Shown in pieces: positions 1 through 64,000 of a stretch of 64,000 nt of DNA (position 1 is its first letter; every line of letters starts with the position of its first letter). The stretch spans positions 1 through 64,000 of the forward strand of contig JAIUPD010000011.1 of assembly GCA_020161615.1 (NCBI GenBank), given 5' to 3'. The stretch comes from Pseudomonadota bacterium. GTDB taxonomy: Bacteria; Pseudomonadota; Alphaproteobacteria; Rhodobacterales; Rhodobacteraceae. The translations under genes were made by a program, and so were the position numbers. Below the pieces are notes generated by a model. It made no database searches, was not told the origin of the DNA, and saw only the letters and a program-made list of their open reading frames with translations.

Positions 1-127
1 AAGCTACCAGTCGTAGGCATAGGCGTAGAACTAGTTCTAGACATGGAACCTCGGCGATCAGAGCAACGCAAGAAGCCTACTCCACACCGGACGCGCTCTT
101 AACCCACGGGGTTCCCTTCCCGCTTAC
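1..127 (-). mobile_element. Terminal segment of an IS66-family-like insertion sequence
   Basis: Read on the minus strand from position 127, the sequence starts GTAAGCGGGAAGGGAACCCC. This fits the GTAAGCG...AACCCC type of terminal inverted repeat known for IS66-family elements. It begins exactly where the dctM reading frame stops resembling its family. The 127 bp hold no gene and would be the leader before the first IS gene, which lies outside the window. A 14-bp perfect palindrome TAGAACTAGTTCTA sits at 26-39. IS66 elements usually make 8-bp target duplications; the candidate here is 128-135, but the other end is not visible. The family call is by motif only. Confidence 0.6.
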
Positions 128-1232
128 CGATGATCACCAGGATCCCGAACCAGATCAGGTCCACCCCCAGCGCCGACAGTGCCGGCAGGAAGACCGGGAT
201 GATCAGGAGCAGGATACCGATGGATTCGAAGACCATCCCCAGGAGCACGCAGATCGCGCAGATCAGCAGGACCAGCCCGACCGGCCCCAGCCCCCAGGCC
301 GTCACCGCCGATTGCAACGCATAGGGCATGCCGGTGAGGTTGATGAACTGCGCCAGGATCAGCGCCGAAAAGACGATGGCGAAGATCATCGCCGTGGTGG
401 AGACCGTCTCGGCGAAGACCGCCCAGAGGCTGGCGCGGTCCAGAAAATGCCCCCGCGCCACGCCGAACAGGAACGCCCCGGCGCAGCCGACGCCCGCGGC
501 CTCGGTCGGCGTGAAAATCCCGCCATAGATGCCGCCGAGGATCACGCCGAACAGGATGATCACCGGCCAGGTGGAATAGGAGGCGCGCAGCGTTTCTCGC
601 AGGCCCATCGCCTCGCCCCGGGGGCCGATGCCGGGCCGCAGCCAGGTCATGATCACCACCGCCAGCATGAACAGCCCGACCAGCATCAGCCCGGGCAGGA
701 TCCCGGCGATGAAGAGCTGGGCGATATCCTCGCCCGCGACGATGCCATAGATCGCCAGCGGCACCGAGGGCGGGATCATGATCCCCAGCGTGCCCCCCGC
801 GGCGATGGTCCCGGCGGAAAAGCCGTCACTGTACTTGAACTCGCGCATGGTCGGCACCGCGACGCGGGTCATGGTCGCAGCGGTGGCGAGCGACGAGCCG
901 CAGACCGCGGCGAAGCCTGCGCAGGACAGGATGCCCGACAGGGCGAGCCCACCCCGGAAGCGCCCCATCCAGGCGTAGGAGGCGGCGAACAGGTCGCGGC
1001 TGATGCCCGAGCGGTGGATGAAGGCGCCCATCAGCACGAAAAGCGGGATGATGGTCAGGTTGTAATTGGTCGCGGTGTCGACCATCCATTGCGACGACAC
1101 GGCCAGCGCCGCGTCGAAGCCGCGCAGATAGGTCAGGCCGAAGAAGCCCACGGCCAGCGTGGCGAAAGCCAGCGGCACGCCGATAAAGGCCAGAAGAAGC
1201 AGGAGCGCGAAGCCCGTCAGTGCCAGGATCAT
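99..1232 (-). pseudogene. dctM: TRAP transporter large permease DctM, 3' end lost to an insertion
   Basis: Large multi-spanning membrane subunit of a tripartite ATP-independent periplasmic (TRAP) transporter, normally about 425-430 residues and driven by the sodium or proton gradient. This frame has 377 codons. The first ~368 match the family (N-terminal hydrophobic helices, a GGTLGIMIPPS segment near residue 148). The last residues, GKREGNPVG then stop, are encoded by the IS66-like end. The usual final helices with a GLITPPVGLN-type motif are missing. The start lies 14 bp after dctQ. The permease is probably non-functional in this strain, although a truncated protein would still be made. An assembly join at this point is the alternative explanation. 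Confidence 0.85.
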
Positions 1233-1246
1233 GCCGGGTCAGCCTG

Positions 1247-1726
1247 TCATTCAAAACTTTGGGGGGAATGGGGCGGCGGCACCCGCCGCTCGTCCCGCAT
1301 CGAGGCCAGGACACCGATGACACCCAGAAGGGCCAGCAGCGCCATGATGGTGACGATCCAGATCATCGGCACGCGCAGCACCACGGTGGTTTCGGGGTAT
1401 TTGGTCAGGTCCCACAGCCGCCAGCCCAGAATGCCGACGATGGCGCCCGAGCCGATCAGCGACATGACGTCGAAGATGGCGCGATAGCCGCGGTTGAAAT
1501 GCTTCAGCAAGAAGGGCTCGAACAGCGAGACATTCACATGGCCGCGGTCACGGCCCACGGCGAAGAAGCCGCAAAAGGCCAGCACGCCGAACAGCAATTG
1601 CGTCATCTCGGCCGAGCCGAAGATCGGATGCGCGAAGAAATAGCGCATCACCACCTCGGCGCAGGTCACCAGGATCATCGCCACGAGGCACAGCGCCCCG
1701 AGTACGACCGTCACCTTGCGGATCAT
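1247..1726 (-). CDS. dctQ: TRAP transporter small permease DctQ
   Basis: 159-residue membrane protein with four hydrophobic segments, the size and topology of the DctQ small subunit that pairs with DctM. The start is fixed by a strong GGAGGAGG ribosome site just upstream. It lies between dctP (66 bp upstream) and dctM (14 bp downstream), so a dctPQM operon is clear. DctQ is thought to hold the large permease and help dock the loaded DctP. The substrate cannot be read from this subunit. Confidence 0.92.
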   Translation of the reverse strand: MIRKVTVVLGALCLVAMILVTCAEVVMRYFFAHPIFGSAEMTQLLFGVLAFCGFFAVGRDRGHVNVSLFEPFLLKHFNRGYRAIFDVMSLIGSGAIVGILGWRLWDLTKYPETTVVLRVPMIWIVTIMALLALLGVIGVLASMRDERRVPPPHSPQSFE

Positions 1727-1751
1727 CGGCTTTCCTCCTCCGGCCGACGAA

Positions 1752-1770
1752 GGGCGCCGGTTGGGCGCCC
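1752..1770 (-). other. Intercistronic hairpin between dctP and dctQ
   Basis: GGGCGCC and GGCGCCC form a perfect 7-bp stem with a 5-nt loop in the 66-bp dctP-dctQ gap. There is no T-run, so it is more likely an mRNA-stabilising or processing stem than a full terminator. Such stems after a binding-protein gene are often linked to excess expression of that protein; that role is inferred. Confidence 0.5.
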
Positions 1771-1792
1771 CTCAGGTTTCAGGGGCCGGGGA

Positions 1793-2830
1793 TCACTCAG
1801 CCGAAGCCGCCTCGATCTCGGCGCGGACTTCCTCGACCAGGGCGCGGCCGTCGAGGCCATAGGCGCTCTGCACCGCCGCCGCCCATTGCGTCAGCACCGC
1901 GTCCGAGGCGCCGTGCATGGCCTCGAGGATACCGGGATCGACCGGCGCATAGGTCACGCCCGAGGCTTCGAGCTGCGCGCGCGTCACCGTATCGGCCTCG
2001 GCCGCGGCGGCGCCCATCCGTTCGGCAAAGGCCGAGCCCGAATATTCCATCACCGCCGCCCGCTGGTCATCGGACAGGCGGTCCCAGGCGCGCTGGTTGA
2101 AGAACACGAGGAAGCTGGCCGATTGCAGCGCCGGCGACATGTCGACGCAGGATTTGACATAGGGCGCCGCGCCGAACGAGACGACCGTCTCCTGCGTCAG
2201 GCCGAAGATCGCATCCACCGTGTTGCGCGAGACCAGTTCCTGCACCTGCACTGCGGGCGAGGCGGTGATCGCCAGGCCCATGTTGGCCATGGTCTCGGAA
2301 ATGGTGCCGGGCAGCACCCAGACCCGGCGACCCTGCAGATCCTCCAGCGTCGAGAGCGGCGTGTCGGTGGTCGAACACAGGATGTTCGGCCCCAGATGGA
2401 AGGCCGAGACGACCTCGACCCCCCGGATCCGCTCGACCGGGGCGAAATGCTCCTGGTAATTCTCCCAGAACACGCGCGAGGTGGCGGCGGTATCGCCGAG
2501 ATCGAGGAACGGCATCTGCGTCAGCATCACGCCGGGGTGGTTCTGTCCCAGAAAGCCGTTGAAGATGAAGCCCGCATCGGCCACGCCGTTGCGCACGGCA
2601 TCGACCACGCCCGGCGGCGGCGAGACGGATTGCGGGGTGAAGACGATGCGCACCTCGCCATTGGTGGCGGCGGCGATGTCGTCCGACCAGGCGCGGAACA
2701 CCGGCCAGCTGAAATGGTTCGGCGGGAACAGGCTGGAAAAGGTCAGCTCGGTCACGGCTTGGGCCGAAACGGGCGCGATCAGCGCCGCGACGGAAATGAG
2801 CGCCCCGAGAACGGGCGTGCGAATGGTCAT
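1793..2830 (-). CDS. dctP: TRAP transporter periplasmic substrate-binding protein DctP
   Basis: 345 residues with an N-terminal signal peptide (hydrophobic core about residues 7-20, cleavage near VSAQA) followed by a DctP fold: TELTFSSLFPPNHF at the mature start, then an internal region near residue 160 with the conserved-type RRVWVLPG that resembles the R-x-P ligand site. The start at 2830 is preferred over an upstream in-frame ATG at 2881 because GGAGG stands at the right distance and the signal peptide begins there. First gene of dctPQM, 80 bp downstream of the LysR gene. The ligand is probably an organic acid, given the family; its identity is not visible. Confidence 0.92.
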   Translation of the reverse strand: MTIRTPVLGALISVAALIAPVSAQAVTELTFSSLFPPNHFSWPVFRAWSDDIAAATNGEVRIVFTPQSVSPPPGVVDAVRNGVADAGFIFNGFLGQNHPGVMLTQMPFLDLGDTAATSRVFWENYQEHFAPVERIRGVEVVSAFHLGPNILCSTTDTPLSTLEDLQGRRVWVLPGTISETMANMGLAITASPAVQVQELVSRNTVDAIFGLTQETVVSFGAAPYVKSCVDMSPALQSASFLVFFNQRAWDRLSDDQRAAVMEYSGSAFAERMGAAAAEADTVTRAQLEASGVTYAPVDPGILEAMHGASDAVLTQWAAAVQSAYGLDGRALVEEVRAEIEAASAE

Positions 2831-2909
2831 CGTGTCCTCCCTTACACCGGCAGACCTGCCTGGCCCTTGGCGTAAACCCAAGCGTGCTAGGGAATCAATT
2901 ACACAGCCG

Positions 2910-3830
2910 CTATCGCGATACCGCTTCCTTATCGCTGATCATCGAAGCGACGCGGCGCCGGATGCATTGCGCGAAGGTGTCGGCGGCCGGGGTCAGCGGG
3001 TGGCCGGCCCTTGTCATCAGGCAGATGGACAAGGGCTCGATATGTTCGCGGATCGGGATCTGGGCGATGTTCCAGGATTTCTTCAGATCATCGAGCAACA
3101 GCCCCGGATAGGTCATGATCGCCCCCAGACTCTCGACCAGCGAGATCGCCCCGAAATAGCTTTCCGAGGTTGTCGTGGCATGGGGCGGGACGAAGCCGTT
3201 CTCGATGAAGGGCTTGCGGAACACGTCGCCCGGGCCGGTCGGCACGCCCAGCATCACCCATTGCGCATCGACCAGTTCGCCGATCGAGCGGGCGTGGCGA
3301 TAGGGCGAATCGGCCGAGGTGACGACGATGATCGGAGAATAAAGCAGATGCTCGACGTTGATTTCCCGAGCCATCCCGGCGGGCGGCGCCGGGCCGATGA
3401 CAATATCGGTCCGCCCCTCGCGCAGCGGTTTCAGCGCGCCGGGAAACAGGCCCGAGGTGAAGCGCACGTCGATATCGGGATAGGACTTGCGAAAGAAGGT
3501 CAGCGCCCGGGGGATGATCCTGACCGCCGCCAGCGGCGAGAGGCAGACATGCACCGCGCCCTTCTGCTCGCCCCGCAGCTGTGCGACCTCATCCTCCATC
3601 CGCTCGATTTCCGAGCTGATGGTGCGGGCGCGGGCCAGGATCCGCTCGCCCACTTCGGTCAGCCGCACCCCGCGCGAGGTACGGACGAACAGCGACAGGC
3701 CGAGTTCGCTCTCGGCCTGGCGGAGGGCCTGGGTCAGGCCGGGTTGCGACCGGCCGAGCGCCTTGGCGGCAGCGCGCAGGCTGCCGTGTTCGGCGATGGC
3801 GACGAGGGTCTGGATATGTTGGACACGCAT
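2910..3830 (-). CDS. LysR-family transcriptional regulator
   Basis: 306 residues. Residues 1-60 form the winged helix-turn-helix of LysR proteins (HGSLRAAAKALGRSQPGLTQ), followed by a linker helix and a two-lobe effector domain, of the type seen in regulators of aromatic and organic-acid catabolism. It lies directly upstream of dctPQM on the same strand and back to back with the SDR-P450 pair, so it probably controls both sides from the 92-bp shared promoter. The inducer would be the transported or oxidised compound; this is inferred from context. Confidence 0.92.
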   Translation of the reverse strand: MRVQHIQTLVAIAEHGSLRAAAKALGRSQPGLTQALRQAESELGLSLFVRTSRGVRLTEVGERILARARTISSEIERMEDEVAQLRGEQKGAVHVCLSPLAAVRIIPRALTFFRKSYPDIDVRFTSGLFPGALKPLREGRTDIVIGPAPPAGMAREINVEHLLYSPIIVVTSADSPYRHARSIGELVDAQWVMLGVPTGPGDVFRKPFIENGFVPPHATTTSESYFGAISLVESLGAIMTYPGLLLDDLKKSWNIAQIPIREHIEPLSICLMTRAGHPLTPAADTFAQCIRRRVASMISDKEAVSR

Positions 3831-3846
3831 GGTGATAAGCGAACAT

Positions 3847-3868
3847 TATTGGTAGTGGAACTGCAATA
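3847..3868. promoter_or_regulatory. Candidate LysR operator in the lysR/SDR divergent promoter
   Basis: TATTG and CAATA form an inverted repeat separated by 12 bp, inside a short AT-rich stretch of an otherwise GC-rich region, between two divergent starts. LysR proteins usually bind interrupted dyads of this kind near divergent promoters. Only the dyad is seen; binding is inferred. Confidence 0.4.
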
Positions 3869-3922
3869 CTATTCGCGATTGCCCGCCCCCCCTAGGTTGC
3901 ACCCGTCAAGAGGGGGAGGACC

Positions 3923-4735
3923 ATGGCAACGCTGACCTATGCGGTCACGGGGGTTGCAAGCGGGATCGGCGCGGAACTGGCGCAGGTCCTCAAGGCGCAG
4001 GGCCACCGGGTTCTGGGCTTCGACATCCGCGAGACCACGGCCAATATCGACCGGTTCATCCCGCTCGACCTCAACGATCCGGCCAGCATCGCCCATGCGG
4101 TGCGGATCGTCGGCGAACCGCTGGACGGGCTGTGCAACAACGCCGGCCTGCCGCCGCGGCTGGGGCTGGAGGAGACCATCCTGCAGGTCAATTACCTGGG
4201 CACGCGGGCCTTTACCGGCGCCTTGATGCGCTGGTTCCGGCCCGGCGCTTCGGTCGTCAACATGGCCAGCCGCGCGGGCCAGGGCTGGCGCGAGGGGGTC
4301 GAACAGGTCCGCCGTCTGAGCGAGATCCGCCGCCGCGACGACATCGCCCGCTTCATCGCGCTGGAAGGCATCGACGCGACGCGTTGCTACAACCTGTCGA
4401 AGGAGGCGGTGATCCTGTGGACCATCGCCGAGACCGAGGCAATGATCGCCCGCGGGATGCGCATGAACTCGCTCAGCCCCGGCGCCATTGCCACCGGCAT
4501 CTTCGGCGATTTCCAGAAGGCTTTCGGCGAGGTGGTAGGTCGCAACATCGCCCGCGCCGGTCGCCCCGGCACGCCCCGCGAGGTGGCCGAGGCCGCGGCC
4601 TTCCTGCTCTCGCCCGCCTCGGGCTGGATCAAGGGCGCCGATATCGCCATCGACGGCGGCATGGGCGCGTTCAACCTGTCCGACCGGCTGGACCTGACCG
4701 GCCTGACCCTGCCCAAGGAGGCGATCACGCCATGA
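3923..4735 (+). CDS. SDR oxidoreductase, coniferyl-alcohol/3-alpha-hydroxysteroid dehydrogenase-like
   Basis: 270-residue classical short-chain dehydrogenase. NAD(P)-binding TGVASGIG at residues 9-16, NNAG at 72-75, catalytic Ser116 and Tyr156-x3-Lys160 (YNLSK). The long insert between the Ser and Tyr motifs and the GWIKGADIAIDGG tail fit the CalA/3-alpha-HSD-like group, which oxidises alcohols on aromatic, steroid or terpenoid rings. The start has GGGGAGGA upstream. Its stop overlaps the start of the P450 fusion gene by 4 bp, so the two are translationally coupled. A paralogue of the same type lies at 13330-14100. The substrate is unknown. Confidence 0.88.
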   Translation: MATLTYAVTGVASGIGAELAQVLKAQGHRVLGFDIRETTANIDRFIPLDLNDPASIAHAVRIVGEPLDGLCNNAGLPPRLGLEETILQVNYLGTRAFTGALMRWFRPGASVVNMASRAGQGWREGVEQVRRLSEIRRRDDIARFIALEGIDATRCYNLSKEAVILWTIAETEAMIARGMRMNSLSPGAIATGIFGDFQKAFGEVVGRNIARAGRPGTPREVAEAAAFLLSPASGWIKGADIAIDGGMGAFNLSDRLDLTGLTLPKEAITP

Positions 4736-6915
4736 ACACGCGCGCAGCCGTTCCGGCCGGGATCCCCGTCTCGACCCTCGATTACTATGGCGATGACGCG
4801 ATCCGCGACCCCTATCCGGTCTACGAGGAAATCCGCGCCCTGGGCCCTCTGGTCTATCTGGCGCAGCACGACCTCTACGCGGTTCCGAATTATGCCGAGG
4901 TCAGCCATGTCCTGCGCCATCCCGAGTTCTTCTCGAACGCGCGCGGTGTCTCGCCCTTGCAGAAGGTCAACGACATTCTGGTGGGGTCCACCCTGAATTC
5001 GGACCCGCCGTCCCATGACCGGACCCGCGCCATCACCGCCGAGCCCCTGCTGCCCGGCGCGCTGGGCGTGGTCGAGGGCCGGATCCGCGAGGCGGCCGAC
5101 GGGCTGATCGACACGCTCTGCCAGCGGGGCGAGTTCGACGCCGTGAAGGATTTCGCCCGCTACCTGCCGGTGACCATTGTCGCCGAACTCGTGGGCCTTC
5201 CGCCCGCCGTCGATAGCGAGCAGATGCTGAAATGGGCCTCGGCCACCTTCAACCTGTTCGGGGACGAGAACGCCCGCACCATCGAGGCCTATGAACACCT
5301 CAAGGACCTGCGCGATTTCCTGCGCGAATACGGCCGGCCCGAGCAGCTGAAAGAGGGCGGCTGGGCCAAGCGGATTTTCGAGGTCGGACCCGAGCGCGGC
5401 ATTTCCTACGAGACCTGCGCCCAGCTGATGCGCGATTACATCAACCCCTCGCTGGATACGACGATCTCCACCTCCGGCCAGTTGATCAAGCTTTTCGCCG
5501 AGAATCCCGCCGAATGGGCCAAGGTCCGCGCCAACCCCGATCTGGTGAACAACGCCATTGAGGAGGCGGTGCGCATCGCCGCCCCGGTGCGCGGCTGGAC
5601 CCGCTATGTGGCGCAGGACGCGGAACTGGCCGGGCATGTCCTGCCCCGGGGCTCGCGCGTGCTGGTGATGTTCGCCGCCGCCAACCGCGACCCGGTGAAA
5701 TACCCCGACCCGGCCCGCTTCGACGTGACGCGCGACGTCCACGATCATGTGGGCTTCGGTCAGGGCGTGCATATGTGCATGGGCATGCATCTGGCCCGGC
5801 TTGAGATGCAGAGCCTGGTCCACGCGCTGCGCCGCCGGGTCGAGGGCTTCACCCTGACCGAGCCGCCGGTCATGGCCCTGAACAACACGATCAGCGGCTA
5901 TCGGTCGATGCCGGTGCGGGTGACGCTGGCGGCCGAGGTCCTGGCCCGGCCCGCGGCACGGGCGGTCGAGAATCCCTGGCTGGACGTGACAATCGCCAGC
6001 CGCCGCCCGGCCGCCACCGACATCATCGCGCTGGAGCTGGTCTCGGCCGATGGCAGCCCCCTGCCCGCCTACGAGGCCGGGGCGCATGTCGATGTCTATG
6101 TGCAATCCGGCCTGATCCGGCAATATTCGCTGACCGGCGACCCGGCCGACCGCAGCCGCTACCGGCTGGGGATCCTGCTGGACCCGGCCTCGCGGGGGGG
6201 ATCCTCGGCGATCCACGCCCGCTTTGCCGAGGGGCAGCAGATCCGCATCGGCCGCCCGCGCAACCACTTCCCCTTGCAGAAGGCCGACCACACGATCCTC
6301 TTCGCCGGCGGGATCGGCATCACGCCCATGCTGGGCATGGCCCATGCGCTGGAGGCTCAGGGCGCCTCGTGGGAGCTGCATTATTGCGGCCGGACGCCCG
6401 ACCGGCTGGCCTTTGCCGAGGAGCTGGCAGCCTTCGGCGACAGCGTGCAGCGGCATGTGGACAGCGGGCCGGACGCGCAAAAGCTCGACATCGCCCGCGT
6501 TCTGGCCGGGCCCGAGGCCGGGCGGCACCTCTATGTCTGCGGCCCCAACGGCTTCATGGATTTCGTCACCGAATCGGCGGCGGCGCAGGGCTGGGACAAG
6601 GCGCAGGTCCATCTCGAACGCTTCGGGGCCGAGGTGAACACCGACGGCGCCCCCTTCACGGTCATCGCCCAGCGCTCGGGCAAGAGCTTCGAGGTGGCGC
6701 CGGGCGAAACCATTGCCCAGAAGCTGGCGGAGAACGGGATCGAGGTTCAGGTCTCGTGCCAGTCGGGCGTCTGCGGCACCTGCGTGACGCGGGTGCTCGA
6801 GGGGATGCCCGATCACCGCGATCTGGTGCAGACCGATCTGGAGAAGGCCGCGAACCGCACGATCACCGTCTGCTGCTCGCGCTCGAAGACCAAGACGCTG
6901 GTGCTGGACCTCTAG
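4732..6915 (+). CDS. Self-sufficient cytochrome P450 fused to a phthalate-dioxygenase-type reductase
   Basis: 727 residues combining a monooxygenase and its electron supply. Residues 1-400 are the P450: ExxR at E278-R281 and heme loop FGQGVHMCMG with Cys349. Residues 415-727 are a reductase: FMN motif RQYS at 463-466, NADH-binding GGIGITP at 526-532, and a C-terminal plant-type 2Fe-2S domain with C676, C681, C684 and C714 (C-x4-C-x2-C-x29-C). This is the class VII (P450RhF/CYP116B) layout. The I-helix reads PSLDTT (239-244), unlike the usual A/G-G-x-D/E-T. It would hydroxylate or O-dealkylate a small molecule using NADH; the overlapping SDR could oxidise the product. It ends 4 bp inside the 3' end of the convergent iclR gene. 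Confidence 0.93.
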   Translation: MNTRAAVPAGIPVSTLDYYGDDAIRDPYPVYEEIRALGPLVYLAQHDLYAVPNYAEVSHVLRHPEFFSNARGVSPLQKVNDILVGSTLNSDPPSHDRTRAITAEPLLPGALGVVEGRIREAADGLIDTLCQRGEFDAVKDFARYLPVTIVAELVGLPPAVDSEQMLKWASATFNLFGDENARTIEAYEHLKDLRDFLREYGRPEQLKEGGWAKRIFEVGPERGISYETCAQLMRDYINPSLDTTISTSGQLIKLFAENPAEWAKVRANPDLVNNAIEEAVRIAAPVRGWTRYVAQDAELAGHVLPRGSRVLVMFAAANRDPVKYPDPARFDVTRDVHDHVGFGQGVHMCMGMHLARLEMQSLVHALRRRVEGFTLTEPPVMALNNTISGYRSMPVRVTLAAEVLARPAARAVENPWLDVTIASRRPAATDIIALELVSADGSPLPAYEAGAHVDVYVQSGLIRQYSLTGDPADRSRYRLGILLDPASRGGSSAIHARFAEGQQIRIGRPRNHFPLQKADHTILFAGGIGITPMLGMAHALEAQGASWELHYCGRTPDRLAFAEELAAFGDSVQRHVDSGPDAQKLDIARVLAGPEAGRHLYVCGPNGFMDFVTESAAAQGWDKAQVHLERFGAEVNTDGAPFTVIAQRSGKSFEVAPGETIAQKLAENGIEVQVSCQSGVCGTCVTRVLEGMPDHRDLVQTDLEKAANRTITVCCSRSKTKTLVLDL

Positions 6916-7682
6916 CCCAGCGCCGCCTGCCGCAGCGCATCCACATGCGCCTCGGCAAAGGCCTCGGGCGACATCAACCCGCCGGTGAAGACCAGCGGGA
7001 TGCCGAACAGCGTCCCGTTGGGTGACCGCACCGCCACGGCCACGGCCGACAGATTGTCGGCCGCCACCGTCTCGCCCAGATAGGGGTAAAGCCGCTTGCC
7101 ATAGCCCCGGGCGCGGGTCGCCTCGATCTCTTCGTAAAGCCGCGCCCGGGTCATGTTGAACCGCTCGAGCCCGAAGATCGCATCGCCCCGCGTCCGCTCG
7201 ATCAGATGCTCGACCATCGACGGCGGGCAGAGTGCCAGACAGGCCTGACCCGAGGCCGCGCCGAAGACGTTGAAGCGCCGGTCGACCACCCCCGGCACCA
7301 TGAAATGCGGGCTCAGCGGCCGCGTCGTATCGACGAAACGCATGCAGAGGTCATCCATCACATGCAGGTCGCAAGGCCATTTCAGGCGCCGAGTCAGCGC
7401 CGCCAGCCGGACCATCAACTGATCTACAAAGCGTTGATCTTCCAGAGAAAGCGCATCGACCAGCGCGGTGCGGGCCAGGATATTGACCCGGTAGCGTCCG
7501 TCCGCCATCGAGCGGCGGACGAAATTGCGCTCGACCAGCGTGGTCAGCAGGCGGCGGGTGGTGGTGATCGGCAGATCGGCGTCGCGCGCCACCTCGCTCA
7601 GCGTGCGCGGGCCGAAACGCGACAGGCATTCCAGCACCGTGAGGCCCCGGTCGAGCGATCTGTTCTGCTCCGCGTCGGACAT
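6912..7682 (-). CDS. IclR-family transcriptional regulator
   Basis: 256 residues with an N-terminal winged helix (LDRGLTVLECLSRFG, then the TTRRLLTTL recognition region) and a C-terminal IclR effector domain. It is convergent with the P450 gene (4-bp tail overlap) and divergent from the hydrolase-accB-accC operon. It therefore most likely controls the latter and itself. IclR proteins of this type often sense aromatic or short organic acids; the ligand is not known here. Confidence 0.9.
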   Translation of the reverse strand: MSDAEQNRSLDRGLTVLECLSRFGPRTLSEVARDADLPITTTRRLLTTLVERNFVRRSMADGRYRVNILARTALVDALSLEDQRFVDQLMVRLAALTRRLKWPCDLHVMDDLCMRFVDTTRPLSPHFMVPGVVDRRFNVFGAASGQACLALCPPSMVEHLIERTRGDAIFGLERFNMTRARLYEEIEATRARGYGKRLYPYLGETVAADNLSAVAVAVRSPNGTLFGIPLVFTGGLMSPEAFAEAHVDALRQAALG

Positions 7683-7717
7683 CGCCCGCCCTCCCGCAGG
7701 TTTCAGCGCGTCGGGTG

Positions 7718-7735
7718 TTTACCGCTCTGCGGAAA
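7718..7735. promoter_or_regulatory. Candidate IclR operator
   Basis: TTTACCGC and GCGGAAA form a near-perfect dyad around a 3-bp centre, 36 bp upstream of the iclR start in the 155-bp gap to the divergent hydrolase gene. IclR-family operators are short palindromes of the CCG...CGG kind, so this is a reasonable site. No binding data. Confidence 0.4.
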
Positions 7736-7837
7736 GCCTGTCAAATCGCGTTGCCTGTCCCCGGTCGGACGGGAAGATGGCCAGCAAGGGCCGCTTCCCC
7801 CGGCGAGGGGATCCGAGAAGCCTGAGAGGGGAAGACA

Positions 7838-9505
7838 TTGGGCCACAAGAACATCCTGTTCATCATGTTCGATCAGCTGCGCTGGGATTACCTCAGCTGC
7901 GCCGGACACAAGACGCTGCAGACGCCGCATATCGACCGGCTGGCCGCGCAGGGGGTGCGATTCACCAAATGCTACGTGCAGTCCCCGGTCTGCGGCGCCA
8001 GCCGCATGAGCACCTATACCGGCCGCTATTCCAGCAGCCACGGCGCGCAATGGAACGGCTATCCGCTGCGCGTGGGCGAGATGACGCTGGGTGACCATCT
8101 GCGGGCCAACGGGATGGACTGCTTCCTGCTGGGCAAGACCCACATGAAGGCGGATCTGGAGGGGATGGCACGGCTCGGCATCGACCCCGACAGCAAGATC
8201 GGCCGCCGGCAGGCGGAATGCGGGTTCGACGCCCATATCCGCGACGATGGCCTCTGGCCCAACGGGCCGGACGGATTCTATGACCCCAAGCCCTCACCCT
8301 ACAATGCCTATCTGAAATCCAGGGGCTATGCCGAGGACAACCCCTGGAACATGAATGCCAACGCCGGGCGGGATGAGGACGGCAACATCGCCTCGGGCTG
8401 GTTCATGCGCCACGCCGACAAGCCCGCCAATATCCGCGAGGAAGACAGCGAGACGGCTTGGCTGACCACGGAAACCATGAATTTCATCGAGAATGTGGCG
8501 CCCGACACCCCCTGGTGCGCCCATGTCAGCTACATCAAGCCGCATTGGCCCTATATCGTCCCGGCCCCCTATCACGCGATGTACGGGCCGGACGACGTGC
8601 AACCGGTCAACCGCGCCGACAGCGAACGCGTGGATCCTCATCCCGTCTACAAGGCCTTCCACAGCAACCTGATCGGCCGCGCCTTCCACCGCCAGGAAGT
8701 CCGCGACAAGGCGATTCCGGCCTATATGGGCCTCATCAAGCAATGCGACGACCAGATGGGCCGCCTTTTCGCCTGGCTGGAGGAAACTGGCCGCATGAAG
8801 GACACGGTGATCGTCATCACCTCGGACCATGGCGATTATCTGGGCGATCACTGGATGGGTGAAAAGGACCTGTTCCACGATTGCTCGGCCAAGGTGCCGC
8901 TCATCATCTACGATCCCAGCCCCGAGGCCGACGCGACCCGCGGCACCACCTGCGACGCGCTGGTCGAACAGATCGACCTGACCGCGACTTTCATCGAGAT
9001 GGCGGGCGGCGAGGTGCCCGCGCATATCGTCGAGGGGCACTCGCTGCTGCCCTTCCTGCACGGGCAGCAGCCTGCGGAATGGCGCGAGGTGGCGATCAGC
9101 GAATACGATTACGCGGTGACGCCGATGCGGGCGACGCTGGGCGTCGCGGATCAGGACGCGCGGCTTACCATGGTCACGGACGGCCGCTGGAAGCTGATGC
9201 ATTCCGAGGGGCCGGGCCATGGCGCCATGCTCTTCGATCTGGTGAACGACCCGAACGAACTGACCGATCTGGGCCGCGACCCGGCTTATGAGGCCGAGCG
9301 CGCGCGGCTTTACGCCCATCTGCACCGCTGGGCGCTCAGGATGAACCAGCGCGTCACCCGCTCCGCCGCGGATATCGCCGGCATGCGCGGCCGCAGCCGC
9401 CGGCGCGGCATCCTGCTGGGCGTCTATGACGCGCATGAGGTCGAGGACGAGTTGACCCGGCACCTGCTGGGCAAGGCGAAAGAGGATTTCGTGTCAGGTC
9501 ACTGA
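7838..9505 (+). CDS. Sulfatase-superfamily hydrolase, phosphonate monoesterase/arylsulfatase type
   Basis: 555 residues. Formylglycine-type nucleophile motif C52-G-A-S-R56 (C-x-A-x-R rather than the commoner C-x-P-x-R), early metal residues FDQ (D12), and late metal site SDHGDYLGDH followed by an EKDLFHD segment. Stretches such as APYHAMY and the WRE...SEYDY region recall phosphonate monoester hydrolases more than classical arylsulfatases. Likely cytoplasmic, since no signal peptide is seen, so Cys maturation would need an anaerobic-type or FGE-like enzyme encoded elsewhere. TTG start at 7838 with GAGAGGGG upstream. First gene of an operon with accB and accC. Substrate: an organic sulfate, phosphonate or phosphodiester, not determinable. 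Confidence 0.85.
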   Translation: MGHKNILFIMFDQLRWDYLSCAGHKTLQTPHIDRLAAQGVRFTKCYVQSPVCGASRMSTYTGRYSSSHGAQWNGYPLRVGEMTLGDHLRANGMDCFLLGKTHMKADLEGMARLGIDPDSKIGRRQAECGFDAHIRDDGLWPNGPDGFYDPKPSPYNAYLKSRGYAEDNPWNMNANAGRDEDGNIASGWFMRHADKPANIREEDSETAWLTTETMNFIENVAPDTPWCAHVSYIKPHWPYIVPAPYHAMYGPDDVQPVNRADSERVDPHPVYKAFHSNLIGRAFHRQEVRDKAIPAYMGLIKQCDDQMGRLFAWLEETGRMKDTVIVITSDHGDYLGDHWMGEKDLFHDCSAKVPLIIYDPSPEADATRGTTCDALVEQIDLTATFIEMAGGEVPAHIVEGHSLLPFLHGQQPAEWREVAISEYDYAVTPMRATLGVADQDARLTMVTDGRWKLMHSEGPGHGAMLFDLVNDPNELTDLGRDPAYEAERARLYAHLHRWALRMNQRVTRSAADIAGMRGRSRRRGILLGVYDAHEVEDELTRHLLGKAKEDFVSGH

Positions 9506-9534
9506 CCCCGGCCGCTTGGTGCGGCCACTGACAC
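9491..9534 (+). other. Nested hairpin across the hydrolase stop codon
   Basis: An outer repeat GTGTCAG/CTGACAC (9491-9497 and 9528-9534) encloses an inner stem GGCCGC/GCGGCC (9510-9515, 9521-9526). The structure covers the stop codon of the hydrolase gene and ends just before the accB ribosome site (GGGAGGAAG). No T-run follows. It may be a processing or stability element between cistrons. Confidence 0.4.
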
Positions 9535-9552
9535 GCGAAACGGGAGGAAGAC

Positions 9553-10050
9553 ATGGCAGGCACCGCGGATTTTCTGACGGATGCGGATCTGACGCGCATC
9601 GAACGGCTGATGGAGGCGCTGGATCGCTCGGGCATCGATTACATGAAGGTCGATATCGGCGCGCTGCAGCTCACGCTGGGCAAGGGGGCGCCGCCGGCGC
9701 CCCAGGCGGCCCCGGTCTCGGCGCCTGTCGCGACCCCTGCCGCGCCCGCGTCGCCTGCGGCGGTGGCCGCCCCGGCGGCCCCTGCCCCAACGCCGGCCCC
9801 CGCAGCCGCGGGCGAGGTGATTGCCGCGCCCCTCATGGGCCGCTTCTATGCCCGGCCCGAACAGGGCGCCGCCCCCTTCGTCACACTCGGCGATACCGTG
9901 ACCCCGGACACCACCATCTGCCTGATCGAGGTGATGAAGACCTTCACCTCGGTCCCGGCCGGGGTCTCGGGGCGGATCGTGGAAATCCTGGTCGCGGACG
10001 AGGCGGTGGTCGAATACGGCCAGCCCCTCTTCCGCGTCGAAAAGGCCTGA
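9553..10050 (+). CDS. Biotin carboxyl carrier protein (AccB-like)
   Basis: 165 residues: a short N-terminal helical region (about 1-50), an Ala/Pro-rich flexible linker (about 52-90) and a C-terminal biotinyl domain. The biotin acceptor is Lys129 in EVMKTF; the usual context is EAMKM or EAMKL. It is 3 bp from the biotin carboxylase gene and in an operon behind the sulfatase-like hydrolase. It would carry carboxybiotin between AccC and a carboxyltransferase. The nearby OadA/PycB-like protein has no biotinyl domain of its own and is the obvious partner. It probably is a dedicated carrier, not the housekeeping AccB of fatty acid synthesis. Confidence 0.88.
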   Translation: MAGTADFLTDADLTRIERLMEALDRSGIDYMKVDIGALQLTLGKGAPPAPQAAPVSAPVATPAAPASPAAVAAPAAPAPTPAPAAAGEVIAAPLMGRFYARPEQGAAPFVTLGDTVTPDTTICLIEVMKTFTSVPAGVSGRIVEILVADEAVVEYGQPLFRVEKA

Positions 10051-10053
10051 ACC

Positions 10054-11400
10054 ATGGCCATCCAACGCGTCCTCATCGCCAACCGCGGCGAAATCGCCGT
10101 GCGCATCATCCGCGCCTGTCGGGCGCTGGGCATCGAGACGGTGCAGGTCGTCTCGGACGCCGACCGCGACAGCCTCGCCGCCCGGCTGGCCGACCGGACG
10201 CTCTGCATCGGCCCGGCGGAATCGGCCAAGAGCTATCTGCAGATCGAGACGCTGCTGATGGCGGCCGAGGTGACGGGCTGCGACGCGGTGCATCCGGGCT
10301 ACGGATTCCTGTCGGAATCCGCCGATTTCGCCCGCCGCTGCGCCGAGGAAAAGCTGATCTTCGTCGGCCCCACGCCCGAGAACATCACCCGCATGGGCAA
10401 CAAGATCGAGGCCCGGCGCCTGGCCATCGCCGCCGGCGTCCCGGTGCTGCCCGGGTCCGAAAAGGTCGCCTCGGCCGACGAGGCGCTGACGAAGGCGCGC
10501 GAGATCGGCGTGCCGGTCATGCTGAAAGCCGCGGCCGGCGGCGGCGGCCGCGGGATGAAGATCGTCCACGACCTCGCCAAGCTGGCCGAGACCTTCCAGG
10601 CCGCCTCGGCCGAGGCAAAGGCGGCCTTCGGCGACGGCTCGATGTATGTCGAGCGCTACGTGGCCAAGGCCCGCCATGTCGAGGTGCAGATCCTGGCGGA
10701 CAGCCACGGCACCGTGCTGCATCTGGGCGAGCGCGATTGCTCCTCGCAGCGGCGCCATCAGAAGATGGTCGAGGAAGCGCCCGCACCCCAACTCTCCGAC
10801 GCGCTGCGGCAGGGGCTGCAGCAGGCCGCCGTCGCGCTGGCCCGGACGATCCGTTATGTCGGCGCGGGCACCGTGGAATTTCTGGTCGATGCCGAGCGCG
10901 AGGGGTTCTATTTCCTGGAGGTCAACACCCGAATCCAGGTCGAGCATCCGGTGACCGAGATGATCACCGGCGTCGATCTGGTGCAGGAGCAGTTCCGAGT
11001 GGCGAATGGCGAGCGGCTCTCGTTCTCGCAGGAGGAGATCCGCTTCTCGGGCCATGCCATCGAGGCCCGGGTGAATGCCGAAAGCCCGGCGCAGGGCTTC
11101 CGTCCGACCCCGGGCCGGATCACCGGGTGGACCCCGCCCGAGGGGCCGGGGATCCGCGTGGATTCGCATTGTTACGAAGGCTACCGGGTGCCGATCTTCT
11201 ACGATTCGATGATCGCCAAGCTGATCGTCCACGGCCGCGACCGGTCCGAGGCGCTGGCCCTGATGGACCGGGCGCTGTCGGGCTTCGGGATCGGCGGGAT
11301 CGAGACGACGATCCCCTTCGTCCAGCGCATCCTCCGCGACGAGGCGTTTGCGCGGGGGGATGTGAGCACGGTGTTGGTGGATCGGTTGATGGCATCCTGA
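10054..11400 (+). CDS. Biotin carboxylase subunit (AccC-like)
   Basis: 448 residues, full length for a stand-alone biotin carboxylase. ATP-grasp features: glycine-rich loop GGGGRGMK near 164-171, and the active-site segment EVNTRIQVEHPVTE. It uses ATP and bicarbonate to carboxylate biotin on the carrier encoded 3 bp upstream. No carboxyltransferase is fused to it, unlike pyruvate carboxylase. Downstream is a repeat block and then the convergent pycB-like gene. Best read as part of a three-protein carboxylase with 9553-10050 and 11683-13176. Confidence 0.93.
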   Translation: MAIQRVLIANRGEIAVRIIRACRALGIETVQVVSDADRDSLAARLADRTLCIGPAESAKSYLQIETLLMAAEVTGCDAVHPGYGFLSESADFARRCAEEKLIFVGPTPENITRMGNKIEARRLAIAAGVPVLPGSEKVASADEALTKAREIGVPVMLKAAAGGGGRGMKIVHDLAKLAETFQAASAEAKAAFGDGSMYVERYVAKARHVEVQILADSHGTVLHLGERDCSSQRRHQKMVEEAPAPQLSDALRQGLQQAAVALARTIRYVGAGTVEFLVDAEREGFYFLEVNTRIQVEHPVTEMITGVDLVQEQFRVANGERLSFSQEEIRFSGHAIEARVNAESPAQGFRPTPGRITGWTPPEGPGIRVDSHCYEGYRVPIFYDSMIAKLIVHGRDRSEALALMDRALSGFGIGGIETTIPFVQRILRDEAFARGDVSTVLVDRLMAS

Positions 11401-11427
11401 GGGGGGGCGATCAGCCGGAGGCACCCT

Positions 11428-11637
11428 GTAGGGTGGGAGTCCATCCCACCCCGCGCGGGGCTCGGCGGTGCGTGCGGGCACGTACCCCACGGGGGGTGGG
11501 ATCGCGTTGCGAATGGGTCGATGGTGGGGTGAAACCCCACCCTACGAATGCGCCTTGTTGGTCCGGATTCCATCCCACGGGTGGACGGATCGCGTTGCGA
11601 ATGGGGCGTAGGGTGGGATCTCATTCCACCCCGCGCG
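11428..11637. repeat. REP-like cluster of palindromic repeats
   Basis: The 282-bp gap between convergent accC and pycB-like genes is filled with related units: GTAGGGTGGGA...ATCCCACCCCGC at 11428-11453, a similar arm at 11608-11634, and an inverted arm GGTGGGGT...ACCCCACCCTAC around 11523-11544. The 19-mer GGATCGCGTTGCGAATGGG occurs twice, at 11499-11517 and 11587-11605. These resemble REP/BIME-type intergenic repeats and may end transcription from both sides. Confidence 0.75.
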
Positions 11638-11682
11638 TCCCCCGCAAGCAGCGGTAGGCTGCGTGCTGGCACGCATCGCCCT

Positions 11683-13176
11683 TCACCCCCGCTGCAACAC
11701 CAGCCCATCCTCGCCCCGGCGGATCTCCAGATGCCGCAGGCTCTTGCAGGCCCCGAACCGCTCGATCACCCGGGTGATCACCGGATCGGCGCCGGCGTAT
11801 TGCCGCCACGGCCCCGCCGCCCGCATCGCCTCGATATCGCCGGTCTGCCCCTGCATCATCGCCCTGAGCAACATCTCCTCGTCCGAGACATTGGCCCCGC
11901 CGTAAAGCGCCCGCGCCTCGGCCAGCGACATCTCGCGCTGGGGGGTCGGGTCGGTCTTGGCCGCCAGCTCCTTGCCGCGCGGGTTTTCCAGCAGCCGGTC
12001 GCGCAACCCCTCGTCCATGTCCTGATAGCCCGAATCCTCGCCGTAGCGCCCCCGCGCGAAAAGCAGGAGTTCATCCAGTACCACCTTGTAGCGCTCGCCC
12101 GCCTGCACGTTCAGCGCCGCCTGGGTGCAGACGTATTGCGAATGGGGGGTGATCATCACCGGATAGCCCATGTCGGCCCGAACCCGCACGGTTTCCTCGA
12201 TCACCTCCTCCAGCCGGTCCTGCAGGCCGATGCTGGCCAGCTGATGGCGCAGGTTCGAGATCACGCCGCCCGGGATCTGATGCACATATTGCGCCGCGTC
12301 ATAGGCCGAGGGCGCACCCACCGGCATCCCGTCGATCCGGGCGATGGTGTGCAGCCGCTCCGACACCGATTGCACCAGATCCAGATCCAGCGCCACCGAA
12401 TGCCCCGCCGAGATCGCATTCCGCGCCGTGCGCAGGACCGAGGGCTGGGCGGAACCCTCGGCCAGCGGCGGGATGCCGGTGTGCAGCGTCGGGATGCCCA
12501 GCTCCAGCGCGGCGGCATAGACCATCGGCGCTTCGCCCGTGGTGCAATGCGAATGCAGCTCGACCGGGATCGTCCCCGCCTCCTCCAGGATCGCGGGCGC
12601 GATCTCGCGCAGACGGTCGACGGTCAGAAGCCCGCCCGCGTCCTTGATATAGATGACCTCGGGCTTCCAGGCCGCCACCTCCCGCGTCTTGCGGCGGAAA
12701 TGCTCGACATTGTGGCGCGGCGAGAGGGAATAGCAGATGCCGGGCACCACCTCGATCCCGATCTCGCGATAGGCGCCGAAGAGGTCGGCGAAGTCGCGGG
12801 CGATCTGGTCCTGGGTGTTGCTCATCAGCTGGGCGCGCTGCAGCGCCCCCATCTCGTAGAGCCGCTTGAAGAAGAGCTTGCCCAGCACGAGGGGCGTCGG
12901 CGCGCCGAAGAGGTTGAGGTTCAGCGTGCTGGCCATGCAGGCCTTGGTGGTATTCGGCATCAGCGCTGCCAGACGCGCCATCAGCTTCCAGGGATCCTCT
13001 TTCAGATCCCGCACCAGCTTCTTGAAATAGATGGCGTTGCCCGGAACCTCGATCACCCGGAACCCGGCGCGGTCCATGTCACCCGCCACCGCCTCCATCA
13101 TCCCCGACCGCATGCCGCTGGCCCAAAGGCTCTGCGAGCCGTCGCGAAAGGTCGTATCGACGAAATGAACCTGCAT
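11683..13176 (-). CDS. Pyruvate carboxylase subunit B / oxaloacetate decarboxylase alpha-type carboxyltransferase
   Basis: 497 residues with a DRE-TIM (HMGL-like) barrel in the N-terminal half: DTTFRDGSQSLW at 7-18, a carbamyl-lysine motif IKDAGGLL and metal ligands in LHSHCTTGEAP. The second half is the conserved OadA/PycB extension. There is no C-terminal biotinyl domain, so biotin must come from a separate carrier. Known members transfer carboxyl groups to or from pyruvate, oxaloacetate or 2-oxoglutarate. RDGSQSL replaces the common RDAHQSL, which could change keto-substrate handling. Start supported by GGGGAGGG. It is divergent from SDR2-epoxide hydrolase and convergent with accB-accC. 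Confidence 0.88.
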   Translation of the reverse strand: MQVHFVDTTFRDGSQSLWASGMRSGMMEAVAGDMDRAGFRVIEVPGNAIYFKKLVRDLKEDPWKLMARLAALMPNTTKACMASTLNLNLFGAPTPLVLGKLFFKRLYEMGALQRAQLMSNTQDQIARDFADLFGAYREIGIEVVPGICYSLSPRHNVEHFRRKTREVAAWKPEVIYIKDAGGLLTVDRLREIAPAILEEAGTIPVELHSHCTTGEAPMVYAAALELGIPTLHTGIPPLAEGSAQPSVLRTARNAISAGHSVALDLDLVQSVSERLHTIARIDGMPVGAPSAYDAAQYVHQIPGGVISNLRHQLASIGLQDRLEEVIEETVRVRADMGYPVMITPHSQYVCTQAALNVQAGERYKVVLDELLLFARGRYGEDSGYQDMDEGLRDRLLENPRGKELAAKTDPTPQREMSLAEARALYGGANVSDEEMLLRAMMQGQTGDIEAMRAAGPWRQYAGADPVITRVIERFGACKSLRHLEIRRGEDGLVLQRG

Positions 13177-13329
13177 GAAGCCCTCCCCTGTGATCCCGCC
13201 AGCCTAGCAGCACCGAAGCGGCGCCGAAGCGCCAAGCCGCAGCCTTGCCGCCTGGCGGCAAGCCCGCGCGCGGCGGTGTCGGGACCGCCCGGCCGGTCCT
13301 AGGATCGACGCACAACAGGGAGGGGTATC

Positions 13330-14100
13330 ATGCGGATCATCGTCACGGGCGCGGCCTCGGGGATCGGGCGGGCCATCGCCGAGCGGCTGCTGGCGGACCG
13401 GCATCAGGTCGTCGCGCTGGATCTGCGGCCGGTCGATCTGCCGGAAGCCGAATGTCACATGATGGACCAGGGCGATCCGGCCAGCATCGACCGGGCGCTC
13501 GCCGCCATCGCCGGACCCCTGGACGGGCTGGTCAATTCGGCGGGCCTGCCGCCCCGGCCGGGCAATGAGGCGCTGCTCCTCCGCGTCAACCTGATCGGCC
13601 TCAGGCATCTGACCGAAGCGGTTCTGGACCGCCTGACGCCGGGCGGCGCGGTCCTCACCGTCGCGTCGCGCGCGGGACATGCCTGGCGGGAAAACCTGCC
13701 GCAGGCCAGGGCCGTGCTGCGGCTTGGCTGGGGCGACGACGTGGCGGGTTTCTGCACGCGCGAGGGGATCGACGCGCTGCGCGCCTATGCGCTGTCGAAA
13801 GAGGCGCTGATCCTCTGGACCCGGCAGATGACCGCGCCGCTGATCGCCCGCGACCTGCGGATGAACGCCCTGTGCCCCGCGGCGGTGGAAACCCCGCTGC
13901 TGGACGATTTCGCCCGGCTGCAAAGCGCCGATTCCATCGCCCGCAACGCCGCCCGGACCGCCCGCATGGGTCGGGTCGCGGATATCGCCCCGGTCGCGGC
14001 CTTCCTGCTCTCGCCCGAGAGCGGCTGGATCAAGGGCGAGGCCTTGGCCCTTGACGGCGGCCTCGCCGCGATGGCCGAGTGCGAGGCGCTGGGTCTCTGA
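13330..14100 (+). CDS. SDR oxidoreductase, second CalA/3-alpha-HSD-like paralogue
   Basis: 256 residues: TGAASGIG at 6-13, NSAG near 69-72, catalytic Ser113, Tyr153-x3-Lys157 (YALSK), and a C-terminal GWIKGEALALDGG tail very similar to that of the SDR at 3923-4735. Both share the long Ser-Tyr insert with SRAG..W.E. The start follows GGGAGGGG. It is the first of two genes with the epoxide hydrolase (16-bp gap) and is divergent from the carboxyltransferase gene. Probably acts on a later or alternative alcohol of the same pathway; the substrate is unknown. Confidence 0.88.
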   Translation: MRIIVTGAASGIGRAIAERLLADRHQVVALDLRPVDLPEAECHMMDQGDPASIDRALAAIAGPLDGLVNSAGLPPRPGNEALLLRVNLIGLRHLTEAVLDRLTPGGAVLTVASRAGHAWRENLPQARAVLRLGWGDDVAGFCTREGIDALRAYALSKEALILWTRQMTAPLIARDLRMNALCPAAVETPLLDDFARLQSADSIARNAARTARMGRVADIAPVAAFLLSPESGWIKGEALALDGGLAAMAECEALGL

Positions 14101-14116
14101 CCCGAAGGAGACCCGG

Positions 14117-15274
14117 ATGACCCCTGCCCCCTTTGCCCTCCACATCCCCGAGGACGCGATCCGCGACCTCAAGGCCCGCCTGGCCCGCACCCGGTTTCCC
14201 GATCAGGCGCCGGGCACCGGCTGGACCTATGGCACCGACCTCGCGTTCATGACCCGTGCCATGACCCATTGGCGCGAGCGCTTCGACTGGCGCCAGACCG
14301 AAGCCGCGCTGAACGCATTGCCGAATTACCGCCTGGCCATCGACGGGCTGGACCTGCATTTCCTGCATGTGCCGGGCAAGGGGCCGGACCCGCTGCCGCT
14401 GCTGCTGTCGCATGGCTGGCCGGGGTCGGTGCTGGAATTTCTCGACCTCATCCCCCGGCTGACCGATCCCGCCCGCTTCGGGGGCGATCCGGCGGATGCG
14501 GTGACACTGGTTGTCCCGTCCCTGCCCGGCTACACGCTGTCCTTCGCGGCAAACGGGCCGCGCTACGGGATCGAAGAAATCTCGCCCCTGTTCCTGCGGC
14601 TGATGACGGCGCTGGGCTACGACCGCTTTGCCGCGCAGGGCGGCGACTGGGGCTCGTTCGTCACCGCCCGCATGGCCCATGACGCGCCCGAGCGGCTGAT
14701 CGGCATTCACCTCAACATGACGGCGTTGCCGATCAATCCCGCCAGCATCGAGACTCCCACGCCGGAGGAGGCCCGCTATGCCGCCGAGATGAAGGTCTTC
14801 GCCGCGCAGGAGACGGGCTATCAATGGATCCAGGGCACCAGGCCCCAGACCCTCGCCTATGGCCTCAGCGATTCCCCAGCGGGCCTCGCTGCCTGGATAT
14901 TCGAGAAATTCCGAAGCTGGACCGATTGCGGCGGCGATGTGGAAAGCGTGCTGTCCTTGGACCGGATGCTGGGCCTGATCTCGCTCTACTGGTTCACCGG
15001 CTGCATCGGGTCCTCGTTCCACCCCTATGTCACCCGCCGCCAGCGGCCCTTTCCGATGCCCCGGCCCATCACCGTACCCACCGGCGTCGCCGCCTTCCCG
15101 CATGAGATCATCCGCCCGCCGCGCTCGCTGGTCGAGCGGCTCTATCCCGACCTCCGCCACTGGACGGCGATGCCCCGCGGCGGCCATTTCGCGGCGATGG
15201 AAACCCCCGAGGCGCTGGCGGCCGATATCCAGGCATTCCTGCGGCCCCTGCGGCGGGGTGCTCAAACCGGCTGA
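14117..15274 (+). CDS. Epoxide hydrolase (EHN-type alpha/beta hydrolase)
   Basis: 385 residues. An N-terminal EHN domain (FALHIPEDAIRDLKARL onward) precedes an alpha/beta hydrolase core. Oxyanion motif HGWPGS at 99-104, nucleophile Asp177 in GGDWGS, and catalytic His357 in RGGHFAAMETPE. This is the microsomal/juvenile-hormone epoxide hydrolase group; in bacteria it opens epoxides on terpenoid or aromatic compounds. Start at 14117 is chosen for the GAAGGAG site just before it; a longer frame to 14051 overlaps the SDR gene. Epoxides could be made by the P450 of the same island. It overlaps the tail of the convergent DUF2235 gene by 13 bp. Confidence 0.9.
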   Translation: MTPAPFALHIPEDAIRDLKARLARTRFPDQAPGTGWTYGTDLAFMTRAMTHWRERFDWRQTEAALNALPNYRLAIDGLDLHFLHVPGKGPDPLPLLLSHGWPGSVLEFLDLIPRLTDPARFGGDPADAVTLVVPSLPGYTLSFAANGPRYGIEEISPLFLRLMTALGYDRFAAQGGDWGSFVTARMAHDAPERLIGIHLNMTALPINPASIETPTPEEARYAAEMKVFAAQETGYQWIQGTRPQTLAYGLSDSPAGLAAWIFEKFRSWTDCGGDVESVLSLDRMLGLISLYWFTGCIGSSFHPYVTRRQRPFPMPRPITVPTGVAAFPHEIIRPPRSLVERLYPDLRHWTAMPRGGHFAAMETPEALAADIQAFLRPLRRGAQTG

Positions 15275-16404
15275 TCCGGCCGCTCCCGGACCGAGGGATG
15301 CAGTTCCGCCCCTTCGGGAATCGTGCGACCGCGCCCGAAGGTCGGTGGCGGGATGAATTCGACCAGCCGCCACCAGAAAGTCATCGACGGGTGGACCGGC
15401 GCCCGCGCGTCGTCGGGCATGCCGGGACCGGGCGGCAAGGCCTCCAGATGCGTGCGCAGCGAGGCGGGCGAATAGACCAGGCCCAGCGCCGCCGTTTCCT
15501 CGATCATCCAGCGCAGCGCGATCCGGCCCAGAGCCGACTCCGCCGGGGGCAGGCCGCCCCCCACATCGCGGTGGCTACCCGCAAACCAGACCTCGCGCAG
15601 ATCCTGCGGCACCGCGCTTTCCTCCCGGAAGCGGCGACGCCGGAAATCCTGGTCCTGAGGCCACAGCACCGCGCGGTAGAGCCGGCGCCGCTCGTGCACC
15701 GCCACAGCATGCCGGACATGCGCGACCGACGGATTGCGCAGGGTCGAGGCATGGTGCCGCCGGATGACCGGCTTGCCCCAGGGTCCCGGCTCGATCACCG
15801 AGGACACGGTGTCGAACAGCCCGAGCAGATGGATCGGCGGGCGGTCGGGGTTCAGATACTTTTCATAGAGACCCACCTCGGCGAAACGCTGGGCGGCATC
15901 GGCGCCCTCGTCCGCACGCTCGCCGATCCGCTTGTAGGCCCGCCAGGCATGGTCCAGCAGATTCAGGGTCCGCGGCGGGATCAGCCCGATCGTATGCAGG
16001 AACCCGGCCAGCATCCGTGCCGAATAGGCGCCGCGCGAAAACCCCATGATGACGATCCGGTCGCGCGGCCGGTCCTCTCCCTCCTCGCGCTTGCCGTTGT
16101 CATAGGTTTCGGCCAGGAAGCGGTAAGCGGCCTTGACGTTCTGATCGACGCCGAAGCCCGTGATCATGCCCCAGACCTCCAGGAACCGCTGGGCCGCGCG
16201 CGACCACAGGCCCTGGCCGCCCAGCGTGCCGACGCCGGGCGCGTACCAGACGAGTTGCCGGTCGCTTTTCTGCAGGCAGCCATAGAGGCGCAGGATATGG
16301 CTGGGATTTTCGGCCAGCGAATTCGCCGTGCCGTCGAAGAGCAGCACGATGGTCTTGGGTCCGGTCTCGCGCTTGCCGGGGCACGCTGGCTCTGCTTCGG
16401 TCAT
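15262..16404 (-). CDS. DUF2235 domain protein (predicted alpha/beta hydrolase)
   Basis: About 380 residues. The DUF2235 signature starts near the N-terminus (IVLLFDGTANS) and includes the nucleophile elbow GFSRGAYSAR and a later DVGGG segment (AGSHRDVGGGL). Some DUF2235 proteins are type VI secretion phospholipases (Tle1 type); others are of unknown function. No secretion genes, VgrG or immunity gene lie nearby, so an effector role is not supported. The start at 16404 follows GGGAGGG. The IS481-type element lies just upstream and may have separated the gene from its native promoter. Confidence 0.85.
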   Translation of the reverse strand: MTEAEPACPGKRETGPKTIVLLFDGTANSLAENPSHILRLYGCLQKSDRQLVWYAPGVGTLGGQGLWSRAAQRFLEVWGMITGFGVDQNVKAAYRFLAETYDNGKREEGEDRPRDRIVIMGFSRGAYSARMLAGFLHTIGLIPPRTLNLLDHAWRAYKRIGERADEGADAAQRFAEVGLYEKYLNPDRPPIHLLGLFDTVSSVIEPGPWGKPVIRRHHASTLRNPSVAHVRHAVAVHERRRLYRAVLWPQDQDFRRRRFREESAVPQDLREVWFAGSHRDVGGGLPPAESALGRIALRWMIEETAALGLVYSPASLRTHLEALPPGPGMPDDARAPVHPSMTFWWRLVEFIPPPTFGRGRTIPEGAELHPSVRERPDQPV

Positions 16405-16459
16405 GGTACCCTCCCTGTCACGCACATCGCCGCCAGCATGGCCGCTTTGCGTCCCCCTG

Positions 16460-16464
16460 CCTAG
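16460..16464. repeat. Left target duplication of the IS481-type element (CCTAG)
   Basis: CCTAG directly flanks the left end and is repeated at 17478-17482. CTAG is the core reported as preferred target for IS481. One extra T separates this copy from the TGTT terminus. Confidence 0.6.
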
Positions 16465-17420
16465 TTGTTCAGTCCCGGCATCTGGTGGATCGGGTCTAGG
16501 ATGAATCGATGAGGCTCTGATGTCCAGATTTTGCAGATGTATTCGTAGGGCGTGAGCCCGTGCAGTGTCTTGAGTCTGCGGGCGAAGTTGTAAGCTGCCA
16601 TGAAGTCCGCAAGGTGGGTGCGGAGCTGGTCGTGGCTGTCATAGTGGAAGCGCTTGACGGTCGCGTCCTTGATCGTGCGGTTCATCCGCTCGACCTGGCC
16701 GTTGGTCCAAGGATGGTTGGGCTTGGTGAGCCTGTGCTCGATCCCATTGGCCTCGCAGATCATGTCGAAGCGCATCGGCCGGGAGGTGATGGTGTTGCGG
16801 TTCCGCAGCTGATCGGCGAACTGAATGCCGTTGTCCGTCAGAATCGTATGGACCTGATAGGGCACGGCCTCGAGCATATGCTGCAGGAACTCCCAAGCCG
16901 TCTTTCTGTCAGCTGTAGCAACGAGTTGAGTGACGGCGAACTTGGACGTCCGGTCGATGCCGACGAACAGGTAGAGCTGGCCTTCGGCGGTCTGCACCTC
17001 AGCAATATCGATGTGGATGAAGCCTATGGGGTAGCGCTTGAACTTCTGGCGCTTGGGCTTGTCACCTTCCACGTCCGGCAATCGTGAGATCCCATGACGC
17101 TGAAGGCAACGGTGCAGCGCAGACCGCGTCAGATGCGGTATCGACGGTTGCAGGGCATAGAGGCAGTCGTCCAGCGGCAGCAGCGTGTGGCGCCGGAACG
17201 CGACGACCATCGCCTCCTCGGCTTCCGTCAGCACCGTTGAGCGCGGCTCCGTCGGCCCGGTTTTCATATCCTCGACCGTCGCACGCTTGCGCCACTTCGC
17301 AACTGTTTTGGGGTTGATGCCCAGTTCCCGGCTCAGCTGCGCCAGCGAAGCTTGCGATCGCTGTATTGCTGCTCTGACGGCGTGCGTTGTCGTGGCGCTC
17401 CCGTGACGAACTTGTCCCAT
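16461..17420 (-). CDS. IS481-family transposase
   Basis: About 319 residues: N-terminal helix-turn-helix (residues 10-45, ELGINPKTVAKW), then an rve/DDE integrase core with Asp138 (HIDIAE), Asp196 (LTDNG) and Glu244 (NGQVERMN). The start at 17420 is preferred over 17435 for its GGAAGGAAG site. The stop codon (CTA at 16461-16463 on the plus strand) lies in the flanking CCTAG, so the target duplication supplies termination. Confidence 0.92.
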   Translation of the reverse strand: MGQVRHGSATTTHAVRAAIQRSQASLAQLSRELGINPKTVAKWRKRATVEDMKTGPTEPRSTVLTEAEEAMVVAFRRHTLLPLDDCLYALQPSIPHLTRSALHRCLQRHGISRLPDVEGDKPKRQKFKRYPIGFIHIDIAEVQTAEGQLYLFVGIDRTSKFAVTQLVATADRKTAWEFLQHMLEAVPYQVHTILTDNGIQFADQLRNRNTITSRPMRFDMICEANGIEHRLTKPNHPWTNGQVERMNRTIKDATVKRFHYDSHDQLRTHLADFMAAYNFARRLKTLHGLTPYEYICKIWTSEPHRFILDPIHQMPGLNN

Positions 17421-17477
17421 AGGGCTTCCTTCCATTCCTGAGAAAGGATCGCACCATCAAACCGTGGGATCAAACAC
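16465..17477 (-). mobile_element. IS481-family insertion sequence, about 1.0 kb
   Basis: One transposase gene fills the element. The ends are imperfect inverted repeats: TGTTCAGTCCC at the left (16466 onward) and, read inward from the right, TGTTTGATCCC (from 17477). Both are flanked by CCTAG. Size, single gene and ends fit IS481. The reading frame is whole, so the element may still be active. It sits between the DUF2235 gene and the aldose epimerase gene and breaks neither. Confidence 0.85.
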
Positions 17478-17482
17478 CTAGC
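17478..17482. repeat. Right target duplication of the IS481-type element (CCTAG)
   Basis: Second copy of CCTAG, directly after the ACA right terminus. Confidence 0.6.
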
Positions 17483-17540
17483 CGGGCTGGAGCCCGCCAC
17501 GCCCCTGCACTAGAATCCGGCCGCAGAGACGGAGGCAGGC

Positions 17541-18506
17541 ATGGCCGAGGGGCAGATGTCACGGGTGGTGCTCAGGGACGGCGGGGTCAGCGTGGCGCTG
17601 CTGAGCCGGGGCGCCGCCATGCAGGACTGGCGGGTGCCGTTGAACGGGCGGCCCGAGCCGGTGATCCTGGGCTATGCCGATCCTGCCGCCTATGCCCGCA
17701 ACCGCTGGTTCATGGGCGCGATTGTCGGCCGGGTGGCGAACCGGATCGGCGGCGCCAGCTACCCGCGGAACGGTGGCCGCCAGCATTTGCAGGCCAATGA
17801 CGGCCCGCATCTGCTGCATGGCGGCGCGGGCGGGCTCTGGGCGGTGGACTGGGAAGTTGAGCGGCTCGACAGCCGCAGTGCCCGCTTCACCCATCGCTCG
17901 CCCGACGGCACCATGGGCTTCCCCGGCGCCGTCACCTTCAGCGTTACCGTCATCCTCAGGGGCCATGCCGTCACCTGGGACATGCAGGCAAGGGCCGAGG
18001 CGGAAACGCCGATCTCGCTGGCCCAGCACAATTACTACGCGCTCTCGGGCGGCGGGATCGCCGGGCAGTCCCTGCGGATCCATGCCGGCCGGGTGCTGGA
18101 TCGCGACCCGGCGGGGATCATGACCGGCACGATCCGCGAGGTCGACGGCGGCCCGCTCGACTACCGCGCCGGTCGCCCGCTCGACCCCCACGCGGCCCCG
18201 GCCGACGATTTCCTGCTCTTCGACCCGGCGCTCGACCCGGCGCTTCCGGTCGCAGAACTCAGCGCCGCCAATGGCTTGCGGCTGAGGATGTGGTCGGATC
18301 AGCCCGGCGCGCAACTCTATACCGGGCATGGCATGGGCCCGGCCGAAGGCGGCCTGCCCGGCCGTCCGCTGGGCCCCGCGGCCGGGCTATGCCTCGAGCC
18401 TTCGGGCTATCCCAACGCCCCGAATCGTCCGGGTTTTCCCAGCATCCTCTGCGGCCCGGACCGCCCCTACCGCCAGCGCCTGACCGTCGAGATCGCCCCG
18501 ACCTGA
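17541..18506 (+). CDS. Aldose 1-epimerase (galactose mutarotase) family protein
   Basis: 321 residues with the beta-sandwich mutarotase pattern: NRIGGASY, the LLHGG histidine near 93, the second catalytic His in AQHNYYAL near 164, and catalytic Glu in LCLEPSGYPNA near the C-terminus. It interconverts alpha and beta anomers of a sugar. No sugar-pathway genes are adjacent, so the substrate is open. It starts about 60 bp after the IS481-type element and precedes the MFS gene on the same strand. Confidence 0.9.
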   Translation: MAEGQMSRVVLRDGGVSVALLSRGAAMQDWRVPLNGRPEPVILGYADPAAYARNRWFMGAIVGRVANRIGGASYPRNGGRQHLQANDGPHLLHGGAGGLWAVDWEVERLDSRSARFTHRSPDGTMGFPGAVTFSVTVILRGHAVTWDMQARAEAETPISLAQHNYYALSGGGIAGQSLRIHAGRVLDRDPAGIMTGTIREVDGGPLDYRAGRPLDPHAAPADDFLLFDPALDPALPVAELSAANGLRLRMWSDQPGAQLYTGHGMGPAEGGLPGRPLGPAAGLCLEPSGYPNAPNRPGFPSILCGPDRPYRQRLTVEIAPT

Positions 18507-18629
18507 CCCCCGCAACGCGACCGACCTGCGGCAATCCACCACAGGGCCGATTGCATCCCCCGCCCCGAAGTGATCGACTGCGCCCGACCGCGCGCGACGC
18601 GGCCGAAGGACGATCTGCAACGACTCACC

Positions 18630-20279
18630 ATGCCCGACACACCGCGTCCCGAGGCGCCGACCTCCGCCTTCGCCCCCTTCGCCAACCGCCGTTATCGCGC
18701 CTATTGGCTGACCGGGCTGGCCGGAAACTTCGGCTGGCTGATCCAGAGCGTCGGCGCCGCCTGGCTGATGGCCCTGATCGGCGGAAGCCCGTCGATGGTC
18801 GGGCTGGTCCAGACCTCGATCGCGGTGCCGATGATGCTGTTCGCGCTGCCTGCGGGCGCCGTTGCCGACGCTTTCGGCAAGCGCACCATCATCATCTGGG
18901 CCCAGCTTGCGCTGTTCCTCGTCTCGGCGGTTCTGGCGGTCGCCGCCTATCTCGGCCTGCTGTCGCCCTGGTCGCTCCTGGCTTTCACCTTCCTGATCGG
19001 CAGCGCCAAGGCGATGAGCCACCCCGGCTGGCAGAGCATGGTCTCCGAAATCGTCGAGCGCGGGCAATTGCCCCAGGCCATCGCCCTCAATTCCGTGGGC
19101 TTCAACCTGGCGCGGACCATGGGCCCGGCGCTGGGCGGCGTACTGGTGGCGACGGTCGGCGCCTTTGCCGCCTTTGCCGTCAATGCCGTGGCCAACCTCT
19201 GGGTGGTCTTCGTCGCCCGTGGCTGGCCCGCGGGCGAACGCAAGGCGGGTCTGCCGCCCGAACCGGTGGGCGCCGCGATCCTGGCCGGGCTGCGCTTCGT
19301 CGCGCTGTCCCCCAACATGCTGGTGGTGATGGCGCGCGGCGCGATCTTCAACTTCGCCGGGATCTCGGTCATGGCGCTGATGCCGCTGGTCGCCCGCGAC
19401 CTGCTGGGCGGGGATTCGCGGACCTATGGCCTGCTTCTGGGCGCCTTCGGCCTCGGCGCCGTGGGCGGTGCCTTCGCCGCCAACCGCCTGTCGCGGCGTC
19501 TCAGCCCCGAATGGCGCGTGCGGCTGGGTTTCGCGCTCTTCGCACTCGGCACCTTCGCGCTGGGCGAAAGCCCGTGGCTCTGGCTCTCCATCCTGTCGGC
19601 GATGCTGACCGGGGCCTGCTGGCTGGTCACGCTGTCGACGTTCAACACCGCGGTGCAGATGTCGGCGCCGCGCTGGATCGTCAGCCGCTGCCTGGCGCTG
19701 TACCAGACCTCGATCTTCGGCGGCAGCGCGGCGGGGGGGCTGCTCTGGGGCCTGATCGCCGACCACGGATCGCTCAGGCTCAGCCTGACCGTCTCGGCCG
19801 CCGTCATGGCGCTGGGGGCGGTCGCGGGGCTGGTCCTGAAACTGCGGGATTTCGACGCGGCCACGGTGGATATCCACGCGCCCTGGACCGCGCCCGAGAC
19901 CCGTCTCGACATCCTGCCCAAAAGCGGCCCGATCCTGTGCGAGACGCAATACCGCGTGCCCGTCGCCAACGAAGCCGCCTTCCTGGCCGCGATGGCCGAG
20001 CGGCGGCAGGCGCGGCTGAGGCGCGGCGCCCGGCGCTGGACGCTGTCGCGCGACCTGCTGGATCCCGAGCTCTGGACCGAGCGCTTCAAGACCGCGACCT
20101 GGCTCGACATGCAGCGCATGCATCTGCGTCGCTCGGTCTCGGAGGCGCAGATGAGCGAGCGCCTGCGCGCGCTGATCGACCCCTCTCTGCCCCTGCGCCT
20201 GCATTACCATCTGGTGCGCGACCCGGCGGTCGAGGCCCGGCCCGAGGACGGCCATATCCGCCCGCCGATGGAATCCTGA
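18630..20279 (+). CDS. MFS transporter with C-terminal ABM-like domain (MFS_3 type)
   Basis: About 549 residues. Residues 15-410 hold the transporter core with many hydrophobic helices and MFS loops; residues about 420-549 are a soluble tail (ILCETQYRVPVANEAAF onward) resembling the antibiotic-biosynthesis-monooxygenase fold that often follows MFS_3 (EntS-like) exporters. It is probably an efflux permease. The start at 18630 is chosen because the MFS domain begins soon after; the ribosome site is weak there and an in-frame ATG at 18570 is possible. Ends 3 bp before the convergent hydrolase gene. Confidence 0.85.
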   Translation: MPDTPRPEAPTSAFAPFANRRYRAYWLTGLAGNFGWLIQSVGAAWLMALIGGSPSMVGLVQTSIAVPMMLFALPAGAVADAFGKRTIIIWAQLALFLVSAVLAVAAYLGLLSPWSLLAFTFLIGSAKAMSHPGWQSMVSEIVERGQLPQAIALNSVGFNLARTMGPALGGVLVATVGAFAAFAVNAVANLWVVFVARGWPAGERKAGLPPEPVGAAILAGLRFVALSPNMLVVMARGAIFNFAGISVMALMPLVARDLLGGDSRTYGLLLGAFGLGAVGGAFAANRLSRRLSPEWRVRLGFALFALGTFALGESPWLWLSILSAMLTGACWLVTLSTFNTAVQMSAPRWIVSRCLALYQTSIFGGSAAGGLLWGLIADHGSLRLSLTVSAAVMALGAVAGLVLKLRDFDAATVDIHAPWTAPETRLDILPKSGPILCETQYRVPVANEAAFLAAMAERRQARLRRGARRWTLSRDLLDPELWTERFKTATWLDMQRMHLRRSVSEAQMSERLRALIDPSLPLRLHYHLVRDPAVEARPEDGHIRPPMES

Positions 20280-20282
20280 CGG

Positions 20283-21026
20283 TCAGTCCAGAAGCGCCAG
20301 CACCCGTTCCGGCGCCGCCACATGCGCGTTATGGGGCAAGCCGTCAAGCAGCATCGCCCCGGCGTCGATGGCCCGCATCTGCGCCAGCGTCACCATCGGA
20401 TCGCCCGAACCCGCGGCCATCCGCAGGGGCACCGTCACACCGCGCAGGATCGCCTCGATGGAGGGGCCGACCGCGCCGAAGACCCCGGGCGCCATGGCCA
20501 GCGCGAAGCCGCCCTTGACGGCCCGCACCCCCCGTGCCAGCGCCGGAGCGCCGGGCGGGACAAGGCCATGCAGCCCCGAAACCTTGGCATAGCGCTCCCA
20601 GGCCTCGGCCTCGGTGGCGAAGATCTTGCCGGGACGCGCCGCCATGGCCTGCGCCCCGGCGATCTCCTCGGTGCTCCAGACCTGCTTGACCCCCAGCGTC
20701 ACCAGCCGCGCGGGAACCGGCCCGAAAAGCCCCCCGGCCCAGAGCGCGCCGACCACCCCGCCAAAGGAATGTCCCAGCACCGTGACCTGCGCCGGATCCT
20801 CCTCCGCCAGCAGCCGTGCCAGATCGGCGGCATGCACGCCGAAGCCGAACGGCCCCTCGGCCGGGGACCGCCCGTGCCCCCGAAAGTCCGGCGCGATCCA
20901 GCGGTGGCCCTGCGCCTCGATCCCTTCGCAAAGCCCGTGCCAGACGGCCCCGGTCGCCCCCAACCCATGCAGAAGCACGATCAGCCGCGCCCCCTGCCCG
21001 CCCCATTCCGCGTATAACCCCGTCAT
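20283..21026 (-). CDS. Alpha/beta-fold hydrolase
   Basis: 247 residues. Oxyanion segment LLHGLGA near 19-25, nucleophile elbow GHSFGG near 85-90, and C-terminal His in LPHNAHVAAPE. This is the size of small esterases, lactonases or ring-cleavage-product hydrolases. It is the last gene of the leftward liv-ALDH operon, 60 bp behind aldehyde dehydrogenase 1. It may release the acid or alcohol that the dehydrogenases then oxidise; the substrate is unknown. Confidence 0.85.
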   Translation of the reverse strand: MTGLYAEWGGQGARLIVLLHGLGATGAVWHGLCEGIEAQGHRWIAPDFRGHGRSPAEGPFGFGVHAADLARLLAEEDPAQVTVLGHSFGGVVGALWAGGLFGPVPARLVTLGVKQVWSTEEIAGAQAMAARPGKIFATEAEAWERYAKVSGLHGLVPPGAPALARGVRAVKGGFALAMAPGVFGAVGPSIEAILRGVTVPLRMAAGSGDPMVTLAQMRAIDAGAMLLDGLPHNAHVAAPERVLALLD

Positions 21027-21086
21027 GCCGTCCCCTCTGACCTCCGCCTCACTATGGCCCGGGCCCTGCGTCGCGGCAATCTCGGC

Positions 21087-22532
21087 TCAGGCGATGTGGA
21101 TCGTCTTGACCTCGAGGTAATTCTCCAGCCCCTCCGGCCCGCCCTCGCGCCCCATCCCGCTTTCGCGGTAGCCGCCGAAGGGATGTTTGGGATCGACGAT
21201 CAGGCCATTGATGGTCAGCCCCCCGGTCCGCATCCGCCGGGCGAAGCGATAGGCGCGCTCCACGTCCCGGGAATAGACCGCGCCATTGAGGCCATAGCGC
21301 GTGGCATTGGCCTTCTGCACCGCGTCCTCTTCATCGGCATAGCCGATGACCGAGACGACAGGGCCGAAGATTTCCTCCTGAAAGATCTTCATGTCGGGCG
21401 TCACGTCGCTGAAAACCGTGGGCTCGACGTAGAACCCCTTGTCCAGCCCCGGCGGCCGGCGCCCGCCGCAGGCCAGCGTTGCGCCCCCGGCCCGCCCGGC
21501 GGCGATATAGCCCTCGACCCGCTCGCGCTGGCGGGCCATGGCAAGCGGCCCCATCTGCGTCGCGGGATCGCCCGGGTCGCCCACCTTCAGCGCCTTCACG
21601 GCGGGCAGGAACAGGTCCAGGAATTCGTCCTTCCGGCTGTTCGGCACCAGCAGGCGGGTCAGCGAGAAACAGACCTGACCCGAGATCGGCATGGAATAGA
21701 CCATGAGCGAGGGCAGCGCCTTCTGGAAATCCGCATCCGGCAACAGCACCGCCGCCGATTTGCCGCCCAGTTCCAGCGAGACCCGCGCCAGCCGGTCGGA
21801 ACAGACCTTCATGATATGCTTGCCCACAGCCGTAGAGCCGGTGAAAGCCACCTTGTCCACGTCCCTGTGGCGGATCAGATGGTCCCCCGCCTCGCGCCCC
21901 GCCGGGACCAGATTGAACACCCCGCGCGGCAGGCCCGCCGCCTCGATGCATTCGGCGAGAATATAGGCCTCCAAGGGCGTCTCGGGCGAGGGTTTGGCGA
22001 CCATCGTGCAGCCCGCCGCCAGTCCCGCCGCGATCTTGTAGGTCAGCAGAACCATCGGCGCGTTCCAGGGCGAAATCGCCGCGCAGACCCCCACCGGTTC
22101 GCGCAAGACCCGCACCGCCCCGCCATCGTCGCGCTTGCGGTCATCGCGGAAGGGATAGCTCTCGATCAGCTCGGCGTAATAGCGGAACAGCGTCGCGTTC
22201 TGCGGCACCAGCTTGCGCGTCAGGCTGATCGGCGCCCCGACCTGCCGGGTCCAGGCCCAGGCGATTTCCTCAAGCCGTACCTCGATCAGGCTGGCCACCC
22301 GGCGCAGATAGGACGCGCGTTCCGAGGGCGCCATGCGCGGCCAGGGCCCGTGGTCGAAAGCCGCGCGCGCGGCGGCGACGGCGCGGTCCATATCGTCTGG
22401 CTGCGCCTCGGGATAGCGGACGATCACCTCCTCCGTCACCGGCGAGACGACCTCCAGCATCGGCCCACGCCGGGGCCGGACCCATTCGCCGTTGATGAAG
22501 AAACTGTCGGGGGCCTTGAGGGGCTGGGTCAT
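21087..22532 (-). CDS. Aldehyde dehydrogenase (NAD(P)+), copy 1
   Basis: 481 residues, full length. NAD-site motif FTGSTAVG near 230-237, general base Glu254 (ELGGKS) and catalytic Cys288 (SGQVCFS). It oxidises an aldehyde to the acid. The start at 22532 gives a GAAGGGC site and 10 bp after flotillin; the upstream ATG at 22562 would overlap flotillin. It is distinct from copy 2 (24874-26346) in sequence. Both belong to one operon with the Liv transporter, so they likely act on the imported compound. Confidence 0.93.
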   Translation of the reverse strand: MTQPLKAPDSFFINGEWVRPRRGPMLEVVSPVTEEVIVRYPEAQPDDMDRAVAAARAAFDHGPWPRMAPSERASYLRRVASLIEVRLEEIAWAWTRQVGAPISLTRKLVPQNATLFRYYAELIESYPFRDDRKRDDGGAVRVLREPVGVCAAISPWNAPMVLLTYKIAAGLAAGCTMVAKPSPETPLEAYILAECIEAAGLPRGVFNLVPAGREAGDHLIRHRDVDKVAFTGSTAVGKHIMKVCSDRLARVSLELGGKSAAVLLPDADFQKALPSLMVYSMPISGQVCFSLTRLLVPNSRKDEFLDLFLPAVKALKVGDPGDPATQMGPLAMARQRERVEGYIAAGRAGGATLACGGRRPPGLDKGFYVEPTVFSDVTPDMKIFQEEIFGPVVSVIGYADEEDAVQKANATRYGLNGAVYSRDVERAYRFARRMRTGGLTINGLIVDPKHPFGGYRESGMGREGGPEGLENYLEVKTIHIA

Positions 22533-22542
22533 GGTCTGCCCT

Positions 22543-24093
22543 TCAATCCTCGCGCCGGTCACGGCGGCGCTTGCGGTCCAGATCGCCGTCGCGGATGTCG
22601 TCGGTCAGCCGGTCCAGCACCTTGTGCAGGTTGGGCGCCTGCACCGCCTGGTCCAGCACCGATTCCAGCGCCTGCAGGATCGCGCCGCGCGAGCCCTCGA
22701 CCGTGCCGACCTGATTGATGTTGATTTCCTTGATCTTTTCGACGGGCTTCATCATCTCGCCCATGATCTTGGGCATCGCCTCCAGCCGCGCCAGCTCTGC
22801 CTCATGCGCCAGAACGGCGCCCGAGCGGGTGTTTTCGGCCGCGATCCGCGCGGTCAACGCCTCGGCCTCGGCTTTGCGCATCGCCAGCCCCGCCTCGGCG
22901 TCGAGCTTCGCCTGTTCCAGCTTCTCGCCCGCCACCTTGCGCGCCGTTTCGGCGGCGATCTCGGCCCGGCGACCGGCGGCGATGGCCTCGGCCTCGGCGG
23001 CGATCAGCCCCAGATCGCGGCGCCGCTCGGCTTCGGCCCCGGCGCGGGCGGTCTCGATGGCCTCGTGCGCGCGCACCGCTTCGGCACGGGCCAGATCCGC
23101 CTCGGCCTGGGCGCGGCTTTCCTCCTGGCTTTTCGCGAGAACCTGCACCGCGCGCTCCTGCTCGGCGATCTCCAGCGCCCGGGCGCGCAGGATCTCGGCC
23201 TCGCGGATCGTCTGTTCGCGGGCAATATCAGCGGCCTGGATCTGCTGCTCCATGCGGATGCGGGCGGCGGCGGCGGATTGCTCGGCCTCGGCCTTGGCGC
23301 GGGCGACTTCGGCCAACTGCGTGGCCATCAGCGCCTCGATCTGCTGGGCCTGCGAGATTTCGGCCCGGCGTTCCTCAAGGTCGATCTCCATCTTGCGGCG
23401 GGCGGCTTCCATCGCGGCACGACGCACCGACACTTGCGTATCCGACTCGATCTCGGCCCGCTCCTTCTTCGACTGCGCCACCACCTCGGCCAACTTGCGC
23501 AGACCCACGGCGTTGAAGGCGTTGTTCTCGTCCAGCGCGGTGAAATGGGTCTGGTCCAGGGCCGACAGCGACACCGCGTCGAGTTGCAGACCATAGCGGG
23601 CAATCGGTTCCGCCAGCGCTGCCTTCACCGCGGCCACGAATTCCGCCCGCCCCTCGTGCAGCTCATCCATGGTGTGCCGCGCCGCGACCGAGCGCAGGGC
23701 ATCGACCAGCATCCCCTCGATCAGCGCCCGCAATTCGTCCGGCTGGAAACTGCGCCGCCCCAGGGCCTGCGCGGCGCGGGCCACGCTGGCCTCGGTCGGC
23801 GGGACCGAGAGATAGAACTCCGCCCCCACATCGACCCTGAGCCGGTCGCGGGTGATGAGCGCGCGTTCGGCGTTGCGGTGCACCTCCAGCCGGATGGTCT
23901 GCATATTGACCCGGCTCACCTCGTGGAACCAGGGCAAGGCCAGCGCGCCGCCGTCGATGACGACCTTGCGCCCGCCGATGCCGGTCCGCACCAGGCTGAC
24001 CGCGTTGGTCGCGCGCTGATAAAAGGCCGCCGCCAGCGCGATCAGCGCGGCGAGGACGACCAGCAAGGCGATGATCCAGAAGATGGTGCTCAT
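22543..24093 (-). CDS. Flotillin-family (SPFH) membrane protein
   Basis: 516 residues: one N-terminal membrane helix (about 4-26), an SPFH/band-7 domain (about 30-180) and a long Ala/Glu/Arg-rich coiled coil (about 190-420), then a C-terminal assembly region. The start at 24093 is set by AAAGGA and the membrane helix. Flotillins form large rings that organise membrane microdomains. Its place inside a catabolic ABC-transporter operon, 22 bp after the SDR-like gene, is unusual. A role in holding the transporter or enzymes at the membrane is only a guess. Confidence 0.88.
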   Translation of the reverse strand: MSTIFWIIALLVVLAALIALAAAFYQRATNAVSLVRTGIGGRKVVIDGGALALPWFHEVSRVNMQTIRLEVHRNAERALITRDRLRVDVGAEFYLSVPPTEASVARAAQALGRRSFQPDELRALIEGMLVDALRSVAARHTMDELHEGRAEFVAAVKAALAEPIARYGLQLDAVSLSALDQTHFTALDENNAFNAVGLRKLAEVVAQSKKERAEIESDTQVSVRRAAMEAARRKMEIDLEERRAEISQAQQIEALMATQLAEVARAKAEAEQSAAAARIRMEQQIQAADIAREQTIREAEILRARALEIAEQERAVQVLAKSQEESRAQAEADLARAEAVRAHEAIETARAGAEAERRRDLGLIAAEAEAIAAGRRAEIAAETARKVAGEKLEQAKLDAEAGLAMRKAEAEALTARIAAENTRSGAVLAHEAELARLEAMPKIMGEMMKPVEKIKEININQVGTVEGSRGAILQALESVLDQAVQAPNLHKVLDRLTDDIRDGDLDRKRRRDRRED

Positions 24094-24115
24094 CCGTGGG
24101 TCCTTTCGGGATGCC

Positions 24116-24871
24116 TCAAAGCCCTTCGAGGCTGGTTTTAAGCTGGGCCTCGGCCCCGCCATCGGCGGCAAGCGTGGCCCCCGTCAGACCCGCGGCGAGG
24201 TCCGACAGAAGAAAAACGGCGGCACGGGCGGCAAGCGCCGGCCCGGCCGAAGGATCGAGCCCCACCGCTGCGGCCTGCGCGGTCGGCAGGCGACCATCGG
24301 CGGCGGCGGTGGTCAGGGTGTTGACGCGGATGCGCGGCCAGCGGGTGGCACGGCCCATCGCCCAGGCCTGCATCGCCCAGCCGATCAGGCGCGGCGTGGT
24401 CCCGGGCTCGGTATCCAGCCCCCAGCGGGCAGCGAACGCAGCCCCGTGCCCCGGCCTGAGGCTGACGCCCGCCCGGATCGCCCCCAGCGCGGCAGCGCGC
24501 TGGCCGTCTTCGGCGGCGCCCCGCACAAGGATCGCCCCGCCGGGCGCCATCCGCGGCCCCAGCAGGTCGCCCAGCATGCGCGGCAAGGCAAGCGCCTCGG
24601 CCAATTGCCGTGCGGGCGGCCCCTCCGGCAGCGCGGGCAGCAGCGCGAGGCCGTCCAGCCCCTCGGGCAGCGCGGCGGCGACGGCTTCGGCCGCGCCCGC
24701 CTCGCCCGGCTCGATCCGGTAGAGCGCGCTCAGATGGTCGAACCGCGCCGCCCCGTCGATGCCCAGCACCTCGGCCCCGGCGGCCTCGGCCGCGGCGGCC
24801 ACGGCCAGCCCCAGGCCAGAGGCCGAGCCCAGAACCGCGATCCGCTTGCCGGCAAGGAGGGGCAGCGCCAT
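24116..24871 (-). CDS. Degenerate SDR-fold protein lacking the catalytic Tyr/Lys
   Basis: 251 residues with a Rossmann start (VLGSASGLG at 13-21) and an SDR-like tail (AAVFLLSDLAAGLTGATLAADGG). The YxxxK motif is missing: aligned to the SDRs of this window, the Tyr and Lys positions fall in TTPRLIGWAM, with no Tyr. The usual NNAG is also absent (LLPALPEG). It is therefore likely to be non-catalytic or to use other chemistry. It starts 2 bp after aldehyde dehydrogenase 2 and has a very Ala-rich make-up. It might bind NAD or serve a partner enzyme. Confidence 0.8.
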   Translation of the reverse strand: MALPLLAGKRIAVLGSASGLGLAVAAAAEAAGAEVLGIDGAARFDHLSALYRIEPGEAGAAEAVAAALPEGLDGLALLPALPEGPPARQLAEALALPRMLGDLLGPRMAPGGAILVRGAAEDGQRAAALGAIRAGVSLRPGHGAAFAARWGLDTEPGTTPRLIGWAMQAWAMGRATRWPRIRVNTLTTAAADGRLPTAQAAAVGLDPSAGPALAARAAVFLLSDLAAGLTGATLAADGGAEAQLKTSLEGL

Positions 24872-24873
24872 GA

Positions 24874-26346
24874 TCAGAACACCGGCGGGAAGGGCCGGCC
24901 GCCGCGATCCAGCGTGATCCAGCGCGTCTCGGTGAAGGTCTCGATCGACCAGCGCCCGCCGTGGCGCCCCAGACCCGAGGCCTTGGAGCCGCCGAAGGGC
25001 ACGTGCGGCTCGTCATTCACCGACGAGCAATTGACGTGGCACATGCCGGTTTCCAGCTTCTTGGCAATGGAAAGCGCGCGCGCCTCATCCCTGGTAAAGA
25101 CCCCCGCCGACAGCCCGTATTCGGTGTCGTTGTTGATGGCGATGGCTTCCTCGTCGGTGCGGAAGGGGATCACCGGCACCACCGGGCCGAAGGTCTCGTC
25201 GCGGTAGATCAGCATGTCGGGGGTGACGCCGGTCAGGATCGTCGGCTCCACGAAGCGCCCGTTGATGCCGCCGCCGACGACCACCTTGGCGCCCTTGGCG
25301 ATGGCATCCTCCAGCTGCGCCTTCACCCGCGCCACCTGCCGGTCGTTGATCAGGGGCCCGATCACGTTCGACTTGTCGGCGGTATCCCCGACCTTCAGCT
25401 TCGCCGCGCGGGCCGCGAATTTGGACAGGAACTCGGCATAGATCCTCTCGTGCACCAGCACCTTCTCGACCGACATGCAGATCTGGCCCTGATGCATGAA
25501 GCTGCCGAAATTGGCCGCCTGCGTGGCGCGCTCCATCTCGGCGTCTTCGAGGATGATCAGGCTGTCCTTGCCGCCAAGTTCGACGCAGGCCTTTTTCAGA
25601 TGCGCGCCTGCCTTGGCGGCGATGGCCCGGCCGACCGGGGTGGATCCAGTGAACGAGATGCCCTTGACGAAGGGATGCTCGATCATCTCATCACCCATCC
25701 CGGCCACGTTCTCGCGCGAGCAGGTGATGACGTTGAAGACCCCCGCCGGCACGCCCGCCTCTTCCATGATCTCGGCGAAATAGAGCCCGCCGATATAGGG
25801 CGTATCCTCGGACGGTTTCAGCACGATGGTGTTGCCCGCCGCCATGGCGAAGGCAAAGCCCCGCGCGGTCAGGATGCCGGGGAAGTTCCACGGGCTGATG
25901 ACCGAAATCACGCCCATCGGCGAGCGCACGGCGGTGGACATCTTGCCGTATTCGGACGGCATGATCTCACCCAAAGGCTGGTAGCAGATCGCGGCGGCCG
26001 AGCGGAACACCTCGGTGACGTAATGCGCCTCGAAGGCGCCCTTGCCGAACCAGCCGCCACCCTCGGCCTGCACCGCGGCGATGAACTCGGGCGCGCGGCG
26101 CTCCCAGATTTCGCTGATCTTGTGCATCAGATGCGCGCGTTCGGTGAATTTCATCCCCGCCCAGCCCGGGAAGGCGGCATGCGCGGCCTCGATGGCGGCA
26201 GCGGCATCGGTGCGGCTGCCGTCCGGAGCCTCGGCGAACAGCCCGCCGGTCGAGGGGTTGAGATCGGGGAAAGTGCGCGCGGCGCGGACCCATTGGCCGT
26301 TGATGTACTGGCCGCGGATCGTCTTGGTGACGGGGGAATCGAGCAT
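24874..26346 (-). CDS. Aldehyde dehydrogenase, copy 2
   Basis: 490 residues. Motifs SPWNFPG near 151-157, FTGSTPVG near 232-239, base Glu256 (ELGGKD), catalytic Cys290 (HQGQICMS). It resembles the benzaldehyde/salicylaldehyde/vanillin dehydrogenase branch rather than betaine-type enzymes, but this is a loose impression. Only 1 bp separates it from livF. Two different aldehyde dehydrogenases in one operon suggest a dialdehyde, or two sequential aldehydes, in the pathway. Confidence 0.93.
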   Translation of the reverse strand: MLDSPVTKTIRGQYINGQWVRAARTFPDLNPSTGGLFAEAPDGSRTDAAAAIEAAHAAFPGWAGMKFTERAHLMHKISEIWERRAPEFIAAVQAEGGGWFGKGAFEAHYVTEVFRSAAAICYQPLGEIMPSEYGKMSTAVRSPMGVISVISPWNFPGILTARGFAFAMAAGNTIVLKPSEDTPYIGGLYFAEIMEEAGVPAGVFNVITCSRENVAGMGDEMIEHPFVKGISFTGSTPVGRAIAAKAGAHLKKACVELGGKDSLIILEDAEMERATQAANFGSFMHQGQICMSVEKVLVHERIYAEFLSKFAARAAKLKVGDTADKSNVIGPLINDRQVARVKAQLEDAIAKGAKVVVGGGINGRFVEPTILTGVTPDMLIYRDETFGPVVPVIPFRTDEEAIAINNDTEYGLSAGVFTRDEARALSIAKKLETGMCHVNCSSVNDEPHVPFGGSKASGLGRHGGRWSIETFTETRWITLDRGGRPFPPVF

Positions 26347-26347
26347 G

Positions 26348-27541
26348 TCAGACCTCGGTTTTGCTGAATTGGGCGGTGCCGGGGCGCCGCGTATAGACCT
26401 CGACCCGGGCTCCCGAGGACGGGATCGGCGGGGCCTCGGGGGCCGCTGCCGGGGCGGCGATTGGGGCGGTCGGGGCCGGATTTGCGGGCCGCGCAGTGGG
26501 GCGCAGGGGCGGCAGGGAACTGGCGACGGGACGTGAGCGGGCCTGCCGGGCGGCCGCCTCGATGGCGTCGAGCGAGGCTTTCAGCGCGTCCGAGCGCTGG
26601 CTCACCGCCGCCTGCATCGCCCCGGGGCTGAGGGTCCGGGGCACCGACACCCCGGTCGCCTTGCGCGCAGCGCCGGCGACAATCGCGTCGATGTCGAGGC
26701 CCGAGATTTCCGAGGACGGAACCGAGCGCAGCGGCTTCGCCCGGACCTGCGGCGTCGGCGGCGCGGCGACGCTGGTTTGCAGGACGGGCTTGGCCGGGGC
26801 CGTCGCGGGCCCTGTCGCGTGGCCCGAGGCGCCGCCCAGATAGGCCGCCTGCACCGCCGGGTCGTGCAGCAGGACCGAGGCCTTGTCTTCCCGCAGGATG
26901 CGCCCGTTTTCTAGCAGATAGCCGCGATCCGCGATGCCGAGGCTCAGCTTGGCGTTCTGCTCGACCACCAGGATCCCCAGCCCCGTCTCGCGCACCTTCT
27001 TCAGCGTCTGGAAAAGCTCCTTGGCCAGCAGGGGCGACAGGCCGAGGCTCGGCTCGTCCAGCATCAGGATTTCCGGATTCGACATCATCGCCCGGCCGAT
27101 GGCGACCATCTGCTGTTCGCCGCCCGACATGGTGCGCACCACCTGCCGGGCCCGGTCGCTGAGCTTGGGGAAAAGCCGGGTCAATTGCTCGAACCGCGCC
27201 TCGACCTCCTCGCGGGCCCGCTGCGGATTGGCGCCCAGCATCAGGTTCTCGCGCACCGTCAGCTCGCCGAAGATCCCCCGCCCCTCGGGCACCAGCGCGA
27301 TCCCGCGTTCCACTACCTTGTGGGGCGGCAGGCCCATCACCGGCTCGCCGCTGACGCTGACCGCGCCCGAGACCTGCCCCTCACAAACCCCGGCAATGGC
27401 CTTCAGCAGCGTCGATTTCCCGGCGCCGTTGGCCCCCAGAATGACCACGATCTCGCCGGGGCTCACCTTCAGCGACGGCCCGGCCAGCGCGATATGCTTG
27501 CCGTAGCGGACCGAGAGTTCCTGCACCTCAAGCATCGTCAT
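26348..27541 (-). CDS. livF: Branched-chain-type ABC transporter ATPase LivF with a long C-terminal extension
   Basis: 397 residues. Residues 1-235 are a standard LivF ATPase: Walker A GANGAGKST at 36-44, signature MSGGEQQ near 138-144, Walker B ILMLDEP near 158-164. Residues 241-397 are an extra Ala/Pro/Ser-rich tail of low complexity, with a short helical stretch (DALKASLDAIEAAARQ) and the ending TAQFSKTEV. LivF is normally about 235 residues, so the tail is an addition. It may be disordered. The start overlaps livG by 14 bp (or 8 bp with the ATG at 27535). Confidence 0.9.
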   Translation of the reverse strand: MTMLEVQELSVRYGKHIALAGPSLKVSPGEIVVILGANGAGKSTLLKAIAGVCEGQVSGAVSVSGEPVMGLPPHKVVERGIALVPEGRGIFGELTVRENLMLGANPQRAREEVEARFEQLTRLFPKLSDRARQVVRTMSGGEQQMVAIGRAMMSNPEILMLDEPSLGLSPLLAKELFQTLKKVRETGLGILVVEQNAKLSLGIADRGYLLENGRILREDKASVLLHDPAVQAAYLGGASGHATGPATAPAKPVLQTSVAAPPTPQVRAKPLRSVPSSEISGLDIDAIVAGAARKATGVSVPRTLSPGAMQAAVSQRSDALKASLDAIEAAARQARSRPVASSLPPLRPTARPANPAPTAPIAAPAAAPEAPPIPSSGARVEVYTRRPGTAQFSKTEV

Positions 27542-28259
27542 CCCCCAGATAGGCGCGGATCACTTCGGGGTCGGACAGAACCTCGGCCGGACTCCCCTCG
27601 GCGATCTTGGCGCCCGAGGACATGACCACGCAGCGGTCGCAGAGGCTGCGGATCGCGTCCATGACGTGTTCCACCAGAATGATCGTCCGCCCCTCGTCGC
27701 GCAAGGATCGGATCAGCGCGATCCCGGTGCCCAGTTCGGTCGGGTTAAGCCCTGCCAGCCATTCGTCGAGCAGCAGCACCTCCGGCTCGCCCGCCAGCGC
27801 CCGGGCCAGTTCGACGCGCTTGGTGTCGATATAGGTCAGCGCCGAGACGGGCATGCCCATGACGGCGCTCAGCCCCAGCCGCTCGATCAGCGTCAGGGCG
27901 TGAGCCTTCGCCTCGGCCCCCCAGCGGCGGCGATGGCCGAAGGCGGCGCCGGCGATGACGTTGTCCAGAACGCTCAGTTCCGGCAGCAGCCGCACCAGCT
28001 GGAAGGTTCGCCCCACCCCCAGCCGCGCCACTTTATGCGCGGGTTTGCCCGCCAGTTCGTGCCCCTCCAGCCGGATCGAGCCGGATGTCGGCGCGAAACT
28101 GCCCGAGATCATGTTGATCATCGTGGACTTGCCCGAGCCATTGGGCCCGATCAGCCCCATGACCGAATGCTCGGTCACGTCGAAACTCACGTCATTGACC
28201 GCGACAAGCCCGCCGAAGCGCTTGGTCACGTTCCGCACTTGCAGGACCGTCCGGCTCAT
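27528..28259 (-). CDS. livG: Branched-chain-type ABC transporter ATPase LivG
   Basis: 243 residues. Walker A GPNGSGKST near 38-46, Walker B VLLLDEW (Glu-Trp in place of the usual Glu-Pro), H-loop VEHVMDAI. The ABC signature region reads ALTYIDTKRVELARAL rather than LSYGQQRRLEIARAL, that is, the canonical SYGxQ is changed to TYIDT. The start at 28259 overlaps livM by 4 bp. It pairs with LivF to power the LivHM permease. Confidence 0.92.
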   Translation of the reverse strand: MSRTVLQVRNVTKRFGGLVAVNDVSFDVTEHSVMGLIGPNGSGKSTMINMISGSFAPTSGSIRLEGHELAGKPAHKVARLGVGRTFQLVRLLPELSVLDNVIAGAAFGHRRRWGAEAKAHALTLIERLGLSAVMGMPVSALTYIDTKRVELARALAGEPEVLLLDEWLAGLNPTELGTGIALIRSLRDEGRTIILVEHVMDAIRSLCDRCVVMSSGAKIAEGSPAEVLSDPEVIRAYLGDDDA

Positions 28260-29179
28260 GAATGGCCTCCGAAACGGCGGCGGAGCCGGTCCCAGAGGCC
28301 GACGAAACCGCCGGGCAGCAGGTAAACGATGACCAGAAAGGCGATGCCCAAGAGCAGCAGCGTCTGGTTCGGCGCCTGCCGCGTGATGGCCTCCCACAGC
28401 AGGCTGAAGGGGATCACCCCCGCAATCGGACCCCAGAGGCGCCCGGTGCCCCCCAGCAGCGCCATGATGACGACCTGAAAGGACAGCAAGGGCGCGAAGG
28501 CGGTGGCGGGCTCGATATAGATGTAGCGCGGGGCGAGGATCGCCCCCGTGGCGGCGGCGACGGCCCCCGGCACCATGAAAAGCGCGACCTTGGCCAGCGC
28601 CGTGTCGATGCCGGCGTGTTTGGCGACCGTCTCGTCATTGCCGATGATGCGCAGCGCAAAGCCCAGCCGCGAACGGCCGATCAGCCAACCCGCGAGGAAC
28701 ACCAGCGCCCCCAGACCCACCAGCATCCAGTAGATCTCGCGCTCGGTGATCGAGGTCAGGACATACATGCCCCGGTGCCCGGTCTGGTTCTGCACCCAGG
28801 TCACGACCTGCCGCACCATCTCGGCCAGGCCCAGGGTGAAGATCACGAAATAGACGCCCGACAGGCGCAGCGTCACCAGCCCGACCAGCGCCGCCAGCCC
28901 CGCGCCGATGATTGCTGCCAGGGGCGGCAGCACCCAGAACGGCAGGCTCTGGAAGCCCAGCCCGGTAACGAAGGTGCCGATGCCGAAGAAGGCGGCGGTG
29001 GCCAGCGAGATGTAATGCGTGGGGCCGGAAAACAGCGCCCAGCTGGTCGCCAGCACCACAAACATCGCCATGGTCGTGCCCATGGTCAGCCAATAGGGGC
29101 TGCCATAGACCGGCAGCAGCGCCGCCAGCCCCAGCAGGGCGGCCGAGATGGCCAGATTGCGCCAGTCGGTGCCGCTCAT
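28256..29179 (-). CDS. livM: Branched-chain-type ABC transporter permease LivM
   Basis: 307 residues with about nine to ten hydrophobic helices. The start at 29179 is chosen by family length and a 4-bp overlap with livH; the open frame runs further upstream as a shadow. LivM and LivH form the membrane channel. Family members import branched-chain amino acids, but also amides, urea and aromatic acids. Confidence 0.93.
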   Translation of the reverse strand: MSGTDWRNLAISAALLGLAALLPVYGSPYWLTMGTTMAMFVVLATSWALFSGPTHYISLATAAFFGIGTFVTGLGFQSLPFWVLPPLAAIIGAGLAALVGLVTLRLSGVYFVIFTLGLAEMVRQVVTWVQNQTGHRGMYVLTSITEREIYWMLVGLGALVFLAGWLIGRSRLGFALRIIGNDETVAKHAGIDTALAKVALFMVPGAVAAATGAILAPRYIYIEPATAFAPLLSFQVVIMALLGGTGRLWGPIAGVIPFSLLWEAITRQAPNQTLLLLGIAFLVIVYLLPGGFVGLWDRLRRRFGGHS

Positions 29180-30042
29180 CCCCGGGCCTTTCCGAAAAGT
29201 CCCGCGGGCCTGAACAGCAGCACCAGCAGGAAGAGCAGATAGGCCGCGGCCAGCGTCAGGCCGGGGTCGATGAGCCGCGCGACCGCCGTCTCGGCGATGC
29301 CGAGGATCACCGCCGCGACGATGGTGCCCCGGATGTCGCCCACGCCGCCCATGATGATGATGATCAGCGCCTTCATGGTGAAGAGGACGCCGACCGAGGC
29401 ATCGAGCGTGAAGAACATCGACACCAGCGCGCCGCCCGTGGCCGTCACGGCCCCGCCCAGAGCGAAAGCCAGCGCCGAGGCGCGGCGCACGTCGACGCCG
29501 ACCAAGGAGGCCGAGGCCGGGTTCACCGCCACCGCGCGCAGGTTCAGGCCCACGCGGGAATAGGTCAGCCACAGCCACAGCGCCCCGCCGATCACCACCG
29601 CCAGCACGAAGGCCACGACGCGGTTCTGGGCGTAGGAACTGCCGAACATCTCCAAGGGTTGGGCCAGGAAAGCGTAGTTGAAATACCCGCCGCCGAAGGC
29701 CCAGGTCATGATGCCGACAAAGGCGAAGGACATGCCGAAGGTCGCCAGGATCGAATCGACCTCCAGCGCGCCGCGGCTTTTCGCGCGTTTCACAAGGGGT
29801 TGCAGCATGAAGCGGTAGATCAGCCAATTGGCGACGAAGGCCACCGGCGCGATGACGATCAGCGCCGCCACCGGATTGACCTGCCCCGCGGTATAAAGCC
29901 AGAAAGCGGCGAACCCGCCCGCGACCAGCATCTCGCCATTCGCCAGGTTCATGATCCGCGCGACGCCGTATTGCAGGTTGAGACCCAGCGCGATCAGCGC
30001 ATAGGTCCCCCCCAGCAGCAGGCCGGTTATCAGGATGAACAT
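29176..30042 (-). CDS. livH: Branched-chain-type ABC transporter permease LivH
   Basis: 288 residues. Typical LivH start (GLLLGGTYALIALGLNL) with the YGVARIMNLANGE segment, and GGVGDIRGTIVAA near the C-terminus. It overlaps livM by 4 bp and lies 63 bp after the binding-protein gene. Integral inner-membrane subunit. Confidence 0.95.
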   Translation of the reverse strand: MFILITGLLLGGTYALIALGLNLQYGVARIMNLANGEMLVAGGFAAFWLYTAGQVNPVAALIVIAPVAFVANWLIYRFMLQPLVKRAKSRGALEVDSILATFGMSFAFVGIMTWAFGGGYFNYAFLAQPLEMFGSSYAQNRVVAFVLAVVIGGALWLWLTYSRVGLNLRAVAVNPASASLVGVDVRRASALAFALGGAVTATGGALVSMFFTLDASVGVLFTMKALIIIIMGGVGDIRGTIVAAVILGIAETAVARLIDPGLTLAAAYLLFLLVLLFRPAGLFGKARG

Positions 30043-30105
30043 CGGGTCAGATCCGCCGTCTTGCCGGAGGGGGCGGCGCGCAAGGACACGCGCCGCCCGC
30101 CGGGA

Positions 30106-31314
30106 TCAGTTCCAGCCGTCGAAAAGCTCGGCGGCAACCGCGCCGTCACGACCCCGGGCGGCCACGCCGCGGAACACGCCGTCCTGCCATTGGCCGACGG
30201 TCCAGTAGCGCTCGTTGTCGTTGTTCTCGTTGAAGTTCACCGGGCCGAGGATCGTCTCGTACTCATGCGAGCGGTCCTGCAGATAGGCCAGCACCGTCGC
30301 GCGGTCGATCGAGCCCGTGGCCTCGATCGCCTGACCCAGGATCTCGAGCGTGGCATAGGTCGCAGCCGAGGCCCAGTAATCGGGCGCCTGCCCGGCGAAT
30401 TCCATATGCGCCTGGGCGAAGGCCTGGAAGGCCGGGTCATCGGCGTTGACGCCGCCCATGCCCATCACGCCCTCGATCTGATCGCCGAAGCGGGCGGCAT
30501 AGCCCGGGAAGGCGGTGGCGACGGCGGTGAAGAAGACCTGCGGCGCGAAGTTCTGTACGATGGCCTGATCGGTCAGCGCGAAAGTGTCGCCGGGATAGGA
30601 CCAGGCGATGAATGCGTCGGGGTGCGCCGCCTTGGCCCCGTCGATCACCGGCGCCAGATCCTGCGTGCCCAGCGGATACGAGCTTTCATAGACGATCTCG
30701 AACCCGTTCGATTCCAGCACCCCGCGCGAGATGCCGGCCATCTCGATCCCGAAGGCGTCGGCCACGTTCACCAGCGCCACACGGTTGCCGATCTCGCCCC
30801 GGTCACGCATGCCGACGAGGACATTCGCCGTATCCTCGGCCATGACCGAGGTCCGGCCCAGCACGAAGAACATGTTCGGGAATTGCTGCGCCAGCGCTGG
30901 CTGCTGGTCGGTGACTGCGGTGCCGGTGATCATCGGATAGCCCAGCTGCGCGAAGATCGGCGCGGCGGCCAGGTTCATCCCGGTCGAATAGGGCGCGACC
31001 ATGAAATCCACCTGGTCCTGCGTCGCCAGGCGCTGCGCGGCCTGAATCGCCTGCTGCGGGTTGGTCTGGTCGTCGTATTCAACCAGTTCGATGGTCATGC
31101 GGCGGTCGCCGACCTGCAACCCGCCGGCCTCGTTCGTCTGATGCACCCAAAGCCGCACGGCGGGCCAATGGGTGACGGTGGCGCCCCCGGCCAGCGGGCC
31201 GGTCTGCGGCGCGGCGGCGCCCAGGCGAATGGTATCCTGCGCCAGGGCCATCCCGGCCCCGGCCGCCAACGCGACGGCAGCAGCGGCAAGCTGCATGACG
31301 GTTCTGCGATACAT
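30106..31314 (-). CDS. ABC transporter periplasmic substrate-binding protein (LivK-like)
   Basis: 402 residues. Signal peptide 1-26 (core AAAAVALAAGAGMALA, cleavage after ALA), then a type I periplasmic-binding fold (DTIRLGAAAPQTGPLAGG). The start at 31314 has GGGGAG upstream; a longer frame to 31542 is rejected. First gene of the ten-gene operon livKHMGF-ALDH2-SDR-flotillin-ALDH1-hydrolase, all leftward. The enzymes downstream suggest an aldehyde-yielding ligand rather than leucine; this is inference. Confidence 0.92.
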   Translation of the reverse strand: MYRRTVMQLAAAAVALAAGAGMALAQDTIRLGAAAPQTGPLAGGATVTHWPAVRLWVHQTNEAGGLQVGDRRMTIELVEYDDQTNPQQAIQAAQRLATQDQVDFMVAPYSTGMNLAAAPIFAQLGYPMITGTAVTDQQPALAQQFPNMFFVLGRTSVMAEDTANVLVGMRDRGEIGNRVALVNVADAFGIEMAGISRGVLESNGFEIVYESSYPLGTQDLAPVIDGAKAAHPDAFIAWSYPGDTFALTDQAIVQNFAPQVFFTAVATAFPGYAARFGDQIEGVMGMGGVNADDPAFQAFAQAHMEFAGQAPDYWASAATYATLEILGQAIEATGSIDRATVLAYLQDRSHEYETILGPVNFNENNDNERYWTVGQWQDGVFRGVAARGRDGAVAAELFDGWN

Positions 31315-31705
31315 GTGACATCTCCCCTTTGTCATGTTGTCGGCTCGCTGGCCGCCGTTCGCTCCGACCCGGCCCCCCGCCGGCCTCCCCGAGGAAAGCC
31401 GGTCATCCGCTTGGATGCCGGTCCCGCGCAACGGACCCTGTCTGCCCAACCTCCCCAGACGACAAGGCAAGGTCATGATGCATTGCACCGGATACATTTC
31501 AAGAGAATTGAGGTCCGCACCGCCGGTTTTTTGATGCTGCAAGGCAGCAAGAAACCGCCCTTCCCCGAGCGAAGCCTATATTTTTTTCAGGTGCCTAGCG
31601 CGCAGCCTTGCATCCAGTGACTAGCTCAGGCCCAAAGCGGCGCGTTCACAGCAAGCCTCGCAATGTATACATTTGGCAAAAAGTCAGTGCTTTCAGCCGC
31701 AAGAC
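31315..31705 (-). promoter_or_regulatory. Upstream region of the liv operon
   Basis: About 390 bp without a gene, locally less GC-rich. It contains a 12-bp palindrome AATGTATACATT at 31662-31673. On the minus strand AAATGTATAC (31665-31674) and AAATGTATCC (31490-31499) form a direct repeat. TGTATAC-type palindromes are typical of GntR-family operators, but no GntR gene is in view. No confident -35/-10 pair. Confidence 0.4.
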
Positions 31706-31736
31706 GGAAAAGCCGGGCGCAAGGATGCGCCCGGCT
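31706..31736 (-). terminator. Rho-independent terminator after the TonB-dependent receptor gene
   Basis: On the minus strand an 11-bp stem (AGCCGGGCGCA type arms at 31711-31721 and 31726-31736) is followed by TTTT. It lies 28 bp beyond the receptor stop codon. Confidence 0.8.
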
Positions 31737-31764
31737 CTCTCCGGTCCCGAAAATCGACCGGATC

Positions 31765-33843
31765 TCAGAAGGTGATCGTCCGACCCAGCGTCAGGCGGAA
31801 ATCCCGGCCCCGGCGCGGCAGCGAGGTCGCATAGGAGCCGTCGAGCGCGTTGAAATAGTTCAGGTCGAAGACGTTGTTGACCGCGAACTGCACGTCGATC
31901 CCGCGCAGCGCCCCGGTTTGCGGGCGCCAGGTCAGGAACAGGTCATGCACCGCATAGCCCGGGAAACGATCGCCCCCGGCCAGGGTCACCGGCGCCGCGA
32001 AGGTCCCGCGCCAGCCGATTTCCAGGTTCTGCTGCGGCAGGCGGCGGCCGATTTCCAGCATCAGCTCCGGCGCCGGGGTCGAGGCCAGGCGGTCGCCGGT
32101 GGTCTGGTCGATCCCCTCGATCCAGCTGGCGGAGCTGCGGCCGAACCAGAGGTCGGATTGATACGACGCTTCCAGCTCGATCCCGCGGATGCGGGCCCGG
32201 CCGATGTTCTGGAAGCTGGGCATGCCGGCGATGCCGACGCGCTCGATCCGGTCGCGGAACTGGTTGTTGAAAGCGGTGAGCTTCAGGTCAAGCCCGTCGC
32301 CCTCGGCAAAGAGGTTCCGCCCCTGCCAGGCGACGCCCAGCTCGACAGTGCGCGCGTGTTCCGGCCGCAGCCCCATGGACGAGACGCCGCCCGACGTGCC
32401 GCTGTCGAAGACCTCGTCCAGGGACGGCAGCCGCGTCGTTTCGGCCAGCGTGCCGAAGACCGACCAGGCCTCGTTGATCCGGTACTGGGCCGAGAGCGAG
32501 GCTGCGGTGCCCGAATGGGTGACCGGAACGTTCAGGAACGCCGGGTCCACGCCGGCCGTCGCCACCATCCGCGAGTGGTCATGCCGCAGCGCCGCCAGCA
32601 GGGTGAAATCCTGGTTCAGCACGAATTCGTTCTGCACGAAGACGCCCCAGGTATCGCTCTGCCCGGCCGGATGCGAGGTCAGCGTAGAGGCGCCCGAGAC
32701 CTGCACCCGCTCGCGCTGCGCCGCCTCGGCGCCGAAGGTCAGATAGTTCTGCCAGTTGGCGCCTTCCATGGTGATCGTGTTGCGCGCGCTCAGCGAGAGC
32801 GTCTCGTAGGCATAGACCGAATCCTGGAAGATCGAATAGGGCGGCGCGAAGGGCCAGCCCGGATAGCCGGTGGCGTTCGACTGGTCGACCTCGGAGCGCG
32901 AGAAGCTCAGCTGAACCCGCGCGTCGATCCAGGGATTGTCCGAGGCCGGATTCTCCCAGGTGATCTGCGCCGTGTCATCGGTCACCACCCGGTCGACGAA
33001 ACCGAAGACGGTGAAATTGCCATAGGCCGAATAGGGCACCTGCACGCCCGAATTGGTCCAGCGCGACAGCGTGAACCGGAAACTCTGCTCACTCTCGTCG
33101 AAGGGCCGCCAGGTGGCGTTGATCAGCGCCGACTGGCTGGACAGATTGGTGCCCGAAACCGGAACGCCGCCGCCCGCCTCATAATTCTCTTCCTGCCGCC
33201 CGGTCAGCGCGGCGAGGAACTCGAACCGTTCGTTGAAACGATGTGCCAGGATGACCGAGCCGGAATAGCCGGCGTTCGACTGGCCCGAAAGCCGGAAGCG
33301 CAGCGCGGTATTGTCGTCGCCGGTCAGGAAATCCGAAGCCTCGCGCGTCTCGAAGGCGACGACGCCGCCGATGGCACCCGAACCATAGAGCAGCGACGCG
33401 CCCGGACCGCGCAGCACCTCGACCCGGCGGTAGAGGTCCGGCTCGCCGAAATGCGAGCCGACGCGATATTGCTCGAAATATTTCTGCACGCCGTCGACGG
33501 TGACGACGATGCGGTTCTCGTCCGAGGCCGATTGCGTGCCGACGCCGCGGATGTTCAGGAACTGGCCGGTCATCGCCTCGCCGCCGAAAGCCTGCACGCC
33601 GGGCACGGCACGCAGCAATTCACCGGGCGTGGTCGCCTGTTCGCGGTCCAGATCCTCCTGCTCCAGCGCCGTCACGGCCTGGGGCGTGTCGATGGCGACG
33701 CGGGCGCGGCCCGCGGACAGGATGATCCGGCCCAGCAGCGTGAAGACGCCCTCGCCGGCGGTTTGCGCCGCGGCGGGCGTGGAAAGCGCGGTGGCAAGCG
33801 CCAGCGTCGAGACCGCACCGAAGCGGCGGATATTGGGTGACAT
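31765..33843 (-). CDS. hmuR: TonB-dependent heme/hemoglobin-type outer membrane receptor
   Basis: 692 residues: signal peptide (about 1-27), plug domain (about 50-170, with NIRGVGTQ and VLRGPGASLLYGSGAIGG), and a 22-strand barrel ending in Phe (GRTITF). The heme-receptor FRAP region is altered to TTRLPSLDEVF, and the following NPNL-type region to SMGLRPEHA. Its place behind hmuSTUV, 54 bp after hmuV, supports heme. GAGGGA precedes the start. It needs TonB-ExbBD, whose genes lie divergently at 37.9-40.7 kb. Probably iron-regulated. Confidence 0.9.
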   Translation of the reverse strand: MSPNIRRFGAVSTLALATALSTPAAAQTAGEGVFTLLGRIILSAGRARVAIDTPQAVTALEQEDLDREQATTPGELLRAVPGVQAFGGEAMTGQFLNIRGVGTQSASDENRIVVTVDGVQKYFEQYRVGSHFGEPDLYRRVEVLRGPGASLLYGSGAIGGVVAFETREASDFLTGDDNTALRFRLSGQSNAGYSGSVILAHRFNERFEFLAALTGRQEENYEAGGGVPVSGTNLSSQSALINATWRPFDESEQSFRFTLSRWTNSGVQVPYSAYGNFTVFGFVDRVVTDDTAQITWENPASDNPWIDARVQLSFSRSEVDQSNATGYPGWPFAPPYSIFQDSVYAYETLSLSARNTITMEGANWQNYLTFGAEAAQRERVQVSGASTLTSHPAGQSDTWGVFVQNEFVLNQDFTLLAALRHDHSRMVATAGVDPAFLNVPVTHSGTAASLSAQYRINEAWSVFGTLAETTRLPSLDEVFDSGTSGGVSSMGLRPEHARTVELGVAWQGRNLFAEGDGLDLKLTAFNNQFRDRIERVGIAGMPSFQNIGRARIRGIELEASYQSDLWFGRSSASWIEGIDQTTGDRLASTPAPELMLEIGRRLPQQNLEIGWRGTFAAPVTLAGGDRFPGYAVHDLFLTWRPQTGALRGIDVQFAVNNVFDLNYFNALDGSYATSLPRRGRDFRLTLGRTITF

Positions 33844-33897
33844 GGGTCCCTCGTTCGGTTGTTGTTGGTGCTGGCGAGGGGCTGGCAGAAGGTTGGA

Positions 33898-34674
33898 TCA
33901 GGCCGCGGCCTGCGGCAGGATGAAGGGGGTGCCGTCGGACGGCGGGGTCGAAACGCGGATGGCGCAGCCATAGGCAGCGGCGAGAATGGCATCGGTGAAG
34001 ACCTCGGCCGGGCGGCCACGGGCGGCGATCCGCCCTGCGGTCATCAGCCAGACCTGATCGGCGACCATGGCGGTCAGGTTCAGGTCGTGCATGACGGCGA
34101 TCACCCCGCCGCCCGCCTCGGCGAAATCGCGGGCGATCCGCATGACCTGCAACTGGTGCCCGATGTCCAGCGCGGCCACGGGCTCGTCGAGGAAAAGCCA
34201 GCGCGGGACGCCGTGGACCACCGGTTGCCAGACCTGCAGAAGCACACGGGCCAGATGCACCCGCTGCTGCTCGCCACCCGAGAGTTCCTGGAACAGCCGC
34301 CCCTCGTAGCCCCCCAGCCCCACCCGGTGCAGGGCCTGCGCGGGCAGGCTGCGGGCATCGGCGCCGGGCACGCCGGTCAGCCCCAGCCGCACGATTTCCA
34401 GCACGGTGAAGGGGAAGGCCAGCGGCACCGATTGTGGCAGCACGGCCCGGCGCAGCGCCAGCGCCTCGGGCCGCAGCGCGCGCAGGTCCTGACCGTCGAG
34501 GCTGAGGCGCCCGGTCGAGGCGACCTCGCCCGTCAGCGCCCTGAGGAGCGTGGTCTTGCCCGAGCCGTTCGGCCCGACGATGCAGGTCAGCGTCCCGGGC
34601 GTGGCCTGAAGGTCGACGCCCTTCAGGATCGGCTTGCGGCCCAGCGTGACGGAAAGGGATTCGGCATCCAGCAT
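33898..34674 (-). CDS. hmuV: Heme ABC transporter ATP-binding protein HmuV
   Basis: 258 residues. Walker A GPNGSGKT at 34-41, signature LSGGEQQRVHLARVL, Walker B RWLFLDEPVAALD, and VMHDLNL switch His. It powers heme import through HmuU. The start at 34674 is 1 bp after hmuU; the longer frame to 34749 is a read-through of the overlapping region. Confidence 0.94.
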   Translation of the reverse strand: MLDAESLSVTLGRKPILKGVDLQATPGTLTCIVGPNGSGKTTLLRALTGEVASTGRLSLDGQDLRALRPEALALRRAVLPQSVPLAFPFTVLEIVRLGLTGVPGADARSLPAQALHRVGLGGYEGRLFQELSGGEQQRVHLARVLLQVWQPVVHGVPRWLFLDEPVAALDIGHQLQVMRIARDFAEAGGGVIAVMHDLNLTAMVADQVWLMTAGRIAARGRPAEVFTDAILAAAYGCAIRVSTPPSDGTPFILPQAAA

Positions 34675-34675
34675 G

Positions 34676-35740
34676 TCAGAGGTCCACGAGCCCGCGCTTA
34701 CGCAGCAGGATCCACAGGAAGAAGGGCCCGCCCGCCAGCGCGGTGACAATGCCGATCGGCAATTCGGCGGGGGCCGCGATGGTCCGCGCCACCATATCGG
34801 CGCCGATCAGCAGCGCCGCGCCCAGCAGACCGGCGGCGGGCAACAGGAAACGGTGATCCGGCCCCATGGCAAGGCGCAGAAGATGCGGCACGACGATGCC
34901 GACAAAGCCGATCCCGCCCGAGACAGCCACCGCCGCGCCGGTCAGCGCCGCGACGGCGAGGATGGCGAGGCGCTTGGCCCGTTCGACCCGGATGCCCAGA
35001 TGCAGCGCCGTGGCCTCGCCCAGCGCCAGCGCGTTCAGCGCCCGGGCCAGGAAGGGCGCGGCCATCAGACCCGCGACCATCACCGGCGCGGCGGCCGCAA
35101 GCCGCGTCCAGCTCGATCCCGCCAGCGAACCCATGTTCCAGAAGGTCAGGTCCCGCAACTGGGCGTCGTTGGCGATGAAGATCAGCAACCCCATCACGGC
35201 CATCGCCAGCGCGGTCAGCGCGATCCCGGCCAGCAGCATGGTCGCCACCGAGGTCCGGCCGGCGCGGGTGCTGATCCGGTACAGCAGCATCGTCACGCTC
35301 CAGCCGCCCAGGAAGGCCCCGAGCGGCAGCAGATGCGAGCCGACCGAGGCCAGCACCGCGGCGGGCAGCAAGCCGCCCAGAACGATCACCATGGCCGCGC
35401 CGAGGCTAGCCCCGGCGCTGACGCCGACGATGCCGGGATCGGCCAGCGGGTTGCGGAAAAGGCCCTGCATCACCGCCCCCGCCACCGCCAGCGAGGCGCC
35501 GACCAGCGCGCCCGTCGCCAGCCGCGGCAAGCGGATGTCCAGCAGGATCACCCGCTCGCGCAGCCCGATGGCCTCGCCCGCCAGCCAGTCCTGCAGTACC
35601 GCCCAGGGCGAAACCCCCGCCGCGCCCACCGCCAGCGAGACGACGCCCACGGCCAGAAGCAGCGCCAGCAGCGCCAGCGTCACCTTCTGCGCCCGGGGCG
35701 CACGGTCGCCGGACAGGGCCGGAGGGGTCAGCGCCACCAT
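34676..35740 (-). CDS. hmuU: Heme ABC transporter permease HmuU
   Basis: 354 residues, FecCD/BtuC family, about ten membrane helices. The family segment GNPLADPGIVGVSAGASLGAA is clear near residue 95-115 (N after R: FRNPLADPG). 4 bp after hmuT. It forms the inner-membrane channel for heme. Confidence 0.94.
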   Translation of the reverse strand: MVALTPPALSGDRAPRAQKVTLALLALLLAVGVVSLAVGAAGVSPWAVLQDWLAGEAIGLRERVILLDIRLPRLATGALVGASLAVAGAVMQGLFRNPLADPGIVGVSAGASLGAAMVIVLGGLLPAAVLASVGSHLLPLGAFLGGWSVTMLLYRISTRAGRTSVATMLLAGIALTALAMAVMGLLIFIANDAQLRDLTFWNMGSLAGSSWTRLAAAAPVMVAGLMAAPFLARALNALALGEATALHLGIRVERAKRLAILAVAALTGAAVAVSGGIGFVGIVVPHLLRLAMGPDHRFLLPAAGLLGAALLIGADMVARTIAAPAELPIGIVTALAGGPFFLWILLRKRGLVDL

Positions 35741-35744
35741 CGGC

Positions 35745-36557
35745 TCAGCCCTCCAGCGCCTGCATGAGCGCCCGCGCCGCTTCGGGCGTCCGCGGACCGA
35801 AGCCGAGGAGGAAGCCGCCGTCCATCCGCACGATCCGCCCGTTCTGCGCCGCCGGCGTCAGCCCCAGCGCCGGATGGGCCAGGATCGCGGCATCGTCCAG
35901 CGCATGATCGCCTGAGCGGTCCATCATCAGGATCGCGTCGGGGGCGGCGGCGGCGATGGCTTCGTCGGTCAGCGGGCGATACCCCTCGAACCCGTCGATG
36001 GCGTTCTGGGCCCCCGCCAGCGTCAGGATGCCCTGCGCCGCGGTGCCCTGCCCCGCCGCCATCACCCGGCCGCCCGCGGCCGACAGGACGAACAGCACCC
36101 GGGGGCTGGCGGCATTCGAGCGGGCCTCGGCCAGCGAGGCGAAACCCTCGGTGACCGATCCGACCAGCGGCGCCGGATCGACGCCCAGCGCCTCGGCCAC
36201 GCCCTCGATGCGGGCGATGACGCCCGCTTCGGTGAAATCCGCCGCGATCCGCACCACCGGCACCGCACTGGCCGAGACTAGGTCCAGCGTCGCGGGCGGC
36301 CCCGCATCGACATCGGCCAGGATCAGATCGGGGTCCAGCGACAAGAGCCCCTCGGGCGAGAGGGCCCGCAGATAACCCACGTCCGGCAGCGCCGCGAAGA
36401 CCTCGGGGTACAGGCAGGTCGTATCCCGGCCGACCACCCGATCCACCTGCCCCAGCGCCGCGACCACTTCGCACAAAGCCGAACCGGCCACCACGACGCG
36501 CTCCTGCGCCAGGGCCGGCGCGGCGGCCAGCGCCGCCACAACCAACAATCCGCGCAT
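35745..36557 (-). CDS. hmuT: Periplasmic heme-binding protein HmuT
   Basis: 270 residues. Signal peptide 1-18 (LLVVAALAAAPALAQ), then a class III periplasmic-binding fold (RVVVAGSALCEVVAALG). The family heme-ligand Tyr is probably in TTCLYPEVF near residue 50. It carries heme from HmuR to HmuUV. 3 bp after hmuS. Confidence 0.92.
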   Translation of the reverse strand: MRGLLVVAALAAAPALAQERVVVAGSALCEVVAALGQVDRVVGRDTTCLYPEVFAALPDVGYLRALSPEGLLSLDPDLILADVDAGPPATLDLVSASAVPVVRIAADFTEAGVIARIEGVAEALGVDPAPLVGSVTEGFASLAEARSNAASPRVLFVLSAAGGRVMAAGQGTAAQGILTLAGAQNAIDGFEGYRPLTDEAIAAAAPDAILMMDRSGDHALDDAAILAHPALGLTPAAQNGRIVRMDGGFLLGFGPRTPEAARALMQALEG

Positions 36558-36560
36558 GAC

Positions 36561-37658
36561 TCAGGCCCCGTGGCTGGTGGCCAGCGCCTCGGTCAGCGTG
36601 ACCCAGGCCTCAGTCCCCGGCAGCGGACCGGCATTGTCCTCGGGCGCGGGTTCCGAGCGTTCATTGCCCGGGGCGCGCTGGCCGAAGATCTGGGCGATGA
36701 CCATGCCATCCTTGTCGAAGAACTCGATCGACACCGCCAACCCATGCTTCGTGGGCTTCCGCACCAGCCAGACCTCGGCGATCTTGTCCGAGCGCAGGTG
36801 CAGGTTGAAGCCCGGGTCCAGCACGTTCAGCCACGGCCCCATCTGTTCGATCCGGTGGACCTTGCCGCCGTGGATCTGGATGCAGCCCATGTTGCCGACG
36901 AAGATCATCACCGGGATCCCGCCTTCGGCCGCGCCGCGCAGCGCGGCATCGACCGCCTCGGGCTTCAACGCCACGGCATAGGGGGCGCCGGCGATGCGAT
37001 AGGCGCCCAGGCGGTTCATCTTCAGCTTCGAGGTCAGGCGCAGGAACTGATGCGTGTCGGTCAGCGCATCCCATTCCTTCAGCAGGATGTCGCGCTTCTC
37101 GGGATTCGATTTCGCCGCCTCGACCGGGGCCCGGGGCTGGGTCTCGATCCCGTCCGATTGATCCTCGGCCCTGAGCGCCGCCACCAGCGCCTCGAAGGCC
37201 GCCACGTTCGAGGCCGGACGCAGATGCACCTTGTGCACCGCATCCCCCGCCGCGTCGAAGATCTGGATCGAGCGCTTGTCGCCCTCGCTCAACGCGAAAG
37301 CATGAACCCAATGGCGCGGGAAAAGCCGCAGGTCGATATCGGGACCCAGCACCATCGCCGCGTGCGGCCCGGGGTGGTAATCCAGATATTCGCCGTCCTT
37401 TTCGTGCACGCAATGCTCGTTGCGGGTCAGCGCCATGACCGGCCCCAGGGTGCCCAGGGCGGGGAACAGCCGGTCGATGTCACAGGTCAGCCGCACCACG
37501 GTCTTCCCGTCGACGGTCGCGGCCACCAGATGCGCCTCGCTCACGCCCAGCTGCTCGGCCAGATCGCGGATACGGCTCTTCGGATTCTCGGCGCGGGCAT
37601 CGCGCAGCCCTCGCGGCGACCGGTCGAGGACGGGTGAATCGGTGGTAAGGCTGGACAT
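36561..37658 (-). CDS. hmuS: Hemin-degrading factor HmuS/ChuX-type
   Basis: 365 residues, a tandem duplication of the HemS/ChuS half-domain (about 20-180 and 195-350). It binds heme in the cytoplasm and passes it on, or degrades it to release iron. The start at 37658 follows AAAGGGA; two further in-frame ATGs upstream (37673, 37754) are less likely. First gene of hmuSTUV-hmuR. Confidence 0.92.
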   Translation of the reverse strand: MSSLTTDSPVLDRSPRGLRDARAENPKSRIRDLAEQLGVSEAHLVAATVDGKTVVRLTCDIDRLFPALGTLGPVMALTRNEHCVHEKDGEYLDYHPGPHAAMVLGPDIDLRLFPRHWVHAFALSEGDKRSIQIFDAAGDAVHKVHLRPASNVAAFEALVAALRAEDQSDGIETQPRAPVEAAKSNPEKRDILLKEWDALTDTHQFLRLTSKLKMNRLGAYRIAGAPYAVALKPEAVDAALRGAAEGGIPVMIFVGNMGCIQIHGGKVHRIEQMGPWLNVLDPGFNLHLRSDKIAEVWLVRKPTKHGLAVSIEFFDKDGMVIAQIFGQRAPGNERSEPAPEDNAGPLPGTEAWVTLTEALATSHGA

Positions 37659-37859
37659 GGCAATCCCTTTCATGACCAAGGCAGCGGAGGCAGGCGCGTC
37701 TGGCGAAAGGCTGGATTGCGCGGTCGCGCCGTTAAGGGCGCAGTTACTTGACAAAATCTGTTAGGTATCCTAGCCGAAACATGCAAGCGGAAAATCACTT
37801 CCGCGGACCCCGCCAGCCTTCGGGCGAGCCAGTTCTTTTTCCTGCAAGCCGAGGTTGCC
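37659..37859. promoter_or_regulatory. Divergent promoter region between hmuS and the exbBD-tonB operon
   Basis: 201 bp, AT-richer in the middle. TTGACA stands at 37748-37753 on the plus strand, inside TGA-N9-TTA (37749-37763), one base from the TGA-N9-TCA iron-Rhodo (RirA) box. A separate dyad GCGGAA-N6-TTCCGC is at 37787-37804. Iron control of both operons from here is plausible; which regulator binds is not shown. Confidence 0.45.
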
Positions 37860-38291
37860 ATGGCTGTCCGATTCCCCGCCCTTTGCGGCGCGCTGATGCT
37901 CGTCGCGCAAGGCGCCCTTGCCCAATCCACCCCGCCCGCCGAGGCGCCCGCGGCCGCGCCCTCGGTCAGTGTCGAGTTGAACGCCATCCATCCCCGTGAC
38001 GGCGCCTGCCAGTTCGTGCTGGTCGGCCAGAACGGCACCGAGACCGATATCGACCGCCTTGTGCTCGAGGCGGTGCTCTTCGACACCGACGGGCGGGTCG
38101 CGACGATGACGCTGTTGGACCTGCAGGATCTGCCGGCCGGCCGCCTCCGCGTCCGCAGCTTCGAAATCGGCGGGGTCACCTGCGAGGGCGTGTCGCGGTT
38201 GCTGATCAACGGCGTCAGCGCCTGCGAGCCCGAGGGCTGCGGCACGGCGATCGAGGCCCGCTCGGCAACCCCGATCGAGGTCCTGCAATGA
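37860..38291 (+). CDS. Small secreted protein of unknown function, first gene of the exb-tonB operon
   Basis: 143 residues with a signal peptide (about 1-21, ending ALAQ), then a short Ala/Pro segment and a compact domain of about 115 residues. It has three or four cysteines in the mature part (GACQF, GVTCEG, ACEPEGCG) that could form disulfides in the periplasm. No known family is recognised. It overlaps exbB by 4 bp, so it is translationally coupled to the energy-transduction genes. It could be an accessory of heme uptake or of the ExbBD-TonB complex. Confidence 0.8.
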   Translation: MAVRFPALCGALMLVAQGALAQSTPPAEAPAAAPSVSVELNAIHPRDGACQFVLVGQNGTETDIDRLVLEAVLFDTDGRVATMTLLDLQDLPAGRLRVRSFEIGGVTCEGVSRLLINGVSACEPEGCGTAIEARSATPIEVLQ

Positions 38292-38926
38292 CCGCGCTCT
38301 GGGAGGCCGTCGCCAATGTCGCCGAGCTGGGCGGCCCGGTGGTCATGGTGCTGCTGGCCATGTCGCTGGTGGCGCTGGCCCTGATCCTGGCCAAGATCTG
38401 GCAATTCCTGCGGCTGGGCGTCGGGCGTCATGGCGCGCTGGACCGGGCGCTGACCGCCTGGGACCGCGGCGCTGCCGACGAGGCGCGGCAGGCCGCCCGC
38501 ACCGCCCCCAGCCATCTGGGCCCCGTGACCCTGCTGGCCCTCGATGCCGCAGGCGACAGCCAGCACGACGAGGCCGCGCTGCGGGCGCGCCTGACGGGCG
38601 AGGCCGCGGCCCGGCTCGCGCGGCTCTCCGCCGGGCTCAGGCTGCTCGATTCCGTGGCGCAGGTGGCGCCGCTGCTGGGCCTCTTCGGCACGGTTCTGGG
38701 CATGATCGAGGCCTTCCAGGGCCTGCAATCGGCGGGCGCCGCTGTCGATCCCTCGGCGCTGGCGGGCGGCATCTGGGTGGCGCTGCTGACCACCGCCGTG
38801 GGTCTTGCCGTCGCCATGCCCGCCTCGCTGGTCCTGGCCTGGTTCGACGCCCGCATCGCGCGCGAGGCGGCAATGTCCGAGCGCATCATCGACACCGCCC
38901 TCTGCGCCGGCCTCGGCCATGGCTGA
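38288..38926 (+). CDS. exbB: ExbB/TolQ/MotA-family proton channel protein
   Basis: 212 residues with three membrane helices (about 16-37, 112-140, 155-180). The family segment VAPLLGLFGTVLGMIEAF is clear. It forms a pentamer around ExbD and uses the proton gradient to energise TonB. Its 3' end overlaps exbD by 8 bp. In a five-gene operon with two exbD genes and tonB, probably dedicated to heme receptor HmuR. Confidence 0.93.
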   Translation: MTALWEAVANVAELGGPVVMVLLAMSLVALALILAKIWQFLRLGVGRHGALDRALTAWDRGAADEARQAARTAPSHLGPVTLLALDAAGDSQHDEAALRARLTGEAAARLARLSAGLRLLDSVAQVAPLLGLFGTVLGMIEAFQGLQSAGAAVDPSALAGGIWVALLTTAVGLAVAMPASLVLAWFDARIAREAAMSERIIDTALCAGLGHG

Positions 38927-39299
38927 CAGCCGCCTGCGGCCCGCGCCAAGGCGGCGCGGCCTGTCGCTCACCTCGCTGATCGACGTGATCTTTCTGCTTC
39001 TGTTGTTCTTCATGCTGACCTCGACCTTCACCCGGCTGGGCGAACTGGAACTGACCGCCGCGCCGCAGGGCGCGGGCAGCGCCGAGACGCCGCCCGCCTT
39101 CGTGCAGCTCGGCCCGGACACGCTGCGGCTCAACGCGCAGGAGATCCCGCTCGAAGAGCTTCGCGCCGCGCTGACCGACCTCGCCGGCCCCGAGGGCACC
39201 GCGCTGATCGCGCTCGGCGAGGGCGTCGAGGCGCAGCGCCTCGTCGATGTGCTGGCCGCGTTGCGGGGCGCGCCTTTCGCCGTGCGGGTGCTGGGATGA
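38919..39299 (+). CDS. exbD: ExbD biopolymer transport protein, canonical copy
   Basis: 126 residues. N-terminal basic tail, one membrane helix with the essential Asp22 (SLIDVIFLLLLFFML), then a periplasmic domain. Asp22 is the proton-carrying residue of the family. The start at 38919 overlaps exbB by 8 bp. The longer frame from 38805 lies inside exbB and is rejected. Confidence 0.92.
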   Translation: MADSRLRPAPRRRGLSLTSLIDVIFLLLLFFMLTSTFTRLGELELTAAPQGAGSAETPPAFVQLGPDTLRLNAQEIPLEELRAALTDLAGPEGTALIALGEGVEAQRLVDVLAALRGAPFAVRVLG

Positions 39300-39697
39300 G
39301 GGCCAGCGTCACCCCTAACCGCAGCAAGGGCGAACCGACCATCGGCCTGATCAACATCGTCTTCCTGATGCTGATCTTCTTCCTGATCGCCGGAACCATC
39401 GCCCCCTCGCCCGACCCGTCGGTGACGCTGGTCAGCATCGCCGAACTCGAAACCCGCGCCCCGCCCGAGGCGCTGGTCATCACCGCCGAGGGCGGGCTGC
39501 GGATCGACGGCATCGACTGGCCGGGCACGCCGGAGGACGGTGCGCTGGCCTATCTGGAAACCCTGCCCGAGCCGCGCGTCGCCCGCCTTCTGGTCGACCG
39601 GGCTACCCCCGCCGCGCTGGTTGTTTCCCTCGCCGAAAGGCTGCGCGGCGCCGGGGCGGAACGGGTCGTCTTGTTGGGAGAAAGGGCTGTCGAATGA
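39296..39697 (+). CDS. Second ExbD-like protein with Asn in place of the essential Asp
   Basis: 133 residues with ExbD layout: short basic tail, one membrane helix (TIGLINIVFLMLIFFLIAG), then a periplasmic domain. The normally invariant Asp is Asn20 (codon AAC at 39353-39355). It overlaps both neighbours by 4 bp. A copy that cannot be protonated may be inactive alone, but could form a mixed dimer with the canonical ExbD inside the ExbB pentamer. No frameshift or decay is seen, so the change looks kept. Confidence 0.88.
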   Translation: MRASVTPNRSKGEPTIGLINIVFLMLIFFLIAGTIAPSPDPSVTLVSIAELETRAPPEALVITAEGGLRIDGIDWPGTPEDGALAYLETLPEPRVARLLVDRATPAALVVSLAERLRGAGAERVVLLGERAVE

Positions 39698-40734
39698 GCT
39701 TTGCCCGCACCGAACCCGCCTGGCCCGCGCTGGTCGTCGCCGGAGCGCTGTCGCTCGCCGCCCATGCCGCCGTGCTGGCGGGCTTTGCCGGACGCGGCGA
39801 GACGCTGATGATCGAAGGCGGCGGCGTGGCCGAGATTGCCGCCCTCGGCAACGATTTCCGCGATTTCACCCGGGGCGCCCTGCCCTCGCAGGCCGCCGAA
39901 GCCGTACCGGAGACCCCGACCGAGGCCTCCATGACACCGCCGCCGACCGAGGCCGCGCCGACACCGCCCCCGGCCGCGCCGCCCGTCACCGCCACCGACG
40001 CGCCCGCCACCCGGCCCGAAACGGCCGAAGCCCCGGCGCCCCCCCCCCGTGCCGCGCCCGAGACGCCGACCGAAACGGCCCCGCAGGCGGCGCCGGCGGC
40101 CAGCGAGACCCCGACGGTGAATGCGGCCCCCGCCACGGCACCGGTGGCAAGCGCGCCCGCCGCCGCGCCCATCACCCCCCAGGCCACGCCCCTCGCCGCC
40201 GCGGCGCCGGTTACCCCCCCGACCACCGCCCCCGCGCCCGAGGTCGAGGTGCGGACCGCCGCTGCCGACACGCCCCGTCCGCAGCGCCGCCCCGACCCCG
40301 AGACGCAGCGCCGCCCCGAGCCCGAAACGCGGCGCCCGCCGCAACAGGCCAGCGCCGCCCAGGCCGCGGGCGATTCCGACCGCGACGCAAGGCGCGGCTC
40401 GGACCAGGGCCAGCCAGAGGCCACGGCGGCCCGCGCCGCCCCCCGCCAGGCGGCGGCCGCCGCCCCCGGCAATGCCGCGGCCTCGAATTATCCCGGACAG
40501 GTGATGCAGCGCATCCAGCGCGTCCGCCGCGCCCGGGTGAACGCCCGCGGCACGGCTGTGGTGGCTTTCACCATCGCCGCGGGCGGGGGGCTCGCTGGGG
40601 TGCAGATCGTCCGCGCCTCGGGCAGCGCCGTGCTGGATCAGGCCGCCCTCGACCATATCCGCCGCGCCGCCCCCTTCCCCGCGCCCCCCGAAGGCGCGCA
40701 ACGCCAGTTCTCGTTCGAGTTCGTCGGACGGTGA
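39694..40734 (+). CDS. tonB: TonB energy-transducing protein
   Basis: 346 residues. N-terminal membrane helix with the S-x3-H motif (Ser20, His24), a long Pro/Ala/Thr/Glu-rich spacer (about 60-250) that spans the periplasm, and a C-terminal TonB domain (about 265-346, YPGQVMQRIQRVRR to FEFVGR). It passes ExbBD-derived energy to outer-membrane receptors. Last gene of the operon. The spacer is long compared with E. coli TonB (239 residues in total). Confidence 0.92.
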   Translation: MSFARTEPAWPALVVAGALSLAAHAAVLAGFAGRGETLMIEGGGVAEIAALGNDFRDFTRGALPSQAAEAVPETPTEASMTPPPTEAAPTPPPAAPPVTATDAPATRPETAEAPAPPPRAAPETPTETAPQAAPAASETPTVNAAPATAPVASAPAAAPITPQATPLAAAAPVTPPTTAPAPEVEVRTAAADTPRPQRRPDPETQRRPEPETRRPPQQASAAQAAGDSDRDARRGSDQGQPEATAARAAPRQAAAAAPGNAAASNYPGQVMQRIQRVRRARVNARGTAVVAFTIAAGGGLAGVQIVRASGSAVLDQAALDHIRRAAPFPAPPEGAQRQFSFEFVGR

Positions 40735-40857
40735 CACGGAGTAACGAGGGGGCCGTCTGCCCCCTCTTGGCCGGCCGCGCGGTCCGGCCCTGCGCCTACG
40801 CGCCGGGTGTTCGGGCGTGAGCGCGCGCCACCAGCGCCTCGTCCGGGTGACCCTCAC

Positions 40858-40992
40858 CCCCGAGGATATTTTTGGAACAAAGAGGCCGACTTAGCACCCT
40901 CTTACCCTTCATCTTTGTTCTGAAAATATTCTCGGGGATTTCCAAAGGGGGTGGAAAACCCCCTTTGGCGGGGGGTGCGGGGGGCTGGCCCC
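40858..40992 (-). repeat. Composite palindromic repeat between tonB and the amidohydrolase genes
   Basis: The gap of 288 bp holds CCCCGAGGATATTT...ACAAAGA at 40858-40883 and its imperfect inverse at 40912-40937. An 11-bp hairpin (CCAAAGGGGGT/ACCCCCTTTGG, 40942-40968) and a GGGGGCTGGCCCC arm follow. The 40912-40992 unit is found again in the opposite orientation at 53898-53981. It probably terminates the two converging operons. Confidence 0.75.
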
Positions 40993-41022
40993 TCGCTGCC
41001 TCTCCCCGTCCCTCCCGCGGCC

Positions 41023-42183
41023 TCAGGCCGGCATGCGCTGCTCGACGATCTCTGCCCACCACGAGCAACCCGCCGGGATGGCATTGTCGTCGAAATCGTA
41101 TTTCGGATGGTGCACCATCGCCGTGTCGCCGTTGCCGACCAGGATATAGGCGCCGGGCCGTTCCTCCAGCATGAAGGCGAAATCCTCGCCGCCCATGATC
41201 AGCGGCGCGGGGGCGCAGCCGCCCGAGACCTTCTCGGCCACCCGGGCCGCGAACTCGGTCTGTTCGGGGCTGTTCACCATCACCGGATAACCCTTGATGT
41301 ATTCCACCCGCGCCTCGGCGCCGAAGGCCGCGGCCACGCCGGTGCAAAGCGCGGTGATGCGTTTCTCGGCCATGGCCCGGGTCTCGGCATCCATGGTGCG
41401 GACCGTCCCCTTCAGCTCGACATGCTGGGGAATGACGTTGAAAGCCTCGGATTCGGTGCGGAACGAGGTGACGGAGACCACGAGGTTCTTCACCGGGTCG
41501 TGGTTGCGGCTGGCGACGGTTTGCAGCGCGGTGACGATCTGCGCCGCGACGACCGTCGTATCCACCGTCTCCTGCGGTTTTGCCGCATGGCCGCCCAGCC
41601 CCTCGACCTCGATGCGGAACGTGTCGGTCGCGGCGAAGAAGGCGCCCTCGCGGATCGCGAAACTGCCCAGCGGCAGGCCGGGCATGTTGTGCATGCCATA
41701 GACCTCCCGGATGCCCCAGCGGGTCATCAGCCCATCGTCGCACATGACCTTGCCGCCGCCGCCCCCCTCTTCGGCGGGCTGGAAGATCACCACCACCGTG
41801 CCGTCGAAATTCCGCGTCTCGGCCAGGTACTTGGCCGCGCCCAGCAGCATCGCCGTATGCCCGTCATGGCCGCAGGCATGCATTTTGCCCGGGGTTTTCG
41901 AGGCGTGCTCGGCCCCCGTCGCCTCAAAGATCGGCAGCGCGTCCATGTCGGCGCGGAGGCCGATCACCTTGCCCGAGCCCTGGGCCTTGCCCTTGATGAC
42001 GCCCACCACGCCGGTGCGGCCGATGCCTTCGGTCACCTCGTCGCAGCCGAACTCGCGCAGCTTTGCGGCGACGATGCCGGCGGTGCGGTGGGTGTCGAAC
42101 AGCAGTTCGGGATTCTCGTGGAAATCGCGGCGCCAGGCGGTGATCTCGGGCAGCAATTCGGCGAAACGGTTCTTGACGGGCAT
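41023..42183 (-). CDS. M20-family amidohydrolase (hippurate hydrolase type), copy 1
   Basis: 386 residues, M20D peptidase/aminoacylase family. Metal-site motif MHACGHDGHTAMLLG near 100-114; catalytic Glu pair EEGG near 139. Such enzymes cut amide bonds of N-acyl amino acids, indole-amino acid conjugates or hippurate. GGAGA site upstream. Last of three tandem paralogues that share long nearly identical DNA stretches. Starts 12 bp after copy 2. Confidence 0.93.
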   Translation of the reverse strand: MPVKNRFAELLPEITAWRRDFHENPELLFDTHRTAGIVAAKLREFGCDEVTEGIGRTGVVGVIKGKAQGSGKVIGLRADMDALPIFEATGAEHASKTPGKMHACGHDGHTAMLLGAAKYLAETRNFDGTVVVIFQPAEEGGGGGKVMCDDGLMTRWGIREVYGMHNMPGLPLGSFAIREGAFFAATDTFRIEVEGLGGHAAKPQETVDTTVVAAQIVTALQTVASRNHDPVKNLVVSVTSFRTESEAFNVIPQHVELKGTVRTMDAETRAMAEKRITALCTGVAAAFGAEARVEYIKGYPVMVNSPEQTEFAARVAEKVSGGCAPAPLIMGGEDFAFMLEERPGAYILVGNGDTAMVHHPKYDFDDNAIPAGCSWWAEIVEQRMPA

Positions 42184-42195
42184 CTCTGTCTCCTT

Positions 42196-43365
42196 TCAGG
42201 CCGACAGCGGCATGCGCTGTTCGGCAAGCGTGGCGAACCAGGAACAGCCTGCCGGGATCGCCTCGTCGTTGAATTCATAGAGCGGGTGGTGCAGGTCGGC
42301 CGAGGGGCCGATGCCGAGAAAGACGAAGGCGCCGGGGCGCACGGCCAGCATGTCGGCGAAATCCTCGCCGCCCATCGAGGGCTCGAAAGCGGTGTCGATC
42401 TCGGCCGAGACGGCTCGCGCGGCAGCCAGCGCCACCTCGGCCTCGGGCCCCGAATTGATCGTGGGCAGAACGCCGTCCTGATAGGTCAGCGTCGCGCTGG
42501 CGCCATAGGCCTCGGCGGTGGCGCGAGCGATGCGTTCGATCCGCTCCTTGATCAGCGCCTTGGTCGGCACATCGAAGGTCCGCACAGTGCCGGTCAGCCG
42601 CACCGCATCGGGGATCACGTTATGCGCCATCGTATCCGTGGCCATGCCGGTGACCGACAGCACCGCCGGTTGCAGCGCGGGCACGTTCCGCGACACGACC
42701 TGTTGCAGCGCCATGACCACGGCCGCCGCGGCCAGCGTGGTATCCGCAGCCAGATGCGGCATCGCCCCGTGCCCGCCCTTGCCGCGCACGGCGATCTCGA
42801 AGAAATCGGCCGCGGCCAGCACCGGGCCCGGCTTCACCGCGAAGGAGCCGAGCGGCTGGTTCGGCCGGTTGTGCAGGCCGTAAACCTCCTGAATCCCCCA
42901 CCGCTCCATCAAGCCATCCTCGACCATGGCCTTGGCGCCGCCGCCCATTTCCTCGGCCGGCTGGAAGGCCAGCACCACGGTGCCGTCGAAATTCCGCGTC
43001 TCGGCCAGATATTTCGCCGCGCCCAACAGGATCGCGGTGTGGCCGTCATGGCCGCAGGCGTGCATCTTGCCCGCCTCGGTCGAGGCATGGGGCAGGCCCG
43101 TCGCCTCGTGGATGGGCAGCGCGTCCATATCGGCGCGGAAGCCCAGCACCTTGCCCGAGCCGGTCTGCCGGCCCTTGATGACCGCCACGACGCCGGATTG
43201 CCCGACGCCCTCGGTGATCTCATCCACCCCGAAACTGCGCAGCAATTCGGCCACGCGGCCCGAGGTTCGGGGCAGGTCGAACCTCAGTTCGGGATGGGCG
43301 TGAAAATCCTGCCGCCAGGCGGCGATCTCAGGAAGCCATTCGGCGAAACGGTTCTTGACGGGCAT
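42196..43365 (-). CDS. M20-family amidohydrolase, copy 2
   Basis: 389 residues, same family (MHACGHDGHTAILLG; catalytic Glu in PAEEMGGG). The N-terminus PVKNRFAEWLPEI matches copy 1 closely. The start at 43365 is set by alignment with its sisters; the longer frame to 43419 overlaps copy 3. It is the most diverged of the three in its second half (for example GIGPSADLHHP where the others have GNGDT). Confidence 0.93.
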   Translation of the reverse strand: MPVKNRFAEWLPEIAAWRQDFHAHPELRFDLPRTSGRVAELLRSFGVDEITEGVGQSGVVAVIKGRQTGSGKVLGFRADMDALPIHEATGLPHASTEAGKMHACGHDGHTAILLGAAKYLAETRNFDGTVVLAFQPAEEMGGGAKAMVEDGLMERWGIQEVYGLHNRPNQPLGSFAVKPGPVLAAADFFEIAVRGKGGHGAMPHLAADTTLAAAAVVMALQQVVSRNVPALQPAVLSVTGMATDTMAHNVIPDAVRLTGTVRTFDVPTKALIKERIERIARATAEAYGASATLTYQDGVLPTINSGPEAEVALAAARAVSAEIDTAFEPSMGGEDFADMLAVRPGAFVFLGIGPSADLHHPLYEFNDEAIPAGCSWFATLAEQRMPLSA

Positions 43366-43370
43366 GGGCG

Positions 43371-44537
43371 TTACTCCAGGGGCATCCGGCGTTCGGCGAG
43401 GGTGACGAACCACGAGCAACCCGCCGGGATCGACTCATCCTCGAAACGATAGGCGGGATGGTGGCACATCGGGGTGTCGCCGTTGCCGAGGAAGATATAG
43501 GCACCGGGCCGGGCCTCGAGCATGAAGGCGAAGTCTTCGGCCGGCATCACCGGTTTGACGTCGCGGATCACCGAGCCCGCGACGATCTCGGCGCAATCGG
43601 CGGCGAAATCGGTCTGCTCGGGGTGGTTCATGGTCACCGGATAGCCCCAGCTGAGGCTGACCTCGGCCGTCGCGCCAAAGGCCTGCGCGGTGGCCGGGAC
43701 CAGCGCCTGCAGCCGCTCGGCCGTCAGCTTGCGCAGCTCGGGGTCCAGCGTGCGGATCGTGCCCTTCAACGTCACCTCATGGGCGATGACATTCGAGACG
43801 ACCGAATCGGTGTGGAAGCTGCCGATGGTGACAACGACCGAGCCCAGGGGATCGATGTTGCGCGCGACGATGGATTGCAGCGCCACGACGATGTGGCTGG
43901 CCGCCAGCGTGGTATCGACCGCGGCATGGGGCATCGCGGCATGGCCGCCCTTGCCCGTCACCTTGATCTCGAATTCATCGGCCGAGGCCAGCAGCGCGCC
44001 GGGGCGGATTGCGAACTGGCCCGCGGGCAGGCCCGGCATGTTGTGCAGGCCATAGATCTCCTGCACGTTCCAGCGGTCCATCAGCCCGTCGTCGACCATG
44101 GCCTTGCCGCCTGCCCCGCCCTCTTCGGCGGGCTGGAAGGCCAGCACCACGGTGCCGTCGAAATTCCGCGTCTCGGCCAGATACTTGGCCGCACCCAGCA
44201 GGATCGCCGTATGCCCGTCATGGCCGCAGGCATGCATCTTGCCCGGGGTCTTCGAGGCATAGTCGAGCCCCGTCGCCTCGGTGATTGGCAGCGCGTCCAT
44301 GTCGGCCCGGAAACCGATCACCTTGCCCGAGTCCGTCTTGCGACCCCGGATGACGCCGACCACGCCCGACACGCCGATCCCCGTCACCACCTCGTCGCAG
44401 CCGAATTCCGTCAGCTTCGCCGCCACCACGCCCGAGGTGCGCGGCAGATCGTACATGAGTTCGGGATGCTCGTGCAGATCGTGGCGCCAGGCGGTGATCT
44501 CGGGGTGAAGTTCGGCAAGGCGGTTGCGGACGGGCAT
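43371..44537 (-). CDS. M20-family amidohydrolase, copy 3
   Basis: 388 residues, same motifs (MHACGHDGHTAILLG, EEGGAGG). Good GAAGGAGA site before 44537. It leads the triplet and lies 78 bp after the FAD oxidoreductase gene. One difference at the C-terminal metal region: PAEDFAF here against GGEDFA in copies 1 and 2, with Gly-Gly replaced by Pro-Ala. Confidence 0.93.
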   Translation of the reverse strand: MPVRNRLAELHPEITAWRHDLHEHPELMYDLPRTSGVVAAKLTEFGCDEVVTGIGVSGVVGVIRGRKTDSGKVIGFRADMDALPITEATGLDYASKTPGKMHACGHDGHTAILLGAAKYLAETRNFDGTVVLAFQPAEEGGAGGKAMVDDGLMDRWNVQEIYGLHNMPGLPAGQFAIRPGALLASADEFEIKVTGKGGHAAMPHAAVDTTLAASHIVVALQSIVARNIDPLGSVVVTIGSFHTDSVVSNVIAHEVTLKGTIRTLDPELRKLTAERLQALVPATAQAFGATAEVSLSWGYPVTMNHPEQTDFAADCAEIVAGSVIRDVKPVMPAEDFAFMLEARPGAYIFLGNGDTPMCHHPAYRFEDESIPAGCSWFVTLAERRMPLE

Positions 44538-44615
44538 GGCGTCTCCTTCGGTTTCTTCACATGTTAACGTGGCGCGGATCGGGCCGTATCGCAAGGCCGC
44601 TCTGCGCGCCCCGGC

Positions 44616-45926
44616 TCAGAACCGGCCATAGCGGAAGGCTGACAGATCATGCCCCGGATCGCCCCCGGTCGCCAGTTCCGCTAGGACCCGGCCGACCGCA
44701 GGCCCGATCCCGAACCCATGACCCGACAGCCCGGTGCCCAGCACCAGCCCCGGCAGCCCCGGCACCTGATCGAGGATCGGCACGACATCCGGCATCGTGT
44801 CGATCAACCCGCCCCAGGTGGCGCGGTAGCGGATCGGTCCCAGCTGCGGAAAGGCGGCGGAAAAGGCCTTGGCGGCGCTGGCCAGCGCCTTGCCATCGGG
44901 GCCGGGGTCGAGGATGCGCGTGGCCTCGAACGGGCTGCGCTCGTCGGTGCCCCAGCGCCGGCGCGTGGTCCAGGCATCGGGCCAGCCGCGGGGGGCGGCG
45001 GGCCTGAGCCGCGTCTCGCGCCATTCCTTCCTCAGGATCGACAGATAGGCGCCGAAATGGCGGAAGGCATCCGGCCCCACCGGCATGACGTGGGAATTGG
45101 GCGCGGCCAGCGAATAGCCGCCATCGGCGCGGCGGCGGAACCCCACCGCATTATCCGAGGCATTGCCGTCATGGATCAGCGGCAACGGCTCCGTCGCGCC
45201 GACCGAGGCCAGGACCGACAGTTGCGGGATCGTCAGCCCGTGCAGGCGCAGCAGCAGCGAGGACCAGGCGCCCCCGGCCAGCACCACGGCATCGGCGCGG
45301 ATCCGGCCTGCCTCGGTGATGACGCCCGCAAGCCGCCCGCCCTCGATATCCAGCGCCCTGACCGCGCAATTTTCGCGGATGGCGACGCCCGCCTGCGCCA
45401 GCGCCCGGGCCATCATCGGCACCGCCACCCAAGGCTCGGCCCGCGCGTCGGACGGCGTGTGCAGCGCGCCCCGCCAGCGGCCCTCGGTGGCGCCGGGGAT
45501 CAGCGCCTGCGTCTCGGCGGCGCTAAGGCGGCGGGTGTCGAGGTCATGCGCCCGTGCATGGGTCATGAAGGCCTCATGCTCGGCCAGGTCGCGGTCATTC
45601 TCGGCCAGATAGGTGACGCCCACGGTGCGGTGGCCCAGCTCCGGACCCAGCCGCTCGGCCCAGCGGGACCAGAGGCGCTTGGCCTCGACCACCAGCGGGA
45701 TCTCGGCGGGGTGGCGGCCCTGAACCCGGATCCAGCCCCAGTTGCGGCCCGATTGCTCGGCCCCCACACGGCCCTTTTCGCACAGGACCACCTGCAAGCC
45801 CTTGCCCGCCAGTTCCCAGGCGGTGCTGATCCCGGCGATGCCGCCGCCGATCACCACCACGTCGCAGGCCGGGGGAATCGGTGCCTGATGCTCAGGGGGG
45901 CGGCCGTTGTGAAAGGGGAAATCCAT
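44616..45926 (-). CDS. FAD-dependent oxidoreductase (DAO family)
   Basis: 436 residues. N-terminal dinucleotide fold VVVIGGGIAGISTAWEL with Glu-Lys next (CEKGRVGAEQSGRNWGW), the latter typical of amine/amino-acid oxidising DAO proteins. C-terminal FAD motif GTGLSGHGFGIGPAVG. It probably oxidises an amine or N-alkyl amino acid. Its start overlaps the stop of the amidotransferase gene by 1 bp. Confidence 0.88.
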   Translation of the reverse strand: MDFPFHNGRPPEHQAPIPPACDVVVIGGGIAGISTAWELAGKGLQVVLCEKGRVGAEQSGRNWGWIRVQGRHPAEIPLVVEAKRLWSRWAERLGPELGHRTVGVTYLAENDRDLAEHEAFMTHARAHDLDTRRLSAAETQALIPGATEGRWRGALHTPSDARAEPWVAVPMMARALAQAGVAIRENCAVRALDIEGGRLAGVITEAGRIRADAVVLAGGAWSSLLLRLHGLTIPQLSVLASVGATEPLPLIHDGNASDNAVGFRRRADGGYSLAAPNSHVMPVGPDAFRHFGAYLSILRKEWRETRLRPAAPRGWPDAWTTRRRWGTDERSPFEATRILDPGPDGKALASAAKAFSAAFPQLGPIRYRATWGGLIDTMPDVVPILDQVPGLPGLVLGTGLSGHGFGIGPAVGRVLAELATGGDPGHDLSAFRYGRF

Positions 45927-46612
45927 CACGCGAAGAACCGGGCGAGGAAGGCGTTGAACCAACGGTCTATGTCGGCATCGTGGCAGACCATGAGCGCATC
46001 CTGTTCGGCCCGCGTCTGCGCGCCGGGCTTGCCCCAGGGCGCCGCCTCCAGCCCCTGCCAATGGCGCATGAGATCCGGCGTCACTTCAGGGTGGAACTGG
46101 AAGCCCCAGGCCGAGCCCAGCCGGAACGCCTGATTGGGAAAGAGCGGCGAGGCGGCCAGAACCTCGGCCCCGTCCGGCACGCCAGATCCGTGCCAATGCC
46201 ATTGCGGCATGACCGGCGGGGCCGGGAACAGGTCGCGCCCGGCCTCGGTCGGGGTCAGTTCGTAATAGCCGAATTCATAGGCGCCGTCGGGGCGATGCGC
46301 GACCTCGGCCCCATGAGCATAGGCGATGCATTGCGCGCCCAGACACAGCCCCAGCAGCGGGACATCGGCCGCCACCGCCCGGCGGGCGAAGGCATGTTCC
46401 CCGGCCAGATACGGATAGAGGTCAGTCTGATAGATCTCCTGCCCGCCGCCATAGATCACCGCCGCGCCGATGCCTTCCATCGTCTCCGGCAGCGCCTCGC
46501 CCCGATAGGGACGCAGCACCTCATAGGGGCGGCCCGCCCGGTCGAGGAACAGCCGCACACGGTCGGGCATCGGCCCGTCATAGCCGTGTTCGATCAGCAG
46601 GATACGGCTCAT
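45926..46612 (-). CDS. Class I glutamine amidotransferase-like protein
   Basis: 228 residues. Triad visible: Cys in GLCLGAQ near 88, His-x-Glu in FHPEV near 173-175. Stand-alone class I domains of this kind hydrolyse glutamine, or gamma-glutamyl compounds as in polyamine catabolism. No synthetase domain is attached. It overlaps argE-like gene by 4 bp and the FAD oxidoreductase by 1 bp, so the three form a tightly coupled set. Confidence 0.85.
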   Translation of the reverse strand: MSRILLIEHGYDGPMPDRVRLFLDRAGRPYEVLRPYRGEALPETMEGIGAAVIYGGGQEIYQTDLYPYLAGEHAFARRAVAADVPLLGLCLGAQCIAYAHGAEVAHRPDGAYEFGYYELTPTEAGRDLFPAPPVMPQWHWHGSGVPDGAEVLAASPLFPNQAFRLGSAWGFQFHPEVTPDLMRHWQGLEAAPWGKPGAQTRAEQDALMVCHDADIDRWFNAFLARFFA

Positions 46613-47781
46613 TGGCAGAGATCGTCGACCAGCTTTTCCATGAAGGTCTGACCGGCGGCGAATTGCTCCAGCGTCAGGAATTCGTCGGGCTGATGCGCCT
46701 GGGCGATGTCGCCCGGCCCGCAGACCACCGCCGAATAGCCGCGCACCTGGAACTGCCCGCCCTCGGTGCCATAGCTGACGACATGCTGGCCGTTGTCGCC
46801 GGTCAGGCGCCGGGCCAGTTCCTCGGCCGGGCCGCCCTGTTCGGGGGTCAGCGGCGGCACGCCGAAGACGGAACTCAGGTCCATCCCCGTTTCAGGCCGG
46901 ATCGCCTGCATCCCGGCCTCGATCGCGCGCGCGGCCTCGACGATCTTCTCGCCCCAGCCGATGTCGCCCGGCACCTGCCGGACCGAGATCAGGAAATCGC
47001 AATCCTTGGCCGTGATGTTATGCGCCGTGCCGCCATTGATCACGCCGACATGCAGGGTGGAAAACGGCGGATCGAAAACCGCCGCCAGTTCCGAGGGTGT
47101 GGCCGCCGCATTCTCGGCGTTGCGGTCGTTGCACCAGTCGATCAGCCGCGCCGCCTCCATGATGGCGCTGACGCCATAGGGTTGCAGCGAGGAATGCACC
47201 TCGTAGCCGCGGACATGGACCTTGATGCCCACGCCGCCCTTGTGCCCCGTCACCACCTTCATCATCGACGGCTCGCCCACGATCACCGATTCCGCCCGCG
47301 GCAGGTCCGAGGCGATCATCGCCTCGACCAGATCCGCCACCGCCATGCAGCCGACTTCCTCGTCATAGCTCAGCGCCAGTTGCAGGGGCCGGGTCAGCGG
47401 CGCTTTCGAGGCCTCGACCAGCGCCCAGATCGCCAGCGCGTCGAAGCCCTTCATGTCGCACGTGCCGCGGCCATAGAGCTTGCCGTCCTTCTCGACCACC
47501 TGCCAGGGGTCCGAGGTCCAGGCCTGTCCGTCCACCGGCACCACATCGGTATGCCCCGACAGGATCACGCCGCCCGGTGCATCGGGTCCCACCTGCGCGT
47601 AAAGATGCGCCTTGGTCCCGCAGGGCGACATCACCCGGTGGCTGTCGATCCCGTGGCCCGCCAGATAGCCCTGCAACCAGTCGACCAGCGGCAGGTTGGT
47701 GTCGCGGCTGACGGTGGGAAAGGCCACCAGCCGTTCAAGGATCTCGCGCGGCCCGAGGGGTCGGTCGCCGGGGCTGGTCAT
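46609..47781 (-). CDS. argE: Acetylornithine deacetylase ArgE-type M20 hydrolase
   Basis: 390 residues. M20A family motifs: SGHTDVVPVDGQAW near 80, GRGTCDMKGF near 109-118, and the Glu pair YDEEVGC near 144. It cleaves N-acetylornithine or a related N-acyl amino acid. The start at 47781 follows GGAGA. As it leads an operon of catabolic hydrolases beside a peptide transporter, it may be a scavenging paralogue rather than the biosynthetic ArgE. Confidence 0.85.
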   Translation of the reverse strand: MTSPGDRPLGPREILERLVAFPTVSRDTNLPLVDWLQGYLAGHGIDSHRVMSPCGTKAHLYAQVGPDAPGGVILSGHTDVVPVDGQAWTSDPWQVVEKDGKLYGRGTCDMKGFDALAIWALVEASKAPLTRPLQLALSYDEEVGCMAVADLVEAMIASDLPRAESVIVGEPSMMKVVTGHKGGVGIKVHVRGYEVHSSLQPYGVSAIMEAARLIDWCNDRNAENAAATPSELAAVFDPPFSTLHVGVINGGTAHNITAKDCDFLISVRQVPGDIGWGEKIVEAARAIEAGMQAIRPETGMDLSSVFGVPPLTPEQGGPAEELARRLTGDNGQHVVSYGTEGGQFQVRGYSAVVCGPGDIAQAHQPDEFLTLEQFAAGQTFMEKLVDDLCQ

Positions 47782-48091
47782 GGGAATCTCCGCTTCTCGT
47801 TCGGGTCTGGGTCCGGGCTTGCGCCCCCGGGCCGGGGTCGTGATGACACGCATCCTCGCGCCGCCCGGATCAAGAGGTCAAGCGCGCAGAAGGCGCAATC
47901 TTGTGACGTAACGGCAGGCAGTTTTGCGCCCTCGGCTTCGCGTTACGCCCAATAGATGAGCAAATCCGCCCGTTCTACAAGCGTATAACAGCGTGGATTT
48001 CATCTTGCCGTACCAGATGAATGTTGCCAATCTCACCGGATAACAACCCGAGTCACAAATGACCGGGATAAAAACAAACAGGGAGATGCGC
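47782..48091. promoter_or_regulatory. Divergent region between argE and dppD
   Basis: 310 bp without a gene. The half near dppD is AT-richer than its surroundings (TATAAC at 47984-47989; AAAAACAAACA before the ribosome site GGGAG at 48081-48085). Promoters for both operons must lie here, but no -35/-10 pair or operator is convincing. Confidence 0.4.
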
Positions 48092-49111
48092 ATGCCCGAC
48101 GGGGCGACGCCGGTTCTTGATGTCAAGAACCTGAAGACGGTTTTTGCCACGCGCTCGGGCGAGGTGCATGCCGTCAATTCCGTCAGCTTCGACCTCCGGC
48201 CCGGCGAATTGCTCGGTGTGGTGGGGGAATCGGGCTCGGGCAAGTCCGTGACGATGATGTCGCTGCTGGGCCTCCTGCCCTCGCCCCCGGCCGAGGTCCG
48301 CTCCGGCACGGTCATGCTGGGCGGACGTGACATCCTGAAGATCGGCGCCGAGGAATTGCGCAATGTCCGGGGACGCGAGGTCGGCTTCGTCTTTCAGGAC
48401 CCGATGACCTCGCTCAACCCGGTCTTTACCGTGGGCTTCCAGCTGTGCGAGCCGCTGCGCAAGCATCTGGGCATGTCCAAGGCGCAGGCGAGGAACCGCG
48501 CGGTCGAACTGCTGGAACTGGTCGGCATCCCCGATGCCAGGCGCCGGCTGGGGGATTACCCGCACCAATTCTCGGGGGGCATGCGGCAGCGGGTGATGAT
48601 CGCCATCGCGCTGGCCTGCGATCCCAAGGTGCTGATCGCGGACGAACCCACCACGGCGCTGGACGTGACCATCCAGGCGCAGATCCTGGAACTGGTCAAG
48701 GAGCTGCGCCAGAAGCTCGGCATGGCGATCATCTGGATCACCCACGACCTGGGCGTGATCGCGGGCATCGCCGACCGGGTGATGGTCATGTACGGTGGAC
48801 AGGTCGCGGAACACGGCCCGGTGCGCGAGGTCTTCGCCAATCCGGCGCATCCCTATACGCGGGCGCTGTTGCAGACCATGCCCAAGATGCACGGGGCGCG
48901 GGACGCGAAACTCAGGGTGATCGAGGGTCAGCCGCCGATGCTGACCCGCCACCCCACCGCCTGCCCCTTCATGGCCCGCTGCGCCCATGCCTTCGACCGC
49001 TGCGGCCGCGAGAATCCTGCCCGGCGCGACATCGGCCATGCCCATGACGTGGCCTGCCACTGGGACCACACCACCGCCGCCCCCCTGACCGCCGCCGAGG
49101 CCTCTGCATGA
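48092..49111 (+). CDS. dppD: Peptide ABC transporter ATPase DppD
   Basis: 339 residues. Walker A GESGSGKS, signature [15 protein letters not shown], Walker [13 protein letters not shown], and the C-terminal oligopeptide/dipeptide ATPase extension with [16 protein letters not shown], whose Cys residues can hold an iron-sulfur cluster in the family. Start at 48092 is supported by GGGAG; 48086 is an alternative. First gene of dppDFABC. Confidence 0.94.
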
Positions 49112-50181
49112 CCGAAACCCCGATGACCGACCGCCGCAAGCTGGTCGAGGTTCGCGACCTCAAGATGCACTTCCCCATTCTGGGTGGCATCCTGCGGCGG
49201 CAGGTCGGGGCGGTGAAGGCGGTCGACGGGATCTCGTTCGACATCTTCGAGGGCGAGACGCTGGGCGTGGTCGGCGAATCGGGCTGCGGCAAATCCACGG
49301 CCGGGCGCGCGGTTCTCAGGCTCTACGAGGCGACGGCGGGCTCGATCCGCATCGACGGCGAGGATATCGCCACGCTGCCGGCCGAGGTGCTGCGCAAGAA
49401 GCGCCCGGCGATGCAGATGGTCTTCCAGGATCCGCAGGCCAGCCTCAACCCCCGCATGACGGTGGCGGGCATCATCGGCGAACCCTTGGACGAGCACACC
49501 AACTGGGACCGCAAGAAAAAGCTCGCCCGGATCTACGAGCTGATGGATGCCGTGGGCCTCAACCGCGATTTCGCCAACCGCTATCCGCATGCCTTCTCGG
49601 GCGGGCAGCGGCAGCGGATCGGCATCGCCCGGGCGCTGGCGCTGAACCCGCGCTTCATCGTCTGCGACGAGCCCATCGCCGCGCTCGACGTGTCGATCCA
49701 GGCGCAGGTGGTGAACCTGCTGGAAGAGCTGCAGGACCAGTTCGGCCTGACCTACATGTTCATCAGCCATGACCTGTCGATGGTGCGCCACATCGCCGAC
49801 CGGGTGGCGGTCATGTATCTGGGCAAGATCGTCGAACTGGCGCCGGTCAGCCGCCTCTACGACCATCCGCTGCACCCCTATACCGAGGCGCTGCTCTCGG
49901 CCGTGCCCGAACCCGACCCCTCGCTGGAACGGCGCAAGGACCGGATCGTGCTGAAGGGCGACGTGCCCTCGCCCGCCAACCCGCCCAAGGGCTGCAATTT
50001 CTGCACCCGCTGCCCCAAGGTCATGGACATCTGCCGCGAACAGGAACCCGAGACGGTCGAAGCCGTGCCCGGGCATTTCGTCGCCTGCCATCTGATTTCG
50101 CATCCACAGACCGCCGGACGAACCGGCGGCACCGAGGCCGAGCACAACCAAATGAAAACCCAACAAGGAGAGGTTGCATGA
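49108..50181 (+). CDS. dppF: Peptide ABC transporter ATPase DppF
   Basis: 357 residues. Walker [10 protein letters not shown], signature [15 protein letters not shown], Walker [13 protein letters not shown], and a C-terminal Cys-bearing extension ([15 protein letters not shown]). 4-bp overlaps with dppD before and dppA after. Confidence 0.94.
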
Positions 50182-51884
50182 AACGCAGAAGTGCCCTGTA
50201 CGGGGCGGCTGCCGCACTGGCGCTCGCGCCCATGGCGGCTTGGGCCGACCGTGGCGAGGACGGACACCTGAACATCATCTACTGGCAGGCGCCGTCGATC
50301 CTGAACCCGTACCTGTCGGGCGGGACCAAGGACGTCGAATCGTCGTCGCTGGTGCTCGAACCCCTCGCCCGCTACAACCAGAACGGCGAACTGGTCGCCT
50401 GGCTGGCCGAAGAGATCCCGACGGTCGAGAACGGCGGCGTGGCCGAGGATCTGACCTCGATCACCTGGACGCTGCGCGAAGGCCTGCTGTGGTCCGACGG
50501 CACCCCCGTCACCTCGGCCGACATCGCCTTCACCGCCCAGTATTGCATGCATCCCGAGGGCGGCTGCGCCCAGGCGGCGCGCTATCAGGACGTGGAAAAC
50601 GTCGAGATCATCGACGAGCGCACCGTGACCGTGCATTTCTCGGTGCCCAAGCCTGTGCCCTATGGCGCCTTCGTCTCGGCCCAGTCGCCGATCATCCAGG
50701 CCGCCCAATTCGCCGATTGCCTGGGCGCCCGTGCGCCCGAATGCACCGAAGCGAACTTCTATCCCATCGGCACCGGCGCCTTCCGCGTCGTGGATTTCCG
50801 TCCCAATGACGTGATCCAGATGGAAGCCAACCCCAATTACCGCGATCCCGCCCTGCCCCATTTCGCCACGCTGACCCTCAAGGGCGGCGGCGATGCGGCC
50901 TCGGCCGGGCGCGCGGTGATGGAAACCGGCGAGATGGACTACGCCTGGAACCTGCAGCTGGCGCCCGATGTCATCGCCACCATGGCCCAGGGCGGCCGCG
51001 GCGTGCCGGTCTCGGCCTTCGGCACGCTGGTCGAACGGATCGAGATGAACCTGACCGATCCCTCGCCGGATCTGCCACCGGAAACGCGCTCGACCCGCGC
51101 GCATCCGCATCCGATCCTGTCGGATATCCGCGTCCGTCAGGCGCTGAGCATGGCCATCGACCGCGAATTGCTGGTGGAAATCGGCTATGGCCAGGCGGGT
51201 CGCCCGACCTGTAACCTGGTCCCGGCCCCGCCGATCTTCGCCTCGACCGCCAATGACGCCTGCCTCGTGCAGGACCTCGACGGCGCCCGCGCGCTGCTGG
51301 AAGAAGCCGGCTGGACGGTCGGCGGCGACGGCATCCGCACCAACGCCGACGGCCGCCGCCTGGTCATCGACTATCAGACCTCGACCAACGCCGTGCGTCA
51401 GGACTTCCAGGCCCTGATCCAGCAATGGTGGCGCGAGATCGGCGTCGAAGCCAACCTGCGCAACATCAACTCGTCGGTGTTCTTCGGCGGCGACCCCGGC
51501 TCGCCCGACACGTTCCAGAAGTTCTATGCGGACGTGGAAATGTACGCCAACAACTTCAACGGCACCGACCCCGAGGCCTATCTGGGCGCCTATCGCTGCG
51601 GCTACGAGCCCCGGCCGGAAACCCAGTGGCAGGGCGAGAACATCAACCGCTTCTGCGACCCGGCCTATGACGAGCTGCACCTGCAACTCGCCCAGACCGC
51701 CAGCATCGAGGAACGCGGCCGCATCGGGCGCGAGCTCAACGACATCCTGATGCAGAACTACGTCATCGTCCCGCTGGTCGATCGCGGCCGGGTCTCGGCC
51801 CATTCGGTGACCCTGGGCGGCGTGCTGCTGAACACCTGGGATTCCGAACTGTGGAACGTTGCCGACTGGCACCGGACCGAGTGA
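50178..51884 (+). CDS. dppA: Peptide ABC transporter substrate-binding protein (SBP_bac_5)
   Basis: 568 residues. Signal peptide 1-23 ([16 protein letters not shown]), then a class II (DppA/OppA) binding fold starting [18 protein letters not shown]. The start overlaps the dppF stop by 4 bp, with AAGGAGAGG upstream. Substrates of the family include di- and oligopeptides, but also opines and nickel complexes. The gene after it is separated by a terminator-like stem. Confidence 0.92.
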
Positions 51885-51894
51885 TCTGAGCCCC

Positions 51895-51924
51895 GGACCC
51901 GCCCCGCCACGGGGCGGGTCCTTT
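51895..51924 (+). terminator. Terminator-like hairpin between dppA and dppB
   Basis: GGACCCGCCCC and GGGGCGGGTCC (51895-51905 and 51911-51921) form an 11-bp stem with a 5-nt loop, followed by TTT. It probably gives partial termination so that the binding protein is made in excess over the permeases. Confidence 0.7.
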
Positions 51925-51958
51925 CCTCACGGAACGCTGAACCAAGGCGCCGAACCCC

Positions 51959-52969
51959 ATGTTCAACTACACGCTGAGACGATTGCTGCTGGCAATCCCG
52001 ACGCTTTTGTTCATCGCATTGGCCATTTTCCTGCTGCTGGAGCTGTCTCCGGGCGACCCGATGGCCGACATGCCCCTGACCATTCCCCCCGAGGTGCGCG
52101 AGCAGATGCGCCTGGCCCTGGGCCTGGGCGAGGCCTGGTACATCCGCTTCTTCAAGTGGCTCTACCTCTTCTCGGTCGTGGAGCCGAGCCATGTGCTGGC
52201 CAATATGACCGGCCTCGACTGGCTGGCGATCGAGGGGCAGCGGATCATTTCGTTCCAGACCCGCTCGCCAGTGGGCGACATCATCGCCCAACGCCTGCCG
52301 CAGACGCTGTGGGTGGTGGGCCTCAGCTATATCTTCGGGATCATGGTGGCGGTGCCGATCGGCATCTATTCGGCCTATCGGCAATATTCCTGGTTCGACC
52401 AGGCGGGCACCTTCATCTCGATGGTGGGCTTCTCGCTGCCCACCTTCTTCACCGGCCCCCTGCTGATGCTGATCTTCTCGATCTGGCTGGGCTGGTTCCC
52501 GATCATCTACGACACGACGCTGGTCGTCGACAGCTGGTACGATTTCGGCCTGCAACTGCGGCAGATGGCCATGCCGGTCTTCGTGCTGACCCTTTACAAC
52601 GCGGCGCAGATCACCCGCTTCATGCGCGCCTCGATGCTGGACAACCTGACCCAGGATTACGTCCGCACCGCCCGCTCGAAAGGCATGACGGAACGCATCG
52701 TGGTGCTGGTCCATGTGCTGAGGAATTCGATGATCCCGGTGATCACCGTCATCGCCCTGGGCATCCCCACCATCTTCACCGGCGCCATCATCACCGAGCA
52801 GATCTTCCGCGTGAACGGGCTGGGGGCACTGCTGATCACCGCCATCTATGCCTCGGACATTCCGATGGTGCTGACGCTTTCGGTCGTCTTCGCCATCCTG
52901 ATCGTCCTCTTCAACCTGATCGCCGACCTGCTCTACGCGGTCTTCGACCCGAGGATCCGCTATGAGTGA
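51959..52969 (+). CDS. dppB: Peptide ABC transporter permease DppB
   Basis: 336 residues, six predicted membrane helices. The EAA-type loop (DYVRTARSKGMTERIVVLVHVLRN) is clear near 232-255. It pairs with DppC and overlaps it by 8 bp. Confidence 0.95.
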   Translation: MFNYTLRRLLLAIPTLLFIALAIFLLLELSPGDPMADMPLTIPPEVREQMRLALGLGEAWYIRFFKWLYLFSVVEPSHVLANMTGLDWLAIEGQRIISFQTRSPVGDIIAQRLPQTLWVVGLSYIFGIMVAVPIGIYSAYRQYSWFDQAGTFISMVGFSLPTFFTGPLLMLIFSIWLGWFPIIYDTTLVVDSWYDFGLQLRQMAMPVFVLTLYNAAQITRFMRASMLDNLTQDYVRTARSKGMTERIVVLVHVLRNSMIPVITVIALGIPTIFTGAIITEQIFRVNGLGALLITAIYASDIPMVLTLSVVFAILIVLFNLIADLLYAVFDPRIRYE

Positions 52970-53888
52970 GACCGCGCCGCAGAAATCGCTGGACGTCGCC
53001 GCCTTCCGCCCGCCGCGCAACCAATGGTGGGACGTCTGGGACCAGTTCAAGGTTCACAAGGGCGCGCTGGCCGGCTCGCTGGTGTTCGGGCTCATCGTGC
53101 TCTTCTGCTTCATCGGCCCCTGGCTCTGGCCCTATGACGCAACCTTCATCGACATCCGCTCGCGCAATCAGGGCATGAGCCTGGCGCATCCTTTCGGGAC
53201 CGACCAGCTGGGCCGGGACATCATGGCAAGGATGATGGCGGGCGGACAGGTGTCGCTGGCGGTGGGCATCGTCGCCATGCTGCTGTCGATCCTGATCGGC
53301 ACGCTGATCGGCGTCGTCTCGGGCTATTTCCGCCGCATCGACGGGCTGCTGATGCGGATGACCGACCTGTTCCTGGCCCTGCCCCTGCTGCCCCTGCTGC
53401 TGGTCATGTCGATGCTCTTCCGCCAGCCGCTGTCCGCGGTCTTCGGGGTCGAAATGGGGATGTTCCTGCTGATCGTCACCGCCATCGGCATCACGTCCTG
53501 GATGCGCACGGCGCGGGTCGTGCGCGGCGATGTGCTGGCACTGAAGGAACGCGAATACGTGCTGGCGGCGCGGTCGATCGGCACGCCGCCCCGGCGGCTG
53601 ATCCTGCGGCATATCCTGCCCAATGTCCTGTCGCCGGTCATGGTCTCGGCCACGCTGATGATCGCCACCGCCATCATCACCGAAAGCGCGCTGAGCTTCC
53701 TCGGCATGGGCTTCCCGCCGGATTTCCCGACCTGGGGCCGTCTGGTCTATGACGGGATCGACTATCTGCAGCAATACCCCTCGCGGGCCATGCTGCCGGG
53801 CGTCTTCATCTCGCTGACAGTCTTGAGCGTGAACTACATCGGCGATGGGTTGCGGGACGCGCTGGATCCGCGGATCCGGGGGCGGTGA
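52962..53888 (+). CDS. dppC: Peptide ABC transporter permease DppC
   Basis: 308 residues with an N-terminal OppC-type segment (about 1-60) and five to six helices. FGTDQLGRDIMARMMAGG and the EAA-type loop (YVLAARSIGTPPRRLILRHILPN) are typical. Last gene of dppDFABC. Confidence 0.95.
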   Translation: MSETAPQKSLDVAAFRPPRNQWWDVWDQFKVHKGALAGSLVFGLIVLFCFIGPWLWPYDATFIDIRSRNQGMSLAHPFGTDQLGRDIMARMMAGGQVSLAVGIVAMLLSILIGTLIGVVSGYFRRIDGLLMRMTDLFLALPLLPLLLVMSMLFRQPLSAVFGVEMGMFLLIVTAIGITSWMRTARVVRGDVLALKEREYVLAARSIGTPPRRLILRHILPNVLSPVMVSATLMIATAIITESALSFLGMGFPPDFPTWGRLVYDGIDYLQQYPSRAMLPGVFISLTVLSVNYIGDGLRDALDPRIRGR

Positions 53889-53897
53889 GGGAAAGGC

Positions 53898-53981
53898 GGG
53901 GGGCCAGCCCCCTGCACCTCCCGCCAAAGGGGACCCTCGGGCCCCCTTTGGAAACCCCCGAGGATATTTGGAGAACAAAGA
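53898..53981 (+). repeat. Second copy of the composite palindromic repeat
   Basis: GGGGCCAGCCCCC (53900-53912), CCGCCAAAGGGG and CCCCGAGGATATTT...ACAAAGA (53956-53981) in the same order as the inverted unit at 40912-40992. It lies in the 144-bp convergent gap between dppC and dctD. Confidence 0.75.
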
Positions 53982-54006
53982 AGGGGCAGGTTTTCCCCTG
54001 CCCCTT
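53981..54006 (-). terminator. Terminator between dppC and dctD
   Basis: AAGGGGCAGG and CCTGCCCCTT form a 10-bp stem with a 6-nt loop. On the minus strand it is followed by a T-rich stretch (TTCTTTGTTC), so it best serves dctD; it may also stop dppC transcripts. Confidence 0.65.
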
Positions 54007-54032
54007 GGTCGTTCCGCGGCCGCTGCCGTGGC

Positions 54033-55415
54033 TCAGACGTAATCGGCGCGGCTGAGGCCGTATTTCGCCATCTTCTCGTTCAGCGTCCGGCGCGGCAGGC
54101 AGAGTTCCTCCATCACCGCGACGATCGAGCCCTTGTGGCGGCGCATCGTGTTGTCGATGAGCGTGCGCTCGAAGGCCTCGACGTAATCCTTGAGCGGCTT
54201 GCCCTCGGTGGTCAGCGCGCTGCCCGAGGCCTCGTTCTCGGCCATCACCAGCGACACGACCGAACCGGTGCCGCGGCGGCTTTGCAGCACGCTCTGTTCG
54301 GCGATGGACACCAGCTGCCGGATGTTGCCGGGCCAGGGCGCCTGCAACAGATAGGCCGCGTCCTGGGCCGAGAGATCGGGCGCCGGGCAGCCGTATTCCT
54401 CGGCGTAATCCCCGGCATAGCTCTTGAAGAGCGCCAGGATATCCTCGCCCCGGGTCCGCAGCGGCGGCAGGGTCAGCTTCATCGCCGCCAGCCGGTAATA
54501 AAGGTCGGGCCGCAGCACATCCTCCAGCGTCCGCCCCGGCTTGTGGTCGTTGCAGATGGCAACGATCCGCGTGGCGGGGGGCGCGGGCTGGTCATTGATG
54601 AAGGTGAGCAAGCGGCCCTGCAGCGCGGCGCTCAGCGATTCGACATCCTCGAGGCAAAGCGTGCCGCCGCGCGCCTCCTCGACCAGCGGCAGGCCACCGG
54701 CCTCGACCGGGCCAAAGAGCTTGGCGGCCAGCGCCTCGTCCTCGATCCCGGCGCAGGAGACGGCGACGAACTTGCGCCCGGCGCGGGGACCCACGGCATG
54801 CAGCGCGTGGGCCACCAGCGTCTTGCCGGTCCCCGTCTCGCCGTCGATCAGCACATGGCCGTCGGCCTGGCCGTAATCGAGGATATCCTCGCGCAGGCGC
54901 ACCATCTCGGGCGACTGGCCCACGAGGCGCCGCATGATCGTGCCGCCATCCGACAGCTCGTGCCGCAGCGCCCGGTTTTCCAGCGCCAGGCCCCGGGCCT
55001 TCAGCGCGCCGCGGGCTAGATCCGCCATCCGCTCGGGATCGAAGGGTTTTTCCAGGAAATCATAGGCGCCGAGGCGCATCGCCTCCACCGCCATCGGCAC
55101 GTCGCCATGGCCGGTGATCAGGATCACCGGCAGGCCCGCGTCCATCCCCATCAGCCGCTTCAGCAGCGCCATCCCGTCCATGCCCGGCATACGAATGTCC
55201 GAGACGACGATGCCGGGGAAATCGGCGCTCAGCATCGCCAGGGCCTCTTCGGCGCTGCCGAAGGTTTCGGGCTGGAAGCCCGAGAGCGACAGCCATTGGC
55301 TGATCGAGGCCCGCATGTCCTGTTCGTCGTCGATGACCGCAACGCGGGTTGGCGTGCGGCCGGCGAGCGGCGCGGTGGCGGGGTCCAGCTTGGGGGCGCT
55401 TTCCGGAGCGCTCAT
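54033..55415 (-). CDS. dctD: DctD-type response regulator without the GAFTGA loop
   Basis: 460 residues: receiver domain (1-125; phosphoacceptor Asp73 in SDIRMPG, Lys123), an AAA+ domain (about 158-390; Walker A GETGTGKT at 192-199, Walker B-like GGTLCLEDVE, arginine region RPDLYYRLA), and a Fis-type DNA-binding helix pair at the C-terminus. Where sigma-54 activators have GAFTGA, this protein reads KLFGPVEAGGLPLVEEARGG: the loop is missing. The Walker B Asp-Glu is also reversed to Glu-Asp. It probably does not act through sigma-54. Partner of dctB (60 bp upstream). Confidence 0.9.
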   Translation of the reverse strand: MSAPESAPKLDPATAPLAGRTPTRVAVIDDEQDMRASISQWLSLSGFQPETFGSAEEALAMLSADFPGIVVSDIRMPGMDGMALLKRLMGMDAGLPVILITGHGDVPMAVEAMRLGAYDFLEKPFDPERMADLARGALKARGLALENRALRHELSDGGTIMRRLVGQSPEMVRLREDILDYGQADGHVLIDGETGTGKTLVAHALHAVGPRAGRKFVAVSCAGIEDEALAAKLFGPVEAGGLPLVEEARGGTLCLEDVESLSAALQGRLLTFINDQPAPPATRIVAICNDHKPGRTLEDVLRPDLYYRLAAMKLTLPPLRTRGEDILALFKSYAGDYAEEYGCPAPDLSAQDAAYLLQAPWPGNIRQLVSIAEQSVLQSRRGTGSVVSLVMAENEASGSALTTEGKPLKDYVEAFERTLIDNTMRRHKGSIVAVMEELCLPRRTLNEKMAKYGLSRADYV

Positions 55416-55475
55416 GCAATCTCTCCTGATCGTCATGCGGCGGCGGGTCCGCGACCCGCCGAGCCAATATAGAGG

Positions 55476-57260
55476 TTATGCCGCCGATTGTCCGGCCTTG
55501 GCCAGTACCGGTAACGCAATATCGAACGCGGCGCCGCCCTCGGGCAGGTTCCGCGCGGTCAGCCGTCCGCCGTGGTCGGCGACGATCCCCGAGGAGATGG
55601 CAAGGCCCAGGCCCACGCCCTCGCCCGCCTTCTTCGAGGTATAGAAGGGCTCGAACACCTTGCCGATATCGGCGATGCCGGTCCCGTTGTCCTTGATGGT
55701 CAGCGTGACCGTATCGCCCTGGGTCAGGATCAGGTCGATCTGCGGCGCGTTGACGGCGCGGGTCGCATCGACCGCGTTGCGCATCAGATTGATGATGACC
55801 TGTTCCAGCCTCAGGCGGTCGCCCATCACCGTGACCGGTTCCTTGGGGAGGGTCCGCACCACCAGCACCCGGCGCTCGCGCAGCCGGGGTTCCATCATCG
55901 TCAGCGCCTCGGTCACGCAATCGCGCAGGTCGAGCGGCTCGAAGGCGTCGCCGCCCTTGCGGGCGAAGCTTTTCAACTGGCGGGTGATGGCGCCCATCCG
56001 GTCGATGAGATCGTCGATGCGCTGGAAGCTGACCAGCGCCTCCTCGCCCCGCCGCCTGGTCATCAGAAGCCGCGCGCCGGCCAGATAGGTCTTCATCGCC
56101 GCCAGCGGCTGGTTCAGCTCGTGGCTGACCGCGGCCGACATCTCGCCTAGCACGGCCAGTTTCGAGGATTGCGCCAGGGTCTGTTCCGCGACGTTCAACT
56201 CTTTCTGCACCTTCTCGCGCGCCGCGATCTCGCGCTGCAGGCGCAGGTTCAGCTGCCTCAGCTCCAGGGATTCCTGCTCCAGCCGGGCTGATTGCGACCA
56301 GGCCCGGCGCGAGAAGAGGTAAAAGACCATCGCCAGCAGGATCGCGAAACCCATGATGACCAGCGCCAGCACGCCGTTCACCTTTTCCCGCACGCCGTCA
56401 TAGGTCGTGTAGCTGATCAGCCGCCAGCCCCGATGCTGGACCCGGGTTTCCGACCGCAGAACCGCCTCGTTCGAGAGGAACGCATCGGGCCCCCTGCCCG
56501 CCAGATCGGCCGTGTAGCGCAGCGCGCGCTCGATGGCGGTGGGGGCGTCGCGCATCGACAGCGCCTCGGCCTCGGTCCGGCCACGCCAGCGAGGCTGCGT
56601 CGAGAGGATGATCCGCCCCTCGCTGTCCACCAGCGCCACAGCATCGAGGAGACCGGACCAGGAGCGTTCGAATTTCGCAAGATCCACCTCGACGGTGATC
56701 ACGCCCAGGATCTGCCCGCCCTCGCGGATCGCCCGGGCAAAGGCAAAGCCATAGCCGCCGGAATCGCGCGCCTGCACGGCAAATAGCGTCTCGTTGTTGC
56801 CGCTGCCATCGACCAGACGGCGCGAATCGACGAACAGCGCCTCGTTGCCGCGCTGGGTACCCAGGCGGTTGCGGTCGGTGGCCGCGACGACCCGCCCGGC
56901 GGTATCCAGAAGCTCGATCGAGGCCGCGCCGACCTCCTGCTGCAGCGAGATGAAGATCTGCGAGATCGTGGTGTAATTGCCCGAGCGCAGCGCCTCGCGC
57001 AGCACCGGATCGCGCGACAGCAGGATCGGCACCACCTGGGTGCGCTGCAACTCGGCCTCGATGTTCCCGGCATAGAGGACAAGCCGCAGCTGGGCCCGGT
57101 TGCGGGTGTCGACGGTGAAGCTTTCGCTCAGCCAATCGTCCATCACCCAGACCACGGCGACCGCCACGACCATCAGCAGCCCGACGATGGCCTTGCCCCA
57201 CGGGGGCAGGCCAAGCCGCAAGGGCGCCGCCGAGGCGGGGGTCGGGGTGACATCGCTCAT
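55476..57260 (-). CDS. dctB: DctB-type sensor histidine kinase
   Basis: 594 residues: membrane helix (about 24-41), periplasmic double-Cache-like sensor domain (about 45-290), second helix (about 296-316), coiled coil, then HisKA with His380 (AVSHELNQPLAAMKTYL) and a C-terminal ATPase domain (NLMRNAVDA, DNGTGI, GVGLGLAISSGI). In rhizobia DctB senses C4-dicarboxylates with DctD. No dicarboxylate transporter gene is adjacent here; the only TRAP system in the window is 50 kb away, and damaged. Confidence 0.92.
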   Translation of the reverse strand: MSDVTPTPASAAPLRLGLPPWGKAIVGLLMVVAVAVVWVMDDWLSESFTVDTRNRAQLRLVLYAGNIEAELQRTQVVPILLSRDPVLREALRSGNYTTISQIFISLQQEVGAASIELLDTAGRVVAATDRNRLGTQRGNEALFVDSRRLVDGSGNNETLFAVQARDSGGYGFAFARAIREGGQILGVITVEVDLAKFERSWSGLLDAVALVDSEGRIILSTQPRWRGRTEAEALSMRDAPTAIERALRYTADLAGRGPDAFLSNEAVLRSETRVQHRGWRLISYTTYDGVREKVNGVLALVIMGFAILLAMVFYLFSRRAWSQSARLEQESLELRQLNLRLQREIAAREKVQKELNVAEQTLAQSSKLAVLGEMSAAVSHELNQPLAAMKTYLAGARLLMTRRRGEEALVSFQRIDDLIDRMGAITRQLKSFARKGGDAFEPLDLRDCVTEALTMMEPRLRERRVLVVRTLPKEPVTVMGDRLRLEQVIINLMRNAVDATRAVNAPQIDLILTQGDTVTLTIKDNGTGIADIGKVFEPFYTSKKAGEGVGLGLAISSGIVADHGGRLTARNLPEGGAAFDIALPVLAKAGQSAA

Positions 57261-57317
57261 GCGTGCATACTAGGGGGGCGCGTGCGGCGCCTCAAGGCGC
57301 CGCGGCGCGCCGGCCCC

Positions 57318-57986
57318 TCAGGTGAGCGCCAGGGCGCCCATAACCCCCTGGAACAGCGCCGAACCATCGGTGCCGCCATGCTGCGCGCTGACCGCGCGCT
57401 CGGGATGCGGCATCATGCCGAGGACCCGGCGGTTCTCCGACAGGATCCCGGCGATCGAATGCTGCGAGCCGTTGGGGTTGTCGACATAGCGGAAGGCCAC
57501 GCGATCCTCGCCTTCCAGCAGCGCCAGCGTCTCGGCATCGGCCTGGTAATTGCCGTCGTGATGGGCAATCGGGATGATCGCCCGGGCGCCCTTGGCATAA
57601 CCCTGGGTAAAGGCGCTGTCGGCGGTGGCCACTTCCAGCGCGACGGGCTTGCAGATGAACTTGAGCCCGGCGTTGCGCATCAGGACGCCCGGCAGCAGGC
57701 CCGTTTCCACCAGCACCTGGAAGCCGTTGCAGACCCCCAGCACATAACCGCCCTTCTGGGCATGGGCCACGACCGCCGCGGCGATGGGCGAGCGGGCGGC
57801 GATGGCGCCGCAGCGCAGGTAATCGCCGAAGCTGAAGCCGCCGGGGATGCCGACCACATCGGTGCCGGGCGGCAGGGCTGCGTCCTTGTGCCAGACGCGG
57901 GTCACCTCGGCGCCGGCGGCCTCGAAGGCCACGGCCAGGTCGCGGTCGCAATTGGAACCCGGGAAGGTAATGACGGCGGCCTTCAT
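57318..57986 (-). CDS. purQ: Phosphoribosylformylglycinamidine synthase subunit PurQ
   Basis: 222 residues, class I glutamine amidotransferase that feeds ammonia to PurL in purine synthesis. Start [16 protein letters not shown], nucleophile Cys in LGVCNGFQ near 86, and PHPER near 196. The start at 57986 follows GGAGA. The usual small partner gene purS is not directly upstream; that gap (57987-58174) leads to divergent coxS instead. Confidence 0.95.
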
Positions 57987-58174
57987 GCGGCGTCTCCTGT
58001 GGGGGCTGGGATGGGCCTGCCATACTGCGTTGCCGCGGCCAAGAAAAGGGAAAACCCGCCCCCGCGCCTGCCCGCGCCGCGCGCCCCTGTCCAAGACCGG
58101 GGAATTAGTCCTAAGGTGGCATATCGCGGTCCGGCGGCCCGTGCTTACATGCCGCCATCCGAAGGGAGGGATAC

Positions 58175-58666
58175 ATGACCAAGGTTACACTGACCGTCAA
58201 CGGCCGGTCCATGTCGGGCGAGGCCGAGGGGAGGACGCTTCTGGTGTCGTTCCTGCGCGAAGAGCTGGGTCTGACCGGTACCCACGTAGGCTGCGATACC
58301 AGCCAATGCGGCGCCTGCGTCGTGCATGTGGACGGCAAGGCGGTGAAAAGCTGCACGGTTCTGGCGCAGGACGTGAACGGCGCCAGCGTCACGACGATCG
58401 AGGGGATGGCCAACGAGGACGGCTCGCTGGGCGTGGTCCAGCAGGCGTTCCAGGACCATCACGGGCTGCAATGCGGCTTCTGCACGCCGGGCATGGTGAT
58501 GTCCTCGGCCGCGCTTCTGGCCGAGAACCCCAAGCCCACCGAGGCCGAGATCCGCCATTACCTCGAAGGCAACATCTGCCGCTGCACGGGCTACCACAAC
58601 ATCGTCAAGGCGGTGCTGGCGGCCTCGGGACAGGATGTCTCGGCGCTGGGCGTCGCGGCCGAATAA
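58175..58666 (+). CDS. coxS: CO-dehydrogenase-type small subunit CoxS (2Fe-2S)
   Basis: 163 residues with two 2Fe-2S sites: C40, C45, C48, C60 (plant type) and C100, C103, C135, C137. Small subunit of the xanthine-oxidase-like molybdenum hydroxylases. It passes electrons from the Mo site in CoxL to FAD in CoxM. GGGAGGG before the start. First of coxSLM. Confidence 0.93.
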
Positions 58667-58685
58667 GAAACACATGCCGGATGAT

Positions 58686-58738
58686 GGGCGGATCGCCCAT
58701 CCTGCCGAACCCGGCCGCACAGGAGGGGCGATCCGCCC
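58686..58738 (+). other. Long-range hairpin between coxS and coxL
   Basis: GGGCGGATCGCCC (58686-58698) and its exact inverse (58726-58738) can form a 13-bp stem with a 27-nt loop in the 103-bp coxS-coxL gap. No T-run. Perhaps an RNA-processing or translational-control element. Confidence 0.55.
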
Positions 58739-58769
58739 GTCCCGGCCCGACATATTCAGGGAGGATTCC

Positions 58770-61151
58770 ATGCCCAAAGACGGTGGCATCGGCGCCAGCA
58801 CCAAGCGGCGCGAAGACATCCGCTTCCTCACCGGACGCGGCGTCTATACCGACGACCTCAACCTGCACGGCCAGACCTTCGCGGTCTTCTGCCGCTCGAC
58901 CGTGGCGCACGGCAAGATCGTGTCCATCGACACAAGCGCGACCGAGGCCATGCCCGGCGTGCTGGCGGTCTTCACCGGCGAGGATTTCAAGGACGTGGGC
59001 GGCAACCCCGCCGGCTGGCTGATCAACAGCCGCGACGGCACGCCGATGCGCGAACCCAAGCGCCCGGTGCTGGCGCATGGCAAGGTCCGCCATGTCGGCG
59101 ACGCCTATGCCGCCGTGGTGGCCGAAACCTATGCCCAAGCCAAGGACGCGGCCGAACAACTCGCCGCCGATACGGTGATCGACGAGCTGCCTGCCATCGT
59201 CGACATGAAGGCCGCCGTGGCCGATCCCTCGAACCGCGTGCATGACGAGATCCCCGACAACCTCTGCTTCGACTGGGGCTGGATCGAGGATAACCGCGCC
59301 GCGGTGGACGAGGTCTTCAAGTCCGCCCCCCATGTCACCACGCTGGAACTGGTCAACAACCGCCTCGTGCCCAACGCCATGGAGCCCCGCGCCTCGATCG
59401 GCGAGTATTTCCCCGGCACCGGCGACTACAAGCTGACCACCACGTCCCAGAACCCGCACCTGACCCGGCTGCTGATCGCCGCCTTCGTCATGGGCATCCC
59501 GGAGAACAAGCTGCAAGTCGTCGCGCCCGATGTGGGCGGCGGCTTCGGCTCGAAGATCTATCATTACGGCGAGGAAGCCGTGGTGCTGGCCGCCGCCAAG
59601 AAACTGAAGCGCCCGGTGCGCTGGACGGCGGAACGCTCGGAGAGCTTCCTGTCCGACGCCCATGGCCGCGACCATGTGACCAAGATCGAACTGGCCTGCG
59701 AAAAGGACGGCACCTTCCTCGCCTTCCGCACCGAGACGCTGGCCAATGTCGGCGCCTATCTGTCGAACTTCTCGACCGCGACGCCGACCTTCCTGCACGG
59801 CACGCTGATGGCCGGCCCCTACAAGGTGCCGAAGGTCTATGTCAACGTGAAGACCGTCTTCACCAACACCGCGCCCGTCGATGCCTATCGCGGCGCCGGC
59901 CGGCCCGAGGCGACCTTCAGCCTTGAGCGCGTGATCGACAAGATGTGCCGCGAGCTTGGCCTCGACCAGTTCGAGGTGCGCCGCAAGAACTTCATCACGC
60001 CGGACATGTACCCCTACACCACCCCGGTCGGGCTGGTCTACGACACCGGCAATTACCACGCCACGCTCGACAAGGCGCTGGAAATGACCGACCTCGCCGG
60101 GTTCGAAGCCCGCGCGGCGGAAGCCAAGTCTCGCGGCAAGCTGCGCGGCCTCGGCCTCAGCACCTGGATCGAGGCTTGCGGCATCGCGCCCTCGAACCTC
60201 GTGGGGGTGCTGGGCTCTCGCGTCGGCCTCTATGACGCGGCGACGGTACGGGTGAACGCCACCGGCAATATCTCGGTCATGACCGGCGCCCACAGCCACG
60301 GTCAGGGCCATGAAACCGTCTTCGCCCAGATCGTTGCCGAGAAACTCGGCGTCGATGCCAATTCGGTCGAGATCGTCCACGGCGACACCGCCAAGATCCC
60401 CTTCGGCATGGGCTCCTACGGCTCGCGCTCGCTGGCGGTCTGCGGCTCGGCCATCGACCGCGCCATGGGCAAGATCATCGCCAAGGGCAAGAAGATCGCC
60501 GCCCATATGCTCGAAGCCGCCGAGGGCGATATCGAGTTCAAGGACGGCACCTTCTCGGTCGCGGGCACCGACAAGGCCAAGACCTTCGGCGAAATCGCCT
60601 TCTCGGCCTATGTCCCCCACAACTACCCGCTGGAAACGCTGGAACCGGGGCTGGAGGAAACCGCCTTCTACGATCCCGGCAACTTCACCTATCCGGCGGG
60701 CGCCTATCTGTGCGAGGTCGAGGTCGATCCCGACACCGGCAAGGTGCAGGTCGTGGCCTTCCACTGTGCCGACGATTTCGGCAACATCATGAACCCCCTG
60801 ATCGTCGAGGGTCAGGTTCATGGCGGCGTCGGCCAGGGTATCGGTCAGGCTTTGTGCGAGAACACGAGTTATGACGAGAACGGGCAGCTCACCTCGGCCT
60901 CCTTCATGGATTACGCCATGCCGCGGGCGGATGACGTGCCCTTCTACAACGTGGATTATTCCTGCCAGACGCCCTGCACGCACAATCCCCTGGGCGTGAA
61001 GGGCTGCGGCGAGGCCGGGGCCATCGGCTCGCCGCCCGCCGTGGTCAACGCGGTCATCGACGCGCTGCACCGGGGCGGCTATGACCATGTGACGCATATC
61101 GACATGCCCGTCTCGCCCGCCCGGGTCTGGGCGGCGATGCAAAAGCACTGA
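58770..61151 (+). CDS. coxL: CO-dehydrogenase-type large subunit CoxL, form II
   Basis: 793 residues, molybdopterin-binding large subunit. The active-site loop is AYRGAGR (372-378), the form II signature; true form I CO dehydrogenase has AYRCSFR. Catalytic Glu748 in GCGEAGAIG. Form II enzymes have weak or uncertain CO activity and may oxidise other small molecules or aldehydes. Start at 58770 with GGGAGGA. Gene order S-L-M is that of form II clusters. No accessory coxDEF genes are in view. Confidence 0.94.
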
Positions 61152-61162
61152 GGGAGGTTCCG

Positions 61163-61951
61163 ATGTACAATTTCGACTTCGTGAAACCCGCCACCCTGGA
61201 CGAGGCCGTCGCCGCGCTGGGGGGCGAGGATGCGCAACCGCTGTCGGGCGGGCAGACCCTGCTGCCCTCGATGAAACAGCGCCTGAACGCGCCGGGGGTG
61301 CTGATCTCGCTGACCGGGATCGCCGCGCTGAAGGGCGTGAAACTGGAAGGCCGCACGCTGGTGATCGGCGCCGCCACCCCGCATGCGGTGGTGGCGACAG
61401 AGGCCGCCTCGGTCTATCCGGCGCTGGCAGCGCTGGCCGGCGGGATCGGCGATCCGGCTGTCCGCAACCGCGGCACCATCGGCGGCTCGCTCGCCAACAA
61501 CGACCCCTCGGCCTGCTATCCGGCGGCGGCGCTGGGCTCGGGCGCGACCATCGTGACGAACACGCGCGAGATCGCGGCCGATGACTTCTTTACCGGCATG
61601 TTCGAGACAGCGCTGGAACAGGGCGAAATCATCACCGCGGTCAAGTTCCCGGTGCCGGAGAAAGCCGCCTACCTGAAGTTCCAGCAACCGGCCTCGCGCT
61701 TCGCGCTGACCGGGGCCTATGTCGCGAAATACCAGGACGGCGTGCGGGTGGCGATCACCGGCGCCTCCGAGGGCGGCGTGTTCCGCTGGACCGAGGCCGA
61801 AGAGGCGCTGAACCGCTCCTTCACCGCCGAGGCGCTGAACGGCCTGTCGCTGCCCGCCGAGGGCATGATGGGCGACCTGCACGGCACCCCCGCCTACCGC
61901 GCCCATCTCTGCGCCGTCATGACCCGCCGCGCGGTCACCGCCGCAGGCTGA
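61163..61951 (+). CDS. coxM: CO-dehydrogenase-type medium subunit CoxM (FAD)
   Basis: 262 residues. FAD-binding motifs LSGGQTLLP near 30-38 and TIGGSLANNDPS near 109-120. It accepts electrons from CoxS and passes them to the respiratory chain. GGGAGG before the start, 11 bp after coxL. Confidence 0.94.
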   Translation: MYNFDFVKPATLDEAVAALGGEDAQPLSGGQTLLPSMKQRLNAPGVLISLTGIAALKGVKLEGRTLVIGAATPHAVVATEAASVYPALAALAGGIGDPAVRNRGTIGGSLANNDPSACYPAAALGSGATIVTNTREIAADDFFTGMFETALEQGEIITAVKFPVPEKAAYLKFQQPASRFALTGAYVAKYQDGVRVAITGASEGGVFRWTEAEEALNRSFTAEALNGLSLPAEGMMGDLHGTPAYRAHLCAVMTRRAVTAAG

Positions 61952-62493
61952 GCAATACCGGGCGGCAGGAGAGGTCTTCTGCCGCCCGGCCCCTGATCCT
62001 CCGCCCCGCGACGCGATCTCCACAGCCCCGCCCAAGGGCCTTCGCCCATGAGCCGGCTGAGTCTCGCGCCGAGGCGCCACTCACCGACAGGACGAGGCCC
62101 CACTTGGCGCCCGAAGCCGCGCGATGAGTGCTGCCCCTGCGCGCCCGGTACCGCCTCGCCTCGAGCCTCCTGCACCAGAAGCCGCCTTGCCGGGCTCTTG
62201 CTCCCCGTGAGGAAACCGCGCAGGCCTAGGGCGTCATCGTGCCAAAATTACTCACCTCCGCCCCACCCGAGGGCGCCCTTCACCCTCGGCGGGGATACCT
62301 CTCCCTTGCGGGGGGCCGGTCCCCGCACCCCTTGCCAGGAGGGTCGCGACCGCACGGCCCCTCCGTGGAAGGTCGATCGCTCAAAAGCGAGGCCTGCGTG
62401 CCACCCGAGGCCGGGCGTCGAAGCTGGTCTCCGCAACACCAGCATCGAAACCTCTTGCCTGGTGGACCAGCCCATTGCCGAATGGAGCACGAC

Positions 62494-62517
62494 AAGGCGC
62501 CAGAAAAGCGGCGCCTT
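62494..62517. other. Hairpin in the coxM-lipoprotein gap
   Basis: AAGGCGCC and GGCGCCTT form an 8-bp stem with an 8-nt loop; CTCGCTTCTC follows on the plus strand. Weak terminator candidate. Confidence 0.4.
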
Positions 62518-62653
62518 CTCGCTTCTCCGCCATCTTGGCGATCTTCACAAGAATGCCGGAGGCTCTGGCGCAGCGGACGGCCCGGACCGATCCCGGCCCG
62601 CCTGGTCACGATAAAAGCCCGCGCCCGAACGCCCCGGCGCCAATCTCTCCGCG

Positions 62654-62702
62654 GCGGCGGGAGGCGCGCGGGGTGGGCGGGCGGGAGCGTGCCTCCCGCC
62701 GC
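62654..62702 (-). terminator. Inverted repeat just downstream of the lipoprotein gene
   Basis: GCGGCGGGAGGC and GCCTCCCGCCGC form a 12-bp stem with a 25-nt loop, starting 7 bp after the lipoprotein stop codon. No clear T-run; probably an end-of-transcript stem. Confidence 0.45.
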
Positions 62703-62709
62703 GACGCGC

Positions 62710-63060
62710 TTACAGCGTCATGATCCGGGCCAGGCCCGTGTCATAGGCGTAGCTGCAGCGCACTTCAACCGTCTGGCCGCCGCGCTGCACCCGCAGCATC
62801 ACATCGCGCGAGGCGCCCTGTTCGCGGGTGCCGACCACGCCCTGCACATCGAACCCGGCCTCGCGCCCGGCGCTCATGCAGGCGCCCTCCGCCTGGCTGG
62901 CCGAGGGTCCGGACACCACAGGCTCCGACGGCACCACCGGGGTGCCGCCATAGACCGGCCGTCCCCCGCCCTGCCCGAAGCGCATGTCCGGGATCTCCCC
63001 GCAGCCCGCGAGGGTCGTTGCCGCGGCCAGTGCCGCCGTGATCCAGATTGCCCGTGTCAT
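62710..63060 (-). CDS. Small lipoprotein of unknown function
   Basis: 116 residues. Signal peptide with a lipobox (TLAGC, Cys near 20), a Gly/Pro-rich linker, then a compact C-terminal domain of about 60 residues with two further cysteines (EGACMSAG and EVRCSYAY) that may pair. GGAGG before 63060; a longer frame to 63111 is less likely. Directly downstream of recN on the same strand (47-bp gap). No known function recognised; probably anchored in the outer or inner membrane. Confidence 0.8.
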   Translation of the reverse strand: MTRAIWITAALAAATTLAGCGEIPDMRFGQGGGRPVYGGTPVVPSEPVVSGPSASQAEGACMSAGREAGFDVQGVVGTREQGASRDVMLRVQRGGQTVEVRCSYAYDTGLARIMTL

Positions 63061-63107
63061 GCCCGGCCTCCGTCTGGGGAACGGGTTGGCCCCGCCCCGG
63101 TTGTCCG

Positions 63108-64000
63108 TCACGCGCCGATCAGGGCGCGGGCCGCGCCGCGCGCCGCCTCGGTAATGGTATCACCCGACAGCATGCGGGCAATCTCGTCCACCCGTTCCTC
63201 GGCGGAAAGTGGCGTCACATGGCTGAGAGTGGCGCCGCCCGCGACCCGCTTCTCGACCCGCCAGTGATGCGCGCCCAGGGCCGCCACCTGCGGCGAATGG
63301 GTGACGACCAGCACCTGCGCGCCCTCGGCCAGGGCCCGCAGCCGGCGACCGACGGCATCCGCCGTCGCCCCCCCGACCCCGCGGTCGATCTCGTCGAAGA
63401 TCATCGTCACGCCCGATTGCCCCCGGCTGAGGCAGACTTTCAGCGCCAGCAGAAAGCGCGAGAGTTCCCCGCCCGAGGCGATCTTGTTCAGCGCCCCAGC
63501 CGGCGCGCCCGGGTTGGTCGCCACCTCGAAGGTCACGGCATCCGCCCCCTCCGGCCCCGGTTCACTGGGCTCGATCACTGTCTGGAACACCGCGCGCTCC
63601 ATCTTCAGGGGCGCGAGCTCGGCCGCCATCGCCCGGTCGAGCGAGGCGGCCGCGGCTTTCCGCTCTGCCGTCAGCGCCGCGCAGGCGGCGTCGAAGGCCT
63701 TCTGCGCCGCGGCCTCGGCTTGGGCCAGCGCCGCCATGCCCCTGTCGCCCGAATCCAGCGCCTCCAGGCGCTCGCGCAGCCCCGCCGCATGGGCGCCCAG
63801 ATCGTCGGGCAGCACCGAATGCTTGCGCGCGAGACCCCGCAGGGCGAAAAGCCGCTCCTCGACCCGTTCCAGCTCCACCGGATCGGCCTGCATCTGGTCG
63901 AGGCAGGCCTCGATCTCGCCCGTGGCCTCGCCCAGTTCCGCCAGCGCCCGGCCGAGCGCGTCGATGGCCGCATCGAGCCGCCCTTCGACGCCCTCTGCCG
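63108..64000 (-). CDS. recN: DNA repair protein RecN, 3' part (gene continues beyond the right edge)
   Basis: C-terminal ~297 residues of an SMC-like ATPase. The frame stays open to position 64000, so the visible Met at 63893 is internal. Second half of the coiled coil, then signature ASGGELSRFLLALK, Walker B VTMIFDEIDRGVGG and the histidine switch VVTHSPQVAA. RecN acts in double-strand-break repair. The Walker A half lies outside the window. Confidence 0.93.
   Translation of the reverse strand, partial: AEGVEGRLDAAIDALGRALAELGEATGEIEACLDQMQADPVELERVEERLFALRGLARKHSVLPDDLGAHAAGLRERLEALDSGDRGMAALAQAEAAAQKAFDAACAALTAERKAAAASLDRAMAAELAPLKMERAVFQTVIEPSEPGPEGADAVTFEVATNPGAPAGALNKIASGGELSRFLLALKVCLSRGQSGVTMIFDEIDRGVGGATADAVGRRLRALAEGAQVLVVTHSPQVAALGAHHWRVEKRVAGGATLSHVTPLSAEERVDEIARMLSGDTITEAARGAARALIGA

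Follow-up and report, generated by a model that had tools for sequence, protein, structure and literature searches.

The 64-kb window analysed here lies at the start of a 206-kb contig, in a genome of 4.87 Mb and 26 contigs, and is best read as holding two separable catabolic modules side by side, which in Pararhodobacter most likely run in series; we put the probability of this reading at roughly 45%. Module A, made up of a LysR regulator, SDR1, a P450-PDR fusion, an arylsulfatase and a TRAP transporter, would serve the uptake and oxidation of an aromatic compound. Module B, made up of a biotin carboxyl carrier protein (BCCP), a biotin carboxylase (BC) and a carboxyltransferase (CT), perhaps together with an IclR regulator, SDR2 and an epoxide hydrolase, would form a carboxylase of the HpeCBA/XccBCA kind that depends on ATP and biotin and acts on a ketone other than pyruvate. 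Both modules are of known kinds with unusual features, and the enzyme kind itself is already known.

Gene organization of the block

Gene calls and Pfam recovered all of the genes that the first-pass annotation had named, within 3923..15274 and in its flanks, and Pfam bore out the P450-PDR fusion, the IclR and LysR regulators, the free BCCP, the BC and the epoxide hydrolase. The features are as follows:

99-1232, minus strand: TRAP large permease (DctM), 377 aa (Pfam DctM positions 1-360 of 413)
1247-1726, minus strand: TRAP small permease (DctQ; Pfam DctQ)
1793-2881, minus strand: TRAP solute-binding protein (DctP; Pfam DctP, read as 1796-2938)
2910-3830, minus strand: LysR regulator, pointing away from the SDR1-P450 pair (Pfam; a 69% identical LysR lies at the equivalent place in genome G027)
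3923-4735, plus strand: SDR1, coniferyl-alcohol-dehydrogenase-like (NF009092, 248.1 bits against a cut-off of 242)
4732-6915, plus strand: P450-PDR fusion, 727 aa, with a CYP199-like heme domain and a C-terminal 2Fe-2S domain (Pfam p450, NAD_binding_1 and Fer2; tree)
6912-7682, minus strand: IclR regulator (Pfam)
7838-9505, plus strand: arylsulfatase of the SpAS2 group (Pfam Sulfatase; PDB 4UPL, 799 bits; motif CGASR)
9553-10050, plus strand: BCCP (Pfam Biotin_lipoyl; EVMK site by eye)
10054-11400, plus strand: BC (NF006367, 667 bits against a cut-off of 597)
11401-11682: intergenic gap between BC and CT, in which a genome-wide palindromic repeat recurs
11683-13176, minus strand: CT, OadA/PycB-like, without a biotinyl domain (Pfam HMGL-like and PYC_OADA)
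13330-14100, plus strand: SDR2, 46% identical to SDR1 (Pfam)
14051-15274, plus strand: epoxide hydrolase with an EHN domain (Pfam EHN and Abhydrolase_1; PDB 5f4z, 323 bits)

The ATG of the P450-PDR fusion overlaps the stop of SDR1, and the sulfatase, BCCP and BC genes follow one another on the plus strand, 47 and 3 bases apart. The CT gene, whose strand was corrected to minus, is convergent with BC, the two lying tail to tail across 282 bases, and thus the three carboxylase subunits do not form one operon. The repeat in this gap follows a pattern that matches the genome 60 times at no more than one mismatch (both strands counted, some matches being the two strands of one site) and 0 times when reversed as a control; a promoter and terminator scan of the gap found nothing. 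The BCCP scored 108.2 bits against TIGR00531, slightly below the cut-off of 115.2, and the start codon of the epoxide hydrolase is provisional, its EHN domain beginning at residue 26 in the 14051-15274 reading.

The P450-PDR fusion carries a CYP199-like heme domain

In its architecture the fusion resembles the class VII CYP116B enzymes (CYP116B46, PDB 6kbh and 6laa), which likewise join P450, a flavin/NAD domain and a C-terminal 2Fe-2S domain in one chain; it has the heme motif FGQGVHMCMG, and CYP116B46 was the best PDB match to its full length. The heme domain, however, differs from that of CYP116B. When searched alone, it matched CYP199A structures best in the PDB, and CYP116B46 was absent from the best 60 of 261 matches. 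Among 16 heme domains placed in a tree, those of the two fused proteins, from the window and G027, grouped with three unfused relatives (support 99/99), and these five joined CYP199A2 and two P450s adjoining PDR genes (100/98). Five fusions, assigned to the CYP116B type on the basis of architecture and annotation, lay apart from the heme domain of the window and shared 21-26% identity with it; a Novosphingobium fusion and a C. necator N-1 P450 sat on long branches and their placement is unsure. Membership of CYP116B, as represented in the tree by those five fusions and not by CYP116B46 itself, is therefore ruled out. These groupings suggest that P450-PDR chains arose more than once, or that the heme domain was exchanged. 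No natural CYP199-like fusion appeared among the titles and abstract starts listed by searches of open PMC papers, and a P450-PDR chain with a CYP199-like, not a CYP116B-like, heme domain is notable by itself.

P450 families are delimited by a rule of at least 40% identity, and the heme domain of the window falls below it, being 36.2% identical to CYP199A2, the only CYP199A compared in full. Among enzymes of solved structure it is closest to CYP199A, and in this it resembles the p-methoxybenzoate O-demethylases PbdAB and CYP199A. PbdA works with a separate reductase (PMC11530827), whereas the P450 of the window is fused to its own. PbdA and CYP199A4 bind the carboxylate of benzoate via one Arg and two Ser (PMC11530827, PMC11854964), and we mapped these residues onto CYP199A2 by their spacing. 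The Arg of SSRGVG, a candidate for this site, proved to be the wrong one, the Arg and Ser three apart lying in WRPPSL of CYP199A2. In the window, the Arg is replaced by Ile or Leu, depending on the alignment, the I-helix Ser is replaced by Asp in both alignments, and the third residue (Ser) is Gly in one and Ser in the other, HMMER and MAFFT disagreeing on one of the two residues of the WRPPSL region. By these alignments the Arg-Ser-Ser triad is not kept, at least two of its three residues being replaced, which makes a benzoate substrate less likely; the head group of the substrate may instead be a phenol or an alcohol.

Sulfatase, SDRs and epoxide hydrolase

The hydrolase between IclR and BCCP had been described as of PMH/sulfatase type, and of these two the sulfatase stood: its best match is SpAS2 (PDB 4UPL), a close homologue over residues 5-541 with 799 bits, and PMHs scored no more than 220 bits. 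At residue 52 it carries CGASR, in agreement with the formylglycine-type sulfatase motif C-x-A/P-x-R. SpAS2 hydrolyses p-nitrophenyl sulfate far better than the corresponding phosphonate or phosphate (PMC12421950). Sulfatases of this type were present in eight of ten chosen genomes, in 1 to 4 copies each, and on 66 plasmid records; among five sulfatase-bearing plasmid stretches, all four that were inspected (L063-L066, from H76, H77, H80 and H82) had no P450 among their annotated genes. These occurrences lessen the value of the sulfatase as a marker for the P450 module.

The description of both SDRs as CalA-like held for one of them, SDR1 passing the NCBIfam coniferyl-alcohol dehydrogenase cut-off and SDR2 falling short of it with 224.8 bits. 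When ten genomes were scanned for the epoxide hydrolase (E 1e-40), only the window's own and its sister had it.

A three-subunit carboxylase in a kinase-free clade

BCCP, BC and CT are separate chains, as are the three subunits of HpeCBA, XccBCA and Acv (SYK-6), and the CT is of PYC_OADA type with metal-site residues, showing HMGL-like and PYC_OADA domains and, as the first-pass annotation had stated, no biotinyl domain. Since three-protein carboxylases are already known in these systems, the enzyme is not of a new type. HpeCBA of Rhodococcus GD02 carboxylates 4-phospho-acetovanillone and 4-phospho-acetophenone, not the free ketones; its homologue in Aromatoleum EbN1 is XccBCA, and hpeHICBAD has a homologue in acvABCDEF (PMC9618137). 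The published system of this type acts on an aryl methyl ketone, and the published Hpe-type clusters carry a kinase (HpeHI) and HpeD, of which there is no match in the window.

The genome has a full-length pyruvate carboxylase (PYC) of its own, seen as a PYC_OADA match of 260.8 bits in a 1180-codon open frame on contig C3. This rules out the carboxylase of the window as the organism's only pyruvate carboxylase, in line with what the first-pass annotation needed for its pathway. A second three-subunit carboxylase set, with a HAD phosphatase match, lies on contig C5 (L026).

Aligned with its relatives, the CT retains R11, D12, Q15, K178, H208, H210 and S307. It has a serine, S83, where the host's own PYC has an Arg, which we take to be the residue that binds the carboxylate of pyruvate in pyruvate carboxylase; the missing Arg makes a pyruvate-like 2-keto acid a weak guess for the substrate. 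The equivalent position is Arg in G298 and G369, both of the window's CT clade, and in the kinase-linked L006. We dropped the missing Arg as a decisive mark of the substrate, since the position varies inside the clade.

For the CT tree, 26 rows were taken from 31 aligned, the extra copies L029, L030, L031, L032 and L034 being excluded; it contained no OadA, HpeB or XccC. The CT of the window grouped with three-subunit sets, far from the host's own PYC, in a separate clade of eight rows (support 100/99) outside the kinase-associated clades. This clade comprises the window, P. aggregans, a Rhodospirillales MAG, Sulfitobacter L004, G272, G128, G298 and G369, and its link to the HpeCBA kind rests on kinase-bearing relatives outside it. 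The BC agrees with this placement, being 60-64% identical to that of the five kinase-free relatives and 50-57% identical to that of other sets.

The neighbourhoods of these five more distant relatives (L004, G272, G128, G298 and G369) were searched over stretches of 11.8 to 25.3 kb, some ended by contig ends. Four of them (L004, G272, G298, G369) showed a match to a CoA-transferase, three (L004, G298, G369) one to a CitE-type lyase, and L004, G128 and G298 had TRAP matches; a kinase, a Tm-1-like gene or a HAD phosphatase was found in none at E 1e-10. The window and the Rhodospirillales MAG had none of these neighbour genes, save that the window matched a TRAP permease at 31%. In another CT clade, into which the second carboxylase of the host on C5 falls, all nine rows had a HAD phosphatase match and six had an HpeH-like kinase or a Tm-1-like gene. 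The window's kinase-free clade of ketone-type carboxylases, with CoA-transferase, CitE-type lyase and TRAP genes as neighbours in varying combinations, is notable by itself.

A tblastn search of all 64 kb with 26 proteins of relatives detected none of the genes that accompany those carboxylases, whether for a kinase, a CoA ligase, a CoA-transferase, a CitE-type lyase or a HAD phosphatase. Beyond PDR and TRAP matches, the best hit was to a CitE-type lyase (E 0.04 over 46 residues), and neither kinase nor HAD phosphatase matched better than E 0.3. The next steps of the pathway are therefore missing locally.

Among plasmid relatives of the CT, all six that were inspected, out of 144 records with a match, had adjoining BCCP and BC genes. 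An IclR match was present in 4 of the 23 other carboxylase loci (L009, L045, L046 and L049), and Pfam identified an IclR gene in carboxylase locus L055.

On contig C7 of the host (L077), HpeI- and HpeH-like kinase genes have a P450 gene and an ALDH gene as neighbours. Together with the carboxylase on C5, these kinase genes probably make up a classical Hpe-type route.

The block is conserved in Pararhodobacter aggregans

Pararhodobacter aggregans D1-19 has a CT that shares 96% identity with that of the window, and G295, a genome in the window's own genus, gave the same match. From TRAP to ALDH the block is syntenic in P. aggregans, except for a Tle1-like gene and a transposase (15262-17435), which had no match in the syntenic stretch. 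Over 14 genes, nucleotide identity between the two was 82.9-94.5% and dN/dS, from simple Nei-Gojobori counts, was 0.042-0.236, with values of 0.042-0.190 for the 11 genes from TRAP-DctP through the epoxide hydrolase. Such low values indicate that the genes of the block are under purifying selection, and, given this and the synteny, the block is not a chance assembly.

The TRAP transporter claimed by the first-pass annotation is present, its genes lying at 99-2881, but its large permease is an exception to the conservation of the block, being truncated here. The permease departs from the P. aggregans reading after residue 368 and then stops, near the contig edge, so that 377 aa stand against a DctM frame of 433 codons in P. 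aggregans; an insertion or the assembly edge may account for the shortening. Between the epoxide hydrolase and an aldose epimerase come the Tle1-like gene, encoding a T6SS phospholipase catalytic domain, and the IS-type transposase.

The two modules occur apart in other genomes

Co-occurrence of the carboxylase with the P450 fusion across related genomes, which the first-pass annotation had proposed as a test, was seen in two sister species only; outside them, the outcome is the one that the annotation named as refuting its pathway idea. Among 295 genomes of the family, CT was matched in 13 (E 1e-60) and the P450 in 5 (E 1e-120), and both in the host genome alone; at most five CT and three P450 candidates were scored per genome, and a weak paralogue may have escaped detection. 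Apart from the host's own, the P450 matches comprise one fused protein (G027) and three heme domains alone (G213, G072 and G142). Within the genus (18 genomes), CT was present in seven and the P450 in two, with both in the host genome and its sister only. Across 385 genomes of the class, with at most four CT and two P450 candidates scored per genome, CT was found in two (E 1e-85) and the P450 in one (E 1e-115), the host genome being among them in both cases. One scan of a contig database yielded 2 loci from 10 candidate stretches.

In G027, SDR1 is followed by the P450, a sulfatase, three TRAP genes and a second sulfatase, all pointing the same way, with LysR and ALDH genes divergent. This 15.9 kb stretch had no carboxylase match, and G027 is not among the family genomes with a CT match. 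Conversely, the P450 fusion was found in none of the 23 other carboxylase loci (the sister species excluded); a distant P450 (28%) lies about 9 kb away from the CT of L007, and L004 carries a PDR gene that stands separately. Module A thus stands without module B, and relatives of module B stand without module A.

A possible joint route and its alternatives

Placing potentially ketone-making enzymes beside a ketone-carboxylating one, as the first-pass annotation did, is chemically sensible, and a joint route from P450 and SDR through a ketone to carboxylation is plausible; outside the two sister species, however, the gene sets are separable. If the modules run in series, the substrate of module A, possibly a sulfate ester, would be opened to a phenol by the sulfatase, the P450 would hydroxylate or O-demethylate it, and an SDR would then oxidise the alcohol to a ketone. 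BC would carboxylate biotin on BCCP and CT would hand the CO2 to the enol of the ketone, yielding a beta-keto acid that would then be cleaved. The ethylphenol route of EbN1 follows the order of hydroxylation, alcohol oxidation and carboxylation, with hydroxylating enzymes other than those of the window. XccBCA, the HpeCBA homologue, serves this anaerobic degradation of ethylphenol and 4-hydroxyacetophenone (PMC9618137). Run in series, the modules would constitute an aerobic route, with a P450 forming the ketone and a biotin enzyme carboxylating it; no further aerobic aromatic pathway that includes a carboxylation was known to the authors of the Hpe study (PMC9618137).

Synteny, purifying selection and the mere 47 bases that separate the sulfatase from BCCP favour a link between the modules, and against it stands the finding that, among the scanned genomes, they occur together in two sister species only. 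The reading is further weakened by the convergence of CT with BC, the local absence of matches for the next steps and the shortened TRAP permease. This restricted co-occurrence is what would be expected if the modules were unrelated neighbours, module A degrading an aromatic compound or an aryl sulfate alone and the carboxylase serving another compound. We consider this quite possible: module A occurs alone in G027, co-directional with TRAP genes and a second sulfatase, and the kinase-free relatives of the carboxylase lack the fusion and lie variously beside TRAP, CoA-transferase and CitE genes. Mere neighbourhood fits less well with a block that is syntenic in both species at low dN/dS, and with a sulfatase gene that lies immediately upstream of BCCP and points the same way. 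The arylsulfatase could also be given a different part, that of HpeD in a sulfo variant of the Hpe route, wherein an aryl sulfate ketone would be carboxylated while still sulfated and no kinase would be needed. Its gene lies between IclR and BCCP, the 64 kb hold no kinase or HAD phosphatase match, and HpeCBA accepts only phosphorylated ketones (PMC9618137), whose phosphate the sulfate would here replace. Even so, we find this variant unlikely, for the same sulfatase type lies beside a P450 without carboxylase in G027 and G142, it occurs in eight of the ten chosen genomes, in 1 to 4 copies, and a different contig of the host bears kinase genes like HpeH and HpeI. A shade less likely again is its fuller form, in which the aryl sulfate ketone would be imported, or made by P450 and SDR, and the sulfatase would act last.

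Finally, the carboxylase might be a spare pyruvate carboxylase, or an oxaloacetate decarboxylase, in three pieces, as the homology of CT to OadA/PycB and its intact metal site would allow. We hold this to be the least probable of the alternatives, considering that the genome has a full-length PYC, that a Ser occupies the position of the presumed pyruvate-binding Arg, and that CT groups with three-subunit sets far from the host's PYC, in a tree without OadA. The presence of a biotin carboxylase partner would also point to the ATP-driven, carboxylating direction.

Other carboxylase loci

The closest CT outside the genus (65%) lies within 1-5072 of L011, near a GrdB-like fragment; this 12 kb contig had no BC or BCCP match and is therefore uninformative for the pathway. 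In L055 (G369), BCCP-BC and CT are divergent and lie beside IclR, KASIII-like, luciferase-like and TauD genes. Contig C513 of G272 carries a sulfatase of the window's type (61%) about 20 kb from its kinase-free CT. L054 (G298) holds a compact kinase-free cluster at 954-9961, in which TRAP, CT, BCCP, BC, SDR, CitE-type lyase and CoA-transferase genes are all co-directional.
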